From NCBI GenBank assembly GCA_029817715.1, contig JARUPY010000140.1, forward strand, positions 1 to 64,000: 64,000 nt of DNA, read 5' to 3'. The notes beneath the pieces were generated by a model. The model was not told the DNA's origin. It was given only the letters and a program-made list of their open reading frames with translations, and ran no database searches. A program made the translations under genes and the position numbers. How positions within the stretch are numbered: the stretch's first letter is position 1; every line of letters begins with the position of its first letter. Origin of the DNA: Melastoma dodecandrum (lineage: Eukaryota; Streptophyta; Magnoliopsida; Myrtales; Melastomataceae). Shown piece by piece: positions 1 through 64,000 of this stretch.

Positions 1-1790
1 AAGTATCCATAAGTTTTTCTAGAGATATTGGGGTACCTTCTTTTGCATAGGTACAAAACAGTGCAAACCTTGAGAAAGATCCACATAAATCTAGCAACCT
101 TTAGAAAAGCTCCATAGATATCTCATAAAAAAAATTAAATAAACAAATTAAACATGCTCCATGAAAGACCCTCCCGTTTCTCTCTAAGAAAGGAACTACA
201 GATACAAAGAAGAGAGGTCAGGCTGCCAAACAGGATTTGCTGGCACCCTCTGCTTTAGTAAAATTCGAGCAAAAAAGCAGACAAAGAATTGTCACCCAAA
301 ACAGTGCCAGATATGTAAGTTAGATATTCTGAAATCATTAAGCTCCGTTGTAAGGGTAATAAGCAACTACTCTGATGAAATCTAAAAAACAAATATAATA
401 TTCGTATTACTATTAAACTAATATATCCTTTTGCAGTTTTCCGTCAAAGTCGCTAATGCATGGAAATAATTTTATGTACCCAATCCCGAGGTTACTTCTT
501 CCTATAGATTCAATTAAAGAAAGTATCAGTGGACTCAGATGATTTAAAAAATTGGTGAATGGGAAACATTTTTTTTGCTTCCGTTGATGGTTGCAACTAT
601 TCCTTGCTGCACATATAAAACTTTTTCCAAGCTGCCATTGTCATGCTGTGCTAAAGTGTTTACTCTGTCAGACGAATGCTTGAGAATCATGAAAACATTA
701 ATTCCTGGACAGGTTGGACATTATCAAGTTGTCACAAATGGAAGAAGAATATGGCTATCCTGGATACTCAAGAAACTGGAAATAGATATTGGGTGCTGCT
801 GCATTTGAATAAAACCCTCAAAGGGTGAGATCATGGCATATTTTTACTCAACATATCCAATGTTTGGGTTGCTGGGATAGGTTAATACTAGTTTAATTAC
901 CTACATAATTATTGGCTACCAAATTTAGGTCGGCTTTGTGAAAATGTGTGGACTTAATATTAACCATTTTCCTATCCATTTTTCATTGAGTAAAAACTTA
1001 GAGAGTTTGCCAGCACCTAATAATCTTATGGAAAAGGCTTTTCAAAGCAAAACTGAGGAAATACCGCAGTGGTAATTCGTCTTCTTGACAATTACAACTT
1101 CTTGACAATTATCTATTGCATTTGCAACTGTTCTTTTTTCATGCCATTTTTAAGTATAATGTTGCTCGTCATGAACATATCGGCATAGTTTCACAAACCT
1201 GTTTTTCATTTGTAATCTTCAATTTCCAGGCACTTTCAGTGATAGATTTAATGTTGGTACAAACATTGATAAACTACTTAAAGTACCCAATAATGTGAGT
1301 TACAATTGGTGGGGTATATGCTGTTTTTGAATTGTAAATTGTGAAAATTGCATCTTCAAATCTGAATCATTATCTAAGCGAGACAATTGTGCAAATTATC
1401 TTTCGAGTTAACGCACTCGTCTAGCGATACGTATTGTGAACAAATGATCGCTAATACGTGTAAACAATAACCTTGACGAATATATTCAGAGAAGAATATT
1501 ATACCCTAATCATAGTAAGCCTGAATCTTTTGTAATCTGTTCCTGGCTTGTACCACTACTCTCCCTCCCAACACACCCACCACTCCCCCCACCCCTCTCA
1601 CACATCTAAACTAATTCACACACACATCAAAACCGACCCAAGACAACAACAAACACAAGACACATATCTAGTGATGCGTCCAAACTTGCAAGTCAAGGAC
1701 TTGAAGGGAAAAATTTTTTTATTTAAAGTTAAAAGTAATGAGAACATTTTCAGCTATATCAAAAGATACAATAATGGAAGATCATAACAA
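1..1790. repeat. Tandem duplicated segment, copy A (left part may be outside window)
   Basis: This stretch is matched almost collinearly by 17919-19535, beginning with the same AAGTATC-ATAAGTTTTTC start and running through the same malic-enzyme exon remnants. By eye the two copies differ by scattered substitutions and short indels. Copy A has an extra C-rich piece at about 1545-1690 that copy B lacks. The copies are now about 18 kb apart only because the Tat gypsy element sits between them; without it the spacing is about 3.35 kb. The match begins at base 1, so the duplication probably extends left of the window. Confidence 0.8.
700..1295 (+). pseudogene. NAD-dependent malic enzyme exon remnants, copy A
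   Basis: Two decayed exon pieces are visible. At about 707-808 the frame gives VVTNG followed by a damaged version of the dinucleotide-binding stretch that is better preserved in copy B (VTNGSRILSLGDLGIQG). At about 1232-1295, after a CAG acceptor-like site, the sequence resembles the ALPVMINVGTNN exon of copy B, but substitutions and frameshifts have destroyed it. The functional family is the mitochondrial NAD-malic enzyme, which decarboxylates malate to pyruvate. Nothing here can encode an enzyme. The assignment rests on collinearity with copy B, where six exon remnants are readable. Confidence 0.6.
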
Positions 1791-2495
1791 TAATGATTAG
1801 ACGACGATTCCTTTACTCATAGTAGGCATTTCAGTGGAGAATGCAATGGTTTGTGTAATCATTTGGAAAGTGATTCGGTAAGTGTAGGTTGAGATCCATG
1901 AAAGAGTCTGTGCGTGTGAATTCCTTCAATGATGAATATACATTCTATTACCCTTTAATATACCACTCTGTGGAGTGGTCTGTCGATCATTCACTTTGTC
2001 TTTAAAATGTGTTTAAAATATAAACAAACCATATTCTTCTGAAATATCTGGTGTATATCACCAGCCATGTTTTCTTGTAAAGTTAGATAATTGAGGGGAC
2101 TAAATCCTGTTTGATAAACCTCCAAAACAAAGATTGATGGCATTCTTCCTAAAACCTCCAAACAAAGCAAAACTACAATCATATTAAGGCTTAGTCATTC
2201 TAAGATTTAGAAGATATACGATGATTATGGCGTAGCATCTTTTATTATGTGTGTATGGATTGGTTGCATTGTCCTGAGCCGTTTCAGGCGAATTGTGACA
2301 TTGGTAGAGCAGATGGATCTACTGCTCGTAGGTCATTTTTAGTTTCTTTTTCTGCTATATTGGAAAGAGAAATACTTGATATTTTTGCTTTTTGTGGTGT
2401 ATTACCATGTGTCAACATTGGAACCAACAAAAACTGCATTGACCGTGGCTGATTTGAAGAGGATAGGAGAACAAGTTAAGATGGCCCATTTGATC
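1791..2495. other. Interval without recognised gene
   Basis: Similarity to the second duplicate copy fades near 1790. A 67-codon open frame at 2249-2452 has no motif I recognise. The interval ends at the 5-bp target site (2496-2500, CTACT) of the gypsy insertion. Confidence 0.5.
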
Positions 2496-2500
2496 CTACT

Positions 2501-3201
2501 TGTCGCGGGTGATCCCGTTTTCGGTTCCATTTAAAATGAATATCCTCCCTCGACGATAAGGCTTCGGATTTTGAAAACATCGGAGTCGCCACTAACTTAT
2601 CTTAAATTCAAGTTAGAAAAATTATAGAGATTCGTTAAGGTTCGGGAATTAGGGATTACTAAATCGCATGCATCACAAAGAAAAGGGAGGCTTTAAAAGT
2701 GTGTTTCTAAGCACCTGAGTTTTTTTAGAGCTCATTTTAAAAAAAAAATCAAAAGAAACTCAAGGGAAAAACGGGGTGAAAGATCGAAAGAAACGCCAAG
2801 GAAAAACGTGGTGAAGGATGAGCGGGATTTGTACCATTTCCAGGCTCCCTCTTTGTACCTTTGTGCTGGATGATCAGAAAACTATCCGAATGTTCCTCTC
2901 CCGATCCTCTGTTCTTCCAAGAGTTTCCTTCTTCTTCTCTCTGTCTCCAAGTCTCCGTGTCCTGTATGCTTCCCGGGATCTAGCTATCTATAGGGAAATA
3001 GGTTTAATTGTTATTTTTAATTAAATTTTTTATGATTTTATGGAATTTTAGTGATTTTAGATGATTTTTATTGATTTTAGACGATTTTTGATGATTTTTA
3101 TTGATTTTCGATGAATTTTGTTGATTTTTATTGATTTTTGGAAGATTTGCAATTTTTTAGTTTTTTTTTGAAGATTTTTGTAAAGAAATTGGGTTATGAC
3201 A
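2501..3201 (-). repeat. 3' LTR of Tat gypsy element
   Basis: Read on the minus strand it starts TGTCATAACCC and ends CGCGACA. It matches 16360-17060 over its full length. The right part on the plus strand (about 3000-3190) is a T-rich run of degenerate GATTTTTATTGATTTTAGA units, shared by both LTRs. A near relative of its other end is found again at 52190-52410. Confidence 0.95.
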
Positions 3202-3214
3202 TTTGCCCCTCTTT
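3202..3214 (-). other. Polypurine tract of Tat gypsy element
   Basis: On the minus strand this reads AAAGAGGGGCAAA and directly abuts the TGTCATAACCC start of the 3' LTR, the expected position for the plus-strand primer. It is very similar to the tract before the 3' LTR of the large non-autonomous element (39944-39957). Confidence 0.85.
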
Positions 3215-3279
3215 GTGAGAAAGTTTGGTAAAATTTTCGAGCAAAGAATTATTAAGAACCCAATTTTTTAGAAGGATAG

Positions 3280-4265
3280 CTAAGGCATCGCGTTTGTTAA
3301 TAAACGCTTTACCAGAAATGGCGTCGCACTTGTTAGAAAATGCATAACCAAAAGCCGGTGAAAAGAGGGTGTAGCGTTTGTACGAACGCTCAACCACGAA
3401 GATTGAAAATGGTGTCGCGTTTGTATGAACGTTCAAACTAGGAAAATTGAAAATGGTGTCGCGTTGTATGAACACTTAACTGAAGTGAAAGTATCGCGCT
3501 TAAACGAAAAACAATATGACGCTAGTAAACGCTCAGTCGAATGGCGTCACGTTTGTTAATAAACGATTAGCCGAACTGGAAGGGGTATAACGTTTTGTTA
3601 GTAAACGTTTAACCAACTGGAAGGTATCGCGCTTGTTAGTAAGCGCTTAACCGAAAAGAATGTGTTGTAGCGTAGTAAACGCTTAGTCGAATGGCGTCGC
3701 ATTTGTTAGTAAATGCTTAGCCGACTGGAAGTGGTATAAACGTTTGTTAGTAAACATTTAACCGACTGGAAGGTATTGCACTTGTTAGTAAGCGCTTAAC
3801 CGAAAAGAATGTGACGTAGCGTTTGTTAGTAAACGCTTAGTCGAATGGCGTCGCGTTTGTTAGTAAACGCTTAGCTGACTGGAAGTGGTATAACGTTGGT
3901 TAGTAAACGTTTAACCGACTGGAAGGTATCGCGCTTGTTAGTAAGCGCTTAACCGAAAAGAATGTGACGTAGCGTTTGTTAGTAAACGCTTAGTCGAATG
4001 GCATCGCGTTTGCTAATAAACGCTCGGTCGAGTGGCATCGCGTTTGTTCGTAAACGCTTAGCCATATGGCATTGCGTTTGTTCGTAAACGCTTAGCCAAA
4101 TGGCATTGCATTTGTTCGTGCTCTACCGAATAGTGTCGTATTTGTTAGTAAATGCTTAACCAAAAAGGAAAACTAGAAGTGGTGTCACATCTGTTAGTAG
4201 ACACTTAATCGAAAGAATTGAGAAATGGATAACTTGACTTTGAGTGATATCACACCACAAGAGTG
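3280..4265. repeat. Array of about 25 short hairpin repeats inside the Tat element
   Basis: Units of about 35-40 bp each contain a small inverted repeat around a GTTAGT-type loop, for example GCGTTTGTTAGTAAACGC at 3853-3870. Arms differ between units but stay paired: GCGCTT/AAGCGC at 3629-3646, GCATTT/AAATGC at 3699-3716, AACGTT/AACGTT at 3892-3911. In the middle of the array four different units recur as a block of about 150 bp (block marker GAAAAGAATGTG at about 3653, 3802 and 3955). Outer units are more degenerate, and some are imperfect. The array lies between integrase and the polypurine tract, where tandem repeats are common in Tat elements. No function is known. Confidence 0.85.
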
Positions 4266-5292
4266 CTTAACCATAGTGAAGAGTATCATACCTTAGCATA
4301 AAGGCTTGAGTTTTGAAATCATGAAGTACGATTGTGATTGTTTTGCATCTCCCATGTGTACTTGCCGAATTTCTGACTGTGGATGGTATGAAGGCAAGAT
4401 GCTCTATATGCATGCACCAAAACTTAATTTTCACTTTTTTTTTTGAAAAACAGAAACACTTGTGTGATAGAGAATAAAGAAGGGTCTTTCTTACATCTCT
4501 CAAGGCTCACTCAAATGTGTTTCTATGCTATCAGAGTGGGAAGTTCGATTCCTTTGAAATGAATGCTCAAGGGCTAGTCGAAAGAGACTTTGATTCTAGT
4601 TGTAATGTAGGCTTGGTGTAAGACCATATGGTTAAGGGCTAGTCAAAAATTTTTTGACACTTTGTTCCACTAGGGAATGTGTTTCAATTTTTTTTGAATA
4701 AAATCGTTTAGTGAGAATGTATGACAAATGAATATAACACCTGTTTTAAGAAATGATAATTTTACCTATGATGTTCGCCTCGACTTGATGCCCTATAGGG
4801 AAAAAGAGGATGTAAAATCAAATCAATGTGAGAAAAATTTTAAACTTGGAACGATACTTTACTTTACCGGTTCCTTGACGACGCGTACTCATTGCCCCAG
4901 CAAAAAACCTCTACAAAAGAAATGAAACATTGATTAGTTTTTTTTTTTTTTTATTTTGTAATATATGAGCTGGAACGATATTTCCTTTACTGGTTACCAG
5001 AGGCATTTGGTTCTTTCCCCAGTAAAATCCTCTCCAAAAGAAATGAAATATTGATTAGTTTTTAATTTCATGTGATTGAATCGGAATGATACTTTCCTCT
5101 ACCTGTACCCAACAACGATCGGTCGTTGCCCCATTTGAAGCATCATTTATTTAGCATGGCTTGTGAGCCTCGTAAATTTTCATTGCTCCTAAAAAGTCTC
5201 TGAGGAGAGTTACGCTAAAAGCAAGTATCATTGAAATTGACTCTAGAAAAATTGCTCAGATAATGAAATAAAATGGGTACAATCTTTCGTCT
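4266..5292. other. Non-coding 3' region of Tat element
   Basis: This lies between the hairpin array and the end of integrase. It holds short A/T-rich and GGAACGATAC-type repeated phrases (about 4848, 4972, 5085). I see no conserved frame. Confidence 0.5.
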
Positions 5293-6645
5293 TCAGGTGC
5301 AATAACGTCGAAGTGAATCAGCGTTAATTGGCTGGGGTAGAACAACCCCATCCATCTTCATCAAGATCAGGGCCCCTCCTGAGAAAGCTTGCTTGACGAC
5401 ATACTGGCCGTCGTAATTGTAGGCGAATTTTCCACGATGGCCTTTGACGTTCGAAAGGATCCGTTTTAAAACCAAAATCACCGGGCTTGTATGTCACTTG
5501 TCTAACCTTTTTGTTGAAAGCTCGGGAAACACGTTCTTGATAACATTGCATATGATGTGCAGCAGCGAGCCGTTTCTCATCTATGAGATCCAGGTGAGCT
5601 AGACGATGTTGCACATAATCGTCTTCGGCCATGTTTGCTTCCTGGAATACCCTAAGGGACGTGATCTGAACCTCAATTGGTATAACTGCTTGTGTTCCAT
5701 AGACAAGTTCGAAAGGAGTTGCCACAGTTGAGGTACGTGTTGTTGTTCTGTAGGCAAGTAATGCACATGGGAGCTTTTCGTGCCAATTGCGGTATGTGAC
5801 TGCCATCTTCCGGACTAGATTCTTTATATTCTTGTTTGCAGCTTCCACAGCACCGTTCATCTGTAGACGATATGGTGAGGAATTGAGATGTTTGATTCGA
5901 AATTCCTCACACAATGAATCAATAATCTTGTTATTGAAGTTTGTGCCATTATCGGTCACGAGCAGCTTAGGCACTCCGTAGCGAGCAATTATATTGACGC
6001 GGATGAATCGGGCCACATTCTTTGCTGTAACTTCTTTGAATGATTGAGCTTCTATCCATTTGGTGAAATAGTCGATGGAGACTAGGATGAATCGATGACC
6101 ATTCGAAGCTTTTGGATTGATTGGGCCGATGACGTCCATCCCCCACATTGAAAATGGCCATGGTTCAAATAACGGGTACAATCTAGTGGGAGGCACATGA
6201 GCTTTGTCACTGTAAATCTGGCATTTATGGCACCGACGCACGTATGAAATGCAATCCGCTTCGATTGTCAGCCAGTAATACCCTTGTCGCATGATCTTTT
6301 GTGCCAGAGCATATCCATTCATATGCGGTCCACATACACCTTCATGGATTTCAGTAATAAGTTCTTGTGCCTCGTGCGTATCAACACATCTCATAAGAGT
6401 CCCAACAAATGACTTCTTGTATAACACATCTCCATCTAGAAAGTAATTGCTCGCAATCCGTCGTATGAATTTTTGCTCCTTTCTGCTGCAGCCTTGCGGG
6501 AAATTGCTGGGTTGTAAATAAACTTTGATATCGAAGTACCAAGGTCTGTTATCTGGTTCATCAATGATGGCAGCACAACTTGGGTTATGAGAGATGTCGA
6601 TTTGCAGGGGCTCGATGTTCATTTGTCCAACCAATGGGATCATTG
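5293..6645 (-). pseudogene. Tat element integrase
   Basis: This domain would insert element cDNA into the genome. The minus frame shows the HHCC zinc-binding segment (H in GPHMNGY, then CHKC) near 6310-6210. It is followed by the catalytic core with Asp in WGMDVIGP (about 6130), Asp in VTDNGTNF (about 5955) and Glu in NGAVEAANK (about 5855), so all three acidic residues are present. The C-terminal part changes frame near 5475: the continuation (GKFAYNYDGQYVVKQAFSGG) is read in another frame down to 5293. This frameshift would cut the chromatin-contacting end, so the domain is probably not functional as it stands. Confidence 0.9.
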
Positions 6646-7030
6646 AGGCCAATGTTGCCAGTGCATCCGCGAAGCGATTCTCCGATCGAGGCAAGTAATT
6701 GAACTCAATATGACAGAAGCGTTTGATGATATCTTGAAGGTATTCATGATATGGGAGGAGCTTTGCATCATGAATACGCCATTGTCCAATTGTTTGGGCG
6801 ATAACAAGTGTCGAATCTCCGAAAACGTTGATGTCTTGTATTCGCAAATCAAGAGCATGCTGAAGACCGAGAATGCACGCCTCGTATTCTGCAATGTTGT
6901 TGGTACATGTAAAAACAACCTTCGATGTGACTGGATAATACTGACCGGTGGGGATATCACAACGGCTCCTACACCCGACCCATTGAGGTTGACTGCTCCA
7001 TCAAAGTACATACTCCATCGTTGATCATCG
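6640..7030 (-). pseudogene. Tat element second (archaeal-type) RNase H domain
   Basis: The domain starts at WSMYFDGAVNLNGSG (about 7015) and ends near ENRFADALATLAS (about 6660), directly before integrase. The acidic residues of FDGA, FGDS and ADAL are recognisable. A frameshift inside the domain (between about 6930 and 6850) splits it over two frames. This extra RNase H, additional to the one attached to RT, is characteristic of the Tat lineage and is the main reason for the lineage call. Confidence 0.85.
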
Positions 7031-8624
7031 TCTGTGACTAGGATATTCTCATCTGGCAACTCAACGTCCAAAGGAGACACGTTCGGTCCTGGGTAGTCAG
7101 CAATATAGTCTGCAATACTTCGACTCTTGACAGACTTAGTGGCAACATATCGTATATTGAATTCAGCAAGTTGTAGTTGCCATTTGGAGATACGTCCCAT
7201 TAGCGTAGGCCGACTGAAAAGGTATTTCAAAGGATCATTTTCCGATACCAGAAGAATCTCGTAGTGAAGGGTGTATTGCCTTAATCGATGGAGTACCCAA
7301 ACCAATGCACAATATGTTTGTTCCAAAATCGTGTAACGGGCCTCACTAAGTGTGAACTTCTTACTTAGATAATAAATAGCATGTTCTTTGGCACCTTGTG
7401 GCTGTTGTGCCAAGAGGGCTCCTAGAGACTCGTCTTGAACAGTAAGGTAGAGTGTCAAGGGATGCCCCGGTGTTGGCGGGAGTAATACCGGAGGGTTCGA
7501 CAGGTATTGCTTGATTTGTTCGAAGGCGGCTTGGTACTCGGTGTCCCACTCAATTGAGGTATCTTTCTTGAGAAGATTGAATATTGGTTTACAGGTTTCA
7601 GACAGATTTGAGATAAAGCGAGCTACACAATTGAGCCGACTCATAAAACCTCTGACTTCTTTAGCCGTCCTCGGTGTTGGTAGATGCTGAATGGCTTCGA
7701 CTCTGGCAGGATCAACTTCGGACACCACGGTTGCTAAAGACAAAACCAAGTAGCTTCCTTGATGTTGCTCCAAATACGCATTTCGCAAGATTCAATCGTA
7801 GCTTGAATTTTCTTAATCGCTCGAATAATTTTTGTAAGATGTTGACGTGATCTTCCCCTGCGTGCGACTTAGCAATCATGTCATCCACGTATACCTCGAC
7901 TTCTTTGTGCATCATATCGTGGAATAGTGCTACCATGGCCCGTTGATACGTTGTCCCAGCATTCTTCAATCCAAACGGCATTGCTCGATAGTAGAACGGT
8001 CCCCAAGGGGTGGTGAAGGTGATCTTTTCCTTATCTTCCTCCGCCATCCGAATTTGATTGTAACCGGAGAAGCCATCCATGAAAGAGAAGCGATTGAATC
8101 ATGTGGTGTTGTCTACCAGCACGTCGATATGTGGTAAAAGAAAATCGTCTTTAGGGCTAGCTTTGTTCAGGTCACGGTAATCGACGCAAACACGAACTTT
8201 GCCATTTTTCTTCATAACTGGTACAATATTTGCAACCCATTGAGGATAACGAGCGACCTCGATGAAGTTCACCTTTAATAATTTGTCTACTTCTTCCTTG
8301 ATAGAGAGCACAAGTTCAGGTTTGTATCGGCGTTGCTTTTGCTTCTTAGGGGGCACCGATGGATCTGTAGGAATGTAGTGTTGTACAATGTCTATGTCGA
8401 GCCCGGGCATGTCTGCATAGCTCCATGCGAAACACATCTGAATACTCTCGTAGTAGGGAAATGAGTTGATCAGCTTCATCTTGAGGAAGATCCGAGCCAA
8501 TGAACAATTCCTTTGACTCTTCGAGAGTTTCGACGTTAATGACCATTGGTTCACGGATTGTCACTTCTTTAGGCTCTTCATGACGTTTGAGTTCTTGTTC
8601 AAAGCCGTAGTAATCATCAAGCAA
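7030..8624 (-). pseudogene. Tat element reverse transcriptase and RNase H
   Basis: RT copies element RNA to DNA. Readable blocks on the minus strand are KVNFIEVARYPQWVANIVPV (about 8270), RVCVDYRDLNKA (about 8190), FMDGFSGYNQI (about 8085), MPFGLKNAGTTYQRAM (about 7980) and the catalytic YVDDMIAKS (about 7890). The RT-linked RNase H follows to about 7050. There is an in-frame stop between VDNTT and FMDGF at about 8100, and frameshifts occur near 7780 and 8400. The catalytic YVDD is intact but the frame is not. Confidence 0.92.
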
Positions 8625-9032
8625 CTTCTGGTCATGGATCGAGTCATCATGTTGTTCTTCATATGGATCTTCATCTCCGCCCGAAGCGCCATCCCTGTAA
8701 ATCGCAATGATTCTTTCGTGAGTCCATGTGTCAAAAAGTTGAAGTGGAGGACATTAGGTGTCGGGGAGCATGAATAGTTGTGAACCATTCTGGGTGTGAG
8801 TGCTCATTTTCGTCATCCGTCTAACGTTGTTTCCCTCCACATTTCAACTTGAAAATTCCTAATATACCGTGTTTATTACATTTTTTGGACTTCCTTGCTA
8901 GTCCACGGTAGAAATATAGGAAGGTGGCTCGATCTAAACGAGGAAGCGTTCGCATGTCTAAAAGCTAGTCATAATGAACCCTACACGAATTGAAATATTA
9001 AAAGTAAATGAGTACAAAAGACTCGGAATGAT

Positions 9033-9323
9033 TCACCCTTCGACTATGGAGGAGGATGGCGCTTCATTAACAGTGCAAATTGAAAGGTCTTCCAATGATG
9101 GGACAAGGTCAACCAGATCCTTCGGGGCCAAGATGAAAGTCTCTCGAAGCGGTGGGCAAATTAGAGATCCGTTTCTGTCTCGATAGGGCTTCTGTTGACA
9201 ATACCGAAATCCTAGACCGATAGTCCCAATTTGGCTCTTGATATGGAATGTGAGGGGTTCCAAACTTCCTTGTCCACGAGTACCTAGGCCCTTCCCAGTT
9301 TGATAGTCATAGTACACTAGCAT
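9033..9323 (-). pseudogene. Tat element G-patch-like segment between protease and RT
   Basis: The minus frame reads MLVYYDYQTGKGLGTRGQG, followed by GTIGLGFRY. This resembles the glycine-rich G-patch-like segment (YxPGKGLGxxxQG) that often lies between protease and RT in this lineage. Its role in the element is not established. The segment is about 96 codons without an internal stop, but neighbouring parts are in other frames. Confidence 0.7.
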
Positions 9324-9523
9324 CCGGGCTGCATTGAGTATTGGGGCGGGATTTCCGGCCTACTCGCTTCTTTCCGCACCATGTGGATAATCTCAATAGA
9401 TTGGGTGGTACTCGGTTCTTCTACTGGTTCCAGTATATATGGAAAATTAATCTCGCTGCAGACAGGGACAATGTATTCCGCTTGGACGGTGATGAGCTTG
9501 TCCCCTACGACAAACTTAATTCT

Positions 9524-10300
9524 CTAGTGCACGGTAGAAGGAACTGCACCAGCCGCATGGATCCATGGTCGCCCTAACAGCATGTTGAACGAGCCTGCAG
9601 CTGCGAGTACGTAAAAAGTTGTCTCAAATGTGGCTGGTCCTACACTGATGGCTAGAAGAATTTCTCCTAACACTTCGCGTTTTGCTCCATCGAAGGCTCG
9701 AACAATAAGGTTGCAAGCTCGGAATTTGGAATCGTCAATGTTGAGTTGCTTCAAGACAGTGACAGGGACGATGTTTATCCCAGATCCACCGTCAATCAAT
9801 ACTCGCGGAATCATCATGTCTCGACACTTGACTGTGATAAAAAGCGCCATATTGTGGACCTTCCCGGGTTCTGGCAAGTCTTCATCGGAGAAGATGATGG
9901 AATCACGAACGAGAAGGCTTCACATGAATACATCAAGGCAGTTAACTTCGATTTGCGCAGGCACATGGACTTCCGCGAGAAACTTTTGTAACACATCGCG
10001 ATGCTTATCTGAGGAGTTGATGAGATCGAAAGAGAGATCTGTGTTTGTTGCTTTCTTAATTGCTCGGCAATGTCGTACTCGCTTGTTCTGATGTACTTGA
10101 CAACTTTCTTAGCTTCTTCGAGTGGCACCTCACTTATCTTTGCAGCCTCAGGATTCTTTAACGCCTCAATTGCAGGGATACCTCGGCCAGAACGAGTGAT
10201 TATGTTTGTTTCCTTCTCACTCTCTCCTGATGGACCGGTGATTGGGTTGGTCGAAACATTAACCTGTGGTTTGTAGATGAACGGTTGAGCTGTAGTGGAT
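9524..10300 (-). pseudogene. Tat element aspartic protease and gag-protease linker
   Basis: The protease core is at 9524-9877, with the active-site motif VLIDGGSGINIVP (about 9800) and the second conserved block MLLGRPWIHAAGA (about 9565). Upstream, at about 10220-9880, lies the linker typical of the lineage (RSGRGIPAIEALKNPEAAK, then EAKKVVKYIRTSEYDIAEQL). It switches frame at least once near 10030 before joining the protease. The enzyme would cut the polyprotein; frameshifts make that unlikely here. Confidence 0.88.
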
Positions 10301-10577
10301 GGTCGGTAAACAAAGGTAGGAGTTGTAACTGGCGTATAAACGACAGGCTTTCTATCTGAATTTCGGGGTTGTGTCGAGTGCAGAACGCATACCACCTCTT
10401 CGTGTAGCGGCCAATCTGACATAGTAGCTGGGAAAATGAGTGATAGCTCTCTATCTTGGCATCATCACTTGTTATCATATTCACATGTTCTGGCAGAGGA
10501 TTTTGCTGAATGCTCGGAGGGCTGGCTGGGTTCTCGAAAGCTATTACCTTGTCGTCGAGGAGCTACTGTATTTTAAA

Positions 10578-12176
10578 TCAAAGTGCGAAGCAATTCCTCG
10601 TATCGTGACCAATGCCCCCTGAATGATACAAACAAACTGCATTTGGGTTGTAACCACGAGAGGATGGATTTCCCCGTGCTGGAGGAATCGGAGTGATGTG
10701 ACCCATCTCGTGTAGGCGTTGAAACATGACATCTAATGGATCAGGAAGAGGGGTCATATCCTCAATTCTTCTACGATTACTATTTTGCCCTGACTTAGTG
10801 ACTTGACTCTGATCTTGTGAAGCGACAGGTCTTCCATCCACATTCGGGCTAGGATGAGCGGTAGAAGATAGATACATCTTGGGCCTCGCGGATGTTTGCA
10901 TGTTGGCACTTCGCTCTATGTTTGCGGAAGTTTCACTCTTTCCTTTTCTGCGAGGTGTTGTCTTGATAGTCGATGTAGTAGCAATCCGACCGTCCTTTAT
11001 AGCGTCTTCTAGTTGCTCCGCATTTAACACAACTTGACTGAATGAGGAACCACGCTGTGTAAATAAGTATTGGTAGAAATCTCTCGGGAGGAGAGAGAGA
11101 AATTCATCCACTGGTTCTCTCTCTTTGAGTGGAGGTTGGATCTGCAACGCTTTTTCACGAACTCGGCGAGCAAATTCCTTTATAGACTCGTTGCGATATT
11201 TCTCGAGCTTCCGCAGATCGGATATAGTGGGCGCCATTTCAATGTTGAAGCTATAGTGGTTTAGAAAATCATGCGCCAGCTCCTTGAACGACACGTATTT
11301 AGAAGTGTCTAAAGATAGATACCGGTGAAGTGCAGTACCAGTGAGGCTTTCCTGAAAGAGAGCTACTTGGAGTAAGTCATCCTTTGGGTAAATGGACAAC
11401 CAATCCCTTTGAATTTCTCGAAATCCGGTAGCTTGAATTTATGAGGTATTGAAATCTGTGGGACTTGGATATCATAGTCCTCGAGAGAGTAAATATTGTG
11501 TCCCTAGACCGCATTCAGCCTCTCTTCGAGGCAGGCAAGACGTTTCTGTTCGCCTTCTTGTAGGGATGCAATTCTAGCTTCAACTCTAGCCTCGATGTCA
11601 TTCATCTTCAGGTGATTTAAATAGCTCTTCAAGTGCGGCCGCATTCCGTCGTGTTGGCGTTTGAGGGATAATTCCAGTAGCATGGACCTCAGAAAATGTG
11701 GCGGGATATTGAAATGGTGGCACCACCTCAGTGTCAGCACTAGAAAGAACCGTCGTATTGTGGAATGATGGATGGAGAGGAGGTGCCAACCCCGAAGCAG
11801 CGCTTTGTGACGGATGTGGAAAAGGAATTGTTGGCGGAGTCGTGGTTGATGACATTGGTGCCGTGGGCATTGGGGGTATAACGGGAGGAGTTGGAGGTGT
11901 TGTTGTTGAAGAGCTTGCCTGCTGGTTGTGCATTATGTTACTCAGCATGCTCTGTAATCGAGCCATGTTTTCGCAAAGAATATCCACTCTCGCCTCCAAA
12001 CGTGTATTTGGATTGTGCTCCCGACCCCTAATGCTTGATGAATTGTTCAAACCGGCACTTGATCCCAATTGGTGGTCATCGATCATCGAATGTCTGATGA
12101 GAGGGGGAGTAGAGTCTGTAGACATTCCCATATTGGGCAGTGTTGCGTCCGTCAGAGAGAGTCCTGAGCTAGCCAT
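10578..12176 (-). pseudogene. Tat element gag (capsid and nucleocapsid)
   Basis: The N-terminal part (12176-11598) is low-complexity, rich in Ser, Thr and Pro. The capsid-like retrotransposon gag domain is at 11399-10990 (FQESLTGTALHRYL, FKELAHDFLNHY, ESIKEFARRVREKA). A zinc-knuckle-like end, CLYHSGGIGHDTRNC, lies near 10600. Frame changes near 11600 and a stop near 11505 interrupt it. The protein would form the particle that packages element RNA. Confidence 0.9.
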
Positions 12177-12659
12177 GTGTACCGTCCAGCTTCGTAGCTC
12201 GAACGGGCGTGTCCTTGAGAGATTAATTTTAGTACCTTTGGATTAAAAAAAATTGTATTAATGAAAATAAATAAATGAAGATGATGCAAACGACGTGGTA
12301 TGCGACATACGAATGAGCAACCATGCTTGACACGTCTTTCGGACCAAGGGATTTCTCGTATATTCTAAATGAAAATTTCTGAATCGATTGTCCACATGTG
12401 TGAAGGAGATGCAGGTATATTATGACTCAATTGAGGAAGCTAACTATTTTTTATTTAAGTATGACATCATTAATTTCGACCGCCTCTAAAAAGGATGAGT
12501 TTGAGCTTAACGAAAGAACTTTCAAGTTAGTGCCCCCTCCTTTTCTTTGGATCGGTCGAGAGAAACATAATGGTATGCCTCCGTTTCCGAGACTACGCTG
12601 TAAGACATAACCCGTGAAAGTGTAATAACCTCGGAAGGGAGGAAATAAACTGTCCCTTG

Positions 12660-13781
12660 CAGACGGACTAAACAAAAGCATGCGTGGGTCTGTTTCCCTC
12701 ATCAAGCCTATCGCTGCTGCTGCTCTTGCTTCTGCTTCTGTCTTCACTACCTGTTTGGATTGTGTTTTTTTTCCTTCTGAATGTCTCTTCCCCCAGAAGC
12801 CTTTGATGTTCAAATCTTAGCAAATGGGTGTAAGAGGATTTCTCGCAGTATGTGGGAATCCGAGAGTGAGTCATTCTCTGGCCGCGACTATGGTAATGGC
12901 GGGGCCCTTACCTCAAACAGGCAGGGGGTCAAGACTGATGGGTTCGAACTCCGTGACCAGTCTTGGTAATAAATCTCTCTCGCGGTGATTGGCGTGGTTG
13001 GGTGCATTCGCCTGTGATGTGATGCGCCTGTGCTGCGAGTGGATAATGTTTCCGTGTTTCTATGTTTGGTAGACTTGCCTGAGCATTTTGAGAAATGGTT
13101 GACGAAGTAGCACTCCAATTCTTAGGTATGTCGCGACTGATAATCTCGAGTGACCTCCTCGTCCAGGTTGGAGAAATCAATTTCTACTTACACAAGGTTT
13201 GACCGCCTGATGCCTATTTGTTTCACAGGAAATGCAGGAATTGAGATTGGAAATGACACTATCTTATAGTTTTAAATGACTGTCGGATTGATTTCGGGGA
13301 AATGATTGTGGATCGTCGGTGTTGTTGGTTGCAGTATCCTCTGCTCTCGAGGAGCGGGAAGTTCAACCGGATGATCTATGAGGCCCGTGACCCGGAGCTC
13401 AGTAAGGTTGTGCTGGACGACCTACCAGGTGGGCTAGAGTCCTTTGAGCTTGCTGCAAAGTTCTGCTATGGGATCGTAGTTGATCTAACAGCAACCAACA
13501 TCTCGGGCCTGCGTTGCACGGCGGAGTATCTTGAGATAACGGAGGACCTAGAGGAAGGCAACCTGATATTCAAGACATGGGCAGAGAACCTGCAGATCGT
13601 GCGGCAGTCGAGCCCCAGCAGAAACGTGCAGGTCCCACCAGACTGGTGGTTCGAGGATGTCTCAATCCTTAGGATCGACCATTTCATGAGGGTGATCACA
13701 GCAATAGAGGTGAAAGGGATGAGACTTGGTCTAAATAGGGAAAAAGTAGAGAGGCATGACCCTCTTTCTCCAATGTCCTAA
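12660..13781 (+). pseudogene. NPH3: Captured fragment of NPH3-type BTB/POZ phototropism gene, antisense to the host retrotransposon
   Basis: The NPH3/RPT2 family acts as substrate adaptors of CUL3 ubiquitin ligase in blue-light signalling. Exon 1 starts at ATG 12850 (MWESESESFSGRDYGNG, then GVKTDGFELRDQSW) and ends at about 12965, followed by GT. Exon 2 is at about 13126-13194 (YVATD, then DLLVQVGEINFYLHK after a 1-base frameshift). Exon 3 starts at 13335 after TTGCAG (YPLLSRSGKFNR) and includes LSKVVLDDLPGG, FCYGIVVDLTATNISGLRC and EDLEEGNLIFKT. A deletion then joins directly to WAENLQIVR and VPPDWWFEDVSILRIDHF. Similarity stops after VKGMR near 13720. Sequence 12660-12849 looks like its 5' UTR. 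Introns are retained, so a genomic copy was captured. The frame is broken and the protein is truncated. Confidence 0.92.
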
Positions 13782-14548
13782 ACTCTTTCTCAGACCAAAA
13801 AAATAATATTATTACTTCATGGAGTGATTCCATTTACCCTCGCTATAAGAATGATACAACCAAGCAAACGCGTGATCACAATTCACCTATCAAGGGCGAA
13901 ATTTATCATATTAAGTGCGTGACGTTTTCAATCGAAACATCTCGTAAAATGCTTTGTCTGATCCACGATTAATTGTATTTTATGAAACGAGCCAGAAATT
14001 TCTTATACCTGGTGAGCCCTTAAGATGAGATAAAACGAAATCAAGTATTCTTACCTGATGCGAAATATTTTCCTAACAAAGGCAATGTGTATAACGTCAG
14101 CTGGACTGGGTCGCAACCCCAATAACCTCTATTACAAGAGTTGGATCGAAACACGTCGATTGGAGATGCTCGGGGCGGTGTCGTCCATGGCGAAACCCTC
14201 ACGAAAGACCTCGAAAGAGAAATCCCGAGAAAGCTCCATCCAAACCCACGCGACTTCTTTTTGCATTTCTGAAGTTTTCCTTTACCTTGATAAGAAATCA
14301 CGACACTTGCTTTTGAATCGTCGATTATTGCTTCTTTTATTTTTTATGTTGGTGGTTCGATGAGGCTTGTCAACTACATGATTGGTGGGTGTCGAGTCTG
14401 TCAAGCTCTTTTCTTGGACCTTATAATGATTGCGAGCACTTGCTTTAATTGTCCAAGTAGTTTCTGTAAAATGTAGATTGCTGACTAGTTCGATCAAATA
14501 CATTATTTACTAGCTTTATTGAATTAGACAGTCAATGGTAGGTCGTCT
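13782..14548. other. Spacer inside Tat element without recognised gene
   Basis: This lies between the NPH3 fragment and ORF1. Open frames on both strands (for example 14058-14363) show no motif I know and overlap each other. Confidence 0.5.
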
Positions 14549-15690
14549 TTAGGCTGAGCGTGAGGTAGATGGGAGGCTCCTTTCCAATGCTAGACGTTGG
14601 TGCTTGAAGGTTGCAATCATGAGATCGTATTCGTTGAGGTCGATGATCGGACAAGTAAACTCGATGATCCGCGGCTGCTCCCACTCTTTGACGATGTGTT
14701 TAATAGCGCTCCCAAACCGAGCTTTATGGATTTGTAAGTCGTCCACGTAGAAAGACTTGTGAAGATGCTGATGTGGTGGAACTTTCGGGAATCCTCCGAA
14801 TTGGTGCGCAACTCGGATGGGTACATAATAAGAACTCCCAAGAAGACCGAGATTCGGTATATAGGCGCTTCTCTTAACTGCAAGCATGATCGGACCTGTC
14901 TTAAAATGTCGAGACATATGGAAAAAATGGTTACTCATTAGACTTTCGAAGAAAGACTTCCAGTGTGTGAATCCCTTGGGGGGAAGAGATATGCGGCGAG
15001 AAAAGTGTCGCAATAAATCTTGATCATGAAGATATTTATAGGCACTAATCCCCAAGTGAGAAGAAAACCATGCTAGGAGAAGAGGCAAGCAAAACGTTAT
15101 GTCGTGATTACGAACTCCTCCTCTAGCTTGGATATTGATCCTTGTGAGGCCGCTGAGTGTTTTGCCGAGGATAGTGGGGATGAAGGGTTTGCCCGATAAT
15201 AATGCTCTTGTGATATGGACAGCCCGTGCATGAATTGAACGCTTGGTAAATGGAAAGATATTCATCCTGATGACGGCAAGAATGAAAGCCCGGGCAGACA
15301 ATTGACCTTCTTCATTTTCAGCCACGTAAACACTCCTTTCACAGAGAAGAAGCTCTTCAATATTCACATGGCTATGAGAGGTAATTAGTGACGATGCTAC
15401 AGTCGGTGTAACATTGAGAACAATTGGAAGATCATTCTTTAATGAAGGAGTACGCTCTAGAGGCAGTAAACCAGGGATGCGGGGGAGTCGCGCAAGCTGG
15501 ATATACTCCTCTAATGTTGGTGATAGATCAAAGTCTCCGAATTTGAACGAAAAAGTGTTCGCATCCCATTTTTCTAGTCAGTTACGTAGGAATCCTAAAT
15601 CCAGTTCAATATCAATGAGGTCAACAAGGTTTCTATCTTTGTCCGAACAAAATCTTGTTAAGACGGGTATAAATGTTTGAACCAATCTTT
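14549..15690 (-). pseudogene. Tat element ORF1, DUF7745-like protein
   Basis: The minus frame runs from about 15690 with FGDFDLSPTLEEYIQLARLP (about 15540) into a 272-codon open stretch from 15367 to 14549 (RSIHARAVHITRALLSGKP, HLGISAYKYLHDQD). The phrase FGDFDLSPTLEEY resembles the plant-mobile-domain/DUF7745 type proteins encoded near the 5' end of some Tat and Ogre elements. A TGA at about 15583 interrupts it where a Trp codon would be expected. The function of this ORF in the lineage is unknown. The family name is from memory of the motif, so it is moderately sure. Confidence 0.65.
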
Positions 15691-16337
15691 TAGCGCGTGG
15701 CCGGATGAGAAATTATGTGTCAAGTTTATTATAGGCATCCTGAATTTAGAGAAATAGATCCGAAAGACATGTCAAGAATGTGCTTAAGATGCAAACGGAA
15801 TAATATATGCAAATTGCTAAAATGGATGCAAGCGCACAATGCATATGAATAAATTTAGCAAGAGAAAAGAACAACCTCCTTCACCGAACCGAGCTAAGTT
15901 AAACAACACATAGAAAAGAAGGGGTTAGAGTAAGATAAGAAAACACGAGTTATGAAATCATGCAGAGGGTAACCCATCAAATGATTCTATCTACCGTCTT
16001 GGATGTGGCTTGGACCCGTTCATTAACTGTAAATGGAGAAATCCAAGTCTGGGTCCATTTTAAATGAAAGGACTCGGATGTTCGTCCGGCGGTAAACAGG
16101 TGGGTATCCACCTAAAGGTAGAGGCAAATGGCCGATACCCGTCGGCATATGGTATACCCGAACTAATCCTATGGCGCCCGGGATGAAGGCTCATGTAACA
16201 GGAAAAATCAAGCATCAAGTAATATTACATGAAAGAGCGTCAAACAAATTCAAACGCAAACACATGCAAAAGCTAAGCACCCCCTTTTAAAAAAAAACGA
16301 GTTTTCGACCATAATTCTCTAAAAAGAAACAAGTAAA
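15691..16337. other. 5' leader of Tat element
   Basis: Non-coding sequence between ORF1 and the primer-binding site. No conserved frame seen. Confidence 0.5.
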
Positions 16338-16355
16338 TCCCTAGCGGAGTCACCA
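16338..16355 (-). other. Primer-binding site of Tat element
   Basis: On the minus strand this reads TGGTGACTCCGCTAGGGA, four bases inside the 5' LTR. It starts TGG, complementary to a tRNA 3'-CCA. It differs at two positions from the site of the large non-autonomous element (34994-35011). I did not determine the tRNA species. Confidence 0.8.
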
Positions 16356-16359
16356 AATC

Positions 16360-17060
16360 TGTAGCGGGTGATCCCGTTTCTGGTTCCATTTAAAATGAAT
16401 ATCCTCCCTTGACGATAAGGCTTCGGATTTTGAAAACATCGGAGTCGCCACTAACTTATTTTAAGTTCAAGTTAGAAAAACTATAGAGATTCGTTAAGGT
16501 TCGGGAATTAGGAATTACTAAATCGCATGCATCACAAAGAAAAGGGAGGCTTTAAAAGTGTGTTTCTAAGCACCTGAGCTTTTTTAGAGCTCATTTTAAA
16601 AAAAAAATCGAAAGAAACTCAAGGGAAAAACGGGGTGAAAGATCGAAAGAAACTCCAAGGAAAAACGGGGTGAAGGACGAGCGGGATTTGTACCATTTCC
16701 TGGCTCCCTCATTGTACCTTTGTGCTGGATGATCAGAAAACTGTTCGAATGTTCCTCTCCCGATCCTCTGTTCTTCCAAGAGTTTCCTTCTTCTTCTCTC
16801 TGTCTCCGAGTCTCCGTGTCCTGTGTGCTTCCCGAGATCTAGCTATCTATAGGGAATAGGTTTAATTGTTATGTTTAATTAGATTTTTTATGATTTTGTT
16901 GGATTTTAGTGATTTTAGATGATTTTTATTGATTTTAGATGATTTTTGATGATTTTTATTAATTTTCGATTATTTTTGTTGATTTTTATTGATTTTTTGG
17001 AAGATTTGCAATTTTTTAGTGTTTTTTGAAGATTTTTGTAGAAAAAATTGGGTTATGACA
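16360..17060 (-). repeat. 5' LTR of Tat gypsy element
   Basis: This is the 701-bp mate of 2501-3201, with scattered substitutions. Its right edge TTATGACA is followed by the target duplication CTACT at 17061-17065. Confidence 0.95.
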
Positions 17061-17065
17061 CTACT

Positions 17066-17918
17066 GCTCTTGCCAATGTGGTGAATTCTAAACCGTCTCC
17101 ATGATAGAAATGAAACAATGTATTATGAAGTGAGCCATCTGATCTCTCCATCTTAATCCTTTGGGAAGTTTGCTTGAATACATGCATATGTTATCTCTTT
17201 TGCTGCTTCTTTCTTTCTTTCTCATTTCTTATTTGTGTTACGAATAGTAACTACATTTTGTGATATTCTAGAAATTTACAATATGTGTGGGTATAACCTG
17301 ACTTGCATCATTTCGGCTGCACCTTCCAAGAATGTAGTAATGGTTTCTGGAATTACACCCTGATGCTAGTTCTGTGACACTACTTATGGTAAAACCTTGT
17401 TGGTAAAGTTTGAACTGAATAGCTATTTTTATGTACCTATCTGAATGCATTCGGTAGGGAAAAGTGCAGTTTGTTCCCTTCATTGTTCTTTGATAACTTA
17501 AAGTTTGTGTGATACCCATCGGCACAAAATGGATTATCCTTTTCCATTCAAGTAATGTCCCCTTTGTCGACGGACTGAACTGCATTAAAGCCAACCAACT
17601 CTATTTACATAATTTGTTGATTGTTGCGAGGATTGATCTTAACTTATAACAATTGATTGAAAACATAGTTGTGCATTTTCTAGCTTTGTCCAGGTGTTAA
17701 TTTCAAACATAACAGAATATGCCCCGATTGTATATACCCCTACTGTGGTCTTATTTGCCAAAACTATAGCTGCTTAGACGTCCTAGAGGGATGTTTCTCA
17801 GCTCTGAAGATAGAGGAGAAATGCTGTCTAGGGTCCTTGTTTTTCTGATTTACCCGTGAATGATGTCTAGGGTCCTTGTTTTAGAATGGAGGCTTTACCA
17901 TTAGGGAAGGTACTTTCC
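17066..17918. other. Interval without recognised gene
   Basis: This continues the pre-insertion sequence that was separated from 2495 by the gypsy element. It includes a short direct repeat (GATGTCTAGGGTCCTTGTTTT at about 17825 and 17862). I recognise no coding similarity. Confidence 0.5.
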
Positions 17919-19535
17919 AAGTATCGATAAGTTTTTCTAGAGATATCTGGGTACCTTCTTCTGCATAGGGACAGGATAGTGCAAACCTTGAGAAAGATCC
18001 ACATAAATCTAGCAACCTTTAGAAAGCTCCTTAGATATCTAATAAAAAAATTAAATAAACAAACTAAACATGCTCCATGAAAGACCCTTCCGTTTCTCTC
18101 TAAGAAAGGAACCACAAATACAAAAAAAAAAAGAGGTAAGGCTGCCAAACAGGATTTGCTGGCACCCTCTGCTTTAGTAAAATTTGAGTAAAAATAGCAG
18201 ATGAAGAATTTTGTCACCCAAAACAGTGTCAAATATGCAAGTTAGATATTCTGACATCACTCATTAAGCTCTGTTGTAAGTGAAATAGCAACTACTCTCA
18301 TGAAATCTAAAAATAAATATAATATTCGTATTACTATTAAACTAATCTATCTTTTGCAGTTTTCCATCAAAGTAGCTAATGCATGGAAATAATTTTATGT
18401 ACCCAATCCCGAGGTACTTCTTTCTATAGATACAATTAAAGAAAGTATTTTGGACTCAGATGATTTAAAAAATTGGTGAATGGAAAACATTTTTTTGCCA
18501 TGAAATTCCGTTGATGGTTGCAACTATTCCTTGCAGCACATATAAAACTTTTTTCAAGCTGCCATGTCATGCTGTGCTAAAGTGTTACTCTATCATAAGT
18601 TTGGTTGAGATGTCATGAAAACATGAATTCCTGGGCAGATTGACATGATCATTGTCACAAATGGAAGTAGAATATTGAGTCTTGGCGATCTAGGGATTCA
18701 AGGAATTGGAATTGATATTGGGTACTGCTGCTGGAATAAACCCTCATCATGGCAATTTTTGCTCATCTTATCCAATTTTTGCTGGGACAGGTTAATACTA
18801 GTTTTATTTTTCATAATTTGGCTCCAAATTTGGGTCGGCTTTGTGAAATGTGTGGACCTAATATTTACCATTTCCTATCCACTTTTCTTGAGTAAAATCT
18901 TATGAGGTTGCCTGCACCCAATATCTTATGGAAAAAGGCTTTTCAAAGCATTACTGAGAAAGACCGCTGTGGTGCGTCGCTTCTTGACAATTATCTTTCA
19001 TTTGTAACTTTTCTTTTTCATGCCGTTTAAGTATAATGTTGCTCGTCTTGAACATCTCGGCATTGTTTCGCAAATGTTTTTCATTTGTAATCTTCAATTC
19101 CAGGCACTTCCAGTGATGATTAATGTTGGTACTAACAATAACAATGAGAAACTACTAAAAGACCCATTATGTGAGTTACAATTGGTAGGTAATGCTTGTT
19201 GATTGTAGTGGTGAAAATTGCGTCTTCAAATCTGTATCTTTGTATTTCTTCTATCTGCAAATTTCTTTCGAGTACACTCTCGGCTAGCGAAACGTATGAG
19301 AGCAAATGTTCGTATACGTGTAACATTAACCTTACAAATATTTGTAGGGAAGATATTTCATAATCTTGAAGCCGTATCTTTTGTAGCTACGCCCTGGCTG
19401 GTACTTATCAAGTGATAAGCAACCATGCAAATCAACTACTTGAAGCGAATATATTTTTATTTAAACTTAAACGTAATGAGAAGATTTTTCAGCTATATCA
19501 AAAGACACAATAATGGAAGATCATAACAATAATGT
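17919..19535. repeat. Tandem duplicated segment, copy B
   Basis: Collinear with 1-1790. It lacks the C-rich insert of copy A and keeps the malic-enzyme exons in better condition. Similarity ends near 19535. Confidence 0.8.
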
Positions 19536-20993
19536 ATTTTCATTTTAAAATATTTGCTATACACTTGCTGATAAATTAGAGTGACAATTCTTCTAATTTG
19601 TTTTGTATGACTACAGTTAGAGTGAAGTCATGTGTCTTTGATGAATAATTATCTCGTTCAAAAGGTAATGATAAAAAAACGGTTGTAGAAGTTGTGGTGT
19701 TTTATGAGTATCATGTATTTAAGCTTCATCCTCAGTCATTACGCATGTTGTAAGAGGGATTTCACTTGTTCCTGTATTTCTATCTTTGGTTCTCTGGTAG
19801 AATCTTGCATGCCATTAAAAGTACATCGCCATGCGTGGAGTAGTCAGGTTTTTGCTTCGTTTTACAGAACTAGGATTGCAATAAAAACACTTAGAAGGTG
19901 ATGATTATATTTCTGTTAATGATGAATTCATGGCAGCTGTGTTCACTCGCTGGCCTAATGTGATTGTACAGGTATCTTCACATGATGGAACTTGCTTGAA
20001 AAGTAATAATTTGAGTCAATGGTTTTTACTTGGACAAACTAATGCATATTTGCAAGCAGTTTGAAGATTTCCAAAGTAAGTGGGCCTTCAAGTTATTGCA
20101 GAGTTATCGCAACACCTACAGAATGTTTAATGATGATGTCAAGGTCAGACATTTCTCTAGTCTCTATTGAGTATTTTGGGTACATCTCTGATCCTTCGTA
20201 GTTAGGAAGAGATGTTATCTTGTTCCCTTGTAGTATTTTGTGCTCTTAGGAGTAATGGTTCATTCCTCCCAGACCGAGACAGCAGGAAGCTAATTGGAAT
20301 CAATAGATACCTGAGTTTTTTTATTTGTAAAAAGCTGGACTCTTGATAAAACAAACAGGCGTTGAAGTTCTCAGACCACTACGTACCACATCACCTGCTA
20401 GTTGGGATGCTAATGTTGTCTATGTCCGGTGTTAGAAGCAATGAAGGGTTCTACTTCTACCATACCAGCCATTTTTGCAATGTCAAACCCGACGATGAAG
20501 AACGGTACAATACTGATCCCCACATATCTAACTCGTCGTCCTTGTAATCTAATCTACACCAAATTGGAGAAGTTCATTATCTATTCTAAGAAAGATGTGC
20601 ACTATAACCAATGATAATGAAATTGCAAAAACACTGTGTAAATGATGCTGATATGCATCACATAGAGAGTAGAGTAATTCCATATTTTCTAGATATTACT
20701 CATTATAATAATATCCCTGGGGGTGCCGAAAATACATGACAGAGGAGGAGGTTCAAAGAGGGGTCATATATCCATCAATCTCAAAGTGATACCTCAATCC
20801 CTTTCCCGGAATCATGTCTTCTGTTTTGTCTTCAGGGTTGTTTGTAGTTATTGTTTCTGGTGATGCAGCATAAGGGACATCACGATGCAAGTTGCCGTAA
20901 TGGTGGTGAAGGAAGCTATCGTGGAGGATCTAGCTGAAGGGTACCGCAGCGTGGATCATTGGGACCTCCAGAAACTTAGCTAGGCACGAATCC
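18645..20993 (+). pseudogene. NAD-dependent malic enzyme pseudogene (mitochondrial, 62-kDa type), multi-exon remnant
   Basis: Exon remnants occur in the correct order. About 18645-18750: IIVTNGSRILSLGDLGIQG. 19104-19170: ALPVMINVGTNN then EKLLKDPL, with AG and GT at its edges. About 19893-19971: DDYISVNDEFMAAVFTRWPN then VIVQ. 20060-20143: FEDFQSKWAFKLLQSYRNTY then RMFNDDVK, with AG/GT edges. 20429-20500: VLEAMKGSTSTIPAIFAMSN. About 20733-20786: TEEEVQRGVIYPSISK. 20868-20993: IRDITMQVAVMVVKEAIVED then LAEGYR, ending at TAG. Most of the central Rossmann exons are missing and small deletions occur, so it cannot make enzyme. Retained introns show it is a decayed genomic duplicate, not a retrocopy. 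The C-terminal wording fits the 62-kDa isoform best. Confidence 0.88.
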
Positions 20994-21669
20994 CAAATCT
21001 CATATAGGAAGTCGTTTGGCTGTTTTACCTTGTGTATGTTCGAAATCTAAGGAGGCCAAGTCCATTACTGTCTTGTGAGTAGGAGGGGGTCGTCGTGTTC
21101 CTGCCCAAAATATGACATGAACTTTCAAAATTTGTTAAATAATATATTAACATTAAATTCACTTAAAAAATTACATATTCAGAAACATTGAATTATAAAT
21201 GTTATTTACCGGATTTCGAGAAATATACATTATTTTGTGAAGCAGGTGGGAGATAATTTCATTTAAGAAAAAGTAATCACTCGCCCGTGATTGTGGTGGG
21301 GACGAGGAAGATAGAGTTAACGTTAAGATAAGACCAAAGATGACTTTTTAGTCTTTTCTTATGAAGTCGTCGTCGAAACTTCATGGTTAGTTTCATTTTT
21401 TACCAAACGAAACTTCTTCATAATTTCCAACTTCTCCTCCCCTTTTGGACATCGGAAGTCATATATTCATCGCTGTTGTTTCACCTTCTTTTCCAATCCT
21501 CCTTCCGATTGTCCACCACGAACAACAAAAGACCAGTCCAGTCTTCCACCCCCGCCCTTCTTCCGTCTAATCCCATCCCAACCCTCACCCAAACACCATT
21601 TTCCCATCCATCATCATCATCATCATCAACCGGTCTCTCTCTCTCTTACTCCTTTCTCCCTTCCATTGG
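20994..21669. other. Upstream region of TNL1
   Basis: No other gene recognised. The last 60 bases (TCATCATCATC, CTCTCTCTCTC, then TTCCATTGG before the ATG) are closely matched upstream of TNL2 (about 53270-53350), so promoter-proximal and 5' UTR sequence was duplicated with the gene. Confidence 0.6.
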
Positions 21670-24600
21670 ATGGCGGGGACATCGGAATCAGGGACTAGCT
21701 GCGGCACTGTGAACACCCGCAACGGATCTGGATACGATGTGTTCGTTAGCTTCAGGGGACCTGACACCCGGTACAACTTCACCGACGTCCTTTATGTGTC
21801 CATGAGGGAAAAGGGGATACGTGTGTTCAGGGACACGGAGGAGGTCCGTCACGGCGAAGAGATCGGGGACGAGCTCCGTCGAGCTATCCCGGACTCTAGG
21901 ATCTACGTTGTTGTCTTCTCCAAAGGCTACGCATCGAGCGTGTGGTGCCTACGAGAACTCGCCATGATGGTGGACTGCCGCAGGGACCCATCCTCTAGGA
22001 AAGTCATCTTCCCCATCTTCTACAATGTAAGCCCCAGCGACGTGAGGCAGCAAACCGATGGGTACCGGGACGCCCTCGAGAAGCACAAAGAAAAATACAA
22101 TGAAGAGGATGTGAAAATGTGGGAGGAAGCTCTGAAGAAGGTTGGAGGTATCCGTGGTCTGGAATACAAAGGAGATATTGGGTATATAACTCATAATCTT
22201 TAATCTTTCTCTTTTTAATATAATTTATGTCATTTCGGATATTTCAACAGCTGTTATTTCATTTGAGCTTTTCCATGTTGTTAGTCGACAGTTTTTTGAA
22301 CAACTTGATCTCCATTTGATTTTGGGCAGGATGGGTGAGTTTGTTACTGCTGTGGTTGCGGATATTCTAAACAAGCTGAACATCAAAGATAGGAATTTGC
22401 CGGAACATCTCGTAGGGATGGGTGATCGAGTGGAGAATGTAATCGACATGTTGAATTTGAGTTCTCACGTTGAACGACATGTTGTGATGGTGCACGGCAT
22501 GGGGGGCATTGGGAAGACAACGTTGGCGAATGTCATCTTCAACAGAATCTCTTCCCGATTCGATGGATGTTGCTTCCTTGCCGATGTGCGAGAATCCTTG
22601 TTGACTGGTGTGGGGGGTGTTGAAAGGTTGCAAAAGAAGCTATTGAGGGATATCTTCGGCAAATCGGATGGAGAAATTGGTGACCCTAGCGATGGAATGA
22701 ATGAGATCCAAAGAAGGCTCCGCAACAGAAGGGTCCTTATCATTTTTGACGATGTCAGCGAGAGTAGTCAGCTCAAAAAATTGGTTGGAAATTTTGATTT
22801 CTTCGGACCGGGAACGATAATTATCGTCACGACGAGGGATAAGAGCGTTTGCGAGGGCCTTATGAGACCTAGTGATACATCTTATGAAGTGGAGGGAATG
22901 AGCGATGATCATGCTCTACAACTCTTCAGTCGACACGCATTTGGTGGAGAGAGACCTCCAAATGACTTTGTTGATTTATCGAAGAGGGTTATTCGTTTGT
23001 CCGGAAATCTTCCCTTAGCTTTGGAGGTGATCGGAGGGCACTTATTCCGAAAGGAAAATAATAAGTGGGAACATACATTGGAAAAACTTGAGCGAGTGCC
23101 TCCTAAAGACGTCTTGAATAAGCTGCGGATCAGCTACGATGACTTAGAGGAGAGTGAGAAGCAGATTTTTCTGGACATTGCATGTTTTGACCATAAAGTG
23201 ATGTCAAGGGAGTATGCGAGTTACATGTGGGAAGCTTGTGGTTTTTTTCCTAAAAGTGGATTGGATGTCCTCCAGAACAGATCTTTGATTAAGGTACTGA
23301 ATGTGGACGATGACAATATTTGGAGAGACCATATTTGGGGGGACTATATTTTGAGATTTAAAGAAAAGTATTGGATGCATGACTTAATTAGAGAGATGGG
23401 AAGGGAGATTGTTAGTTCAGAGAGCCCGGGCAATCGCAGCAGGCTGTGGGATCCTGAATTGGCACTTAATGTCATACGCCAAAAGCAGGTGAGATGATAA
23501 TAATAATAATAATAATAATAATGTTTTCCTGATTTATTGGATTGGACTCGATCTTTCTCTTTTGGCTTCCTCATTTCCTTTATGTTATGTTACCAGGGCA
23601 CCGATCAAGTTTTAGCCATCGACCTGGAAGGTAGTAAAGTACTTTTAACCGGGAAGGAATTCGAGGGCATGTCCAATCTCAGGTTTCTCAACCTAAAAGA
23701 TGGAGCAGGATTAAGTGGGAAGTTTAGGAATTTCCGAACGAATCTATTGTGGCTATGTTTGGATGTGAAGTCGTATCTCAGATCTAATCCCTCTTTCTTC
23801 CAGATGGACAACCTCATCGTTCTCCAGATCTCGGGGAAGGGAATTACGGAAGATTCAATGAAAGACATGGTATTAATTTCCTTTCCCTTGTATCCATCTC
23901 TAATGAAGCAGAAAATCAACATTTAACTAATCATTGGATGATACTCGGTTTTATGTTTTAATAGAGAATGGGTAATATGAGAGTGCTTGATATCTCGCTT
24001 GTGTGGATTACAAGACTGCCCGACCTCTCTCGTTTCCCAAAGCTAGAGATAATTAAACTCTGCGGTTGCTGGAATTTGGAAGAAATCCACAGTTCTATCG
24101 GTGTGTTAGGGTATCTTGAATGCCTAAATCTAACAGACTGTTACAGCTTGACAAAGTTACCAGAAGAGCTTGGATCCGCAAAAGCTCTACAAGAGCTCAG
24201 TTTGATCAGTTGTTACAAAATTTCGGAGTTGCCAAAGTCTATTGGGAGGCTAGGGGACCTAAGAATACTCCGTGGGATTGGGACTAAGATAAGGAAGCTA
24301 CCTTCCTCGATCGGAAATCTAAAGAGCCTTGAGGTGTTGGAAATTAACGGATCAACCATTTATGTTAGAATTCCAATGTCAGAGGTGCCAAACATTTCAT
24401 CCGCATCGCAGCTTCCTTCGTCCTTACGTAGATTGAAACTCGTGAGATGTTGGCAGTCAATGCAGAGTGGGACTTCGCTGGATGAACAAGATAATATTGG
24501 AAATATGAGTTATCCTATCAGGTTGTCAGATTTAGGATCGTTGAGGAGGCTTTGCTCTTTAGAACTGCGCTTATGTGAGCGAATCGACTTTTCCGGGGTT

Positions 24601-24849
24601 GAGAGGATGGAACTCTTGGAGGAATTAAGAGTCTTCTATTGTGATGATTTCGTGGGTGAAATAGCTGACCTGTCAAACTTGAGAAGATTGAAGAGGGTGG
24701 AGTTCAATTCCTGCAACTCTCTGACAAGCGTGCCCTGTATGGCGGGAGACTGCCACTTGACGATTGATGACTGTAGGGAATTGGAGTCATTTGAAGGCCC
24801 GTATCGACAATATCACAACAAACGAAGTAGGAGGAGAACTGGAAGTTGA
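21670..24849 (+). CDS. TIR-NBS-LRR disease resistance protein, L6-like (TNL1), apparently intact
   Basis: An intracellular immune receptor that senses pathogen effectors; TIR domains signal by cleaving NAD+. Predicted exons are 21670-22181, 22330-23488, 23597-23869 and 23965-24849, all with GT/AG introns and matching phases, giving about 942 residues. TIR is at residues about 20-165 (YDVFVSFRGPDTRYNF; SVWCLREL keeps the conserved Glu). NB-ARC is at about 190-500: P-loop GMGGIGKTTLA, kinase-2 RRVLIIFDDVS, RNBS-B GPGTIIIVTTR, GLPL as GNLPLALEVIGG, MHD as YWMHDLIREMGREIV. The LRR part, in exons 3 and 4, holds about ten degenerate leucine-rich repeats, shorter than in many TNLs, and ends YRQYHNKRSRRRTGS. 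The start is the ATG before AGTSESG, conserved in TNL2. No frame damage was found, but expression cannot be judged. Confidence 0.93.
23495..23522. repeat. (TAA)n microsatellite in TNL1 intron 2
   Basis: About eight TAA units directly after the GTGAGATGA donor region. TNL2 has only about three units at the corresponding place (55190-55204). Confidence 0.9.
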
Positions 24850-27800
24850 ATGATGTACTCTAACTCAACTGGATGATTAACATTGTATTCAGTCGTTATG
24901 TCTCTCAGCTCAGAAATTCATTAAAGAGGCAAAAGACAATATTATTATGAAGTGATTAAAATGATTTGACACAAGTTAAACTTAATCAATCAATTAATAA
25001 AAATACATACATGAAAAATTATACATCCCCCCTAAAAACCCCGAACAATACTTCCCTTACGATTTTAAGCATTCATAAGATTAAATTATCAGAAAATATT
25101 AAAGAGTTAGGATAATTTTTTTATCATATTTGTTTTTGACTACCTTTCCCTAATTAGGGTGTGAAGTCTTTTCTTTTTCATTTATTTTATTTTTAATGTA
25201 TGATCATGCAACGTTGACAAACTAACTGATTTTGATTTAATATTTCGTTACCGGAGACTTTTAACGGCTTCAAATGTTAAAATATAAATATATCTGACTT
25301 AATAATAATTCTTATTATACAACAAAAAGTCTCCACCCATGTACACGTGCATGGTTTGTATTACAAGGATAATTCGAAATTCTCCGAATATAGATAGATT
25401 TTGCTTATTTTAATTGCTCAATATATATATTTGTCTATTTTAATTGCACGAAAAATATTATTATATTATTTGAAGTTAGAGAATCTCTACATGGGTTTTG
25501 TTGATTTTAATGGCAGAAAAGTTTGGCAATCTCAGCTTGGTGTCAAATATTTATATTTATGATGAACTTTAACTTCTGCGAGAATTAATATAGATTGGAT
25601 TCTTGTTAAGACTTCATTCTTTAAGTTACGACAAGAAGCCAACTTTTTACGAACAAAGAAATATGACCATGACATAAAGGAAGCCACAAATATGCCATGT
25701 CGTGAGCTCCTTTTTCTCACTTTTTCGACCGTAAACGAAAAAGTATGTTCTCTCGTAATCATCACAGGAAATTTGTTTCACGATCATGTCATACGAACTT
25801 TTCTGAGCATAACGAACTTTCTGGCAAATGAATCTCAGCTATAATCATTATAAAAAAGTTATGAATAGAATGAATTTGTCAAAAGTATCCCTTTAATTAA
25901 ATTAAAATTCATATTTGTAGGAGTTAATATTTCAAATAAAAGAAGATGATTAATTTTACTATTAAAGGACTATTAAATTAATAATAAGTCTTGATTATTG
26001 ATACATTGAAAATAGATTACACAAAAAATGATCGCATCACTTGGACATAAAAAAATGCACGACACAAAACCCACAAACGAACTAGACAACTCCAAAAAAA
26101 TATAATATACAAATTCCTAGGTCGAACATTTAAACATTCGACGGGTCGGGTCGTCGTCTTCTTCAGTATCAAATTCCTGATTTCTTAAAATTGAAGAGCA
26201 ACAAACACATCCGAATAAGTTTTTTTTGTTTTCAAGAAGAATATTAAATATTTGAATAATTTTCAAAAATATTAAATAAGTACCTCTTTTTAGAAGTACA
26301 GCGTATTTATGGTGTTGGCCGAAGATTATATTGTTAACGCAAACTTTGCGATCTCGTGTTCGTATTATTCGTTCTCATTCTACCAGTAGAGCCATCAATG
26401 GATCCGAGCTAATAAGTGCAAAGGGTAACCTGGGGTGACATAATTCATAATGAATCGAGCCAAAATAACGGAACAGGTGTTGATTAAAACAAATGGATTA
26501 GCCAATGTCAATTCCCTCTTTCATCAAAGAACAGATGTTCTTATCCGTGTCAAAAACTTCCATTACAGTGATTCTGGATCCGATTGATTTTTTCTAACAC
26601 CGTCGTCATGCTATCGACCATTTAGTGACTCGATATTCTTTCTATTGTTTGAGTGGTGCATCATATTATTGTGTTTTTACCAAAAGGTCGTACCGAAACT
26701 AAAAAAGTGCTGTTTCAACAAAGGAATCTTACATTTTGTATCACACGTGCACACGTAAAGATTATTTCTCATATCAACATTAGTCATTGCTAACTGTTCC
26801 TTATTATTCACATATGACAGTTTCTTCAATCTGTAAGGACACATCACGTATTCCTTATCACAGGTGTCCAAGCAAGGTATAACGCATCGTTTGGTGCTCT
26901 CATCATCGGCATTTATGACGAAATTAAAGCGTTAGAGAAATTTAAAATTATATGCCGGCAAGCCTTGTTTGCAGAATAAAGGGTCATGGGCAATTGCTGT
27001 GATTCGGGTGCTGGCATCTTGACATGACGCAACTGCCTTTAGAGAGTATTCCACTGCATCAACACCACTGCCTTTAGAGAGGTATTCCTACCAGGAAGAA
27101 CATAACTAATGGCGGACGGAGCCAGGGGAAAACTGAACTGACTTCCACTGGCCAGATTGCTGTCCACTGTCTTTGTTCACTACAAAAGTTAAAAACATGT
27201 AAGAATGAACTCGGACTAGCTGATTTCTTCTTATTATCAGATAACACAGATTGGTACACAAATTTCAGATTTCAGGATCGATTTATCCTTTAGTGGCGAC
27301 TGAAAGACATTAAGGGGATTCTCCCAAAGTAATCCCATCAACTCTATGCTTTAGTTTTTTTAATACCATGAAGGTGAGAAAGTCGTCTGCTTCACCTATT
27401 CAGGAGGAGACAACATCATGCAAACATGCACTAAATCCTCCAAGGCTAGAAGTCAAAGGCTCCCTTGATTCCGGTGAGACTCTCACCCATTGAGGATCCA
27501 AAAATCGACAGTCACAAAACACTCCAGGTTCATTTTTAAACGGCTCGATTCATTTTTCTAACATAAAATATGGGTTAGACCATGAATTCACCTTATATAG
27601 CACAATATCCAAAAACAATATCCATGAACGAAACAGAGAAACGTGCTAAATTAAACTTTCAACTCCAGAGTTAAGTTTTGATTGTAAGTAAAAGTCTATA
27701 TCTTCAAACTATAAAGTTTCAACATGCTCGAAACCACCACAATAAAATTTCTGATTGTATGTAAAATTTTAAATGTTGATCCACTGATTGTTCGATAACG

Positions 27801-27999
27801 TTGATCTGGTCAAAGTTTGATTTGAAGCATGGTATATGCAAGATAAAATGTTTTAACAGGAGGAACTTGATAAATAATTATTGTTAATCTTGCCAACTGT
27901 ATCACAAAAGGAAACTTGTTTTAGCAAGTTTACTAATACATGAGTCCCTAAATGGAAAACGTTATGCACATAGTCAATGGCAGATATGTAATTAACTAG
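24850..27999. other. AT-rich intergenic region, no gene recognised
   Basis: The first 250 bases (to about 25110) match the 3' flank of TNL2 (56277-56540), so the duplicated unit includes sequence downstream of the gene. The rest is AT-rich with only short chance frames. Around 27020-27090 a short phrase (CTGCCTTTAGAGAG plus TATTCC) is directly repeated. Confidence 0.6.
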
Positions 28000-28004
28000 G
28001 TGTC

Positions 28005-29585
28005 TGAAGGAATTCAGGCGCAGCGGAAGTGGTAAAATTAGATTTTTCAGCCCCAAATCACAAGATCATCATGGTACGTATAATATATTTGAGATACAGC
28101 AACCAGAAAAACTTACCCGGAAATCGTACCTCGAAATTTCCGGTAAATTAGAACAGAGTCGCGAATAAGTAAGAGCCCCACGTGTGACTCCTCTAGCGGT
28201 ATCCACGCGCACGCGATCACGAACACTCGACGATCCAGCAGGTGCTAGCCTCTTGGATCCGTCTAGTCTCTAAATCGGAAGTCCCTCAAAATCCTAAGCT
28301 CTCGTATTTTTTTTCTCCCCTACTGATTTCCTCAGATAGAGATCTTTTTGTTTGGCACCGTATTGCCATTAATAAAAACAAATCAAATCTTGTAACGTAG
28401 GAAAAATCTTTGATTGAAAAAGGGTACGTTACATATTATAATAAAATATTTAAAAATTAATCACTTTTAACTTTTAAAATAATATTATCAACGCTTTTAA
28501 TAAAATACTATGCAAATGGATTTTATGTTTAAAGATTTAATGTAAATAAATCTATACTTACAAATGAAATCGACATGAATAAATCCATATTCAATATTGG
28601 CCAATTTATTTACTTCCGATATTTCAGAATAAATTAATAATCCAATTAATTCTAATTCTGAAATAATAAAATGATTAATTTAGTATCCACTAAATAATCA
28701 AAATACAATGTTCGTGTCGACGTGCTATGCGTGCGACCCTCTAGGTCCTATACACGAAGGCAGTGTATATCCATACACAAACTAAGGTAACCGTCTAGCA
28801 ACAGTCTTTAGTCACCCAACGTGTTAGGATAATGATTATAAATCATAAACCACTGTGAACCGATTACTGTGTAATTCAATCTCTTCATCTAACTGACATC
28901 CCAATTAATTCGGCGCAAAATACATCATCACCGAATTAATTGTTTTACTTGATTACCAAGATATAATAGACTCACTTGAATGTAAAACATTCCTCCCATG
29001 GCCATGGATTTTAGAGTCACTAATATCTCTAACAAGTGGCCTAGATGTCAACTCTCTAATCCAAGAGAGCGATGAATCCTATATTGACTCAACACTATTC
29101 TCTCTACACTTTGTCACACACCCAACAATCGTATTACTCACAATCCGGTTAAAGACTGCTTTTAACGACGTCAAAGTGCGCCAACTCCACGCATAGAATA
29201 AATGAAGGTCTCAAGTCAAAAGATCAGTTACACTCGTCCATAAAGAGGATTGACCAATGATGTTCTATATGTGGTATCCTCTTAAACGGGTCGTGTCCAG
29301 TATCCCTAATCTTAGGGTACCCCTAAGTATAACTTAGATATACTATCACTTGGTCTATCTTGACCTCAGCTATACTTAGCGATGATCTAGATGTCCATGT
29401 CCCCTCTAAACATCTATCCGATCAAGGCCTATTTCAGATTAATATACTCAATAATCTGTGGGACTTTATCATTAATAATTTTACGTGTAGAAAAGTAAAA
29501 TAATCAATGACAAATACTCGCCTTTATTAATTATTTATCCAAAAATACAATAAAGTGTCTTGGCACATAAGTGCACACACTAACA
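28005..29585. mobile_element. Solo LTR, 1581 bp
   Basis: The segment starts TGAAGGAATTC, ends CACACTAACA (TG...CA), and is flanked by an exact 5-bp duplication GTGTC at 28000-28004 and 29586-29590. It contains no long frame, no internal direct repeat and no primer-binding site, so it fits a solo LTR left by recombination between two LTRs. Orientation is uncertain; the minus reading starts TGTTAGTGTG, as many Copia LTRs do. A family search would be needed to name it. Confidence 0.72.
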
Positions 29586-29867
29586 GTGTCTACATATCCA
29601 ATTCTCAAACTATCGTCCAACCAACGACAGGGATAGTAATGCTCTTAATCTAGAGACGAAAAGAATGAAGGATGACTACTATTGAACTAACTAGGCACAT
29701 CAAATTCTCAGCATTGAATCAAAAAATTTTATGAATGGTCCTAAAGGATCCTTACTGTCCAAATGATTGGTCGCGTAGCTATTGGAGTGCTCCTTAAAAA
29801 TCCTTAATATCCAAATGATACTATGCTATTACAATGGAACAAATTGTTCCAAATACTTGGAGATTAG

Positions 29868-30126
29868 AAAGCATCACAGAATACTCTAGAGTCTTCATCG
29901 ATGCTTAGCACTGAAGATGCACTCGAAGTGGAGGAGGTGGTCGATGTGTCAGCAATCGAGAAGGAAGAGTTGAGAAGTAGGATTATTCCACCGCCTGGCT
30001 CTGGCAGACGATATATGAGATTGATTCTCCTTTGAGGGCTCACAGAGATCACCTTGATTACCGATATTTACAATATCGAAGGATTCGTGATGCGATTGAC
30101 CGAAATGAAGGTGGTTTAGAAGTATT
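29868..30126 (+). pseudogene. Starch branching enzyme (SBE II type) coding fragment, left part
   Basis: Starch branching enzyme makes alpha-1,6 branches in plastid starch. The plus frame reads LSTEDALEVEEVVDVSAIEK, then RIIPPPGSG. After a 1-base loss it continues [30 protein letters not shown] and EGGLEV. The Copia insertion breaks it inside EVF/SRGYEK, and the same frame resumes at 49308 after the duplicated GTATT. No intron is visible. It is the first piece of the five-gene mosaic continued at 49308. Confidence 0.9.
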
Positions 30127-30406
30127 TGTAACAAAAAAACGAAGCACCGAGAATCACTTGATGATCGAACCGTGAAGAAAAAAAAAAAGACTTGGATTGA
30201 TACAACTTAATTCAAAAAAAAGGTTACAACTATTTATAAAACTAAAGACATTATAGAAAAAGTAAACATAATAAAAGAAGACTTTTAAGTTCCCGAAACA
30301 TTGTCTCCCTTGATAGTTGAAGAGTCTTCTTGAAATACTAAGCATCACCGCTGTTTCAATGAACCAATGACAGTCTTCGAAAATCACAGCACTTTAATTT
30401 GCAACA
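30127..30406 (-). repeat. 3' LTR of Copia element
   Basis: Minus-strand start is TGTTGCAAATTAAAG and the end is GTTACA. It pairs with 49025-49302. Confidence 0.95.
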
Positions 30407-30417
30407 CTCCCCCTTAA
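30407..30417 (-). other. Polypurine tract of Copia element
   Basis: TTAAGGGGGAG on the minus strand, adjacent to the TGTTGC start of the 3' LTR. Confidence 0.85.
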
Positions 30418-30459
30418 AGTGATGCCTTCTGAATCAACCCGAGCTCAGAACGTAGATCC

Positions 30460-30906
30460 TCAAATGGAACCCTTCGGAAAGGGCTTCGTAAAAATGTCAG
30501 CAATGTTGTCTTTACTTCGAACAGCAACCATATCAATAATCCCATTAAGCACTTTTTCACGGATGAAGTGATGCTCAAGTTCAATATGTTTTGTCCTCGC
30601 GTGAAAGACGGGATTTGATGTAAGCTTGATCGCACTTAAGTTATCTCCATGAATAGGAACAGGTCCGTCAATGCATTCTTGGAGATCCTCAATAAGTCTA
30701 CGAAGCCAAACACACTCTTGAGCGGCATGAACTGAAGCTTTATACTCGGCTTCGGTGATGGACAGCGACACTGAACTTTGTTTCTTGCTGCACCATGAAA
30801 TACTTGTTTTTCCACATAGAAAAAACGAATCCAGAAGTTGATCTTCGATCATCTAGATCCCCACCAAAATCAGCATCCACAAATCCTTCCAAAGAGAACT
30901 TTGCTC
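30460..30906 (-). pseudogene. Copia RNase H (end of pol), severed from RT by the nested element
   Basis: The minus frame gives KFSLEGFVDADFGGDLDDRR, then (frameshift near 30800) KTSISWCSKKQSSVSLSITE, WLRRLIEDLQ, GDNLSAIKL, HFIREKVLNG and IADIFTKPFPKG. These are the classic copia RNase H blocks, with acidic residues in VDADF, TEAE and GDN. The upstream part of the same reading ends LFYRK at about 45490, on the other side of the nested insertion. Confidence 0.9.
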
Positions 30907-30911
30907 CTTTC

Positions 30912-33900
30912 TGTAATACCTCAAATTTACATGCGGTCCACGAACAATGATTCTCGGCCCATCGTGAGCCCAATATTCATTCCCCAAAAAGGCCAAAGCC
31001 CAAACCTATACAACTTTAGAATCTATTTTACACAAGAATATGATAAAATGAAATAAATAAAAATATGACAACAATAATTTCTTCCTCAGAACATTCCCTT
31101 GAGATCCACTGTAAAAGCAAGACGTGTGCTAGGCGTTTGACTGGGTACATGTATAGAAAACAAAATAGACCAAAGCCAATGACCAAACTCATACACCAGC
31201 ACCAGTTCCCCCTTTTTGCTTCCCAAAGTTGCAGCCAATGGCCAGCCAACACTCCCCAGCTAACCGAATCAATCTCGGGCACGCCAGCAGTCACCCGTGC
31301 CAAATATGCAAGACATTGCGCCATTAGACTTAAAACAAAGCACTAATCTGGGTGTTCCTACAAGTTCACTAGCTGCAATCTACTCAGCGAACCACTCTCC
31401 CGACACCTTATGTCATGTAGCCAGCCACAGACCGCATATTATGAGACGCCTTTAACAACGGCATTCCTCTCTAATTTCAGCTAGCAAACCCAACCCAAAG
31501 CCAAAGAAAAAGCCTAGCACTAAAGCTTTAGCCCACATTTCCCCAAAGAACCCAAGGTAGCTTGGCCCTCAATAATTTGCCAAAGCCAAATCTCAGCCCA
31601 ATTCACAATCCAGCCCAAACCAAAAGAAGGAACAAGGCTCAATTGCAGGGCAATTCCCGTGTCCCAAATCTCCTGAACGACCGCACCAAATCCCCCTCAT
31701 TAATGCCTGCGGAAGATTAAAGCACACGAATTGCAAACAACTTCCTTAAATCCCAACAAAATGGGATGAATTCCAAGGATACTAGTAAAAAAAGAACGGT
31801 TTCAGTTGAAGAGAATTGAGGGATATAAATGGAGAATTCTCTGGAACGCGAAGAGGGGGAGGAGAGAACAGTTACAAAAGACCTACCAAATTCTGGAGGG
31901 TTTATTTTCCACAGGGAGAGGGGGAGATAAAAAGATGGTCTTTCTCCCCTCTTCCGGGACTCCTTTCAACAACCGAAAAAAAGGGTCTCAACCCACCTGC
32001 AATCTCCTCACCAAGGTTAGAAGAGGAAGGCACCATGGGAAACCCCCCCTCGATGGCCAAACCAAGCAAACAGTCCACAACAATAGCGGAGAGTCATACC
32101 TCAAGCGGCGACAGACTTCGGCCCTCCTGGATGCGATACGGACAACATCAGTCTCGTCCCGGGAAGTCCTCCTCGTGCTTTGATTTGTTTCCTTTTACGT
32201 GCAGGAATACGCCATGGCGACGGTGGCCTCACCACGGTTGCGTTCATTCTCTAAAAAGCGGCTCCCCATTTCCTCTCCCCTCCTCCAGCCCCAAGGCGGC
32301 TCTTCATCCCGGCTTCCCGACGGTCTCCCCCGAAGCCATAACAACAGCCACATTCCAGCTTCCCCCGGTGTCTCCCACGGCGAGCCTTCCTCCTGCGACC
32401 AGCCCCACGGCGACGGCGAAGCCACCTCTCTCCGGCGTCCTCCTCGCCAACATCCCAACTCCGGCGTTCCCAGGTCCCACGGCGGCGGACCTTGCTTCCC
32501 CGACGCGCCCAAGTCCGGCCACGGCAACCAGAAGCTCCACAGCGGCATCGACCTCCAATAGCGGACGTCCATCCATGGCAGCATAACAGTTCCTCATGGG
32601 CATCCAAGGCGGCTCTCCCATCTCAGTTTTCCGACCCCCAACAGCCCGTCCCCGGCGAAGACAAGGCGGCCGTGATCAGCCACCTCGGACACGGAACCCG
32701 CTTCTCTCCGGCGTCCTCCCTCAGCATCAACTTCTCCCCTGACGTCCCCGAGCATCATGGTGGCAGCACCCACTTTCTCCGGCGTCCCCGAGCTACACGG
32801 TGGCGGCTCCACCTTTCCCCCGCATCTCCCGACCTCCCGAGTTCGGTAGCAGCTCCCTTTCTCCGACGGCAGCCCGTCCCCGGCAACCCATCCGCCTCCC
32901 AGCTCCGATCCGGTCTCCTCAACAACCCGGCGAGAACACCTTAAACGGGGAAGCTTCAGCCAATCGTGGAAAACCCACACCCCCCTGTTCGCACTTGGGG
33001 TTTTTTTCTAAAGGAAGAAAGGAATGACCGAGGCCTTCCTTCCCCCTTTCAGCCAGGTAAGTTTTCCTTTTTTTTTTAATTGTTAAATGTTTTTTTTTTT
33101 ATTATTGATTAAATACTATTCACTTTGAATGTTGCCTGGGCATGCGTTAATTTTAATTTTTAGATTTGTTGAAATTATCAAAGTTCACGTGACTTCTATT
33201 GATTTGATAAATCAAGTATTCTTTTTAGTATCTGCACTTACTCGTCTTAAAATTTGCATCAATATGTATATTGCTAATTCGCATTTTTGTCCATCTGTTT
33301 CTTTGTTGTTTTGTATCGAAAATGCAATGGGATTATACGGATGTCTTCGACAACGTGCATTCGATTTGAGCAACATCAATCAACACGGTAAGACATGCCT
33401 TACTGTTGACATGGCAAATAATTTTGGGCCTGAACTTAGAACAGAAACCCAGTAATCCTTCAAGTCATACTCCGAGTCGGCCCGAGATGCAGTCGTCATT
33501 AGGTCGACTCATGACAAAGTCGACTAGCTCGACTCATGACGAGGTCGACTAGGTCGACTTATGAACGGAGTCGACTAGGTCGACTCACGACGAAGGAATA
33601 TGGTAATCAAAGTCAACCAAGATGACTCAACAGTAGCTAAGTCTACTAGTAGGGTCAAGTCGACGGAATTCTGGATAAGTCGACCAAGTCGGTCGTAGTC
33701 CGTACAGATCAGTTAAGTCGACAAGGTTGGAATAAATTTATGCATTTTCAATCACGTTTGTTAAGGATCGTAACTGATTCTAATATCCAGGAACGTGATC
33801 CCACATATAAAGGAGGTTGTTGAGACACTCCCACGATAATAGGGATCACGATCTATAACACGATCTATCTGTTACGTGTTAAACACGTACAAGTCCTCTA

Positions 33901-34986
33901 TAAATAGCAGAGGAATTTTTCAAGACAAACCACGACCATACACAGCCAAAACTCTGGAGTTTGTTCGTCAACCTTAGGAAATTAGATACCCTGACCCGGT
34001 TTATAGGTCAACTCTTTTTCCACCGACAGAGTGAGCTTACTTTCCACCGGTTTATACACGGTAAGACATGCCTTACTTTACTTGGTTTAATTGAATTTCA
34101 TTCAAATTCGACAAAACTAATCACACTTACATTTTATTTCGCATGTACACTGAGCATGCGATTCCGGAAGGACAACTCCAAAACTTCGAATACAAACTGG
34201 AAGGCGTGTGTATCAAATCGCGCGGATCCTCCCCGGCCTAAAAACCACGAGCTCGAAGACAAAGCGGTCACAACCTTCAATATAAGGTACAAAGGGGAGG
34301 TGCGGGCCTCCCCGAATTTTTATTTAAGCCCACATGTAACGGATTGCGGGCCCAAGGGCATAGGCCCGCAATCACCGCCCTTCCCCGCTCCTTTTGATCT
34401 AAATAATTGTCTGTGCCTGTCCGCATGCCTTAGGCCCATAGGTTTATCGTCGCATGTGATTGTTAAACAAAAACACACGAGTTCGGGTCCAACGCCTGAA
34501 TCGGGTCCAACGCCCGTTAACCAAAAGCAAACTTTTGGAGCAAACGCCACATTTTCGCATGTTTAGATGTAAGAGTTAGTAAATAGGAATCCCCGAATCT
34601 ACTCTGGTTTTTCCGACTTAAACCAAGCTTTTAAATTAAGTCGGTGGCGACTCCGTAATAGTTTACCTAGGTTAAACAACAACACATTTTTTTACGAAGT
34701 CATTTTGGATGAGTGACGGCGACACGAGCCGCTCCTGGAACCTCCCGAAGCTTCCTCCTCGGGTCATGCGCTCCTTTTCGCCCGTCGCCTCTTAAGGAGC
34801 ATGGAGACGATCGGCGAAAAGACTGGGCAGACCCGGTCAGGAATCAAAGGAGGGACCGCCCTGGGCTTTTCCGCAGTGTTCGACGCTCGAGTCGCGACGC
34901 CGACCGGAAGACTCTAGGGGAGCGGGCCCGGATCCTCGGGTCGTCCGAACCGCTGCGAGCGTGCTAGGCCGGAAGGCGCGCGTACA
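30912..34986 (+). repeat. 5' LTR of the large non-autonomous element
   Basis: 4075 bp. A GC-rich part (about 31800-33000) has open frames on both strands in several frames (up to 256 codons, proline- and serine-rich) without any known domain. These look like by-products of base composition. Sequence 33404-34076 is a truncated copy of the miniature element that is complete in the other LTR. Confidence 0.95.
33404..34076 (+). mobile_element. Truncated miniature LTR element with patchwork filler in the 5' LTR
   Basis: Sequence 33404-34035 equals the first 632 bp of the miniature element's LTR (42449 onward). It then breaks off in GAGTGAG and is followed by CTTAC, about 31 bp of filler (34041-34071), and CTTAC again before the shared flank TTTACTTGG. 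The filler contains TTTCCACCG, CGGTTTATA and ACACGGTAAGACATGC. Each of these occurs within a few hundred bases upstream, as expected for repair by short templated copying. Confidence 0.88.
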
Positions 34987-34993
34987 TCCCGGA

Positions 34994-35011
34994 TGGCGAC
35001 TCCGCTGGGGA
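34994..35011 (+). other. Primer-binding site of the large non-autonomous element
   Basis: TGGCGACTCCGCTGGGGA, seven bases after the 5' LTR end. It is the same site as in the Tat element at 16338-16355 apart from two bases. Confidence 0.85.
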
Positions 35012-37085
35012 AATGCATGTGGATTCCTTTCGAACGCTCTTACATTTTTAATCCACATGCGGAGAGGAGTTCTTGTTTGCGTGTGTAATTGCTTGGCTCG
35101 GTGCCCTTTCTATGATCTCATGATTGTGTTTGTTTACTGCTTTCCTAGGCATATCTAGGTGTGCCCGAACCCGGGGCTAGGATTTTTAGGGGGGTCACCG
35201 AAAGGCTCAGCCTGCTGCTATTTGCGGTATGGTTTTTTTGGCCGGGGCCCCGCCTCCCTTAGTCCGAGGGAAGTTTAGAAGCATTCATCCGAGAGCCTAG
35301 TATTGATTGCCCGCTACAGGTACCAGACGCCACACGTGTATTTGTTTGTTACTGAGTGACTGCTATATGTGCAGGGACAGGTGTCAGGTACGCTTTGTCT
35401 GCTATAACTGTAAAACTAACAATGCTCGTTTTTGCAGTTGGGTCGAGCTTATTACAGTGGGCTTCAAGAAACCTCGTTTGTCTTATTACCCTACTTGATA
35501 TTACCGCCTATTGCATATCATACATTTGGGCAACCACATGAGTGTCCGTCTAATTATAGTTTTCAAATTAACAAATCATTTACAATAATTGTTTCATGAC
35601 ATTATTGCATTTCACTTGTAAATGCATACACATATACGAGTGCGATTAAGCAACAACATAAACTTATCATACATCGATTACATTATTGCATGATAATAAT
35701 CCAATCCTTCTCTCTACTTTCTTTTCGAGGATTAATACTTCAACACGACTCCTCGAATGGGACTAAGGACAATGCATGACAATTACAAATTTATAAGCAC
35801 AACAACACCAGGGATTACTCAACGGCTACCAATGCATACAACAACATGCAGGCCAAAGGTGCTCGACGACTGTCAAAGTCCAAAACCAGATGAACAACAA
35901 CTCAGACAAGGATTTCCTGATTGCTATCAAAGACAAAGTTATGTCCAGACATGCAACAACACGAGATCCATTGATGGGTACCAAGGCCTGAAGCCAAACA
36001 TCCAAGCACGAACACCATAGATCACCCAACGGCTACCAAAGTTCAAAGTCGAATCTACAACAACATGAAAACCCCAAGGAGGTTACATCTCACCAGCCAA
36101 CCACAGTCAACATCAGAGCTAATGACAAGCCCATAGAGCCATTCACGGACATGCTACAATCGGACACACTGGGAACATCGCGCCTCTACTGATCCGACAA
36201 CCGCTCCAAAGAAACAGAAGCAATCTCACAACGTCATCAGTAGGCACAACCGGCACCAACGGAAACATCATTCCAAACAGGGACAATTCCTCAGCTTACA
36301 ACTCAATAACATAATCCAGCACAAGGGGCAAACCCCATCATTCACAACGGCATCGCGAGATCAAGACAGCTGCGAGCAATCAACCCCCAAATATGAACAC
36401 TTCATTCAACCTCATCGTTTCTCCAACAACAAGAACTTGACGAATGTCGGATCCACAGCATCCCAACGACAAAAACATGAACATGGACGAGATTCTTCAA
36501 GCGACGGCGAACACATAGCGCGACTGGCATTAGAAACTCCCATTCGCTCTATTCGCCTTCCAATAGTTCAAAACATACATGATGAACTTATCGATATTTA
36601 AACTGCTAACACCAAGACATCCATTTTACCTCGCAGGTATAAGATGTCTCGTCTGGGCTCACACAACAGCTTACAAAATACCAAAGAACATGATGTCTAC
36701 CCAACGACGACGCATACTTCGACTGGGGCAATTCCCTTTGAATTCCTTACGGCACCCAAGCGGTCATCCCGACAGTATTCAACCACCGACTCTCACCAAA
36801 GAACAGAAGAGAAGGTCAGTCACCGCATCACTCATGGGCAAAAAACAAGCACCTCGGCCCACCACATGAGCGGCCAATTCCCTAGCCCGCCCACCACATT
36901 TGCGGTCATCGCCCACGCGCACCACAAAAAGCCATCAACTTTGCACATCCGGGGCATTCAACCGAAGTCAATCATCTTATCGAAGAGAACCGTCACAAAT
37001 ACTCAACGTGGACACTCTTCGATATTACAATACATGAAAGGGAGTATCTATTCCTTGATCAATTCTTTCTTGCAAAAATAAATTA

Positions 37086-38640
37086 CATGAGCTCACTTAT
37101 TTTAGCCCTTGTCGCATGTTGACGAAGGCGATGGTGGCAGGGTGAACAATTTTGAGCCAAAGCGTCAAAATATCATTCGTCGTCAACAAAACGACAATCT
37201 ACATGAAAGGGAGTATTCGTTCATCAACTAATACCTTCTCTGCAGAACAAGTTACATGAGCTCACTTGTTTTTCCCTTTGGCTTGTCTTATAGGTACATG
37301 AACATCCTAGACAGACGACGAAGGCGAAGGTGGTAAGGTGAAAAAGTTTCGAGCCAAAGTTTCAAAACGGCCTTCGTTGGCAAAACAACAACGACGACAA
37401 GACGAGAACAATCCTGGGGCAAATCTCCTAGCGATCCTAGGGCAAATCCCCGACTAATCCAGGGGCAAATCTCTGAGTGATCATAGACATATCTCCGAGC
37501 GATCCTGGGGCATCACCTCCAAGCTATCCCGGGACAAGACAGAGCAATCTCGATTAATTCCCCGTTGACAAACTAACGAATCACATGAAAGAAGTACATG
37601 AACACCCTAGACGGACAATCAATGGATTTCAAACCAAAGCTTCAAAACAACATGTCATCAACAAGACAACAAATTACATGAAAAGGGTACATGAGCGCCC
37701 TAGGCAGACAATGAAGACAAACAATAAAGCTTCAAACAAGAACACAACCTTCATCAACAAACTTCTTTATATTCCCAAAGAACTGGGGCAATGAACATCG
37801 ATAATACACATGAAAAGGGAGAATCACACAGTCATTACTCTCTTCATCAAATTAAACGAGATTACATGAGCTTATTTCGTTTACGTCCTTTGTCTTGTGG
37901 GCAGGTACAAGAGCTCCTCACACGAATGGTACAAAACTCCTATGGCAAAGGCGAGGGTGGTAGGGCGGCAAAGCTTTAAGCCAAAGTCTTGTAGCGATTT
38001 CGTCAAACCTTCGATTCCATCGGACGAAGACGCAATGACGAGATCATACAGAAGGGAAGTATCAAAACTCTACTTCGCCTTTCATATAAATGAAGTTACA
38101 TGAGCGAACTTCATTCCTACTCTAAAAGAAACAAGTTACATGAGCTCACTTGTTGTCTGTCCTTTGCCTAGTGTAGGTACATAAGCATCCTACATTACAG
38201 ACAAAGGCGCGGGCGGTTGGGTGGAAAATTTCGAGCCAAAGCTTCGAAACTGCCTTTGTCATCACCAAAGATGACCATACCAAAAGAGAGTATCATCGAC
38301 ACTGCTCTCTAACAAAATTTCTCATAATTCCCCAGATGGAGTCGTATCTCTATTTCCCCAGTTGGAGTCCTGCATCTATTCAAACTGGAATTGATTATAT
38401 GCATCACATTCCTCAACAAAGATCGAATATACAATCATATTCTTCCTGAACTATCATTGACGCGGACATATTCATCTCATCTCCCCAGCGGAAATTTTAC
38501 TTCATTAACTTCTCAAGCAAGAGTCGAAGTACATGAACTAACATCGTCTCTGTCCGTTGTCAACTGTGTAGGTACATGGGCATCCTCATAGTACGGTACA
38601 AACTCCTAGGCAACGGCGTGGGTGGTCAGGTGGAAGCCGT
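37086..38640 (+). repeat. Diverged repeat module inside the large non-autonomous element
   Basis: A module of about 120-150 bp recurs about six times at irregular spacing (about 37086, 37252, 37590/37675, 37862, 38130, 38530). The core is TTACATGAGCTCACTT, then AGGTACATGAGCATCC, then a piece like GACAAAGGCG-GGTGGT-GGGTG, then TTTCGAGCCAAAGCTT. Copies are diverged but keep the order of these phrases. Confidence 0.75.
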
Positions 38641-39943
38641 TTGATTCTAACCTCAAAGAGCATGACTGGGGCATGAAAGTGCAAACACTTCCTCCTCAAA
38701 GTGCACAAGAACACTACAGAGGTTTGAGTATCTAAACCTATTCAATTATTAAACATTCGTGTGCCCATTTGCATATAATTTGGGATTATCTTTAATAAAA
38801 CGTTTCTGAGCGAGAATGGAGAAGGCAAACCTTTTCCCAAACACTTACCCAGAGTGATGAGTGAAAACACTGTAAGGATTCATACACAAGCATTCAGGCG
38901 GATAACGAATCCTTTGACAAAAGATGCTCTAAACCGGAATGAGATCGAGCATTTCTTCTCTACCCCAAACACGAAACATCAACCATTGCTAACCCCTTTC
39001 GAGCCAAAGTTGAAGTTTTCGTATGCACTACACCTAACAAGTCTAAGGACCGCCTCACATCGAGGTTAAAGGAGATCTTGTAGCTAGAAACCGAAAGCAA
39101 CGGATCGTAGGCTACACTTCCTTAAAATTCAAGCAGAGAGGCGCCATCGACAACTAGGCCTACCAGTTGTGTCGTTCCTGAGGACCAAATTTCTCAAAGA
39201 CTTTCCCAAAGAGCACAGATACCAAGGAAAAGTACCAGAAAACAGAGTGGGGCAAGTCCCTATGATCCAGTAAAGAAAAAGCAAAATCAGCGCAAAGACC
39301 AAAGTCTTCAAAAGCAAAGCGCAAGATGAAAATCAAAAGAGAAAAATAAAGCACCAAGACCAACATTGACGGTCGCAAAAGCGAAGGTGCTATCCTTCAA
39401 AGACAAAGCTTTCCCAAAAATGGATTGTTCACGGCTACCAGTAAGCCAATCATTCATCCCCAACAAAACACATCAACTGGTGACCTGTCTAATGGATGGA
39501 AAATTTGCTTGAATGGTGAAACCTCTACGATCCCGTAGCTTCCGATGAGGTCCTTAAACTCCTTCTTTCAAACAACTAATTTAAACTTTCACTTTAAAGG
39601 CCTTATGCCGAAGCCACATTATAACCCAAGCAAAGACTCCTTCGACCGGTACATGAGCATCCATGTCAAAGGAATTCCGAAGTCCAACTGAAATGGCTTC
39701 CAGAAATGAGAGTAAAACATGAGTGAAATCAGAAAACCTTCTCTGCTCTCGCTTGGAAGCATGCTTGTAAAGAGAAAACAAAACAAGCATAATATGCATG
39801 TAAATCTAGCTATATTTATTTTCACTATGACTAATGATTTTCTTGAAGAGCTTTTAGGGTGCTTGTCGACCAAAGATACTCTCGAGATATAATTTGAGGT
39901 ATTCCTGATATCCTTGCGAGCGAATCTTCCCAGATTCCCTCTC

Positions 39944-39957
39944 AAGGAGGGGCAAAC
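39944..39957 (+). other. Polypurine tract of the large non-autonomous element
   Basis: AAGGAGGGGCAAAC, directly before the TGTAATACC start of the 3' LTR. Compare the Tat tract AAAGAGGGGCAAA. Confidence 0.88.
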
Positions 39958-42448
39958 TGTAATACCTCAAATTTACATGCGGTCCACGAACAATGATTCT
40001 CGGCCCATCGTGAGCCCAATATTCATTCCCCAAAAAGGCCAAAGCCCAAACCTATACAACTTTAGAATCTATTTTACACAAGAATATGATAAAATGAAAT
40101 AAATAAAAATATGACAACAATAATTTCTTCCTCAGAACATTCCCTTGAGATCCACTGTAAAAGCAAGACGTGTGCTAGGCGTTTGACTGGGTACATGTAT
40201 AGAAAACAAAATAGACCAAAGCCAATGACCAAACTCATACACCAGCACCAGTTCCCCCTTTTTGCTTCCCAAAGTTGCAGCCAATGGCCAGCCAACACTC
40301 CCCAGCTAACCGAATCAATCTCGGGCACGCCAGCAGTCACCCGTGCCAAATATGCAAGACATTGCGCCATTAGACTTAAAACAAAGCACTAATCTGGGTG
40401 TTCCTACAAGTTCACTAGCTGCAATCTACTCAGCGAACCACTCTCCCGACACCTTATGTCATGTAGCCAGCCACAGACCGCATATTATGAGACGCCTTTA
40501 ACAACGGCATTCCTCTCTAATTTCAGCTAGCAAACCCAACCCAAAGCCAAAGAAAAAGCCTAGCACTAAAGCTTTAGCCCACATTTCCCCAAAGAACCCA
40601 AGGTAGCTTGGCCCTCAATAATTTGCCAAAGCCAAATCTCAGCCCAATTCACAATCCAGCCCAAACCAAAAGAAGGAACAAGGCTCAATTGCAGGGCAAT
40701 TCCCGTGTCCCAAATCTCCTGAACGACCGCACCAAATCCCCCTCATTAATGCCTGCGGAAGATTAAAGCACACGAATTGCAAACAACTTCCTTAAATCCC
40801 AACAAAATGGGATGAATTCCAAGGATACTAGTAAAAAAAGAACGGTTTCAGTTGAAGAGAATTGAGGGATATAAATGGAGAATTCTCTGGAACGCGAAGA
40901 GGGGGAGGAGAGAACAGTTACAAAAGACCTACCAAATTCTGGGGGGTTTATTTTCCACAGGGAGAGGGGGAGATAAAAAGATGGTCTTTCTCCCCTCTTC
41001 CGGGACTCCTTTCAACAACCGAAAAAAAGGGTCTCAACCCACCTGCAATCTCCTCACCAAGGTTAGAAGAGGAAGGCACCATGGGAAACCCCCCCTCGAT
41101 GGCCAAACCAAGCAAACAGTCCACAACAATAGCGGAGAGTCATACCTCAAGCGGCGACAGACTTCGGCCCTCCTGGATGCGATACGGACAACATTAGTAT
41201 CGTCCCGGGAAGTCCTCCTTGTGCTTTGATTTGTTTCCTTTTACGTGCAGGGATACGCCATGGCGACGGTGGCCTCGCCACGGTTGCGTTCATTCTCTAA
41301 AAAGCGGCTCCCCATTTCCTCTCCCCTCCTCCAGCCCCAAGGCGGCTCCTTATCCCGGCTTCCCGACGGTCTCCCCCGAAGCCATAACAACAGCCACATT
41401 CCAGCTTCCCCCGGTGTCTCCCACGGCGAGCCTTCCTCCCGCGACCAGCCCCACGGCGACGGCGAAGCCACCTCTCTCCGGCGTCCTCCTCGCCAACAAC
41501 CCAACTCCGGCGTTCCCAGGTCCCACGGCGGCGGACCTTGCTTCCCCGACGCGCCCAAGTCCGGCCACGGCAACCAGAAGCTCCACAGCGGCATCGACCT
41601 CCAATAGCGGACGTCCATCCATGGCAGCATAACAGTTCCTCATGGGCATCCAAGGCGGCTCTCCCATCTCAGTTTTCCGACCCCCAACAGCCCGTCCCCG
41701 GCGAAGACAAGGCGGCCGTGATCAGCCACCTCGGACACGGAACCCGCTTCTCTCCGGCGTCCTCCCTCAGCATCAACTTCTCCCCTGACGTCCCCGAGCA
41801 TCATGGTGGCAGCACCCACTTTCTCCGGCGTCCCCGAGCTACACGGTGGCGGCTCCACCTTTCCCCCGCATCTCCCGACCTCCCGAGTTCGGTAGCAGCT
41901 CCCTTTCTCCGACGGCAGCCCGTCCCCGGCAACCCATCCGCCTCCCAGCTCCGATCCGGTCTCCTCAACAACCCGGCGAGAACACCTTAAACGGGGAAGC
42001 TTCAGCCAATCGTGGAAAACCCACACCCCCCTGTTCGCAATTGGGGTTTTTTCTAAAGGAAGAAAGGAATGACCGAGGCCTTCCTTCCCCCTTTCAGCCA
42101 GGTAAGTTTTCCTTTTTTTTTTAATTGTTAAATGTTTTTTTTTTTATTATTGATTAAATACTATTCACTTTGAATGTTGCCTGGGCATGCGTTAATTTTA
42201 ATTTTTAGATTTGTTGAAATTATCAAAGTTCACGTGACTTCTATTGATTTGATAAATCAAGTATTCTTTTTAGTATCTGCACTTACTCGTCTTAAAATTT
42301 GCATCAATATGTATATTGCTAATTCGCATTTTTGTCCATCTGTTTCTTTGTTGTTTTGTATCGAAAATGCAATGGGATTATACGGATGTCTTCGACAACG
42401 TGCATTCGATTTGAGCAACATCAATCAACACGGTAAGACATGCCTTAC

Positions 42449-44569
42449 TGTTGACATGGCAAATAATTTTGGGCCTGAACTTAGAACAGAAACCCAGTAA
42501 TCCTTCAAGTCATACTCCGAGTCGGCCCGAGATGCAGTCGTCATTAGGTCGACTCATGACAAAGTCGACTAGCTCGACTCATGACGAGGTCGACTAGGTC
42601 GACTTATGAACGGAGTCGACTAGGTCGACTCACGACGAAGGAATATGGTAATCAAAGTCAACCAAGATGACTCAACAGTAGCTAAGTCTACTAGTAGGGT
42701 CAAGTCGACGGAATTCTGGATAAGTCGACCAAGTCGGTCGTAGTCCGTACAGATCAGTTAAGTCGACAAGGTTGGAATAAATTTATGCATTTTCAATCAC
42801 GTTTGTTAAGGATCGTAACTGATTCTAATATCCAGGAACGTGATCCCACATATAAAGGAGGTTGTTGAGACACTCCCACGATAATAGGGATCACGATCTA
42901 TAACACGATCTATCTGTTACGTGTTAAACACGTACAAGTCCTCTATAAATAGCAGAGGAATTTTTCAAGACAAACCACGACCATACACAGCCAAAACTCT
43001 GGAGTTTGTTCGTCAACCTTAGGAAATTAGATACCCTGACCCGGTTTATAGGTCAACTCTTTTTCCACCGACAGAGTGAGCTCGTAGGGCCTTTGTCGTC
43101 AACCCCCGCCAGCGACACCACCGACGGAGTGAGCTCGTAGGGCCTTCGTCACAACTCTCCGCCAGCGACCACTACCGACGGAGCGAGCTTCCAAGGCCTT
43201 CGTCACGACCTTCCGCCAGCAACCACCATAGACGGAGTGAGCTTCCAAGGCCTTCGTCACGTGTTCTCCGCCGCTACAAGATCCGACATCGTCACCATCG
43301 TGTCCCTTTTTCCCTTTTAATGGCTGTAAGCCCTCTTCTTTTAATTCTCTAAAGATTGTAAGACTTGCATTATTTCTGTATAAAGTTAGTGCATCTTCTT
43401 ACTGGCGACCACAATACAACTACTGTGAGTCCATTGCCAAATATTTCCGACGTGATCCGTTCCGTGCGCGAACACGTTTTTGGCGACCACAGTGGGAGTT
43501 CTGCTGAGTCGACACAGCCAACCCAGCATAAAAGGGGGGCTTATGTTGACATGGCAAATAATTTTGGGCCTGAACTTAGAACAGAAACCCAGTAATCCTT
43601 CAAGTCATACTCCGAGTCGGCCCGAGATGCAGTCGTCATTAGGTCGACTCATGACAAAGTCGACTAGCTCGACTCATGACGAGGACGACTAGGTCGACTT
43701 ATGAACGGAGTCGACTAGGTCGACTCACGACGAAGGAATATGGTAATCAAAGTCAACCAAGATGACTCAACAGTAGCTAAGTCTACTAGTAGGGTCAAGT
43801 CGACGGAATTCTGGATAAGTCGACCAAGTCGGTCGTAGTCCGTACAGATCAGTTAAGTCGACAAGGTTGGAATAAATTTATGCATTTTCAATCACGTTTG
43901 TTAAGGATCGTAACTGATTCTAATATCCAGGAACGTGATCCCACATATAAAGGAGGTTGTTGAGACACTCCCACGATAATAGGGATCACGATCTATAACA
44001 CGATCTATCTGTTACGTGTTAAACACGTACAAGTCCTCTATAAATAGCAGAGGAATTTTTCAAGACAAACCACGACCATACACAGCCAAAACTCTGGAGT
44101 TTGTTCGTCAACCTTAGGAAATTAGATACCCTGACCCGGTTTATAGGTCAACTCTTTTTCCACCGACAGAGTGAGCTCGTAGGGCCTTTGTCGTCAACCC
44201 CCGCCAGCGACACCACCGACGGAGTGAGCTCGTAGGGCCTTCGTCACAACTCTCCGCCAGCGACCACTACCGACGGAGCGAGCTTCCAAGGCCTTCGTCA
44301 CGACCTTCCGCCAGCAACCACCATAGACGGAGTGAGCTTCCAAGGCCTTCGTCACGTGTTCTCCGCCGCTACAAGATCCTACATCGTCACCATCGTGTCC
44401 CTTTTTCCCTTTTAATGGCTGTAAGCCCTTTTCTTTTAATTCTCTAAAGATTGTAAGACTTGCATTATTTCTGTATAAAGTTAGTGCATCTTCTTACTGG
44501 CGACCACAATACAACTACTGTGAGTCCATTGCCAAATATTTCCGACGTGATCCGTTCCGTGCGCGAACA
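42449..44569 (+). mobile_element. Miniature two-LTR element with a 69-bp interior, nested in an LTR
   Basis: Two 1026-bp LTRs (42449-43474 and 43544-44569) start TGTTGACATGG and end GCGCGAACA, and differ by only about three bases. The exact target duplication CTTAC is at 42444-42448 and 44570-44574. The interior 43475-43543 consists of little more than a primer-binding site, TGGCGACCACAGTGGGA (43481-43497), and a polypurine tract AAAAGGGGGG before the second LTR. It resembles TRIM/SMART elements in having no interior, but its LTRs are far longer than usual for those. Each LTR has a TATA-like CTCTATAAATAGCAGAGG (about 42942 and 44037), a GTCGACT-rich tract and a four-unit direct repeat. Confidence 0.95.
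43067..43277 (+). repeat. Four tandem units of about 54 bp in the miniature element LTR
   Basis: The units begin CCGACAGAGTGAGC, CCGACGGAGTGAGC, CCGACGGAGCGAGC and TAGACGGAGTGAGC, each continuing with an AGGCCTTCGTC-like piece and a CCGCCAGC-like piece. The same array is present in the second LTR (about 44160-44372). Confidence 0.85.
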
Positions 44570-45489
44570 CTTACTTTACTTGGTTTAATTGAATTTCATT
44601 CAAATTCGACAAAACTAATCACACTTACATTTTATTTCGCATGTACACTGAGCATGCGATTCCGGAAGGACAACTCCAAAACTTCGAATACAAACTGGAA
44701 GGCGTGTGTATCAAATCGCGCGGATCCTCCCCGGCCTAAAAACCACGAGCTCGAAGACAAAGCGGTCACAACCTTCAATATAAGGTACAAAGGGGAGGTG
44801 CGGGCCTCCCCGAATTTTTATTTAAGCCCACATGTAACGGATTGCGGGCCCAAGGGCATAGGCCCGCAATCACCGCCCTTCCCCGCTCCTTTTGATCTAA
44901 ATAATTGTCTGTGCCTGTCCGCATGCCTTAGGCCCATAGGTTTATCGTCGCATGTGATTGTTAAACAAAAACACACGAGTTCGGGTCCAACGCCTGAATC
45001 GGGTCCAACGCCCGTTAACCAAAAGCAAACTTTTGGAGCAAACGCCACATTTTCGCATGTTTAGATGTAAGAGTTAGTAAATAGGAATCCCCGAATCTAC
45101 TCTGGTTTTTCCGACTTAAACCAAGCTTTTAAATTAAGTCGGTGGCGACTCCGTAATAGTTTACCTAGGTTAAACAACAACACATTTTTTTACGAAGTCA
45201 TTTTGGATGAGTGACGGCGACACGAGCCGCTCCTGGAACCTCCCGAAGCTTCCTCCTCGGGTCATGCGCTCCTTTTCGCCCGTCGCCTCTTAAGGAGCAT
45301 GGAGACGATCGGCGAAAAGACTGGGCAGACCCGGTCAGGAATCAAAGGAGGGACCGCCCTGGGCTTTTCCGCAGTGTTCGACGCTCGAGTCGCGACGCCG
45401 ACCGGAAGACTCTAGGGGAGCGGGCCCGGATCCTCGGGTCGTCCGAACCGCTGCGCGCGTGCTAGGCCGGAGGGCGCGCGTACACTTTC

Positions 45490-48400
45490 CTATAGAATAA
45501 GCCCACGTCAAGAGTAGAATTAACGTACTTCAATATATTCTTTGCTCCCTCGAAATGTGGCTTCCTTGGCGTTTGCATATATCGGCTGACAACACCAACA
45601 GAGAAGGCAATATCCGGTCTTGTTATAGTCAAATAAATCAGGGTTCCCACAAGGACGCGATAGAGACGAAGATTCGATAGTTGTGTTCCTTCATCACAAC
45701 GAAGCTTCGTACCCATATCGAGGGGTGTTGACCGCTTCTTCCCGTTTATCATTCCAAACTTCTCAACAAGCTTCTTGGCGTAACTGGATTGAGACACAAA
45801 AATCCCATCATCCAAATTTTCAATTTGCATTTCGAGAAAGTTACTCACCTCGCCTGGCTTCTTCATGTCAAAACGCAACGATAGTTCTTCTTGAAGCCAA
45901 GCAACTTCTGAATAATTGCTGCCCATTAAAATAATATCGTCAACATATAATAGAACAACCACCAAAAGTCCTTGATTTTTCTTGATGAAGAGACTTGAAT
46001 CCGAGTTGGATACCGCATAACCACAAAGACATAAGAACTCTGCGATTTTTCCGAACCAAGCTCGTGGGGCTTGCTTCAATCCATAAAGTGCTTTTTTCAA
46101 CTTGCACGCATAATCCGGATGATTTTCCGATTCAAATCCGATTGGCTGCTCCATATATATATATATGTCTATCAAGTTCTCCATATAAGAATGCATTTTT
46201 GACATCTAGTTGCCACAGTTTCCACCCGAAACTAGCCGCTAAAGCAAGAATGGTGCGTACCGAAGTCATCTTCGCAACCGGACTGAAAGTTTCCTCGTAA
46301 TCTTCTCCATATTTTTGAGAGAATCCCCGAGCGACCAGCCTTGCCTTGAATCGATCTATGCTCCCGTCGGCTTTCCTTTTAATGCAAAAGACCCATTTAC
46401 ATGACACCGGTTGCACTTCGGGTGGCTTCGGAACTAAATCCCAAGTTTCATTTTTCAGCAATGCATCCATTTCTTCCTTCATGGCAAACTCCCACTCCCT
46501 TACTCCTTTAGCTTCCTCATACGAAGTTGGTTCTTCATCATCAATCGGATTAGCAAGGAAGCATGAAAAAGTAGTGACAAAATTTTTGTCTCTATAACGA
46601 AGAGGTCGATCAACAAACCTCCTTGGTCGCTGATTTCTTTGATCATTTTCACCTTGATTAATTCTCCCCCTTTCATCTTGAACCCCTTCCGAAGAATTTT
46701 CTGAAAACTGAGACAACGGTAAGGTAACCATGTCATTCTCTTTACTAGGTGGATCTTGAAAGTGATAGGAGGAAATCTCATCGAAGATGACGTCGCGAGA
46801 TACGACACATTTATTTGTCGTAGGATCCAAACATCTCCAGCCCTTTCTCCATTCGTCGTAGCCGACGAAAACACATTTGATTGCTTTTGCATCCAACTTA
46901 CTCCTTTGAGAATCCGGCAAATGAACATAGCAAATAGATCCAAATACTCGAAGATGCTTCACATTTGGCTTAACACCATACAACAATTCGTATGGTGCCT
47001 TGTTATTTGTCGGACTAAGGGGCGTCCGATTGATCACATGGGCTGCACAATTCATTCCTTCCGCCCGCAACTCCTTGAGCAATTTCTTTGCGTGCAACCA
47101 ACTCTTACAAATCTCCACAAGATGTCTGATCTTTCTCTCCGCAACTTCATTTTGTTGCGGTGTTTTCGGACATGACAACTCCCTCTTAATACCATTGTTT
47201 CGGCAGAAAATGAGAAACTCATTTGAGCAAAACTCGCCACCATTGTCCGTCCGCAACGTCTTGATTTTTCTGCCCAACTCCCCTTCGACGATTTTCTTAA
47301 AGTCGAGAAACAAAGAGAATGTCTCCGACTTATGCTTCGCAAAATAAACCCAAGTGAACTGAGAATAATCGTCCACAAACAATAACATACAATTACCTCC
47401 GGAGTAAGATGAAGTTTTTGTTGGACCCATCAAATCACTATGGATCCATTCTAAGGGAGCCGTGCACCGAGACGTAGAGTTCTCGAAAGGAAGTCGATGT
47501 GACTTGCCGAATTGACATCCCTCACAAACTTTTTCGTCGTCAATCTTCAAAGACTCGGGCAATCCATCCACCAACTTCTTTTGGATAATAGCCTTCATTT
47601 TTGTCATATTTATATGACCAAGCCTCGCATGCCACAAGGATGATGTATCATTCCTCCTCATCTTCTTGATATAAGAATCTGAAGCCGACAAAACAAATAA
47701 ATCTTTCACCCTCGTACACGTATGAACAACATCAGCCTTGATTTCCTTGATGTTCCGAAGAAACTTCACATCTCGTGACCCAAAGAGCACGAAATTTCCG
47801 GCATCCACCGTGTTTGTGACGGAGAAAAGATTCTTTTGTATTCCTGGCACATGATAAACACTATTGAGAGTAATTGATTCTCCACAATCATTGTTGATCA
47901 TAACAGTTCCTTCCTTTCGAATTTTATGAACGGTATTATCCGCGGTCATGATTCCATTCCCTCCGTCATGTGTCCAGGAATGCGAGAAAATAGTCTCATC
48001 TCCGGTAATATGGTGACCGCATCCAGAATCCACGATCCACTCTTTGTTGGTAGAAGGTTTCTTGCTTGAACTTCCTTCGGCCATCAAACAAGGTACCCAC
48101 GGCGAATCTTCGTTGACTGATTCGGCGAGAAAACAATTACTCCAATCTTCTTCCTTTTGTTCTTCTTGGTTCTCCGCAACATCCGCATAATTTCCCGACT
48201 TCAATTTAACTCGGCAATTCCTCTTAATGTGACCGAGTTTCCCGCAGCGATAACACTTGAAACTCTTCTTCGAGAACTTCGAAGATTCTCCTTCCGGTTT
48301 ACTTTCATTTTTCACCGAGTTACCCTTCTTTGTGAACAAAGCATTGCTCGACTCTTCCTTGATGCTCGTTCCAGCCATTTGTCTAGCCAACGACTCTTGC

Positions 48401-48972
48401 GAGGAGAGGAGATTCTCAAACTCTTCAAGCGACGGTTGTTGAGCCCACCCTTGAATTGAAGTGACAAATGGAGTGTACTCCGGCCGAAGTCCATGGATGA
48501 TGTACCGCTTCATCTGAGCTTCCGAAATCCTCTCGTCCGGATTTAGAAGAGAGATTTCCGAACATAAGTTTTTCATCTTCAGAAAATATTCTGAACACGG
48601 CATTCCATCTTGCTTTGCAACCGCCAACTCATTCTCGAGCAATTGTAGCCGAGCTTCGTTCTTCTTGTTGAACAAACGATCAAGCGTATTCCAAATCTCT
48701 CGAGCCGACGCACATCCCATTATGTGCTCGAAGATCTCATGTGAAATGGACCTCTTTAAAACAAATTCCGTCTTCGCATTACGTTGCTTCCAATTCTTGA
48801 GCGCTTCCGCATTTGCGTCAACGTTCTCCGGAGCAACGGCACCATCGGCGACGACGACATCCCATAGATCTTCACCGACAAGATACGATTCCATACAGGT
48901 TTTCCAAATCCGATAGTTGGACTGAGTCAAGAGCATCATTCCAAGACCCGCAACACGACTGCCACCTTCCAT
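45490..48972 (-). pseudogene. Copia gag-protease-integrase-reverse transcriptase polyprotein
   Basis: The start chosen is the Met of MEGGSRVAGLGMM (48972), soon after the primer-binding site. The order is: gag with copia-type helices; zinc knuckle CYRCGKLGHIKRNC (about 48255); protease WIVDSGCGHHITG (about 48035); integrase zinc region HARLGHINM to CEGCQFGK; catalytic core with Asp in WIHSDLMGP, Asp in RTDNGGEF and Glu in NEVAERK; RT from WVFCIKRKADGS to YVDDIILMGS (about 45935). The gag-to-RT frame is open for over 2.8 kb. It is then lost at an (AT)7 run (46152-46165); RT continues in another frame to LFYRK, where the nested element cuts it off from RNase H. Defective in cis. Confidence 0.95.
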
Positions 48973-49012
48973 ATCGAAGATCAACGATACCTTCTTCACG
49001 AGCGCAACCAAA

Positions 49013-49024
49013 GCTCTGATACCA
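49013..49024 (-). other. Primer-binding site of Copia element
   Basis: TGGTATCAGAGC on the minus strand, directly next to the 5' LTR. It is the classic complement of initiator tRNA-Met used by plant copia elements. Confidence 0.95.
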
Positions 49025-49302
49025 TGTAACAAAAAAAAACGAAGCACCGAGAATCACTCGATGATCGAACCGTGAAGAAAAAAAAACTTGGATTGATACA
49101 ACTTAATTCAAAAAAAAGGTTACAACTATTTATAAAACTAAAGACATTATAGGAAAAGTAAACATAATAAAAGGAGACTTTTAAGTTCCCGAAACATTGT
49201 CTCCCTTGATAGTTGAAGAGTCTTCTTGGAATACTAAGCATCACCACCGTTTCAATGAACCAATGAGACTCTTCGAAAATCACATCACTTTAATTTACAA
49301 CA
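49025..49302 (-). repeat. 5' LTR of Copia element
   Basis: 278 bp, mate of 30127-30406. Followed by the target duplication GTATT (49303-49307). Confidence 0.95.
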
Positions 49303-49307
49303 GTATT

Positions 49308-49753
49308 CTCTCGAGGCTATGAAAAGTTTGGCTTTACTCGCAGTGCTGAGGGAATAACATACCGGGAGTGGGCACCTGGAGCACAGTCTGCAGCATTGAT
49401 CGGAGACTTCAATAACTGGAATCCCAATGCCGATATTATGACCCAGAATAAATTTGGAGTTTGGGAACTCTTCCTTCCAAACAATGTCGATGGTTCTCCA
49501 GCAATTCCTCAAGGCTCTCGAGTTAAGATTCGTATGAATACACCATCTGGTCTAAAAGACTATTCCTGCTCGGATCAAATTCTCTGTTCAAACTCGGCGA
49601 AATCACGTACAATGGAATTTACTATGATCCCTCGGACGAGGAAAAGTATGTCTTCAGGCATCCTCGACCTAAGAGACCCAAGTCTCTTAGGATTTATGAG
49701 TCCCATGTCGGAATGAGCAGCCCGGAGCCAAAAATAATCACTTACGCCAACTT
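49308..49753 (+). pseudogene. Starch branching enzyme coding fragment, right part
   Basis: This continues the frame broken at 30126: [40 protein letters not shown] (carbohydrate-binding module 48 region), [29 protein letters not shown]. After a frameshift near 49565 it gives [36 protein letters not shown] and ITYANF, where it stops. The catalytic barrel is absent. About 240 codons run over both halves with no intron, although plant SBE II genes are cut by several introns here. It joins directly to the transporter fragment. Confidence 0.92.
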
Positions 49754-49755
49754 CC

Positions 49756-49860
49756 ATGGACGATTTCCTCAAGGAGTTCTTCCCTAAGGTTTACAGGGGG
49801 AAGCAGATGCACCTCCACGAGACCGACTACTGCAAATACGACAACCGGTTACTCACCCTC
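49756..49860 (+). pseudogene. STP-type hexose/H+ symporter coding fragment
   Basis: The frame [20 protein letters not shown], then ETDYCKYDNRLLTL, matches the first extracellular loop of plant sugar transporter proteins (FLKxFFPxVY, CKYDNQxLTLF). Only about 35 codons remain. It abuts starch branching enzyme on the left and cellulose-synthase-like sequence on the right without spacer. Confidence 0.82.
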
Positions 49861-49861
49861 G

Positions 49862-50690
49862 ATGGCCGTCGCCATGGCCTGCGAGTCTTGGTTCACTTTC
49901 ATCTGGATACTCACCTTCAGCAACAAGGGGAACCCCATCGCCTACAGGACTTACCCTCACCTCCTCTTGCTGAGGGAGGAGAGGGAGTTTCCTCCAATCG
50001 ACATGTTCGTGACCACGGCAGATCCTGCCTTGAAGCCACCCTTTATCACCGCGAACATGGTCCTGTCTTTGCTGGCCCTTGACTACCCGGCGGATAAGCT
50101 TGCCTGTTTCGTGTCTGATGACTGCTGCTCCTCCTTGACCTACTGCTCCCTAAGGGAAGCTTCTGAATTCGCCAAGTCATGGGTGCCCTTCAGCAAGAAG
50201 TACCGTGTCCAGACTAGAGCACCCTTCCGCTACTTCACAGACCACGACAGTAAGGTCGAGTCATCGTCTGAGGAGTTCCGATGAGCATATCATGCCGTAA
50301 AGGAAGAATACGAGAAGATGTGCCAGAAGATTGCAGCCGCTGGCCAGAAGACAAGTCCATGTGATCTCACCGGAGACTTCGGTGAGTTTTCGAATATCGA
50401 CCGCAGAGATCATCCCATCATCATCAAGCTCATTCGGGAAGATAAGGATGGCTCCGATCCGGATGGAATTCCTCGCCTGGTTTACATAGAAGAGTCCGAA
50501 ATACCATCACAACTACAAGGCCGGCGCGATGAACGTCTTGACCAGAGTTTCTGGGCTTTTGACCAACGCGTCGTACATGCTGAACGTCGACCGCGACATG
50601 TTTGCAAACAACCCTCAGATCGTGTTGCACGACCTGTGTCTCTTCCTCGGGACCGAGTCTGAAGTGGACTGCGCTTTCGTTCAGTCCCCG
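49862..50690 (+). pseudogene. Cellulose synthase-like (CslB/CslH type) coding fragment
   Basis: Glycosyltransferase family 2 enzymes that build cell-wall polysaccharides. Blocks: MAVAMACESWFTFIWILTFS, FPPIDMFVTTADPALKPPFI, VLSLLALDYPADKLACFVSD (first Asp motif), CSLREASEFAKSWVPF, KYRVQTRAPFRYF, EEYEKMCQKI, GEFSNIDRRDHP. After a frameshift near 50493 come [36 protein letters not shown] (DxD motif) and [13 protein letters not shown] at 50282-50284 stands in EEFR/AYHAVKEE. The later catalytic motifs and most membrane helices are missing. Confidence 0.92.
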
Positions 50691-50965
50691 CAGAAGTTTG
50701 TAGGGATTATGGGCTTCAACAATCACCACGATGCCAACAATGACCTGAACCGGTCAAAGGCCTCGTACCATTAGCTTGGCGAGGATATGAATATTTCCAT
50801 CAACAGCTACGTCAGCCTCCAGATGAGCAATGACGGGGGATCCGTCGCCATGTCTGTGGATAACAGCAGTATCGCGTTGAACGAGTCATATACTCAGATT
50901 CTGAACCATCAGGGCCTGAGGAGGTGGCTAACGATAATTACTCTGTTGCTCACAGCGTCAATTGA
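50690..50965 (+). pseudogene. RAF-like protein kinase (STY13 type) N-terminal coding fragment
   Basis: The frame reads [20 protein letters not shown], a TAG where Lys would be expected in YHKLGE, then LGEDMNISINSYVSLQMSND, GGSVAMSVDNSS and ILNHQGL. After a frameshift it gives VANDNYSVAHSVN. This is the Ser-rich region before the kinase domain of a RAF-like MAPKKK family (At4g31170/STY13 type in my recollection). The kinase domain itself is absent. Confidence 0.78.
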
Positions 50966-51464
50966 CATGGGATGCCGACGGAGGCTGCACTAAAGGTTCT
51001 TGTTGAAAAGATGGGACTTCCAGTTGGAGCCACTGGTTCAACAAACAAGAGCGAGCTGCTGCGCTGCTACCAGTGGTGGAGTGATCATGAGCGGAGGATT
51101 GCAACACTGGAGTTTGACCGTGACAGGAAGTCTATGGGTGTCATTCTCAACTCAAGATCAGGGAAGAAGTCACTGCTTGTTAAGGGAGCCGTCGGAAATC
51201 TGTTGGAGAGAAGCAGTGGTGTTCAACTGGCAGATGGCTCTGTTGTTGAGTTGGATTCCAACTCGAGGAGATGCATATTGCAGTCTCTCAATGAAATGAC
51301 CACCGAATCTCTACGCTGCCTTGGGTATGCCTATAAGAATGAGTTGCATGAGTTCGAGAGTTTCTGCCACAACAGGGAATTCCTCTGCAGCGCACGCAGT
51401 GTCCGCTTGGAATTTCAGCTCGAACCTAGACAGAGAATCCATAATCATCAGCCCCAAGTGTGAA
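50966..51464 (+). pseudogene. ER-type Ca2+-ATPase (ECA) coding fragment
   Basis: P-type pump that moves Ca2+ into the ER lumen. The frame has [71 protein letters not shown] and [12 protein letters not shown]. This is the nucleotide-binding domain of ECA1/ECA4-type pumps (KGAVENLLER motif, here [10 protein letters not shown]). About 130 codons are open; the end after ESFCHN is not recognisable. The phosphorylation Asp and membrane helices are not present. Confidence 0.92.
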
Positions 51465-52189
51465 GATAACTGATCTGTTGCAGGGTGTAGCCGTCACATT
51501 GCAGGAGCATTTCGCCACAGAGAGAAATCAGAGCATTGAATCGGCGACTCCTACAAATAGCTATGTTCATGGCACTAATACTAATATTTGTCGCCATAGG
51601 ACAATGGACTTGCACACATATTCCTCTTATGCCTTTGAACTGTGCTGCGGGCATCATACATCTCTCGGCAAATGGCAGACCTTCAAGCTTTCCTCCCGTT
51701 CCAGTTCTGCGAAGACGTCTCGGCACGATCAAGCTAGGTATGCTCTCTATCCTTATCCAAATCTTGCATTCAGACTTTCGTTTTTTTAGGATCAGTGACC
51801 AATTAAAACAGGAGATGTAATGGTCCCGGAAGAGGACTAAGCAGAGTTGTTACTAGCGAGGTGATATAGGAGGGCTCGATGGTAACTTTAGCCGTAGTTC
51901 CACATCTTTATTTTTGTTCTCAAATATATTTTTTTCCCTAAGCAAGCTTTGATCCCAAAATCCTCTATGGACTTATTAGATCAGGGTCAACGTATAATAC
52001 AGCGTTGACTATGCTTTTCATCGAATCGGTATGCATCCCGAATCACCTCACCTCCCGAAACTTGCTCGTTGCCTAGACTTCCAGGGAATGATGAGCTTAT
52101 AACCATTTCCTGTCAGAAATCTGACGTTTTATTATGATTATTATAAACATTATCCCATTTTTGTTTCATCCCATGCGTTGAACATTAAT
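51465..52189. other. Interval right of the coding mosaic, nothing recognised
   Basis: From 51465 to about 51790 three frames on both strands stay open for 90-110 codons. The base composition is like the neighbouring coding pieces, so a further captured fragment is possible, but I recognise no family. From about 51840 the sequence is AT-rich and non-coding. Confidence 0.5.
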
Positions 52190-52410
52190 GCTTTAACTGT
52201 ATAGTATTTATTATTTGCTCATGATATGCATTGCATTAAAAAAAGTCTTTAGTACCTAATTCCGGAACCTTAACCAATCACTATAGTTTTTCTAATTTGA
52301 ACTTAAACTAAGTTAGTGGCGACTCCAATACGTTTTCAAAATTCGAAATCTTATCGTCAAGGGAGGATATTCATTTTCAATGGAACCGGAAACGGAATCC
52401 ACCCACGACA
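52190..52410 (+). repeat. LTR end fragment related to the Tat gypsy element
   Basis: The reverse complement of 2501-2720 is recognisable: ATGCATTGCATT, CCTAATTCCGGAACCTTAAC, TTAGTGGCGACTCC, then GTCAAGGGAGGATATTCATT, ending CCACGACA. Only this terminal portion of an LTR was found; no TGTCATAACCC start is visible upstream. Divergence from both LTRs of the Tat element is clear. Confidence 0.75.
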
Positions 52411-53350
52411 ATTAAGTTTTTCTCGAGACACGATCTTCCAAATATCGATATATTTACTCGGAATAGTACCAATGAGTTGTCTTTTCTTGTTTTTCTTGTT
52501 TGATACTATAGTAAGGGAAACAGTTCATTCACATTAAATAACGAGACATGTGATATTTATATATCAAGCTTTCAAATGACATAACTTATGGGGCATATGG
52601 AACTAGGATAGTTAATTATAATAACTTTTAAATTTTTGTCACGTTTTTTAAAATTTTATCATTCAATCACTTTTTTTTTCTAATAAAATTCCAAATAGCT
52701 GATGTTCCTATGAAAGTGAATGCTTACATAACTTTCGTTGGCGCTTTTGATGGGATCCAGACAGATAACAATATATTTGTAGAATATATTAGACACCAGA
52801 ATGTGTTCCCATTGTGCAGTGTTCACGCGGCCGAAAGTCTCTCTGTGTCGGATCACTCGAATGTGTTGGGGGGGAGTAAAGCTGGTCGATCAGAGGTGAT
52901 CTTTTGGCGTGGTCGGCGGTCAGACCCTGCCCCCATTTCATTTTCTTATGTCCTGTCATTTTTAAATTTAAACGGGGAAGGTGGGGGCAGTTAAAGAAAC
53001 AGAGCTTACTGATTCCTTTCTTTTCTTTTCTTTTTTATATATTAAAATTAAAAGGAAAAGGAAAAGGTCCCCCGATTTGCTAATATGTGGTCACGTAGAA
53101 AAGCAAGATGTATTCCCCCTCCCCTCAATTTATGGTATTAATGAATATATATATATATCATCATCATGATCATCACCTCTCGCGTGCTTCTCCCTCCAAC
53201 CCTCCCTCTGCATTTGAACGCCCACTTTATCTAGATCCCATCCCACCCCCTTTATCCCGTCCCATTTTCCCATCCATCATCATCGTCGTCGTTGCCGTCA
53301 TCATCATAAACCGCTCTCTCTCTCTCTTACTCCTTTCTCCCTTCCATTGG
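52411..53350. other. Upstream region of TNL2
   Basis: Frames at 52710-52994 and 52981-53169 have no recognised motif. The region nearest the gene has an (AT)n run at about 53144-53158, ATCATC runs and a CTCTCTCTCT tract, then TTCCATTGG before the ATG, as in TNL1. Confidence 0.5.
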
Positions 53351-56276
53351 ATGGCGGGGACATCGGAAGCAGGGACTAGCCGTGGCAGTGTGAACACCCC
53401 CGATGGATCAGCTTACGATGTGTTCGTTAGCTTCAGGGGACCTGACACCCGGTACAACATCACCGACGTCCTTTATGTGTCCGTGAGGGAAAAGGGGATA
53501 CGCGTGTTCAGGGACACGGAGGACGTCCATCACGGCGAAGAGATCGGGGACGAGCTCCGTCGAGCTGTCCTGGACTCTAGGATCTACGTTGTTGTCTTCT
53601 CTAAAGGCTACGCATCGAGCGCGTCGTGCCTCCGAGAACTCGCCATGATGGTGGACTGCCGCAGGGACCCAGCCTCTAGGAAAGTCATCTTGCCCATCTT
53701 CTACAGAGTAAGCCCCAGCGACGTGAAGCTGCAAACTGATCGGTACCGGGACGCCCTCGAGAAGCACAAAGAAAAATACAATAAAGAGGATGTTAGAATG
53801 TGGAAGGAAGCTCTGAAGAAGGTTGGAGGTATCCGTGGTATGGAATACAAAAGAGATATTGGGTATATAACTTATAATCTTTAATCTTTCTCTTTCTTAT
53901 ATGATTATTTATGTCATTTCGAATATTTCAACAGCTGATGTTTCCTTTGAGCTTTTCCATGTTGTTAGTCGGCAGTTTTTCTAACAAATTGTTCTCCGTT
54001 AAATTTTGGGCAGCCTGGGCGAGTTTGTTAGTGCTGTGGTTGCGGATATTCTAAACAAGCTGAACATCAAATATAGGAGTTTGCCAAATCATCTCATAGG
54101 GATGGATGATCGCGTGGAGAATGTAATCGACATGTTGAATTTGAGTTCTCACTTTGAACGACATGTTGTGATGGTGCACGGCATGGGGGGCCTGGGGAAG
54201 ACAACACTGGCGAATGTCATCTTCAACAGAATCTCTTCCCGATTCGATGGATGCTGCTTCCTTGCCGATGTGCGAGAATCCTTGTCGACTGGTGTGAGGG
54301 GTGTTGAAAGGTTGCAAAAGAGGATATTGAGGGATATCTTCGGCAAATCGGATGGAGAAATTGGTGACTCTGGCGATGGAATGAATGAGATTCAAAGAAG
54401 GCTCCGCAACAGAAGGGTCCTTATCATTTTTGACGATGTCAGCGAGAGCAGTCAGATCCAAAAGTTGGTTGGAAATTTCGATTTCTTCGGGCCGGGAACA
54501 ATAATTATCGTCACGACGAGGTATAGGAGCGTTTGCGAGGGCCTTATGAGACCTAGTGATACTACTTATGAAGTGGAGGGAATAAGTGATGATCATGCTC
54601 TGCAACTCTTCAGTTGGCACGCATTTCATAGAGAGGGGCCTCCAAATGACTTTGTTGATTTATCGAAGCGGGTTATTCGTATGACCGGAAATCTTCCCTT
54701 AGCTTTGGAGGTGATCGGAGGGCACTTATTTCGAAAGGAAAAGAATAAATGGGAACATACATTGGAAAAGCTGGAGCGAGTGCCTCACAAAGACGTCTTG
54801 AATAAGCTGCGGATCAGCTACGATGACTTAGACGAGAGTGAGAAGCAGATTTTTTTGGACATTGCATGTTTTGTTCATAAAGTGATGCCAAGGGAGTATG
54901 CGAGTTACATGTGGGAAGCCTGTGGTTTTTTTCCAAAAAGTGGATTGGATGTCCTCCAGAACAGATCTTTGATAAAGCTACTGAATGTCGACGATGACAA
55001 TGACGATATTTGGAGAGACGATATGAAGAGATCCTATTTTTTTATATTTAAAGATAAGTATTGGATGCATGACTTAATTAGGGAGATGGGAAGGGACATT
55101 GTTAGTTCAGAGAGTCCCGGCAAGCACCGCAGCAGGCTGTGGGATCCTAAATTGGCCCTCAATGTCATACGCCAAAAGCAGGTGAGATGATAATAATAAT
55201 TAATAATGTTTTCCTGATGTATTGGATTGGACTCGATCTCTCTCTTTTGGCTTCCTCATTTCCTTTATGTTATGTTACCAGGGCACCGATCAAGTTTTAG
55301 CCATCAACCTGCGAGTTTCTCAACCTAGTTTTAGCCCTCGACGTAGTTACAAACTTTTAACCGGAAAGGAATTCATGGGCCTGTCCAATCTCAGGTTTGT
55401 CAACCTAGCAGTTGGAGCAGAATGAAGTGGGAAGTTTAGGAATTTCCGGACGAATCTATTGTGGCTATGTTGGCATGTGATGGCGTATCCCAGACCTTAT
55501 CCCTCTTTCTTCAAGATGGACAACCTCGTCCTTCTCTAGATTTCGGGGCATGGAATTACGGACAATTCAATGAAAGACATGGTATTAATTTCCTTAACCT
55601 TGTATCCATCTCTCATGATGCAGAAAATCAACATTAACTAATCATGGGATGATACTCGGTTTTTTTGTTATAATAGAGAATGGGTAATTTGAGAGTACTT
55701 CATATCTCGTGTTTGAAGATTACAAGACTGCCCGACCTCTCTCGTTTCCCAAAGCTGGAGATAATTGATCTCTTCCTTTGCGAGAAATTGAAAGAAATCC
55801 ACAGTTCTATCGGTGTAGTAGGGTGTCTTAAACGCCTGATGATAACCATGTGTAATAGCTTGACAAGGTTACCAGAAGAGCTTGGATCCGCAAAAGCTCT
55901 ACAAGAGCTCATTTTGATATGTTGTGAAGGAATTTCAGAGTTGCCAGAGTCTATTGGGAGGCTAGAGGACCTGAGAATACTCCGTGGGCTTGGTTCTAAG
56001 ATAAGGAAGCTACCTTCCTGGATCAGCAATCTAATGAGCCTTGAGGAATTAACTGTCATCCAATGTGGTGATTTCGTGGGTGAAATCGCAGATCTGTCAA
56101 ACTTGAGAAGATTGAAAAGGGTGGATTTTCGTTCATGCAACTCCCTGATATACGTGCCTTGTATGGCTGGAGATTGCCACTTGAAGATTTATAATTGCGG
56201 GAAATTGCAGTCATTTGAAGGCCCGTATCGACAATACCACAACAAACGAAATAGGAGGAGACTGGAATTTGAATGA
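53351..56276 (+). pseudogene. TIR-NBS-LRR paralogue truncated after NB-ARC (TNL2)
   Basis: Same exon plan as TNL1: 53351-53862, 54014-55181, then 55282 onward. Exons 1 and 2 are open and in phase (560 codons), with TIR (YDVFVSFRGPDTRYN), P-loop GMGGLGKTTLA, kinase-2 RRVLIIFDDVS, GNLPLALEVIGG and WMHDLIREMG. In exon 3 a TGA at 55423-55425 stops the protein at about 607 residues; a second stop (TAG for Gln) follows near 55539. Exon 4 at 55680-56276 is still open but lacks about 90 codons of TNL1's LRR. In TIR the motif SVWCLREL of TNL1 is SASCLREL, so Trp is lost while Glu is kept. It is either a pseudogene or a gene for a short TIR-NBS protein. Confidence 0.9.
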
Positions 56277-57599
56277 TGTACTCTGCTTAAATTGGATGAT
56301 TAACGTTGTATCCAATTGTTGTTTCTCTTAGCTCAGGAATTCATTAAAGAGGCCAAAGACAATTATTATTATGAAGTGATTAAAATGATTAGATACAAGT
56401 TAAACTTAGTCAATCAATTAATAAAAATACATACATGAAAAATGCAACATCCCCCTAAAAACCCAGAACAATACGTCCCCTACGATTTTAAGCATTCATA
56501 AGATTAAATGATTAGAAAATATTAAAAGAGTTAGGATAATATTTTTATCATATTTGTTCATATTCGGGTGCTAATTCATATTGCAAATTAAGAACAATAA
56601 TTAAAGATAAAGATGATTTTTTAGACTAACCAATTCCACGATTCTTTTGAAAATTTTTCCCCTGAACCCTCCCTCTCATCCCACAAATTGATATTGAATT
56701 TGAACTAAGATTGTGATTTTGATGATAATCCCAAAACATGATTGGCACTGTAATTTCTGGAATTGGCAAATACCATCTTGGGATACTTTTATCTTTTCAT
56801 TTTGGAAGAATATTATTGTCCAAGAAAAATTACCAGTTAAATATAAAGGAAAACTTGTTTTGTTTTTCGGCCGAAAGAAAGAAAGAAGAGCCTCTACAGA
56901 AACAGAATGTAGATAGAAATCTTAAAACGGAAATGAGAAAATAAGAAGGGTGAAAGTGTAATTTACTTTTAATTGAGATTGGAAAATTTTTCAATAATAC
57001 TGCAAATATCCTAAATAAACCTTTTTAGATTTCTATACATGTTCACTGTGACATTTTACATTATACATGTCACATTTTTTGAAGAAGGCACATTATATCA
57101 CCCAGTATTTTTTGAAGAATGCACATTATATCACCCAGCCTAGGCCCAGCAGTTGTGCACTGCAGTGCAGGTATTGGAAGAACTGGAACTTACTGCAATT
57201 TGAGTTAGGCAAAGCTAGCAAAAACCACAACTAACTCCTCGGTTCTCTAGTTAAGCTAATCTATTTCAGCATAATAATAATTATATAAAAGAAAAACCTG
57301 GAATCCTCTGGGATAGTATCGGTCGTCCTGAGTTATTCCTTAAAATTTTTCATCAGCAGAAAATGCACAAGTTGACCGACTTGGTTGATGTGTTTGTGTC
57401 TCCCAAAAGTGTTTGTATCCTTCAACCACGTGGATGCATCTAACCAAAGCTGCTGACACAAGTAGAATGATGTCGTGTTTCATCTTCTTGGAAGCTCGAC
57501 AAGGGAGTAGTTTTTTTGGAGTCGACCAAATTGGGGCCTCCCCATGCCAAAAACATTTTGAAATTAATATCCATCGGCCACCTGGGATTTTAATGGTAT
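56277..57599. other. Intergenic region, no gene recognised
   Basis: The first about 260 bases match the 3' flank of TNL1. The rest is AT-rich. A phrase around ACATTATATCACCCAG is directly repeated at about 57090 and 57121. No coding similarity seen. Confidence 0.55.
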
Positions 57600-57992
57600 G
57601 CACCTTTTTTTTTCCGCAGATCGATGGAGAGCGCATCTCCTACTGTTGGGAACTCTTTTGTGCGACAGTTGCTTACGCCTTCGCCCAGCTCGTTCTCCGT
57701 GATGTCCTCTGGACAAAGATCAAGGCTGCAAACAGTGCGGTGGAGCCTCTTGCTCAGGTTCTCTACGTTGGTTCTGTGATTTGTCTCTACTGTTACCTTA
57801 CGACTCGATCAGGGAAGAGGACGGGATCGTAGTTGAGCTTCACAGGTAGTCCAGAGCTCGTGTACTGTTTGATCACGAGCATCGTCACATTTGTCTATTC
57901 AGCTCTTCAACTCTTTAAAGGTGTTTGTGAAATGTCCTGTGGAGCTGTCTTGATTCAAGACAGGATCTCCGACGACCTCACCTTAGTACTTG
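57600..57992 (+). pseudogene. CASP-like membrane protein fragment (4-type) plus unassigned coding-like stretch
   Basis: After a T-rich tract and CCGCAG (57600-57620), an acceptor-like site, a frame runs ERISYCWELFCATVAYAFAQ onward to 57832; its family is not clear. In another frame, 57838-57992 reads SPELVYCLITSIVTFVYSAL, then QLFKGVCEMS and ISDDLTLVLDQ, ending at GTATAG. That resembles the third and fourth helix region of CASP-like proteins, which organise membrane domains. The frame change between the two parts and the short length indicate a dead fragment. Confidence 0.6.
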
Positions 57993-58078
57993 ACCAGGTA
58001 TAGTGAAGACAATGGCCACATTTAGGTCTCAGCGAATTGGAATGGTTCAAACTCTGAACCAGTATCATTTTTGCTACG

Positions 58079-58410
58079 ATGTCATCATTGATGAGCGGGA
58101 GTTCCTCTTCTCCAAGCTTAAAAGCAGAACAGACATATAACCTGAGCATCATCGAATGTTTTAAGGAGTTTCCCGATACATCGGTTGGTCTTCTGAGTAC
58201 CCTTCTCGCGTTGGACCCTGCCAATCGTGGAACTGCATCAATAGCGCTGCAACATGAATTCTTCTCCACCGAACCTTTGGCACGCGATCCCTCTGCACTG
58301 CCGATGCTCTCGAAATTGGAAGAGGAATTCACGAAGCCGAAACGCGACAGCATTCCAAAAGCAAGCGATCCAAGGCACAACGGACAGGAACTCATTGATC
58401 CTGTGGATGG
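58079..58410 (+). pseudogene. CDK-like Ser/Thr kinase C-lobe fragment
   Basis: The frame gives IIECFKEFPDTSVGLLSTLL, ALDPANRGTASIALQHEFFS and TEPLARDPSALP. This is the conserved end of the kinase domain in the CDKC-like plant family (At1g54610/IBS1 type): the LLxxDPxxRGTA motif and the FFxTxPxACxPSSLPxxPP tail. No catalytic loop is present. It lies between the CASP-like and ammonium-transporter pieces. Confidence 0.85.
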
Positions 58411-58895
58411 ATAGGCATGTTCTTGGATGTGTTGGACATCTCCTCGTCACCCTACAATACATGCGCCCCCTCGTCATGTATTGCGTGGCCCCCAATCTGG
58501 AGCTCATCCTCTGTCAGCCTTAAGGGAAAGGCGAACTTCACCAGCAGACATACGAGGCTTGTCATGATGATGTTCGCAAGGACGATGAAAATTATCCTGA
58601 GTAGCTGCACCCCCATCTGCTTCACACCGGCGTTATACTGCCCTGAGTGAAGAGCATAGGCAAGGCCTACGTAGAGCTCCCACTCTGACGCTCAGTAGAA
58701 GAAATGCCACAGCTTTGGATGAGCAAAGAATCCAGTGAGGATGGCGCTGGGGCTGCCTGTCACTGCTTGGGTGTGGAGAATGGCTATTGTGTTGTCGACC
58801 TGCTTCGAAAGCCCAATCTTCTCATGGAGAACCATCATCGTATACCAAGGAATGCTCCCTGAGAGGAGCGATGATGATTGGGCAGACCCCCCCGG
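58405..58895 (-). pseudogene. AMT2-type ammonium transporter C-terminal fragment
   Basis: The minus frame reads GSIPWYTMMVLHEKIGLSKQ, VDNTIAILHTQAVTGSPSAI, LTGFFAHPKL, a TGA stop, then LYVGLAYALHSGQYNAGVKQ, MGVQLLRIIFIVLANIIMTS and VKFAFPLRLTEDELQIG. This matches the last helices and the LRMxEEELxIGDDAVHGEEAY tail region of plant AMT2-type transporters. The conserved HTHAVAG His motif reads HTQAVTG, so the second pore His is lost. Opposite orientation to the kinase piece. Confidence 0.88.
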
Positions 58896-59049
58896 CGACC
58901 CAAAAAGCCGGTTTCTCTATATCCCCCGGGCGTCCCTGAATTTTTTTCCGAGAAGCGCTTGGTTTATAGTCATCGGCTTGACTTTCTTCTCGTTTTTAAG
59001 CCTCTTTCAAGTTAATCGAGGATGCTTTCCAGTCAAAACTTCCCCGATA

Positions 59050-60240
59050 ATGTTTTAGCCGTTGTCCATTTACTTTGAATATCCTTTCCGAATTCTCTTC
59101 TAAAACTTCAATAGCTCCATATGGGAATACTTCAACAACTCAGAAAGGGCCCGACCATCGCGATTTTAGTTTCCCGGGGAACAATTTGAGCCGGGAGTTG
59201 AATATCAATACCAATTGGCCTGTCTCGAAGTGTCTGGGTATGATCTTACCATCATACCATTTCTTTGTCTTATCCTTTTACACTCTTGCATTGTCATATG
59301 CCTGCAAACCGAAGTTCATCGAGCTCATTCAATTGAAGTAATTGTCTTCCATCGGCCTCTTCGAGATTTAGGTTCAACTTCTTTAGAGCCTAGTACGCTT
59401 TATGCTCGAGTTCTACCGGAAGATGACATGCCTTGCCAAAAACCATTCTGTCTTAATTGGATTTTTGTATGCTATCCTGTATGTCCACAATGCATCGTCT
59501 AACTCCGTTGACCAATCCTTCCTCATTGGACGTACCGTTTTCTCTAAAATGCGCTTGATTTCCCGATTAGAGACTTCAACTTGCCCGCTTGTTTGTGGGT
59601 GATACGCTGTAGCTATCTTGTGCTTGATAGCATACTTCTTCAGAAGCTGATCAAAATAGTGGTTGCAGAAGCGCGTCTCTTCGTTGCTTATGATAGCCTG
59701 TGGTGTGCCAAATCGGGTAAAAATCTGTTTTTTCAAAAACTGACACAGGACTTTAGAATCATTAGAAGGCAACGCTACTGCTTCCACCCACTTTGAAACA
59801 TAATCAACAAGCATAACGATGTACTTATTAATGAAAGATGAAATAAAGGGACCCAAAAAATTGATACCCCACACATCGAAGAGCTCAACTTCAAGGATGC
59901 TTTGCAACGGCATCTCGTGTCTCCTGATGATGTTTCCCACGTGTTGACACCTGTCACAAGATGCAACAAAATTTTATGTATTCTTGAAAAGAGTCGGCCA
60001 ATAGAATCCTGATTGCAAAACTTTAGCTGTTGTTCGCTCTCCTCCAAAGTGTTCGCCATAGGGTGACGAGTGGCAATATTCGAGGATACTTTTGATTTCT
60101 TCCTCTGGGACACATCTCCTGATAACTTGATCAGCACAATGCTTAAAGAGAAACGATTCATCCCACATGTAATAACATACATCATGCAAAAATTTCTTCT
60201 TTTGTCGAAGAGTAAAGTTGAAGGAAATATGATCAGAAAC
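59050..60240 (-). pseudogene. Athila integrase with altered catalytic residues
   Basis: The zinc region has [20 protein letters not shown], a stop, then CDRCQHVG. The core has WGINFLGPF (about 59870), [13 protein letters not shown] (about 59705) and [12 protein letters not shown] (about 59590). Active elements have Asp in the first two (WGIDFxGP and SDxxxHFC types); both are Asn here, while Glu is kept. The tail continues in another frame ([14 protein letters not shown], then EVFPYGAIEVLEENSERIFK) to about 59050. Confidence 0.88.
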
Positions 60241-60349
60241 AATATAATTCACAAAGTCGGCATACCAAAGGCACGACAAATCGTTCATAGCAAACAATTG
60301 TTCATCAGGAAATGACTCATTAATTACCGCATAGTCATGAGATGAAATC

Positions 60350-60760
60350 GCATTTTCTAACCTCGATAAATGATCAGCAACCTGGTTCTCTAATCCTTTT
60401 CTGTCCCTAATTTCATGGTCAAACTCTTGCCAAAGAAGAACCCACCTGATAAGTCGCGGCTTTGCCTCCTTTGAGATCAAGTACTTGATGGCAGAATGGT
60501 CAGTGAACATAATAACTTTCGTACCGACAAGATAACTCTGAAATTTATCAAATGCATAGACAATCGCAAGTAATTCTTTTTCTGTGGTAGTGTAATTTAC
60601 CTGAGCATCATCAAGAGTTTGACTCGCATAGTAAATGACATGGAATACCTTATTCACTCGTTGTCCTAGAAAGGCTCCAACCGCGTAATCGCTTGCATCG
60701 CACATTAGTTCAAATGGTAAATTCCAATCTTGTGCAATAACTATAGGGGCAGAAATCAAC
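60350..60760 (-). pseudogene. Athila RNase H domain
   Basis: The minus frame reads [20 protein letters not shown], then [33 protein letters not shown] and [14 protein letters not shown]. Acidic residues (CDAS, EKE, TDHS, VADH) are present and the frame is open through this domain. Confidence 0.88.
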
Positions 60761-60880
60761 CTTTGCTTGAGCTCGTTGAAGGCATTAAGACAGTCCTCAT
60801 CTAAAATAAATGACTTGTTCTTTTCTAAGAGATTGCAAAGTGGCTTGGAAATTTTGGAAAAATCTTTGATAAATCTTATG

Positions 60881-62124
60881 TCAAATCCTGCGTGTCCAAG
60901 AACTTCGAATTGCTTTGATTGATGTTGGTGGCGGCAACTTTTCCATCGTTTCTATCTTTGCTCGATCTATTTCAATCCCCTTATTTGATATCCTGTGTCC
61001 AAGAACAATACCCTCTCGAACCATAAAATGACATTTTTTCCAATTTAAAATAAGGTTTGTTTCTTCACAACGTTTCAGCACACGACCTAAATTTGTCAAG
61101 CAATCATCAAATGACATCCCAAAGATGGAAAAATCATCCATAAAAACTTCAAGGCATTGCTCAACCATATAAGTGAAAATAGACATCATGCATCTCTAAA
61201 ACGTAGCTGGGGCATTACACAGACCAAAAGGCATTCGACGAAAAGCAAACGTACCATATGGGCATGTAAAAGTAGTCTTTTCTTGATCTTTTGCTGCTAT
61301 GGCAATTTGGTTATATCAAGAATAACCAAATTGTCTGCTATGTCAGACGATATAACATTTGATCTATTAACGGAAGTGGGAAGTGATCCTTTCTTGTGGC
61401 TTTATTCAACTTCCTATAATCCATGCAAACTTGCCAACCAATCACCGTTCGCGGTGAAAATGAGCTCATTCTTTTAGTTGGAGACAACGGTCATCCCACC
61501 TTTCTCAGGTACACACTGCACAGGACTCACCCAAGAACTGTCAGAAATATGATATATTATACCTGCATCAAGCCATTTGATGATTTCCTTTTTGACTACT
61601 TCCTTCATGTTCGGGTTGAGTCGTCGTTGATTCTCCACCAAAACCTTATGGTTTTCTTCCAACAGAATCTTGTGCATGCAAATTGACGGACAGATACCTC
61701 GAATATCAGCAATTGTCCTCCCTAATGCTCGTTTATATTCCCTCAAGACCCGAAGTAATTTTTCTTCCTGTGTCACTGTTAATGCCGGTGAAATAATAAT
61801 AGGGAGAGTTTCATTACTTCCATGATATGCATACCTCAAGTGTTCAGGTAATGGTTTTAGCTCTAATTGGGGTGGTTCTTCAATCGATGGTTTCATCGGA
61901 TTGTGTGGCCTCTCCAAAGCTTCAAAATGTGCTTCCCTTAACATGTGTGGTATTGCATATATTGATTTTGTCACTTCTTGTACTTCTTCGTTGTCAGATG
62001 ACATTGAATTCTTTGCAATTTTAAGTGGATCATCATAGGGCATTTCGGTAGCGTACCTATTCAAAACATCAAGAAGAAAGCATTCATCAGGTTCACACGG
62101 GCAGTTCATCGATTTTAAAAACAT
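60881..62124 (-). pseudogene. Athila reverse transcriptase
   Basis: Start region: EYKRALGRTIADIRGICPSI and WLDAGIIYHISDSSWVSPVQ (61560). Catalytic block: CLEVFMDDFSIFGMSFDDCL (about 61140), FMDD being usual for this lineage. Then CEETNLILNWKKCHFMVREG. Stops and frameshifts between about 61480 and 61190 break it into at least three frames. Confidence 0.88.
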
Positions 62125-62148
62125 TAAAGGTTACTTCTGATCATTAAC

Positions 62149-62442
62149 TCAAATGGTCAATTCACCTTTTTGAACATCAATGAGTGCTCTACCTGTTGCC
62201 AAGAAAGGCCTCCCTAAAATGATGGGGATATTCTTATCTTCCTCAAAATCTAGAACTACGAAATCCGTTGGAAAGATAAACTTATCCACCTTAACAAGCA
62301 CATCTTCAACAATACCCCTAGGATATTTTATTGATCTATCGGCTAACTGCAACATCACAGACGTAGGTTTCACTTTCCCCAAACCTAACTCATGGTATAC
62401 AGATAAAGGCACAAGATTGATACTCGCACCAAGATCACACAA
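62149..62442 (-). pseudogene. Athila aspartic protease
   Basis: [20 protein letters not shown] at the active site (DLGAS, typical of Athila), and [20 protein letters not shown] as the flap-distal block. Open over 97 codons. Confidence 0.88.
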
Positions 62443-63267
62443 AACCTTACCAAGAAATTGTGAGCCGATAGTACAAGGGATAGTGAAATTACCTGGATCT
62501 TTTAGTTTAGGAGGAAGTTTTCATTGCAAAATGGGACTGCATTCTTCCGTTAGTGCAATGGTTTCAAACTCACCTAACCTTCATTTCTTCGATAGAATGT
62601 CCTTCATGAACTTGACGTAGCTCGTCATCTGCTCAAAAGCTTCTGTAAAAGGAATGTTAATATGGAGTTTCTTAAACACGTCGAGAAACTTACGGAATTG
62701 GGCTTCATCATGCTTCTTAGCTCTTTGAGGGAATGGAAGCGGTCATCGTTCTAGCTTCCCCATGTTGGGTATTATCCAAGTGGGACGATGTGATTGTTCA
62801 GTTGGGGGAAGGACACATCCTTCAGATGGCAGGGTCGCATCCTTCAGCGCTGCGTCTTCCACAGAATGTCCAGAGACGCATCTTTCAGATCCGATGGACA
62901 CATCCTTCTCGGTTATGTGAAAATTCACAAATCCTTTGTTCAACCTGGATGTGTCCGCCTCCTCATTGATTGGTTCTCGTGGAAGATCACTAATCACACT
63001 TGACTTTTTATTGTCACTCGACCGAATCTTTGGCGGTACCTCTTCAAGTGCCCGACCGTTTCTCAAAGTTGCTGCTTTAACATATTCTCATGGATTAACC
63101 TCAGTACCACTTGGCAACCCTCCTTGTTGACGCGAGTTCAAGGCTTGAGCAAGCTGACTAACTTGATTCTCCAAGTTCCTGATTGATGCTGTTTGATTCT
63201 TTATTATGGCATCTTGATTCGCCATGTACTTCATCATCAAATCCTCAAAATTCATCTTCTTTTCTGG

Positions 63268-63930
63268 TTATGGGGCTTTAGGTTGTTGAAATCCTAGAGG
63301 ATGTGTTGCTCGATGATCCACTGTTTGTTGCCTTTTCCAAGAAAAGTTAGGATGGTTCCTCCAGTCCGGATTATACGTGTTGGAATAAGGATTGTTCCTT
63401 TGATTTCCAATAAAATTAGCCTCTTCCATGCTAGCAGAACATTGATCTATTATGTGTCCACCACCGTAGATATCACATCCTCTAGTTGTACTTTGTATTG
63501 ACTGTACATTCACCGACTCGAACTTCTTAGCCAACGCCGATATCTGTGCTTGAATAGATGTGAGTGCATCGAGTTCATGAAGACCCGTAGTCTTTTTACC
63601 ATTTATCCGGCCAAATGATTGACTTGGTACACAAGTCCTCCTCATAGTCTCCAGAAGCTCTCTGCCATCCACATATGATTTTCGTAAGAAAGATTCGTTC
63701 GATGCTAAGTTGAGGTCCTTGCACGATGTTTCCGTCAACCCATTGTAAAAAGCTTCCAGTTGTCGCCATCCCAGTAAATCATGATATGGGCATTGGATTA
63801 ATAAATTTTTGAAGGGCTCCCAAGCCTCCACGAAAGTTTCTGTCTCATGTTGCTTGAATGTGGTAATTTCATTCCTCATTTGGGATATCTTGGATGGCGG
63901 GAAATATTGGTCTAAGAATGCTTCTTCCAT
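63268..63930 (-). pseudogene. Athila gag (part)
   Basis: FLDQYFPPSKISQMRNEITT, ETFVEAWEPFKNLLIQCPYH and LEAFYNGLTE are the conserved retrotransposon gag blocks of Athila. A damaged zinc-knuckle-like segment (CDIYGGGHIIDQC) follows near 63465. Sequence upstream of 63930 lies in another frame and continues beyond the window. Spacer 62443-63267 carries a low-complexity region with a repeated DASF/CVS phrase. Confidence 0.88.
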
Positions 63931-64000
63931 CTGTTCTCAAGTACTAATTGATCCAGCCGGGTAGCGAGTTCAGCCAACTCCATGTTCTCTCCTTCAAGGA

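Follow-up and report, generated by a model that had tools for sequence, protein, structure and literature searches.

Pieces of seven spliced host transcripts strung together within what appears to be a long terminal repeat of a Tat-like Ty3/gypsy family in Melastoma dodecandrum

Gene capture by plant LTR elements has so far been described for one to three genes in the available portions of the literature cited here. The closest known cases in those portions are maize Bs1 and a soybean TRIM. Bs1 is an LTR retroelement in which exon-only pieces of three unrelated host genes form a chimera (PMC13317346, PMC4717578), and the TRIM GmaRetroS15 has captured intronless exons of a casein kinase I-like gene (PMC4717578). 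Tan et al. 2016, as summarized in the accessible part of PMC5408686, described mRNA joined to LTR-retrotransposon cDNA by template switching at microsimilarity, and the same text treats several switches as theoretically possible in LTR-mediated retroposition. In Magnaporthe, a tripartite LINE chimera is described, in the available part of PMC2104539, as transcripts fused by successive template jumps, with 14-bp flanking repeats. Among titles and abstract openings of the open-licence literature, we recognised no description of a multi-gene cargo inside an LTR.

We analysed a 64,000-bp stretch of the Melastoma dodecandrum genome (the window; contig C41, positions 1-64000) and searched the 373-Mb genome (607 contigs) with window 49308-51464 and then with 51340-53300. 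The original prediction had named five host gene pieces lying end to end on the plus strand. Alignment to parental genes recovered all five, but the chain runs on beyond 51464, through two further pieces. The positions 29885-30126 and 49308-52103 thus make up one plus-strand chain of seven host gene pieces, the first of them split by a nested element:

29885 to 30126, plus strand: starch branching enzyme (SBE) piece, 5' part; the C118 copies carry the undeleted form
30127 to 49302, minus strand: nested Copia insertion splitting the SBE piece; gag-pol ORF 46132-49053, LTRs of ~0.28 kb
49308 to 49755, plus strand: rest of the SBE piece; CBM_48 2.4e-19; parent C497, paralogue C409
49750 to 49860, plus strand: STP hexose transporter piece; parent C601, C395 matching equally well
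49861 to 50698, plus strand: piece of a CslB-like cellulose synthase, joining four exons; parental tandem pair on C589
50690 to 50972, plus strand: single-exon piece of a STY13-like kinase; parent C270
50966 to 51362, plus strand: ECA-type Ca2+-ATPase piece, four exons joined; Cation_ATPase 3.4e-14; parent C263
51360 to 51455, plus strand: L-type lectin receptor kinase (LecRK) piece; parent C233 (two loci)
51451 to 52103, plus strand: piece of a small C184 gene, three exons joined and 3' part
52104 to 52247, plus strand: stretch resembling, by eye, the second LTR intron of relatives; seven-A run at 52238-52244
52248 to 52410, plus strand: LTR 3' end (...CCACCCACGACA), ~90% identical to other LTRs of the family

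Parents for all seven pieces were located in the same genome. The first search matched the parental genes exon by exon, and the seventh parent (C184) came from the second search and was then aligned. Identities of piece to parent are 89-98% by exon for SBE, 95% for STP, 89-97% for CslB, 93% for STY13, 96-98% for ECA, 93% for LecRK and 93-97% for C184. The STP parent C601 encodes a Sugar_tr domain (1.8e-58), the LecRK parent (L027) encodes Lectin_legB (2.7e-63) plus a kinase domain, and the closest named match of the STY13-like parent is a Melastoma candidum protein (99%). The SBE stretch predicted at 29868-30126 is indeed SBE, with its start moved to 29885, where a deletion at AGTCT has removed the left side of this piece in the window copy (LTR U3, leader and first SBE exon). 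The undeleted C118 copies contain additional SBE sequence and the LTR leader upstream. Within the C184 piece, 188 bp (51708-51895) have no counterpart in the C184 parent, and one of the C118 copies, C118b, has an extra stretch of ~158 bp. A coding function of the mosaic is unlikely, because its pieces lie in different frames and contain stops.

Sequence comparison suggests that the mosaic sits within an LTR of a Ty3/gypsy Tat-like family, the Tat-like relative being linked to it by LTR similarity only. This carrier is an addition to the earlier reading. As in the available accounts of Bs1, an LTR element holds exon-only pieces of several host genes; those accounts differ from the present case, in which seven genes and 16 introns are involved, the cargo is inside the LTR, the family has several independent cargoes, and a leader is joined to a host exon at a splice junction. 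In Bs1 the cargo is internal to the element, with an LTR on either side, whereas the cargo here, as seen in the C118 stretches, is placed between U3/leader and the LTR 3' end and not in such an internal region. GmaRetroS15, likewise an LTR element with exons lacking introns, is presented in its source as holding one gene in a small TRIM, unlike the Tat-like LTR proposed here. Six successive mRNA-to-mRNA joins set the mosaic apart from LTR-mediated retroposition as outlined in the accessible part of PMC5408686. The Magnaporthe chimera, as far as its source was available, also fuses several transcripts, through LINE machinery, in three parts and with no LTR.

The genome contains seven copies of the mosaic (eight search rows, two being parts of one copy): the window copy, one on C433, two on C432, two on C118 (C118a and C118b) and a partial one on C437. 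They are 88-100% identical over long stretches. The window contains gene copies of a tandem TIR-NLR cluster:

21571 to 24846, plus strand: TIR-NLR gene copy (TIR and LRR) of the tandem cluster
53099 to 56273, plus strand: NLR-type gene copy with a TIR domain, beyond the 3' side of the mosaic

Downstream of every one of the seven, the cluster DNA is the same (in C432b, up to window position 53300), and transposition was therefore rejected as the source of the seven. Because of this shared flank, the mosaic appears to be one old insertion that was multiplied by segmental or cluster duplication.

All 16 parental introns falling within the pieces (SBE 8, CslB 3, ECA 3, C184 2) have GT-AG boundaries and are precisely absent from the mosaic; 15 of these losses are visible in the window copy. 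C118a has nine SBE exons, four CslB exons and four ECA exons joined, and the C184 piece joins three. For the 14 introns of SBE, CslB and ECA we asked for GT-AG ends and for the spliced 20-mer in one or more of three copies (window, C118a, C118b), allowing one mismatch; all 14 passed. The window does not pass for SBE intron 1, the corresponding part having been deleted, and C118b does not pass for SBE intron 8, at whose junction its alignment has a small gap. For C184, the spliced 20-mer of intron 2 is exact in the window, and the loss of intron 1, read by eye, fits with one mismatch. The STP, STY13-like and LecRK pieces are single-exon matches and are uninformative about introns. No intron remnants were seen at the joins that were read. 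The absence of introns, claimed at the outset, is thus borne out by intron-bearing parents in the same genome, and together with the clean joins and the LTR ends it supports the proposal of a multi-mRNA chimeric retrocopy. Helitrons, Pack-MULEs and other DNA transposons are the classic multi-gene collectors in plants, and capture at the DNA level by one of them is refuted by the intron test; the ends are moreover LTR ends, and relatives have 5-bp target duplications, leaving this origin virtually no credibility. As had been noted, no long terminal inverted repeat was found in inverted-repeat searches of the window.

Of the carrier LTR, the window mosaic copy retains only the LTR end at 52248-52410. 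In the C118 and C432b copies, an AT-rich stretch (partly absent in C118a), a TATA box and the leader precede SBE and match other loci, placing seven sense-strand, intron-free pieces between the LTR promoter/leader and the LTR 3' end. In C118b, the LTR extends from ~3507 to ~12163, with the leader to 3933 and the LTR end from 11996. The other loci retrieved (L035-L042) have a ~720-bp 3' part in common (ends cut in L037 and L038) and mostly also the 5' part and leader (L035 is without them), and their middles vary by group. Target duplications of 5 bp flank L036 (CCTAG), L041 (GTTAC), L042 (AGCGG) and C592 (GGTTA); the termini are TGTC...GACA in L036 and L041 and TATC...GACA in L042. No target duplication was found at the mosaic-bearing LTR (CAACG before, ATTAA after) or at the C34 LTR copy. 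The 19-kb stretches of the two C118 copies contain no LTR pair flanking the mosaic, the sole repeat pair in that of C118b being part of another inserted element, and no element with two LTRs bearing the mosaic cargo was found.

On C129, a cargo-type LTR is followed by the PBS-like sequence TGGCGACTTCGCTTGGGA and by a second, left-truncated LTR; the two share the duplication CCAAC and are 89.7% identical over 1553 columns. This pair shows that such long units are LTRs, and does not imply proven host cargo in both LTRs, because the middles of L039, L040 and L042 are only putative host cargo. None of the three frames of the L039 or L042 middle gave a Pfam match. The LTR at L041 has an RPL38e-like stretch in its cargo (PF01781 1.9e-6).

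The window itself includes a relative of the carrier that lacks cargo:

2501 to 17062, minus strand: two-LTR relative of the carrier (LTRs at 2501-3203 and 16360-17062, 703 bp each, 95% identical)

This element has a target duplication (CTACT) and a PBS-like site after its 5' LTR. Its minus-strand ORFs match Retrotrans_gag (2.6e-8), RT_RNaseH (6e-22), RVT_3, a second RNase H (1.8e-18), and rve, the integrase (1.5e-11); an RT core domain was not among the domain matches in the five ORFs scanned. We take the dual RNase H to be a mark of Tat elements, and the form of the PBS likewise. The LTR of this element matches U3 and the last 200-odd bases of the cargo-bearing LTRs, with no cargo between. 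The placement of the mosaic within a family LTR follows from the shared LTR parts, the target duplications, the C129 pair and this cargo-free relative. An extra minus-strand ORF with a DUF7745/plant mobile domain lies at 14552-15577 within the element.

The first junction of the chain differs in kind from the others. The leader of the mosaic stops exactly at the LTR splice donor, and the SBE piece begins exactly at a parental splice acceptor: past the donor the mosaic reads GGAAGATC, which in the SBE parent comes after CTTTGTAG. Our own rough estimate of meeting both borders by chance is ~4 in 100,000, assuming a single donor for every ~190 bases of leader and about 20 exon starts across an mRNA taken to be ~2.7 kb long. 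Among relatives, the leader intron is retained or removed. The leader runs on in L040, L042, C34 and L038 (...AATCCG/GTAAA, the slash marking the border). In L037 it reads AATCCG/GTACAC...CAAGCTAG/AGGGAG, of which L036 is the spliced form (AATCCG/AGGGAG), and the sequence of L039 corresponds to that of L042 after splicing. A second LTR intron, near the 3' part, is present in L036 and L037 and exactly gone in the upstream LTR fragment of C118b. The leader-SBE join therefore looks spliced and the other joins look like template switches, and this donor/acceptor pair suggests that the origin involved splicing in addition to template switching.

We considered a gene-trap insertion at an SBE locus and found none in the stretches of C497, C409 and C119. 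The insertion behind the leader-SBE fusion is unseen, as no LTR of the family lies within the 6-8 kb examined at each of the three loci. The C119 locus (L049, C119:4177500-4183500) is an 816-bp partial SBE copy made at the DNA level, introns included, and ~94% identical to C497.

The six gene-gene joins are seamless, as predicted, and have microhomology of ~3-9 bp, beyond the chance expectation. In 200,000 random joins drawn from the genomic sequence of the parental loci other than C184, six in all, mean microhomology was 0.68 bp, and the per-join probabilities of reaching at least 3, 5, 6, 7 and 9 bp were 0.053, 0.005, 0.0015, 0.0004 and 0.00005. We found 6 bp at SBE-STP, 9 bp at CslB-STY13, 3 bp at ECA-LecRK and 5 bp, read from the alignment, at LecRK-C184. 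The STP-CslB join has ~4 bp (ungapped count, 2), read by eye because of an indel, the window copy being without some bases beside the join. At STY13-ECA, the BLAST overlap gives 7 bp, and an ungapped display, one base out of register, gives 2. As far as read, the six joins fall within exons. All seven pieces are oriented as the LTR, a 1 in 128 outcome if orientation were random. Sense orientation, microhomology and location inside the LTR lead us to infer a reverse-transcription route that included template switching.

The cargo differs in other LTRs of this family. A CslB exon piece was also found at four additional loci that are 96-99% alike among themselves. Two of them, when extended (C34 and C592), proved to be LTRs of the same family; the C34 group is spread over four dispersed contigs. 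The C34 cargo comprises pieces of a SAM synthetase (S-AdoMet_synt_N 3.8e-39), a FERONIA-like kinase (PDB 6a5b 4.9e-33; parent C495, 97%), CslB (C589; by eye, exon 2 follows directly on the exon 1 end) and genes on C130 and C604, each with one intron lost, along with a weaker match to C272 (89%). In all, three introns are precisely lost in this cargo, one of them judged by eye. Its first part (L043:1860-2420) gave no Pfam match in two frames. Microhomology of ~2, 4 and 8 bp was read by eye at three of the four joins examined, the C604-C272 join being unreadable. The C34 CslB piece probably represents an independent capture, as it is nearer to the parent (97%) than to the mosaic (92%), and we read the C34 group as an independent mosaic in a second LTR group. 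In a third cargo group (L035-L038), a C136 gene has lost two introns: the loss of intron 1 is exact in C118b and L036, and that of intron 2 fits in C432b (one mismatch) and is altered in C118b.

The five C34 pieces whose sense could be judged (the C272 piece excluded) are all oriented as the LTR. This, like the uniform orientation of the mosaic, argues against break repair, in which a gap in the LTR would have been filled with several free cDNAs by end joining. Microhomology at the joins would fit end joining too, but the exact leader splice junction would be left unexplained, and we regard this origin as highly improbable.

These different cargoes indicate that capture was recurrent, which also fits stepwise capture, with one or two mRNAs taken up per retrotransposition cycle and the seven-part chain as the sum of cycles. 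Bs1 is described as three distinct transductions in the available part of PMC13317346. On the other hand, the pieces of the mosaic are broadly similar in identity to their parents, and no LTR with a subset of the chain was among the 52 best-scoring matches listed. Stepwise capture thus seems rather unlikely, though it deserves consideration.

The original prediction saw no poly(A) tract. This absence fits, and would be explained by, a carrier that is an LTR of a Ty3/gypsy Tat-like retrotransposon; there is, however, a run of seven A at 52238-52244 before the LTR end (nine in C118b). We read it as LTR sequence, since the relative L039 has CATTAGAAAATC at that place; it may possibly be the trace of a tail. 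The short A run, located past the last host piece and ahead of the LTR end, would suit a chimeric retrocopy made by LINE template jumping that landed in, or was patched into, an existing LTR, and bipartite and tripartite LINE chimeras are known from the available part of PMC2104539. Yet the A run has its counterpart in L039, no flanking direct repeat was read at the cargo ends, the left cargo join is a splice junction from LTR donor to host acceptor, and another LTR group of the family has a different multi-mRNA cargo with the same borders. We therefore find a LINE origin improbable.

We consider it probable that the mosaic is cargo in a Tat-like LTR that arose through splicing of the leader to SBE, template switching over seven mRNAs, one insertion and cluster duplication. 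An RNA initiated in the LTR, its leader spliced onto an SBE exon, would have been one template, and host mRNAs would have been packaged. Reverse transcription would begin by copying the LTR end, probably during synthesis of minus-strand strong-stop DNA from the PBS. The enzyme would then jump at short homologies through the C184, LecRK, ECA, STY13, CslB and STP mRNAs, copying would end on the SBE-leader RNA, and strand transfer would put the cargo into the LTR. A single insertion in the TIR-NLR cluster would later have given seven copies via cluster duplication. Such a strong-stop and strand-transfer route would lead to sense orientation, cargo between R and the LTR end, absence of a poly(A) tail and microhomology.

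More tentatively, we speculate that the family LTR is a resident exon trap, with a live leader donor, a live downstream acceptor and a replaceable slot between them. Transcripts begun in the LTR would first be spliced into host genes and template switching among co-packaged mRNAs would follow, repeatedly refilling the slot with host exons, and lineages with new cargo would spread as LTR copies. If this is true, the family would be an ongoing RNA-level exon shuffler. A family that repeatedly strings up to seven spliced mRNAs in its LTR, with spliced entry, would make the capture route readable from its junctions, including splicing, template switching and which cDNA strand was involved. It would also be a natural record of mRNAs entering retrotransposon particles, and the mosaic supplies chimeric sequence next to NLR genes.

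The Copia insertion is later than the mosaic. It is flanked by the target duplication GTATT (30122-30126 and 49303-49307), and the SBE piece is uninterrupted at this site in C118a, C118b and C432b. Within the insertion, segments ~9045 bp apart (30911-34371 and 39957-44869) match at 100% identity, and there is an additional step of 1095 bp (42449/43544); either the duplication took place very recently or it is an artefact of the assembly. In the C433 copy, just ~4.3 kb separates the Copia LTRs. The C118b copy contains another element, of ~4.7 kb with LTRs of ~0.21 kb, in its STP piece (L017/L018).
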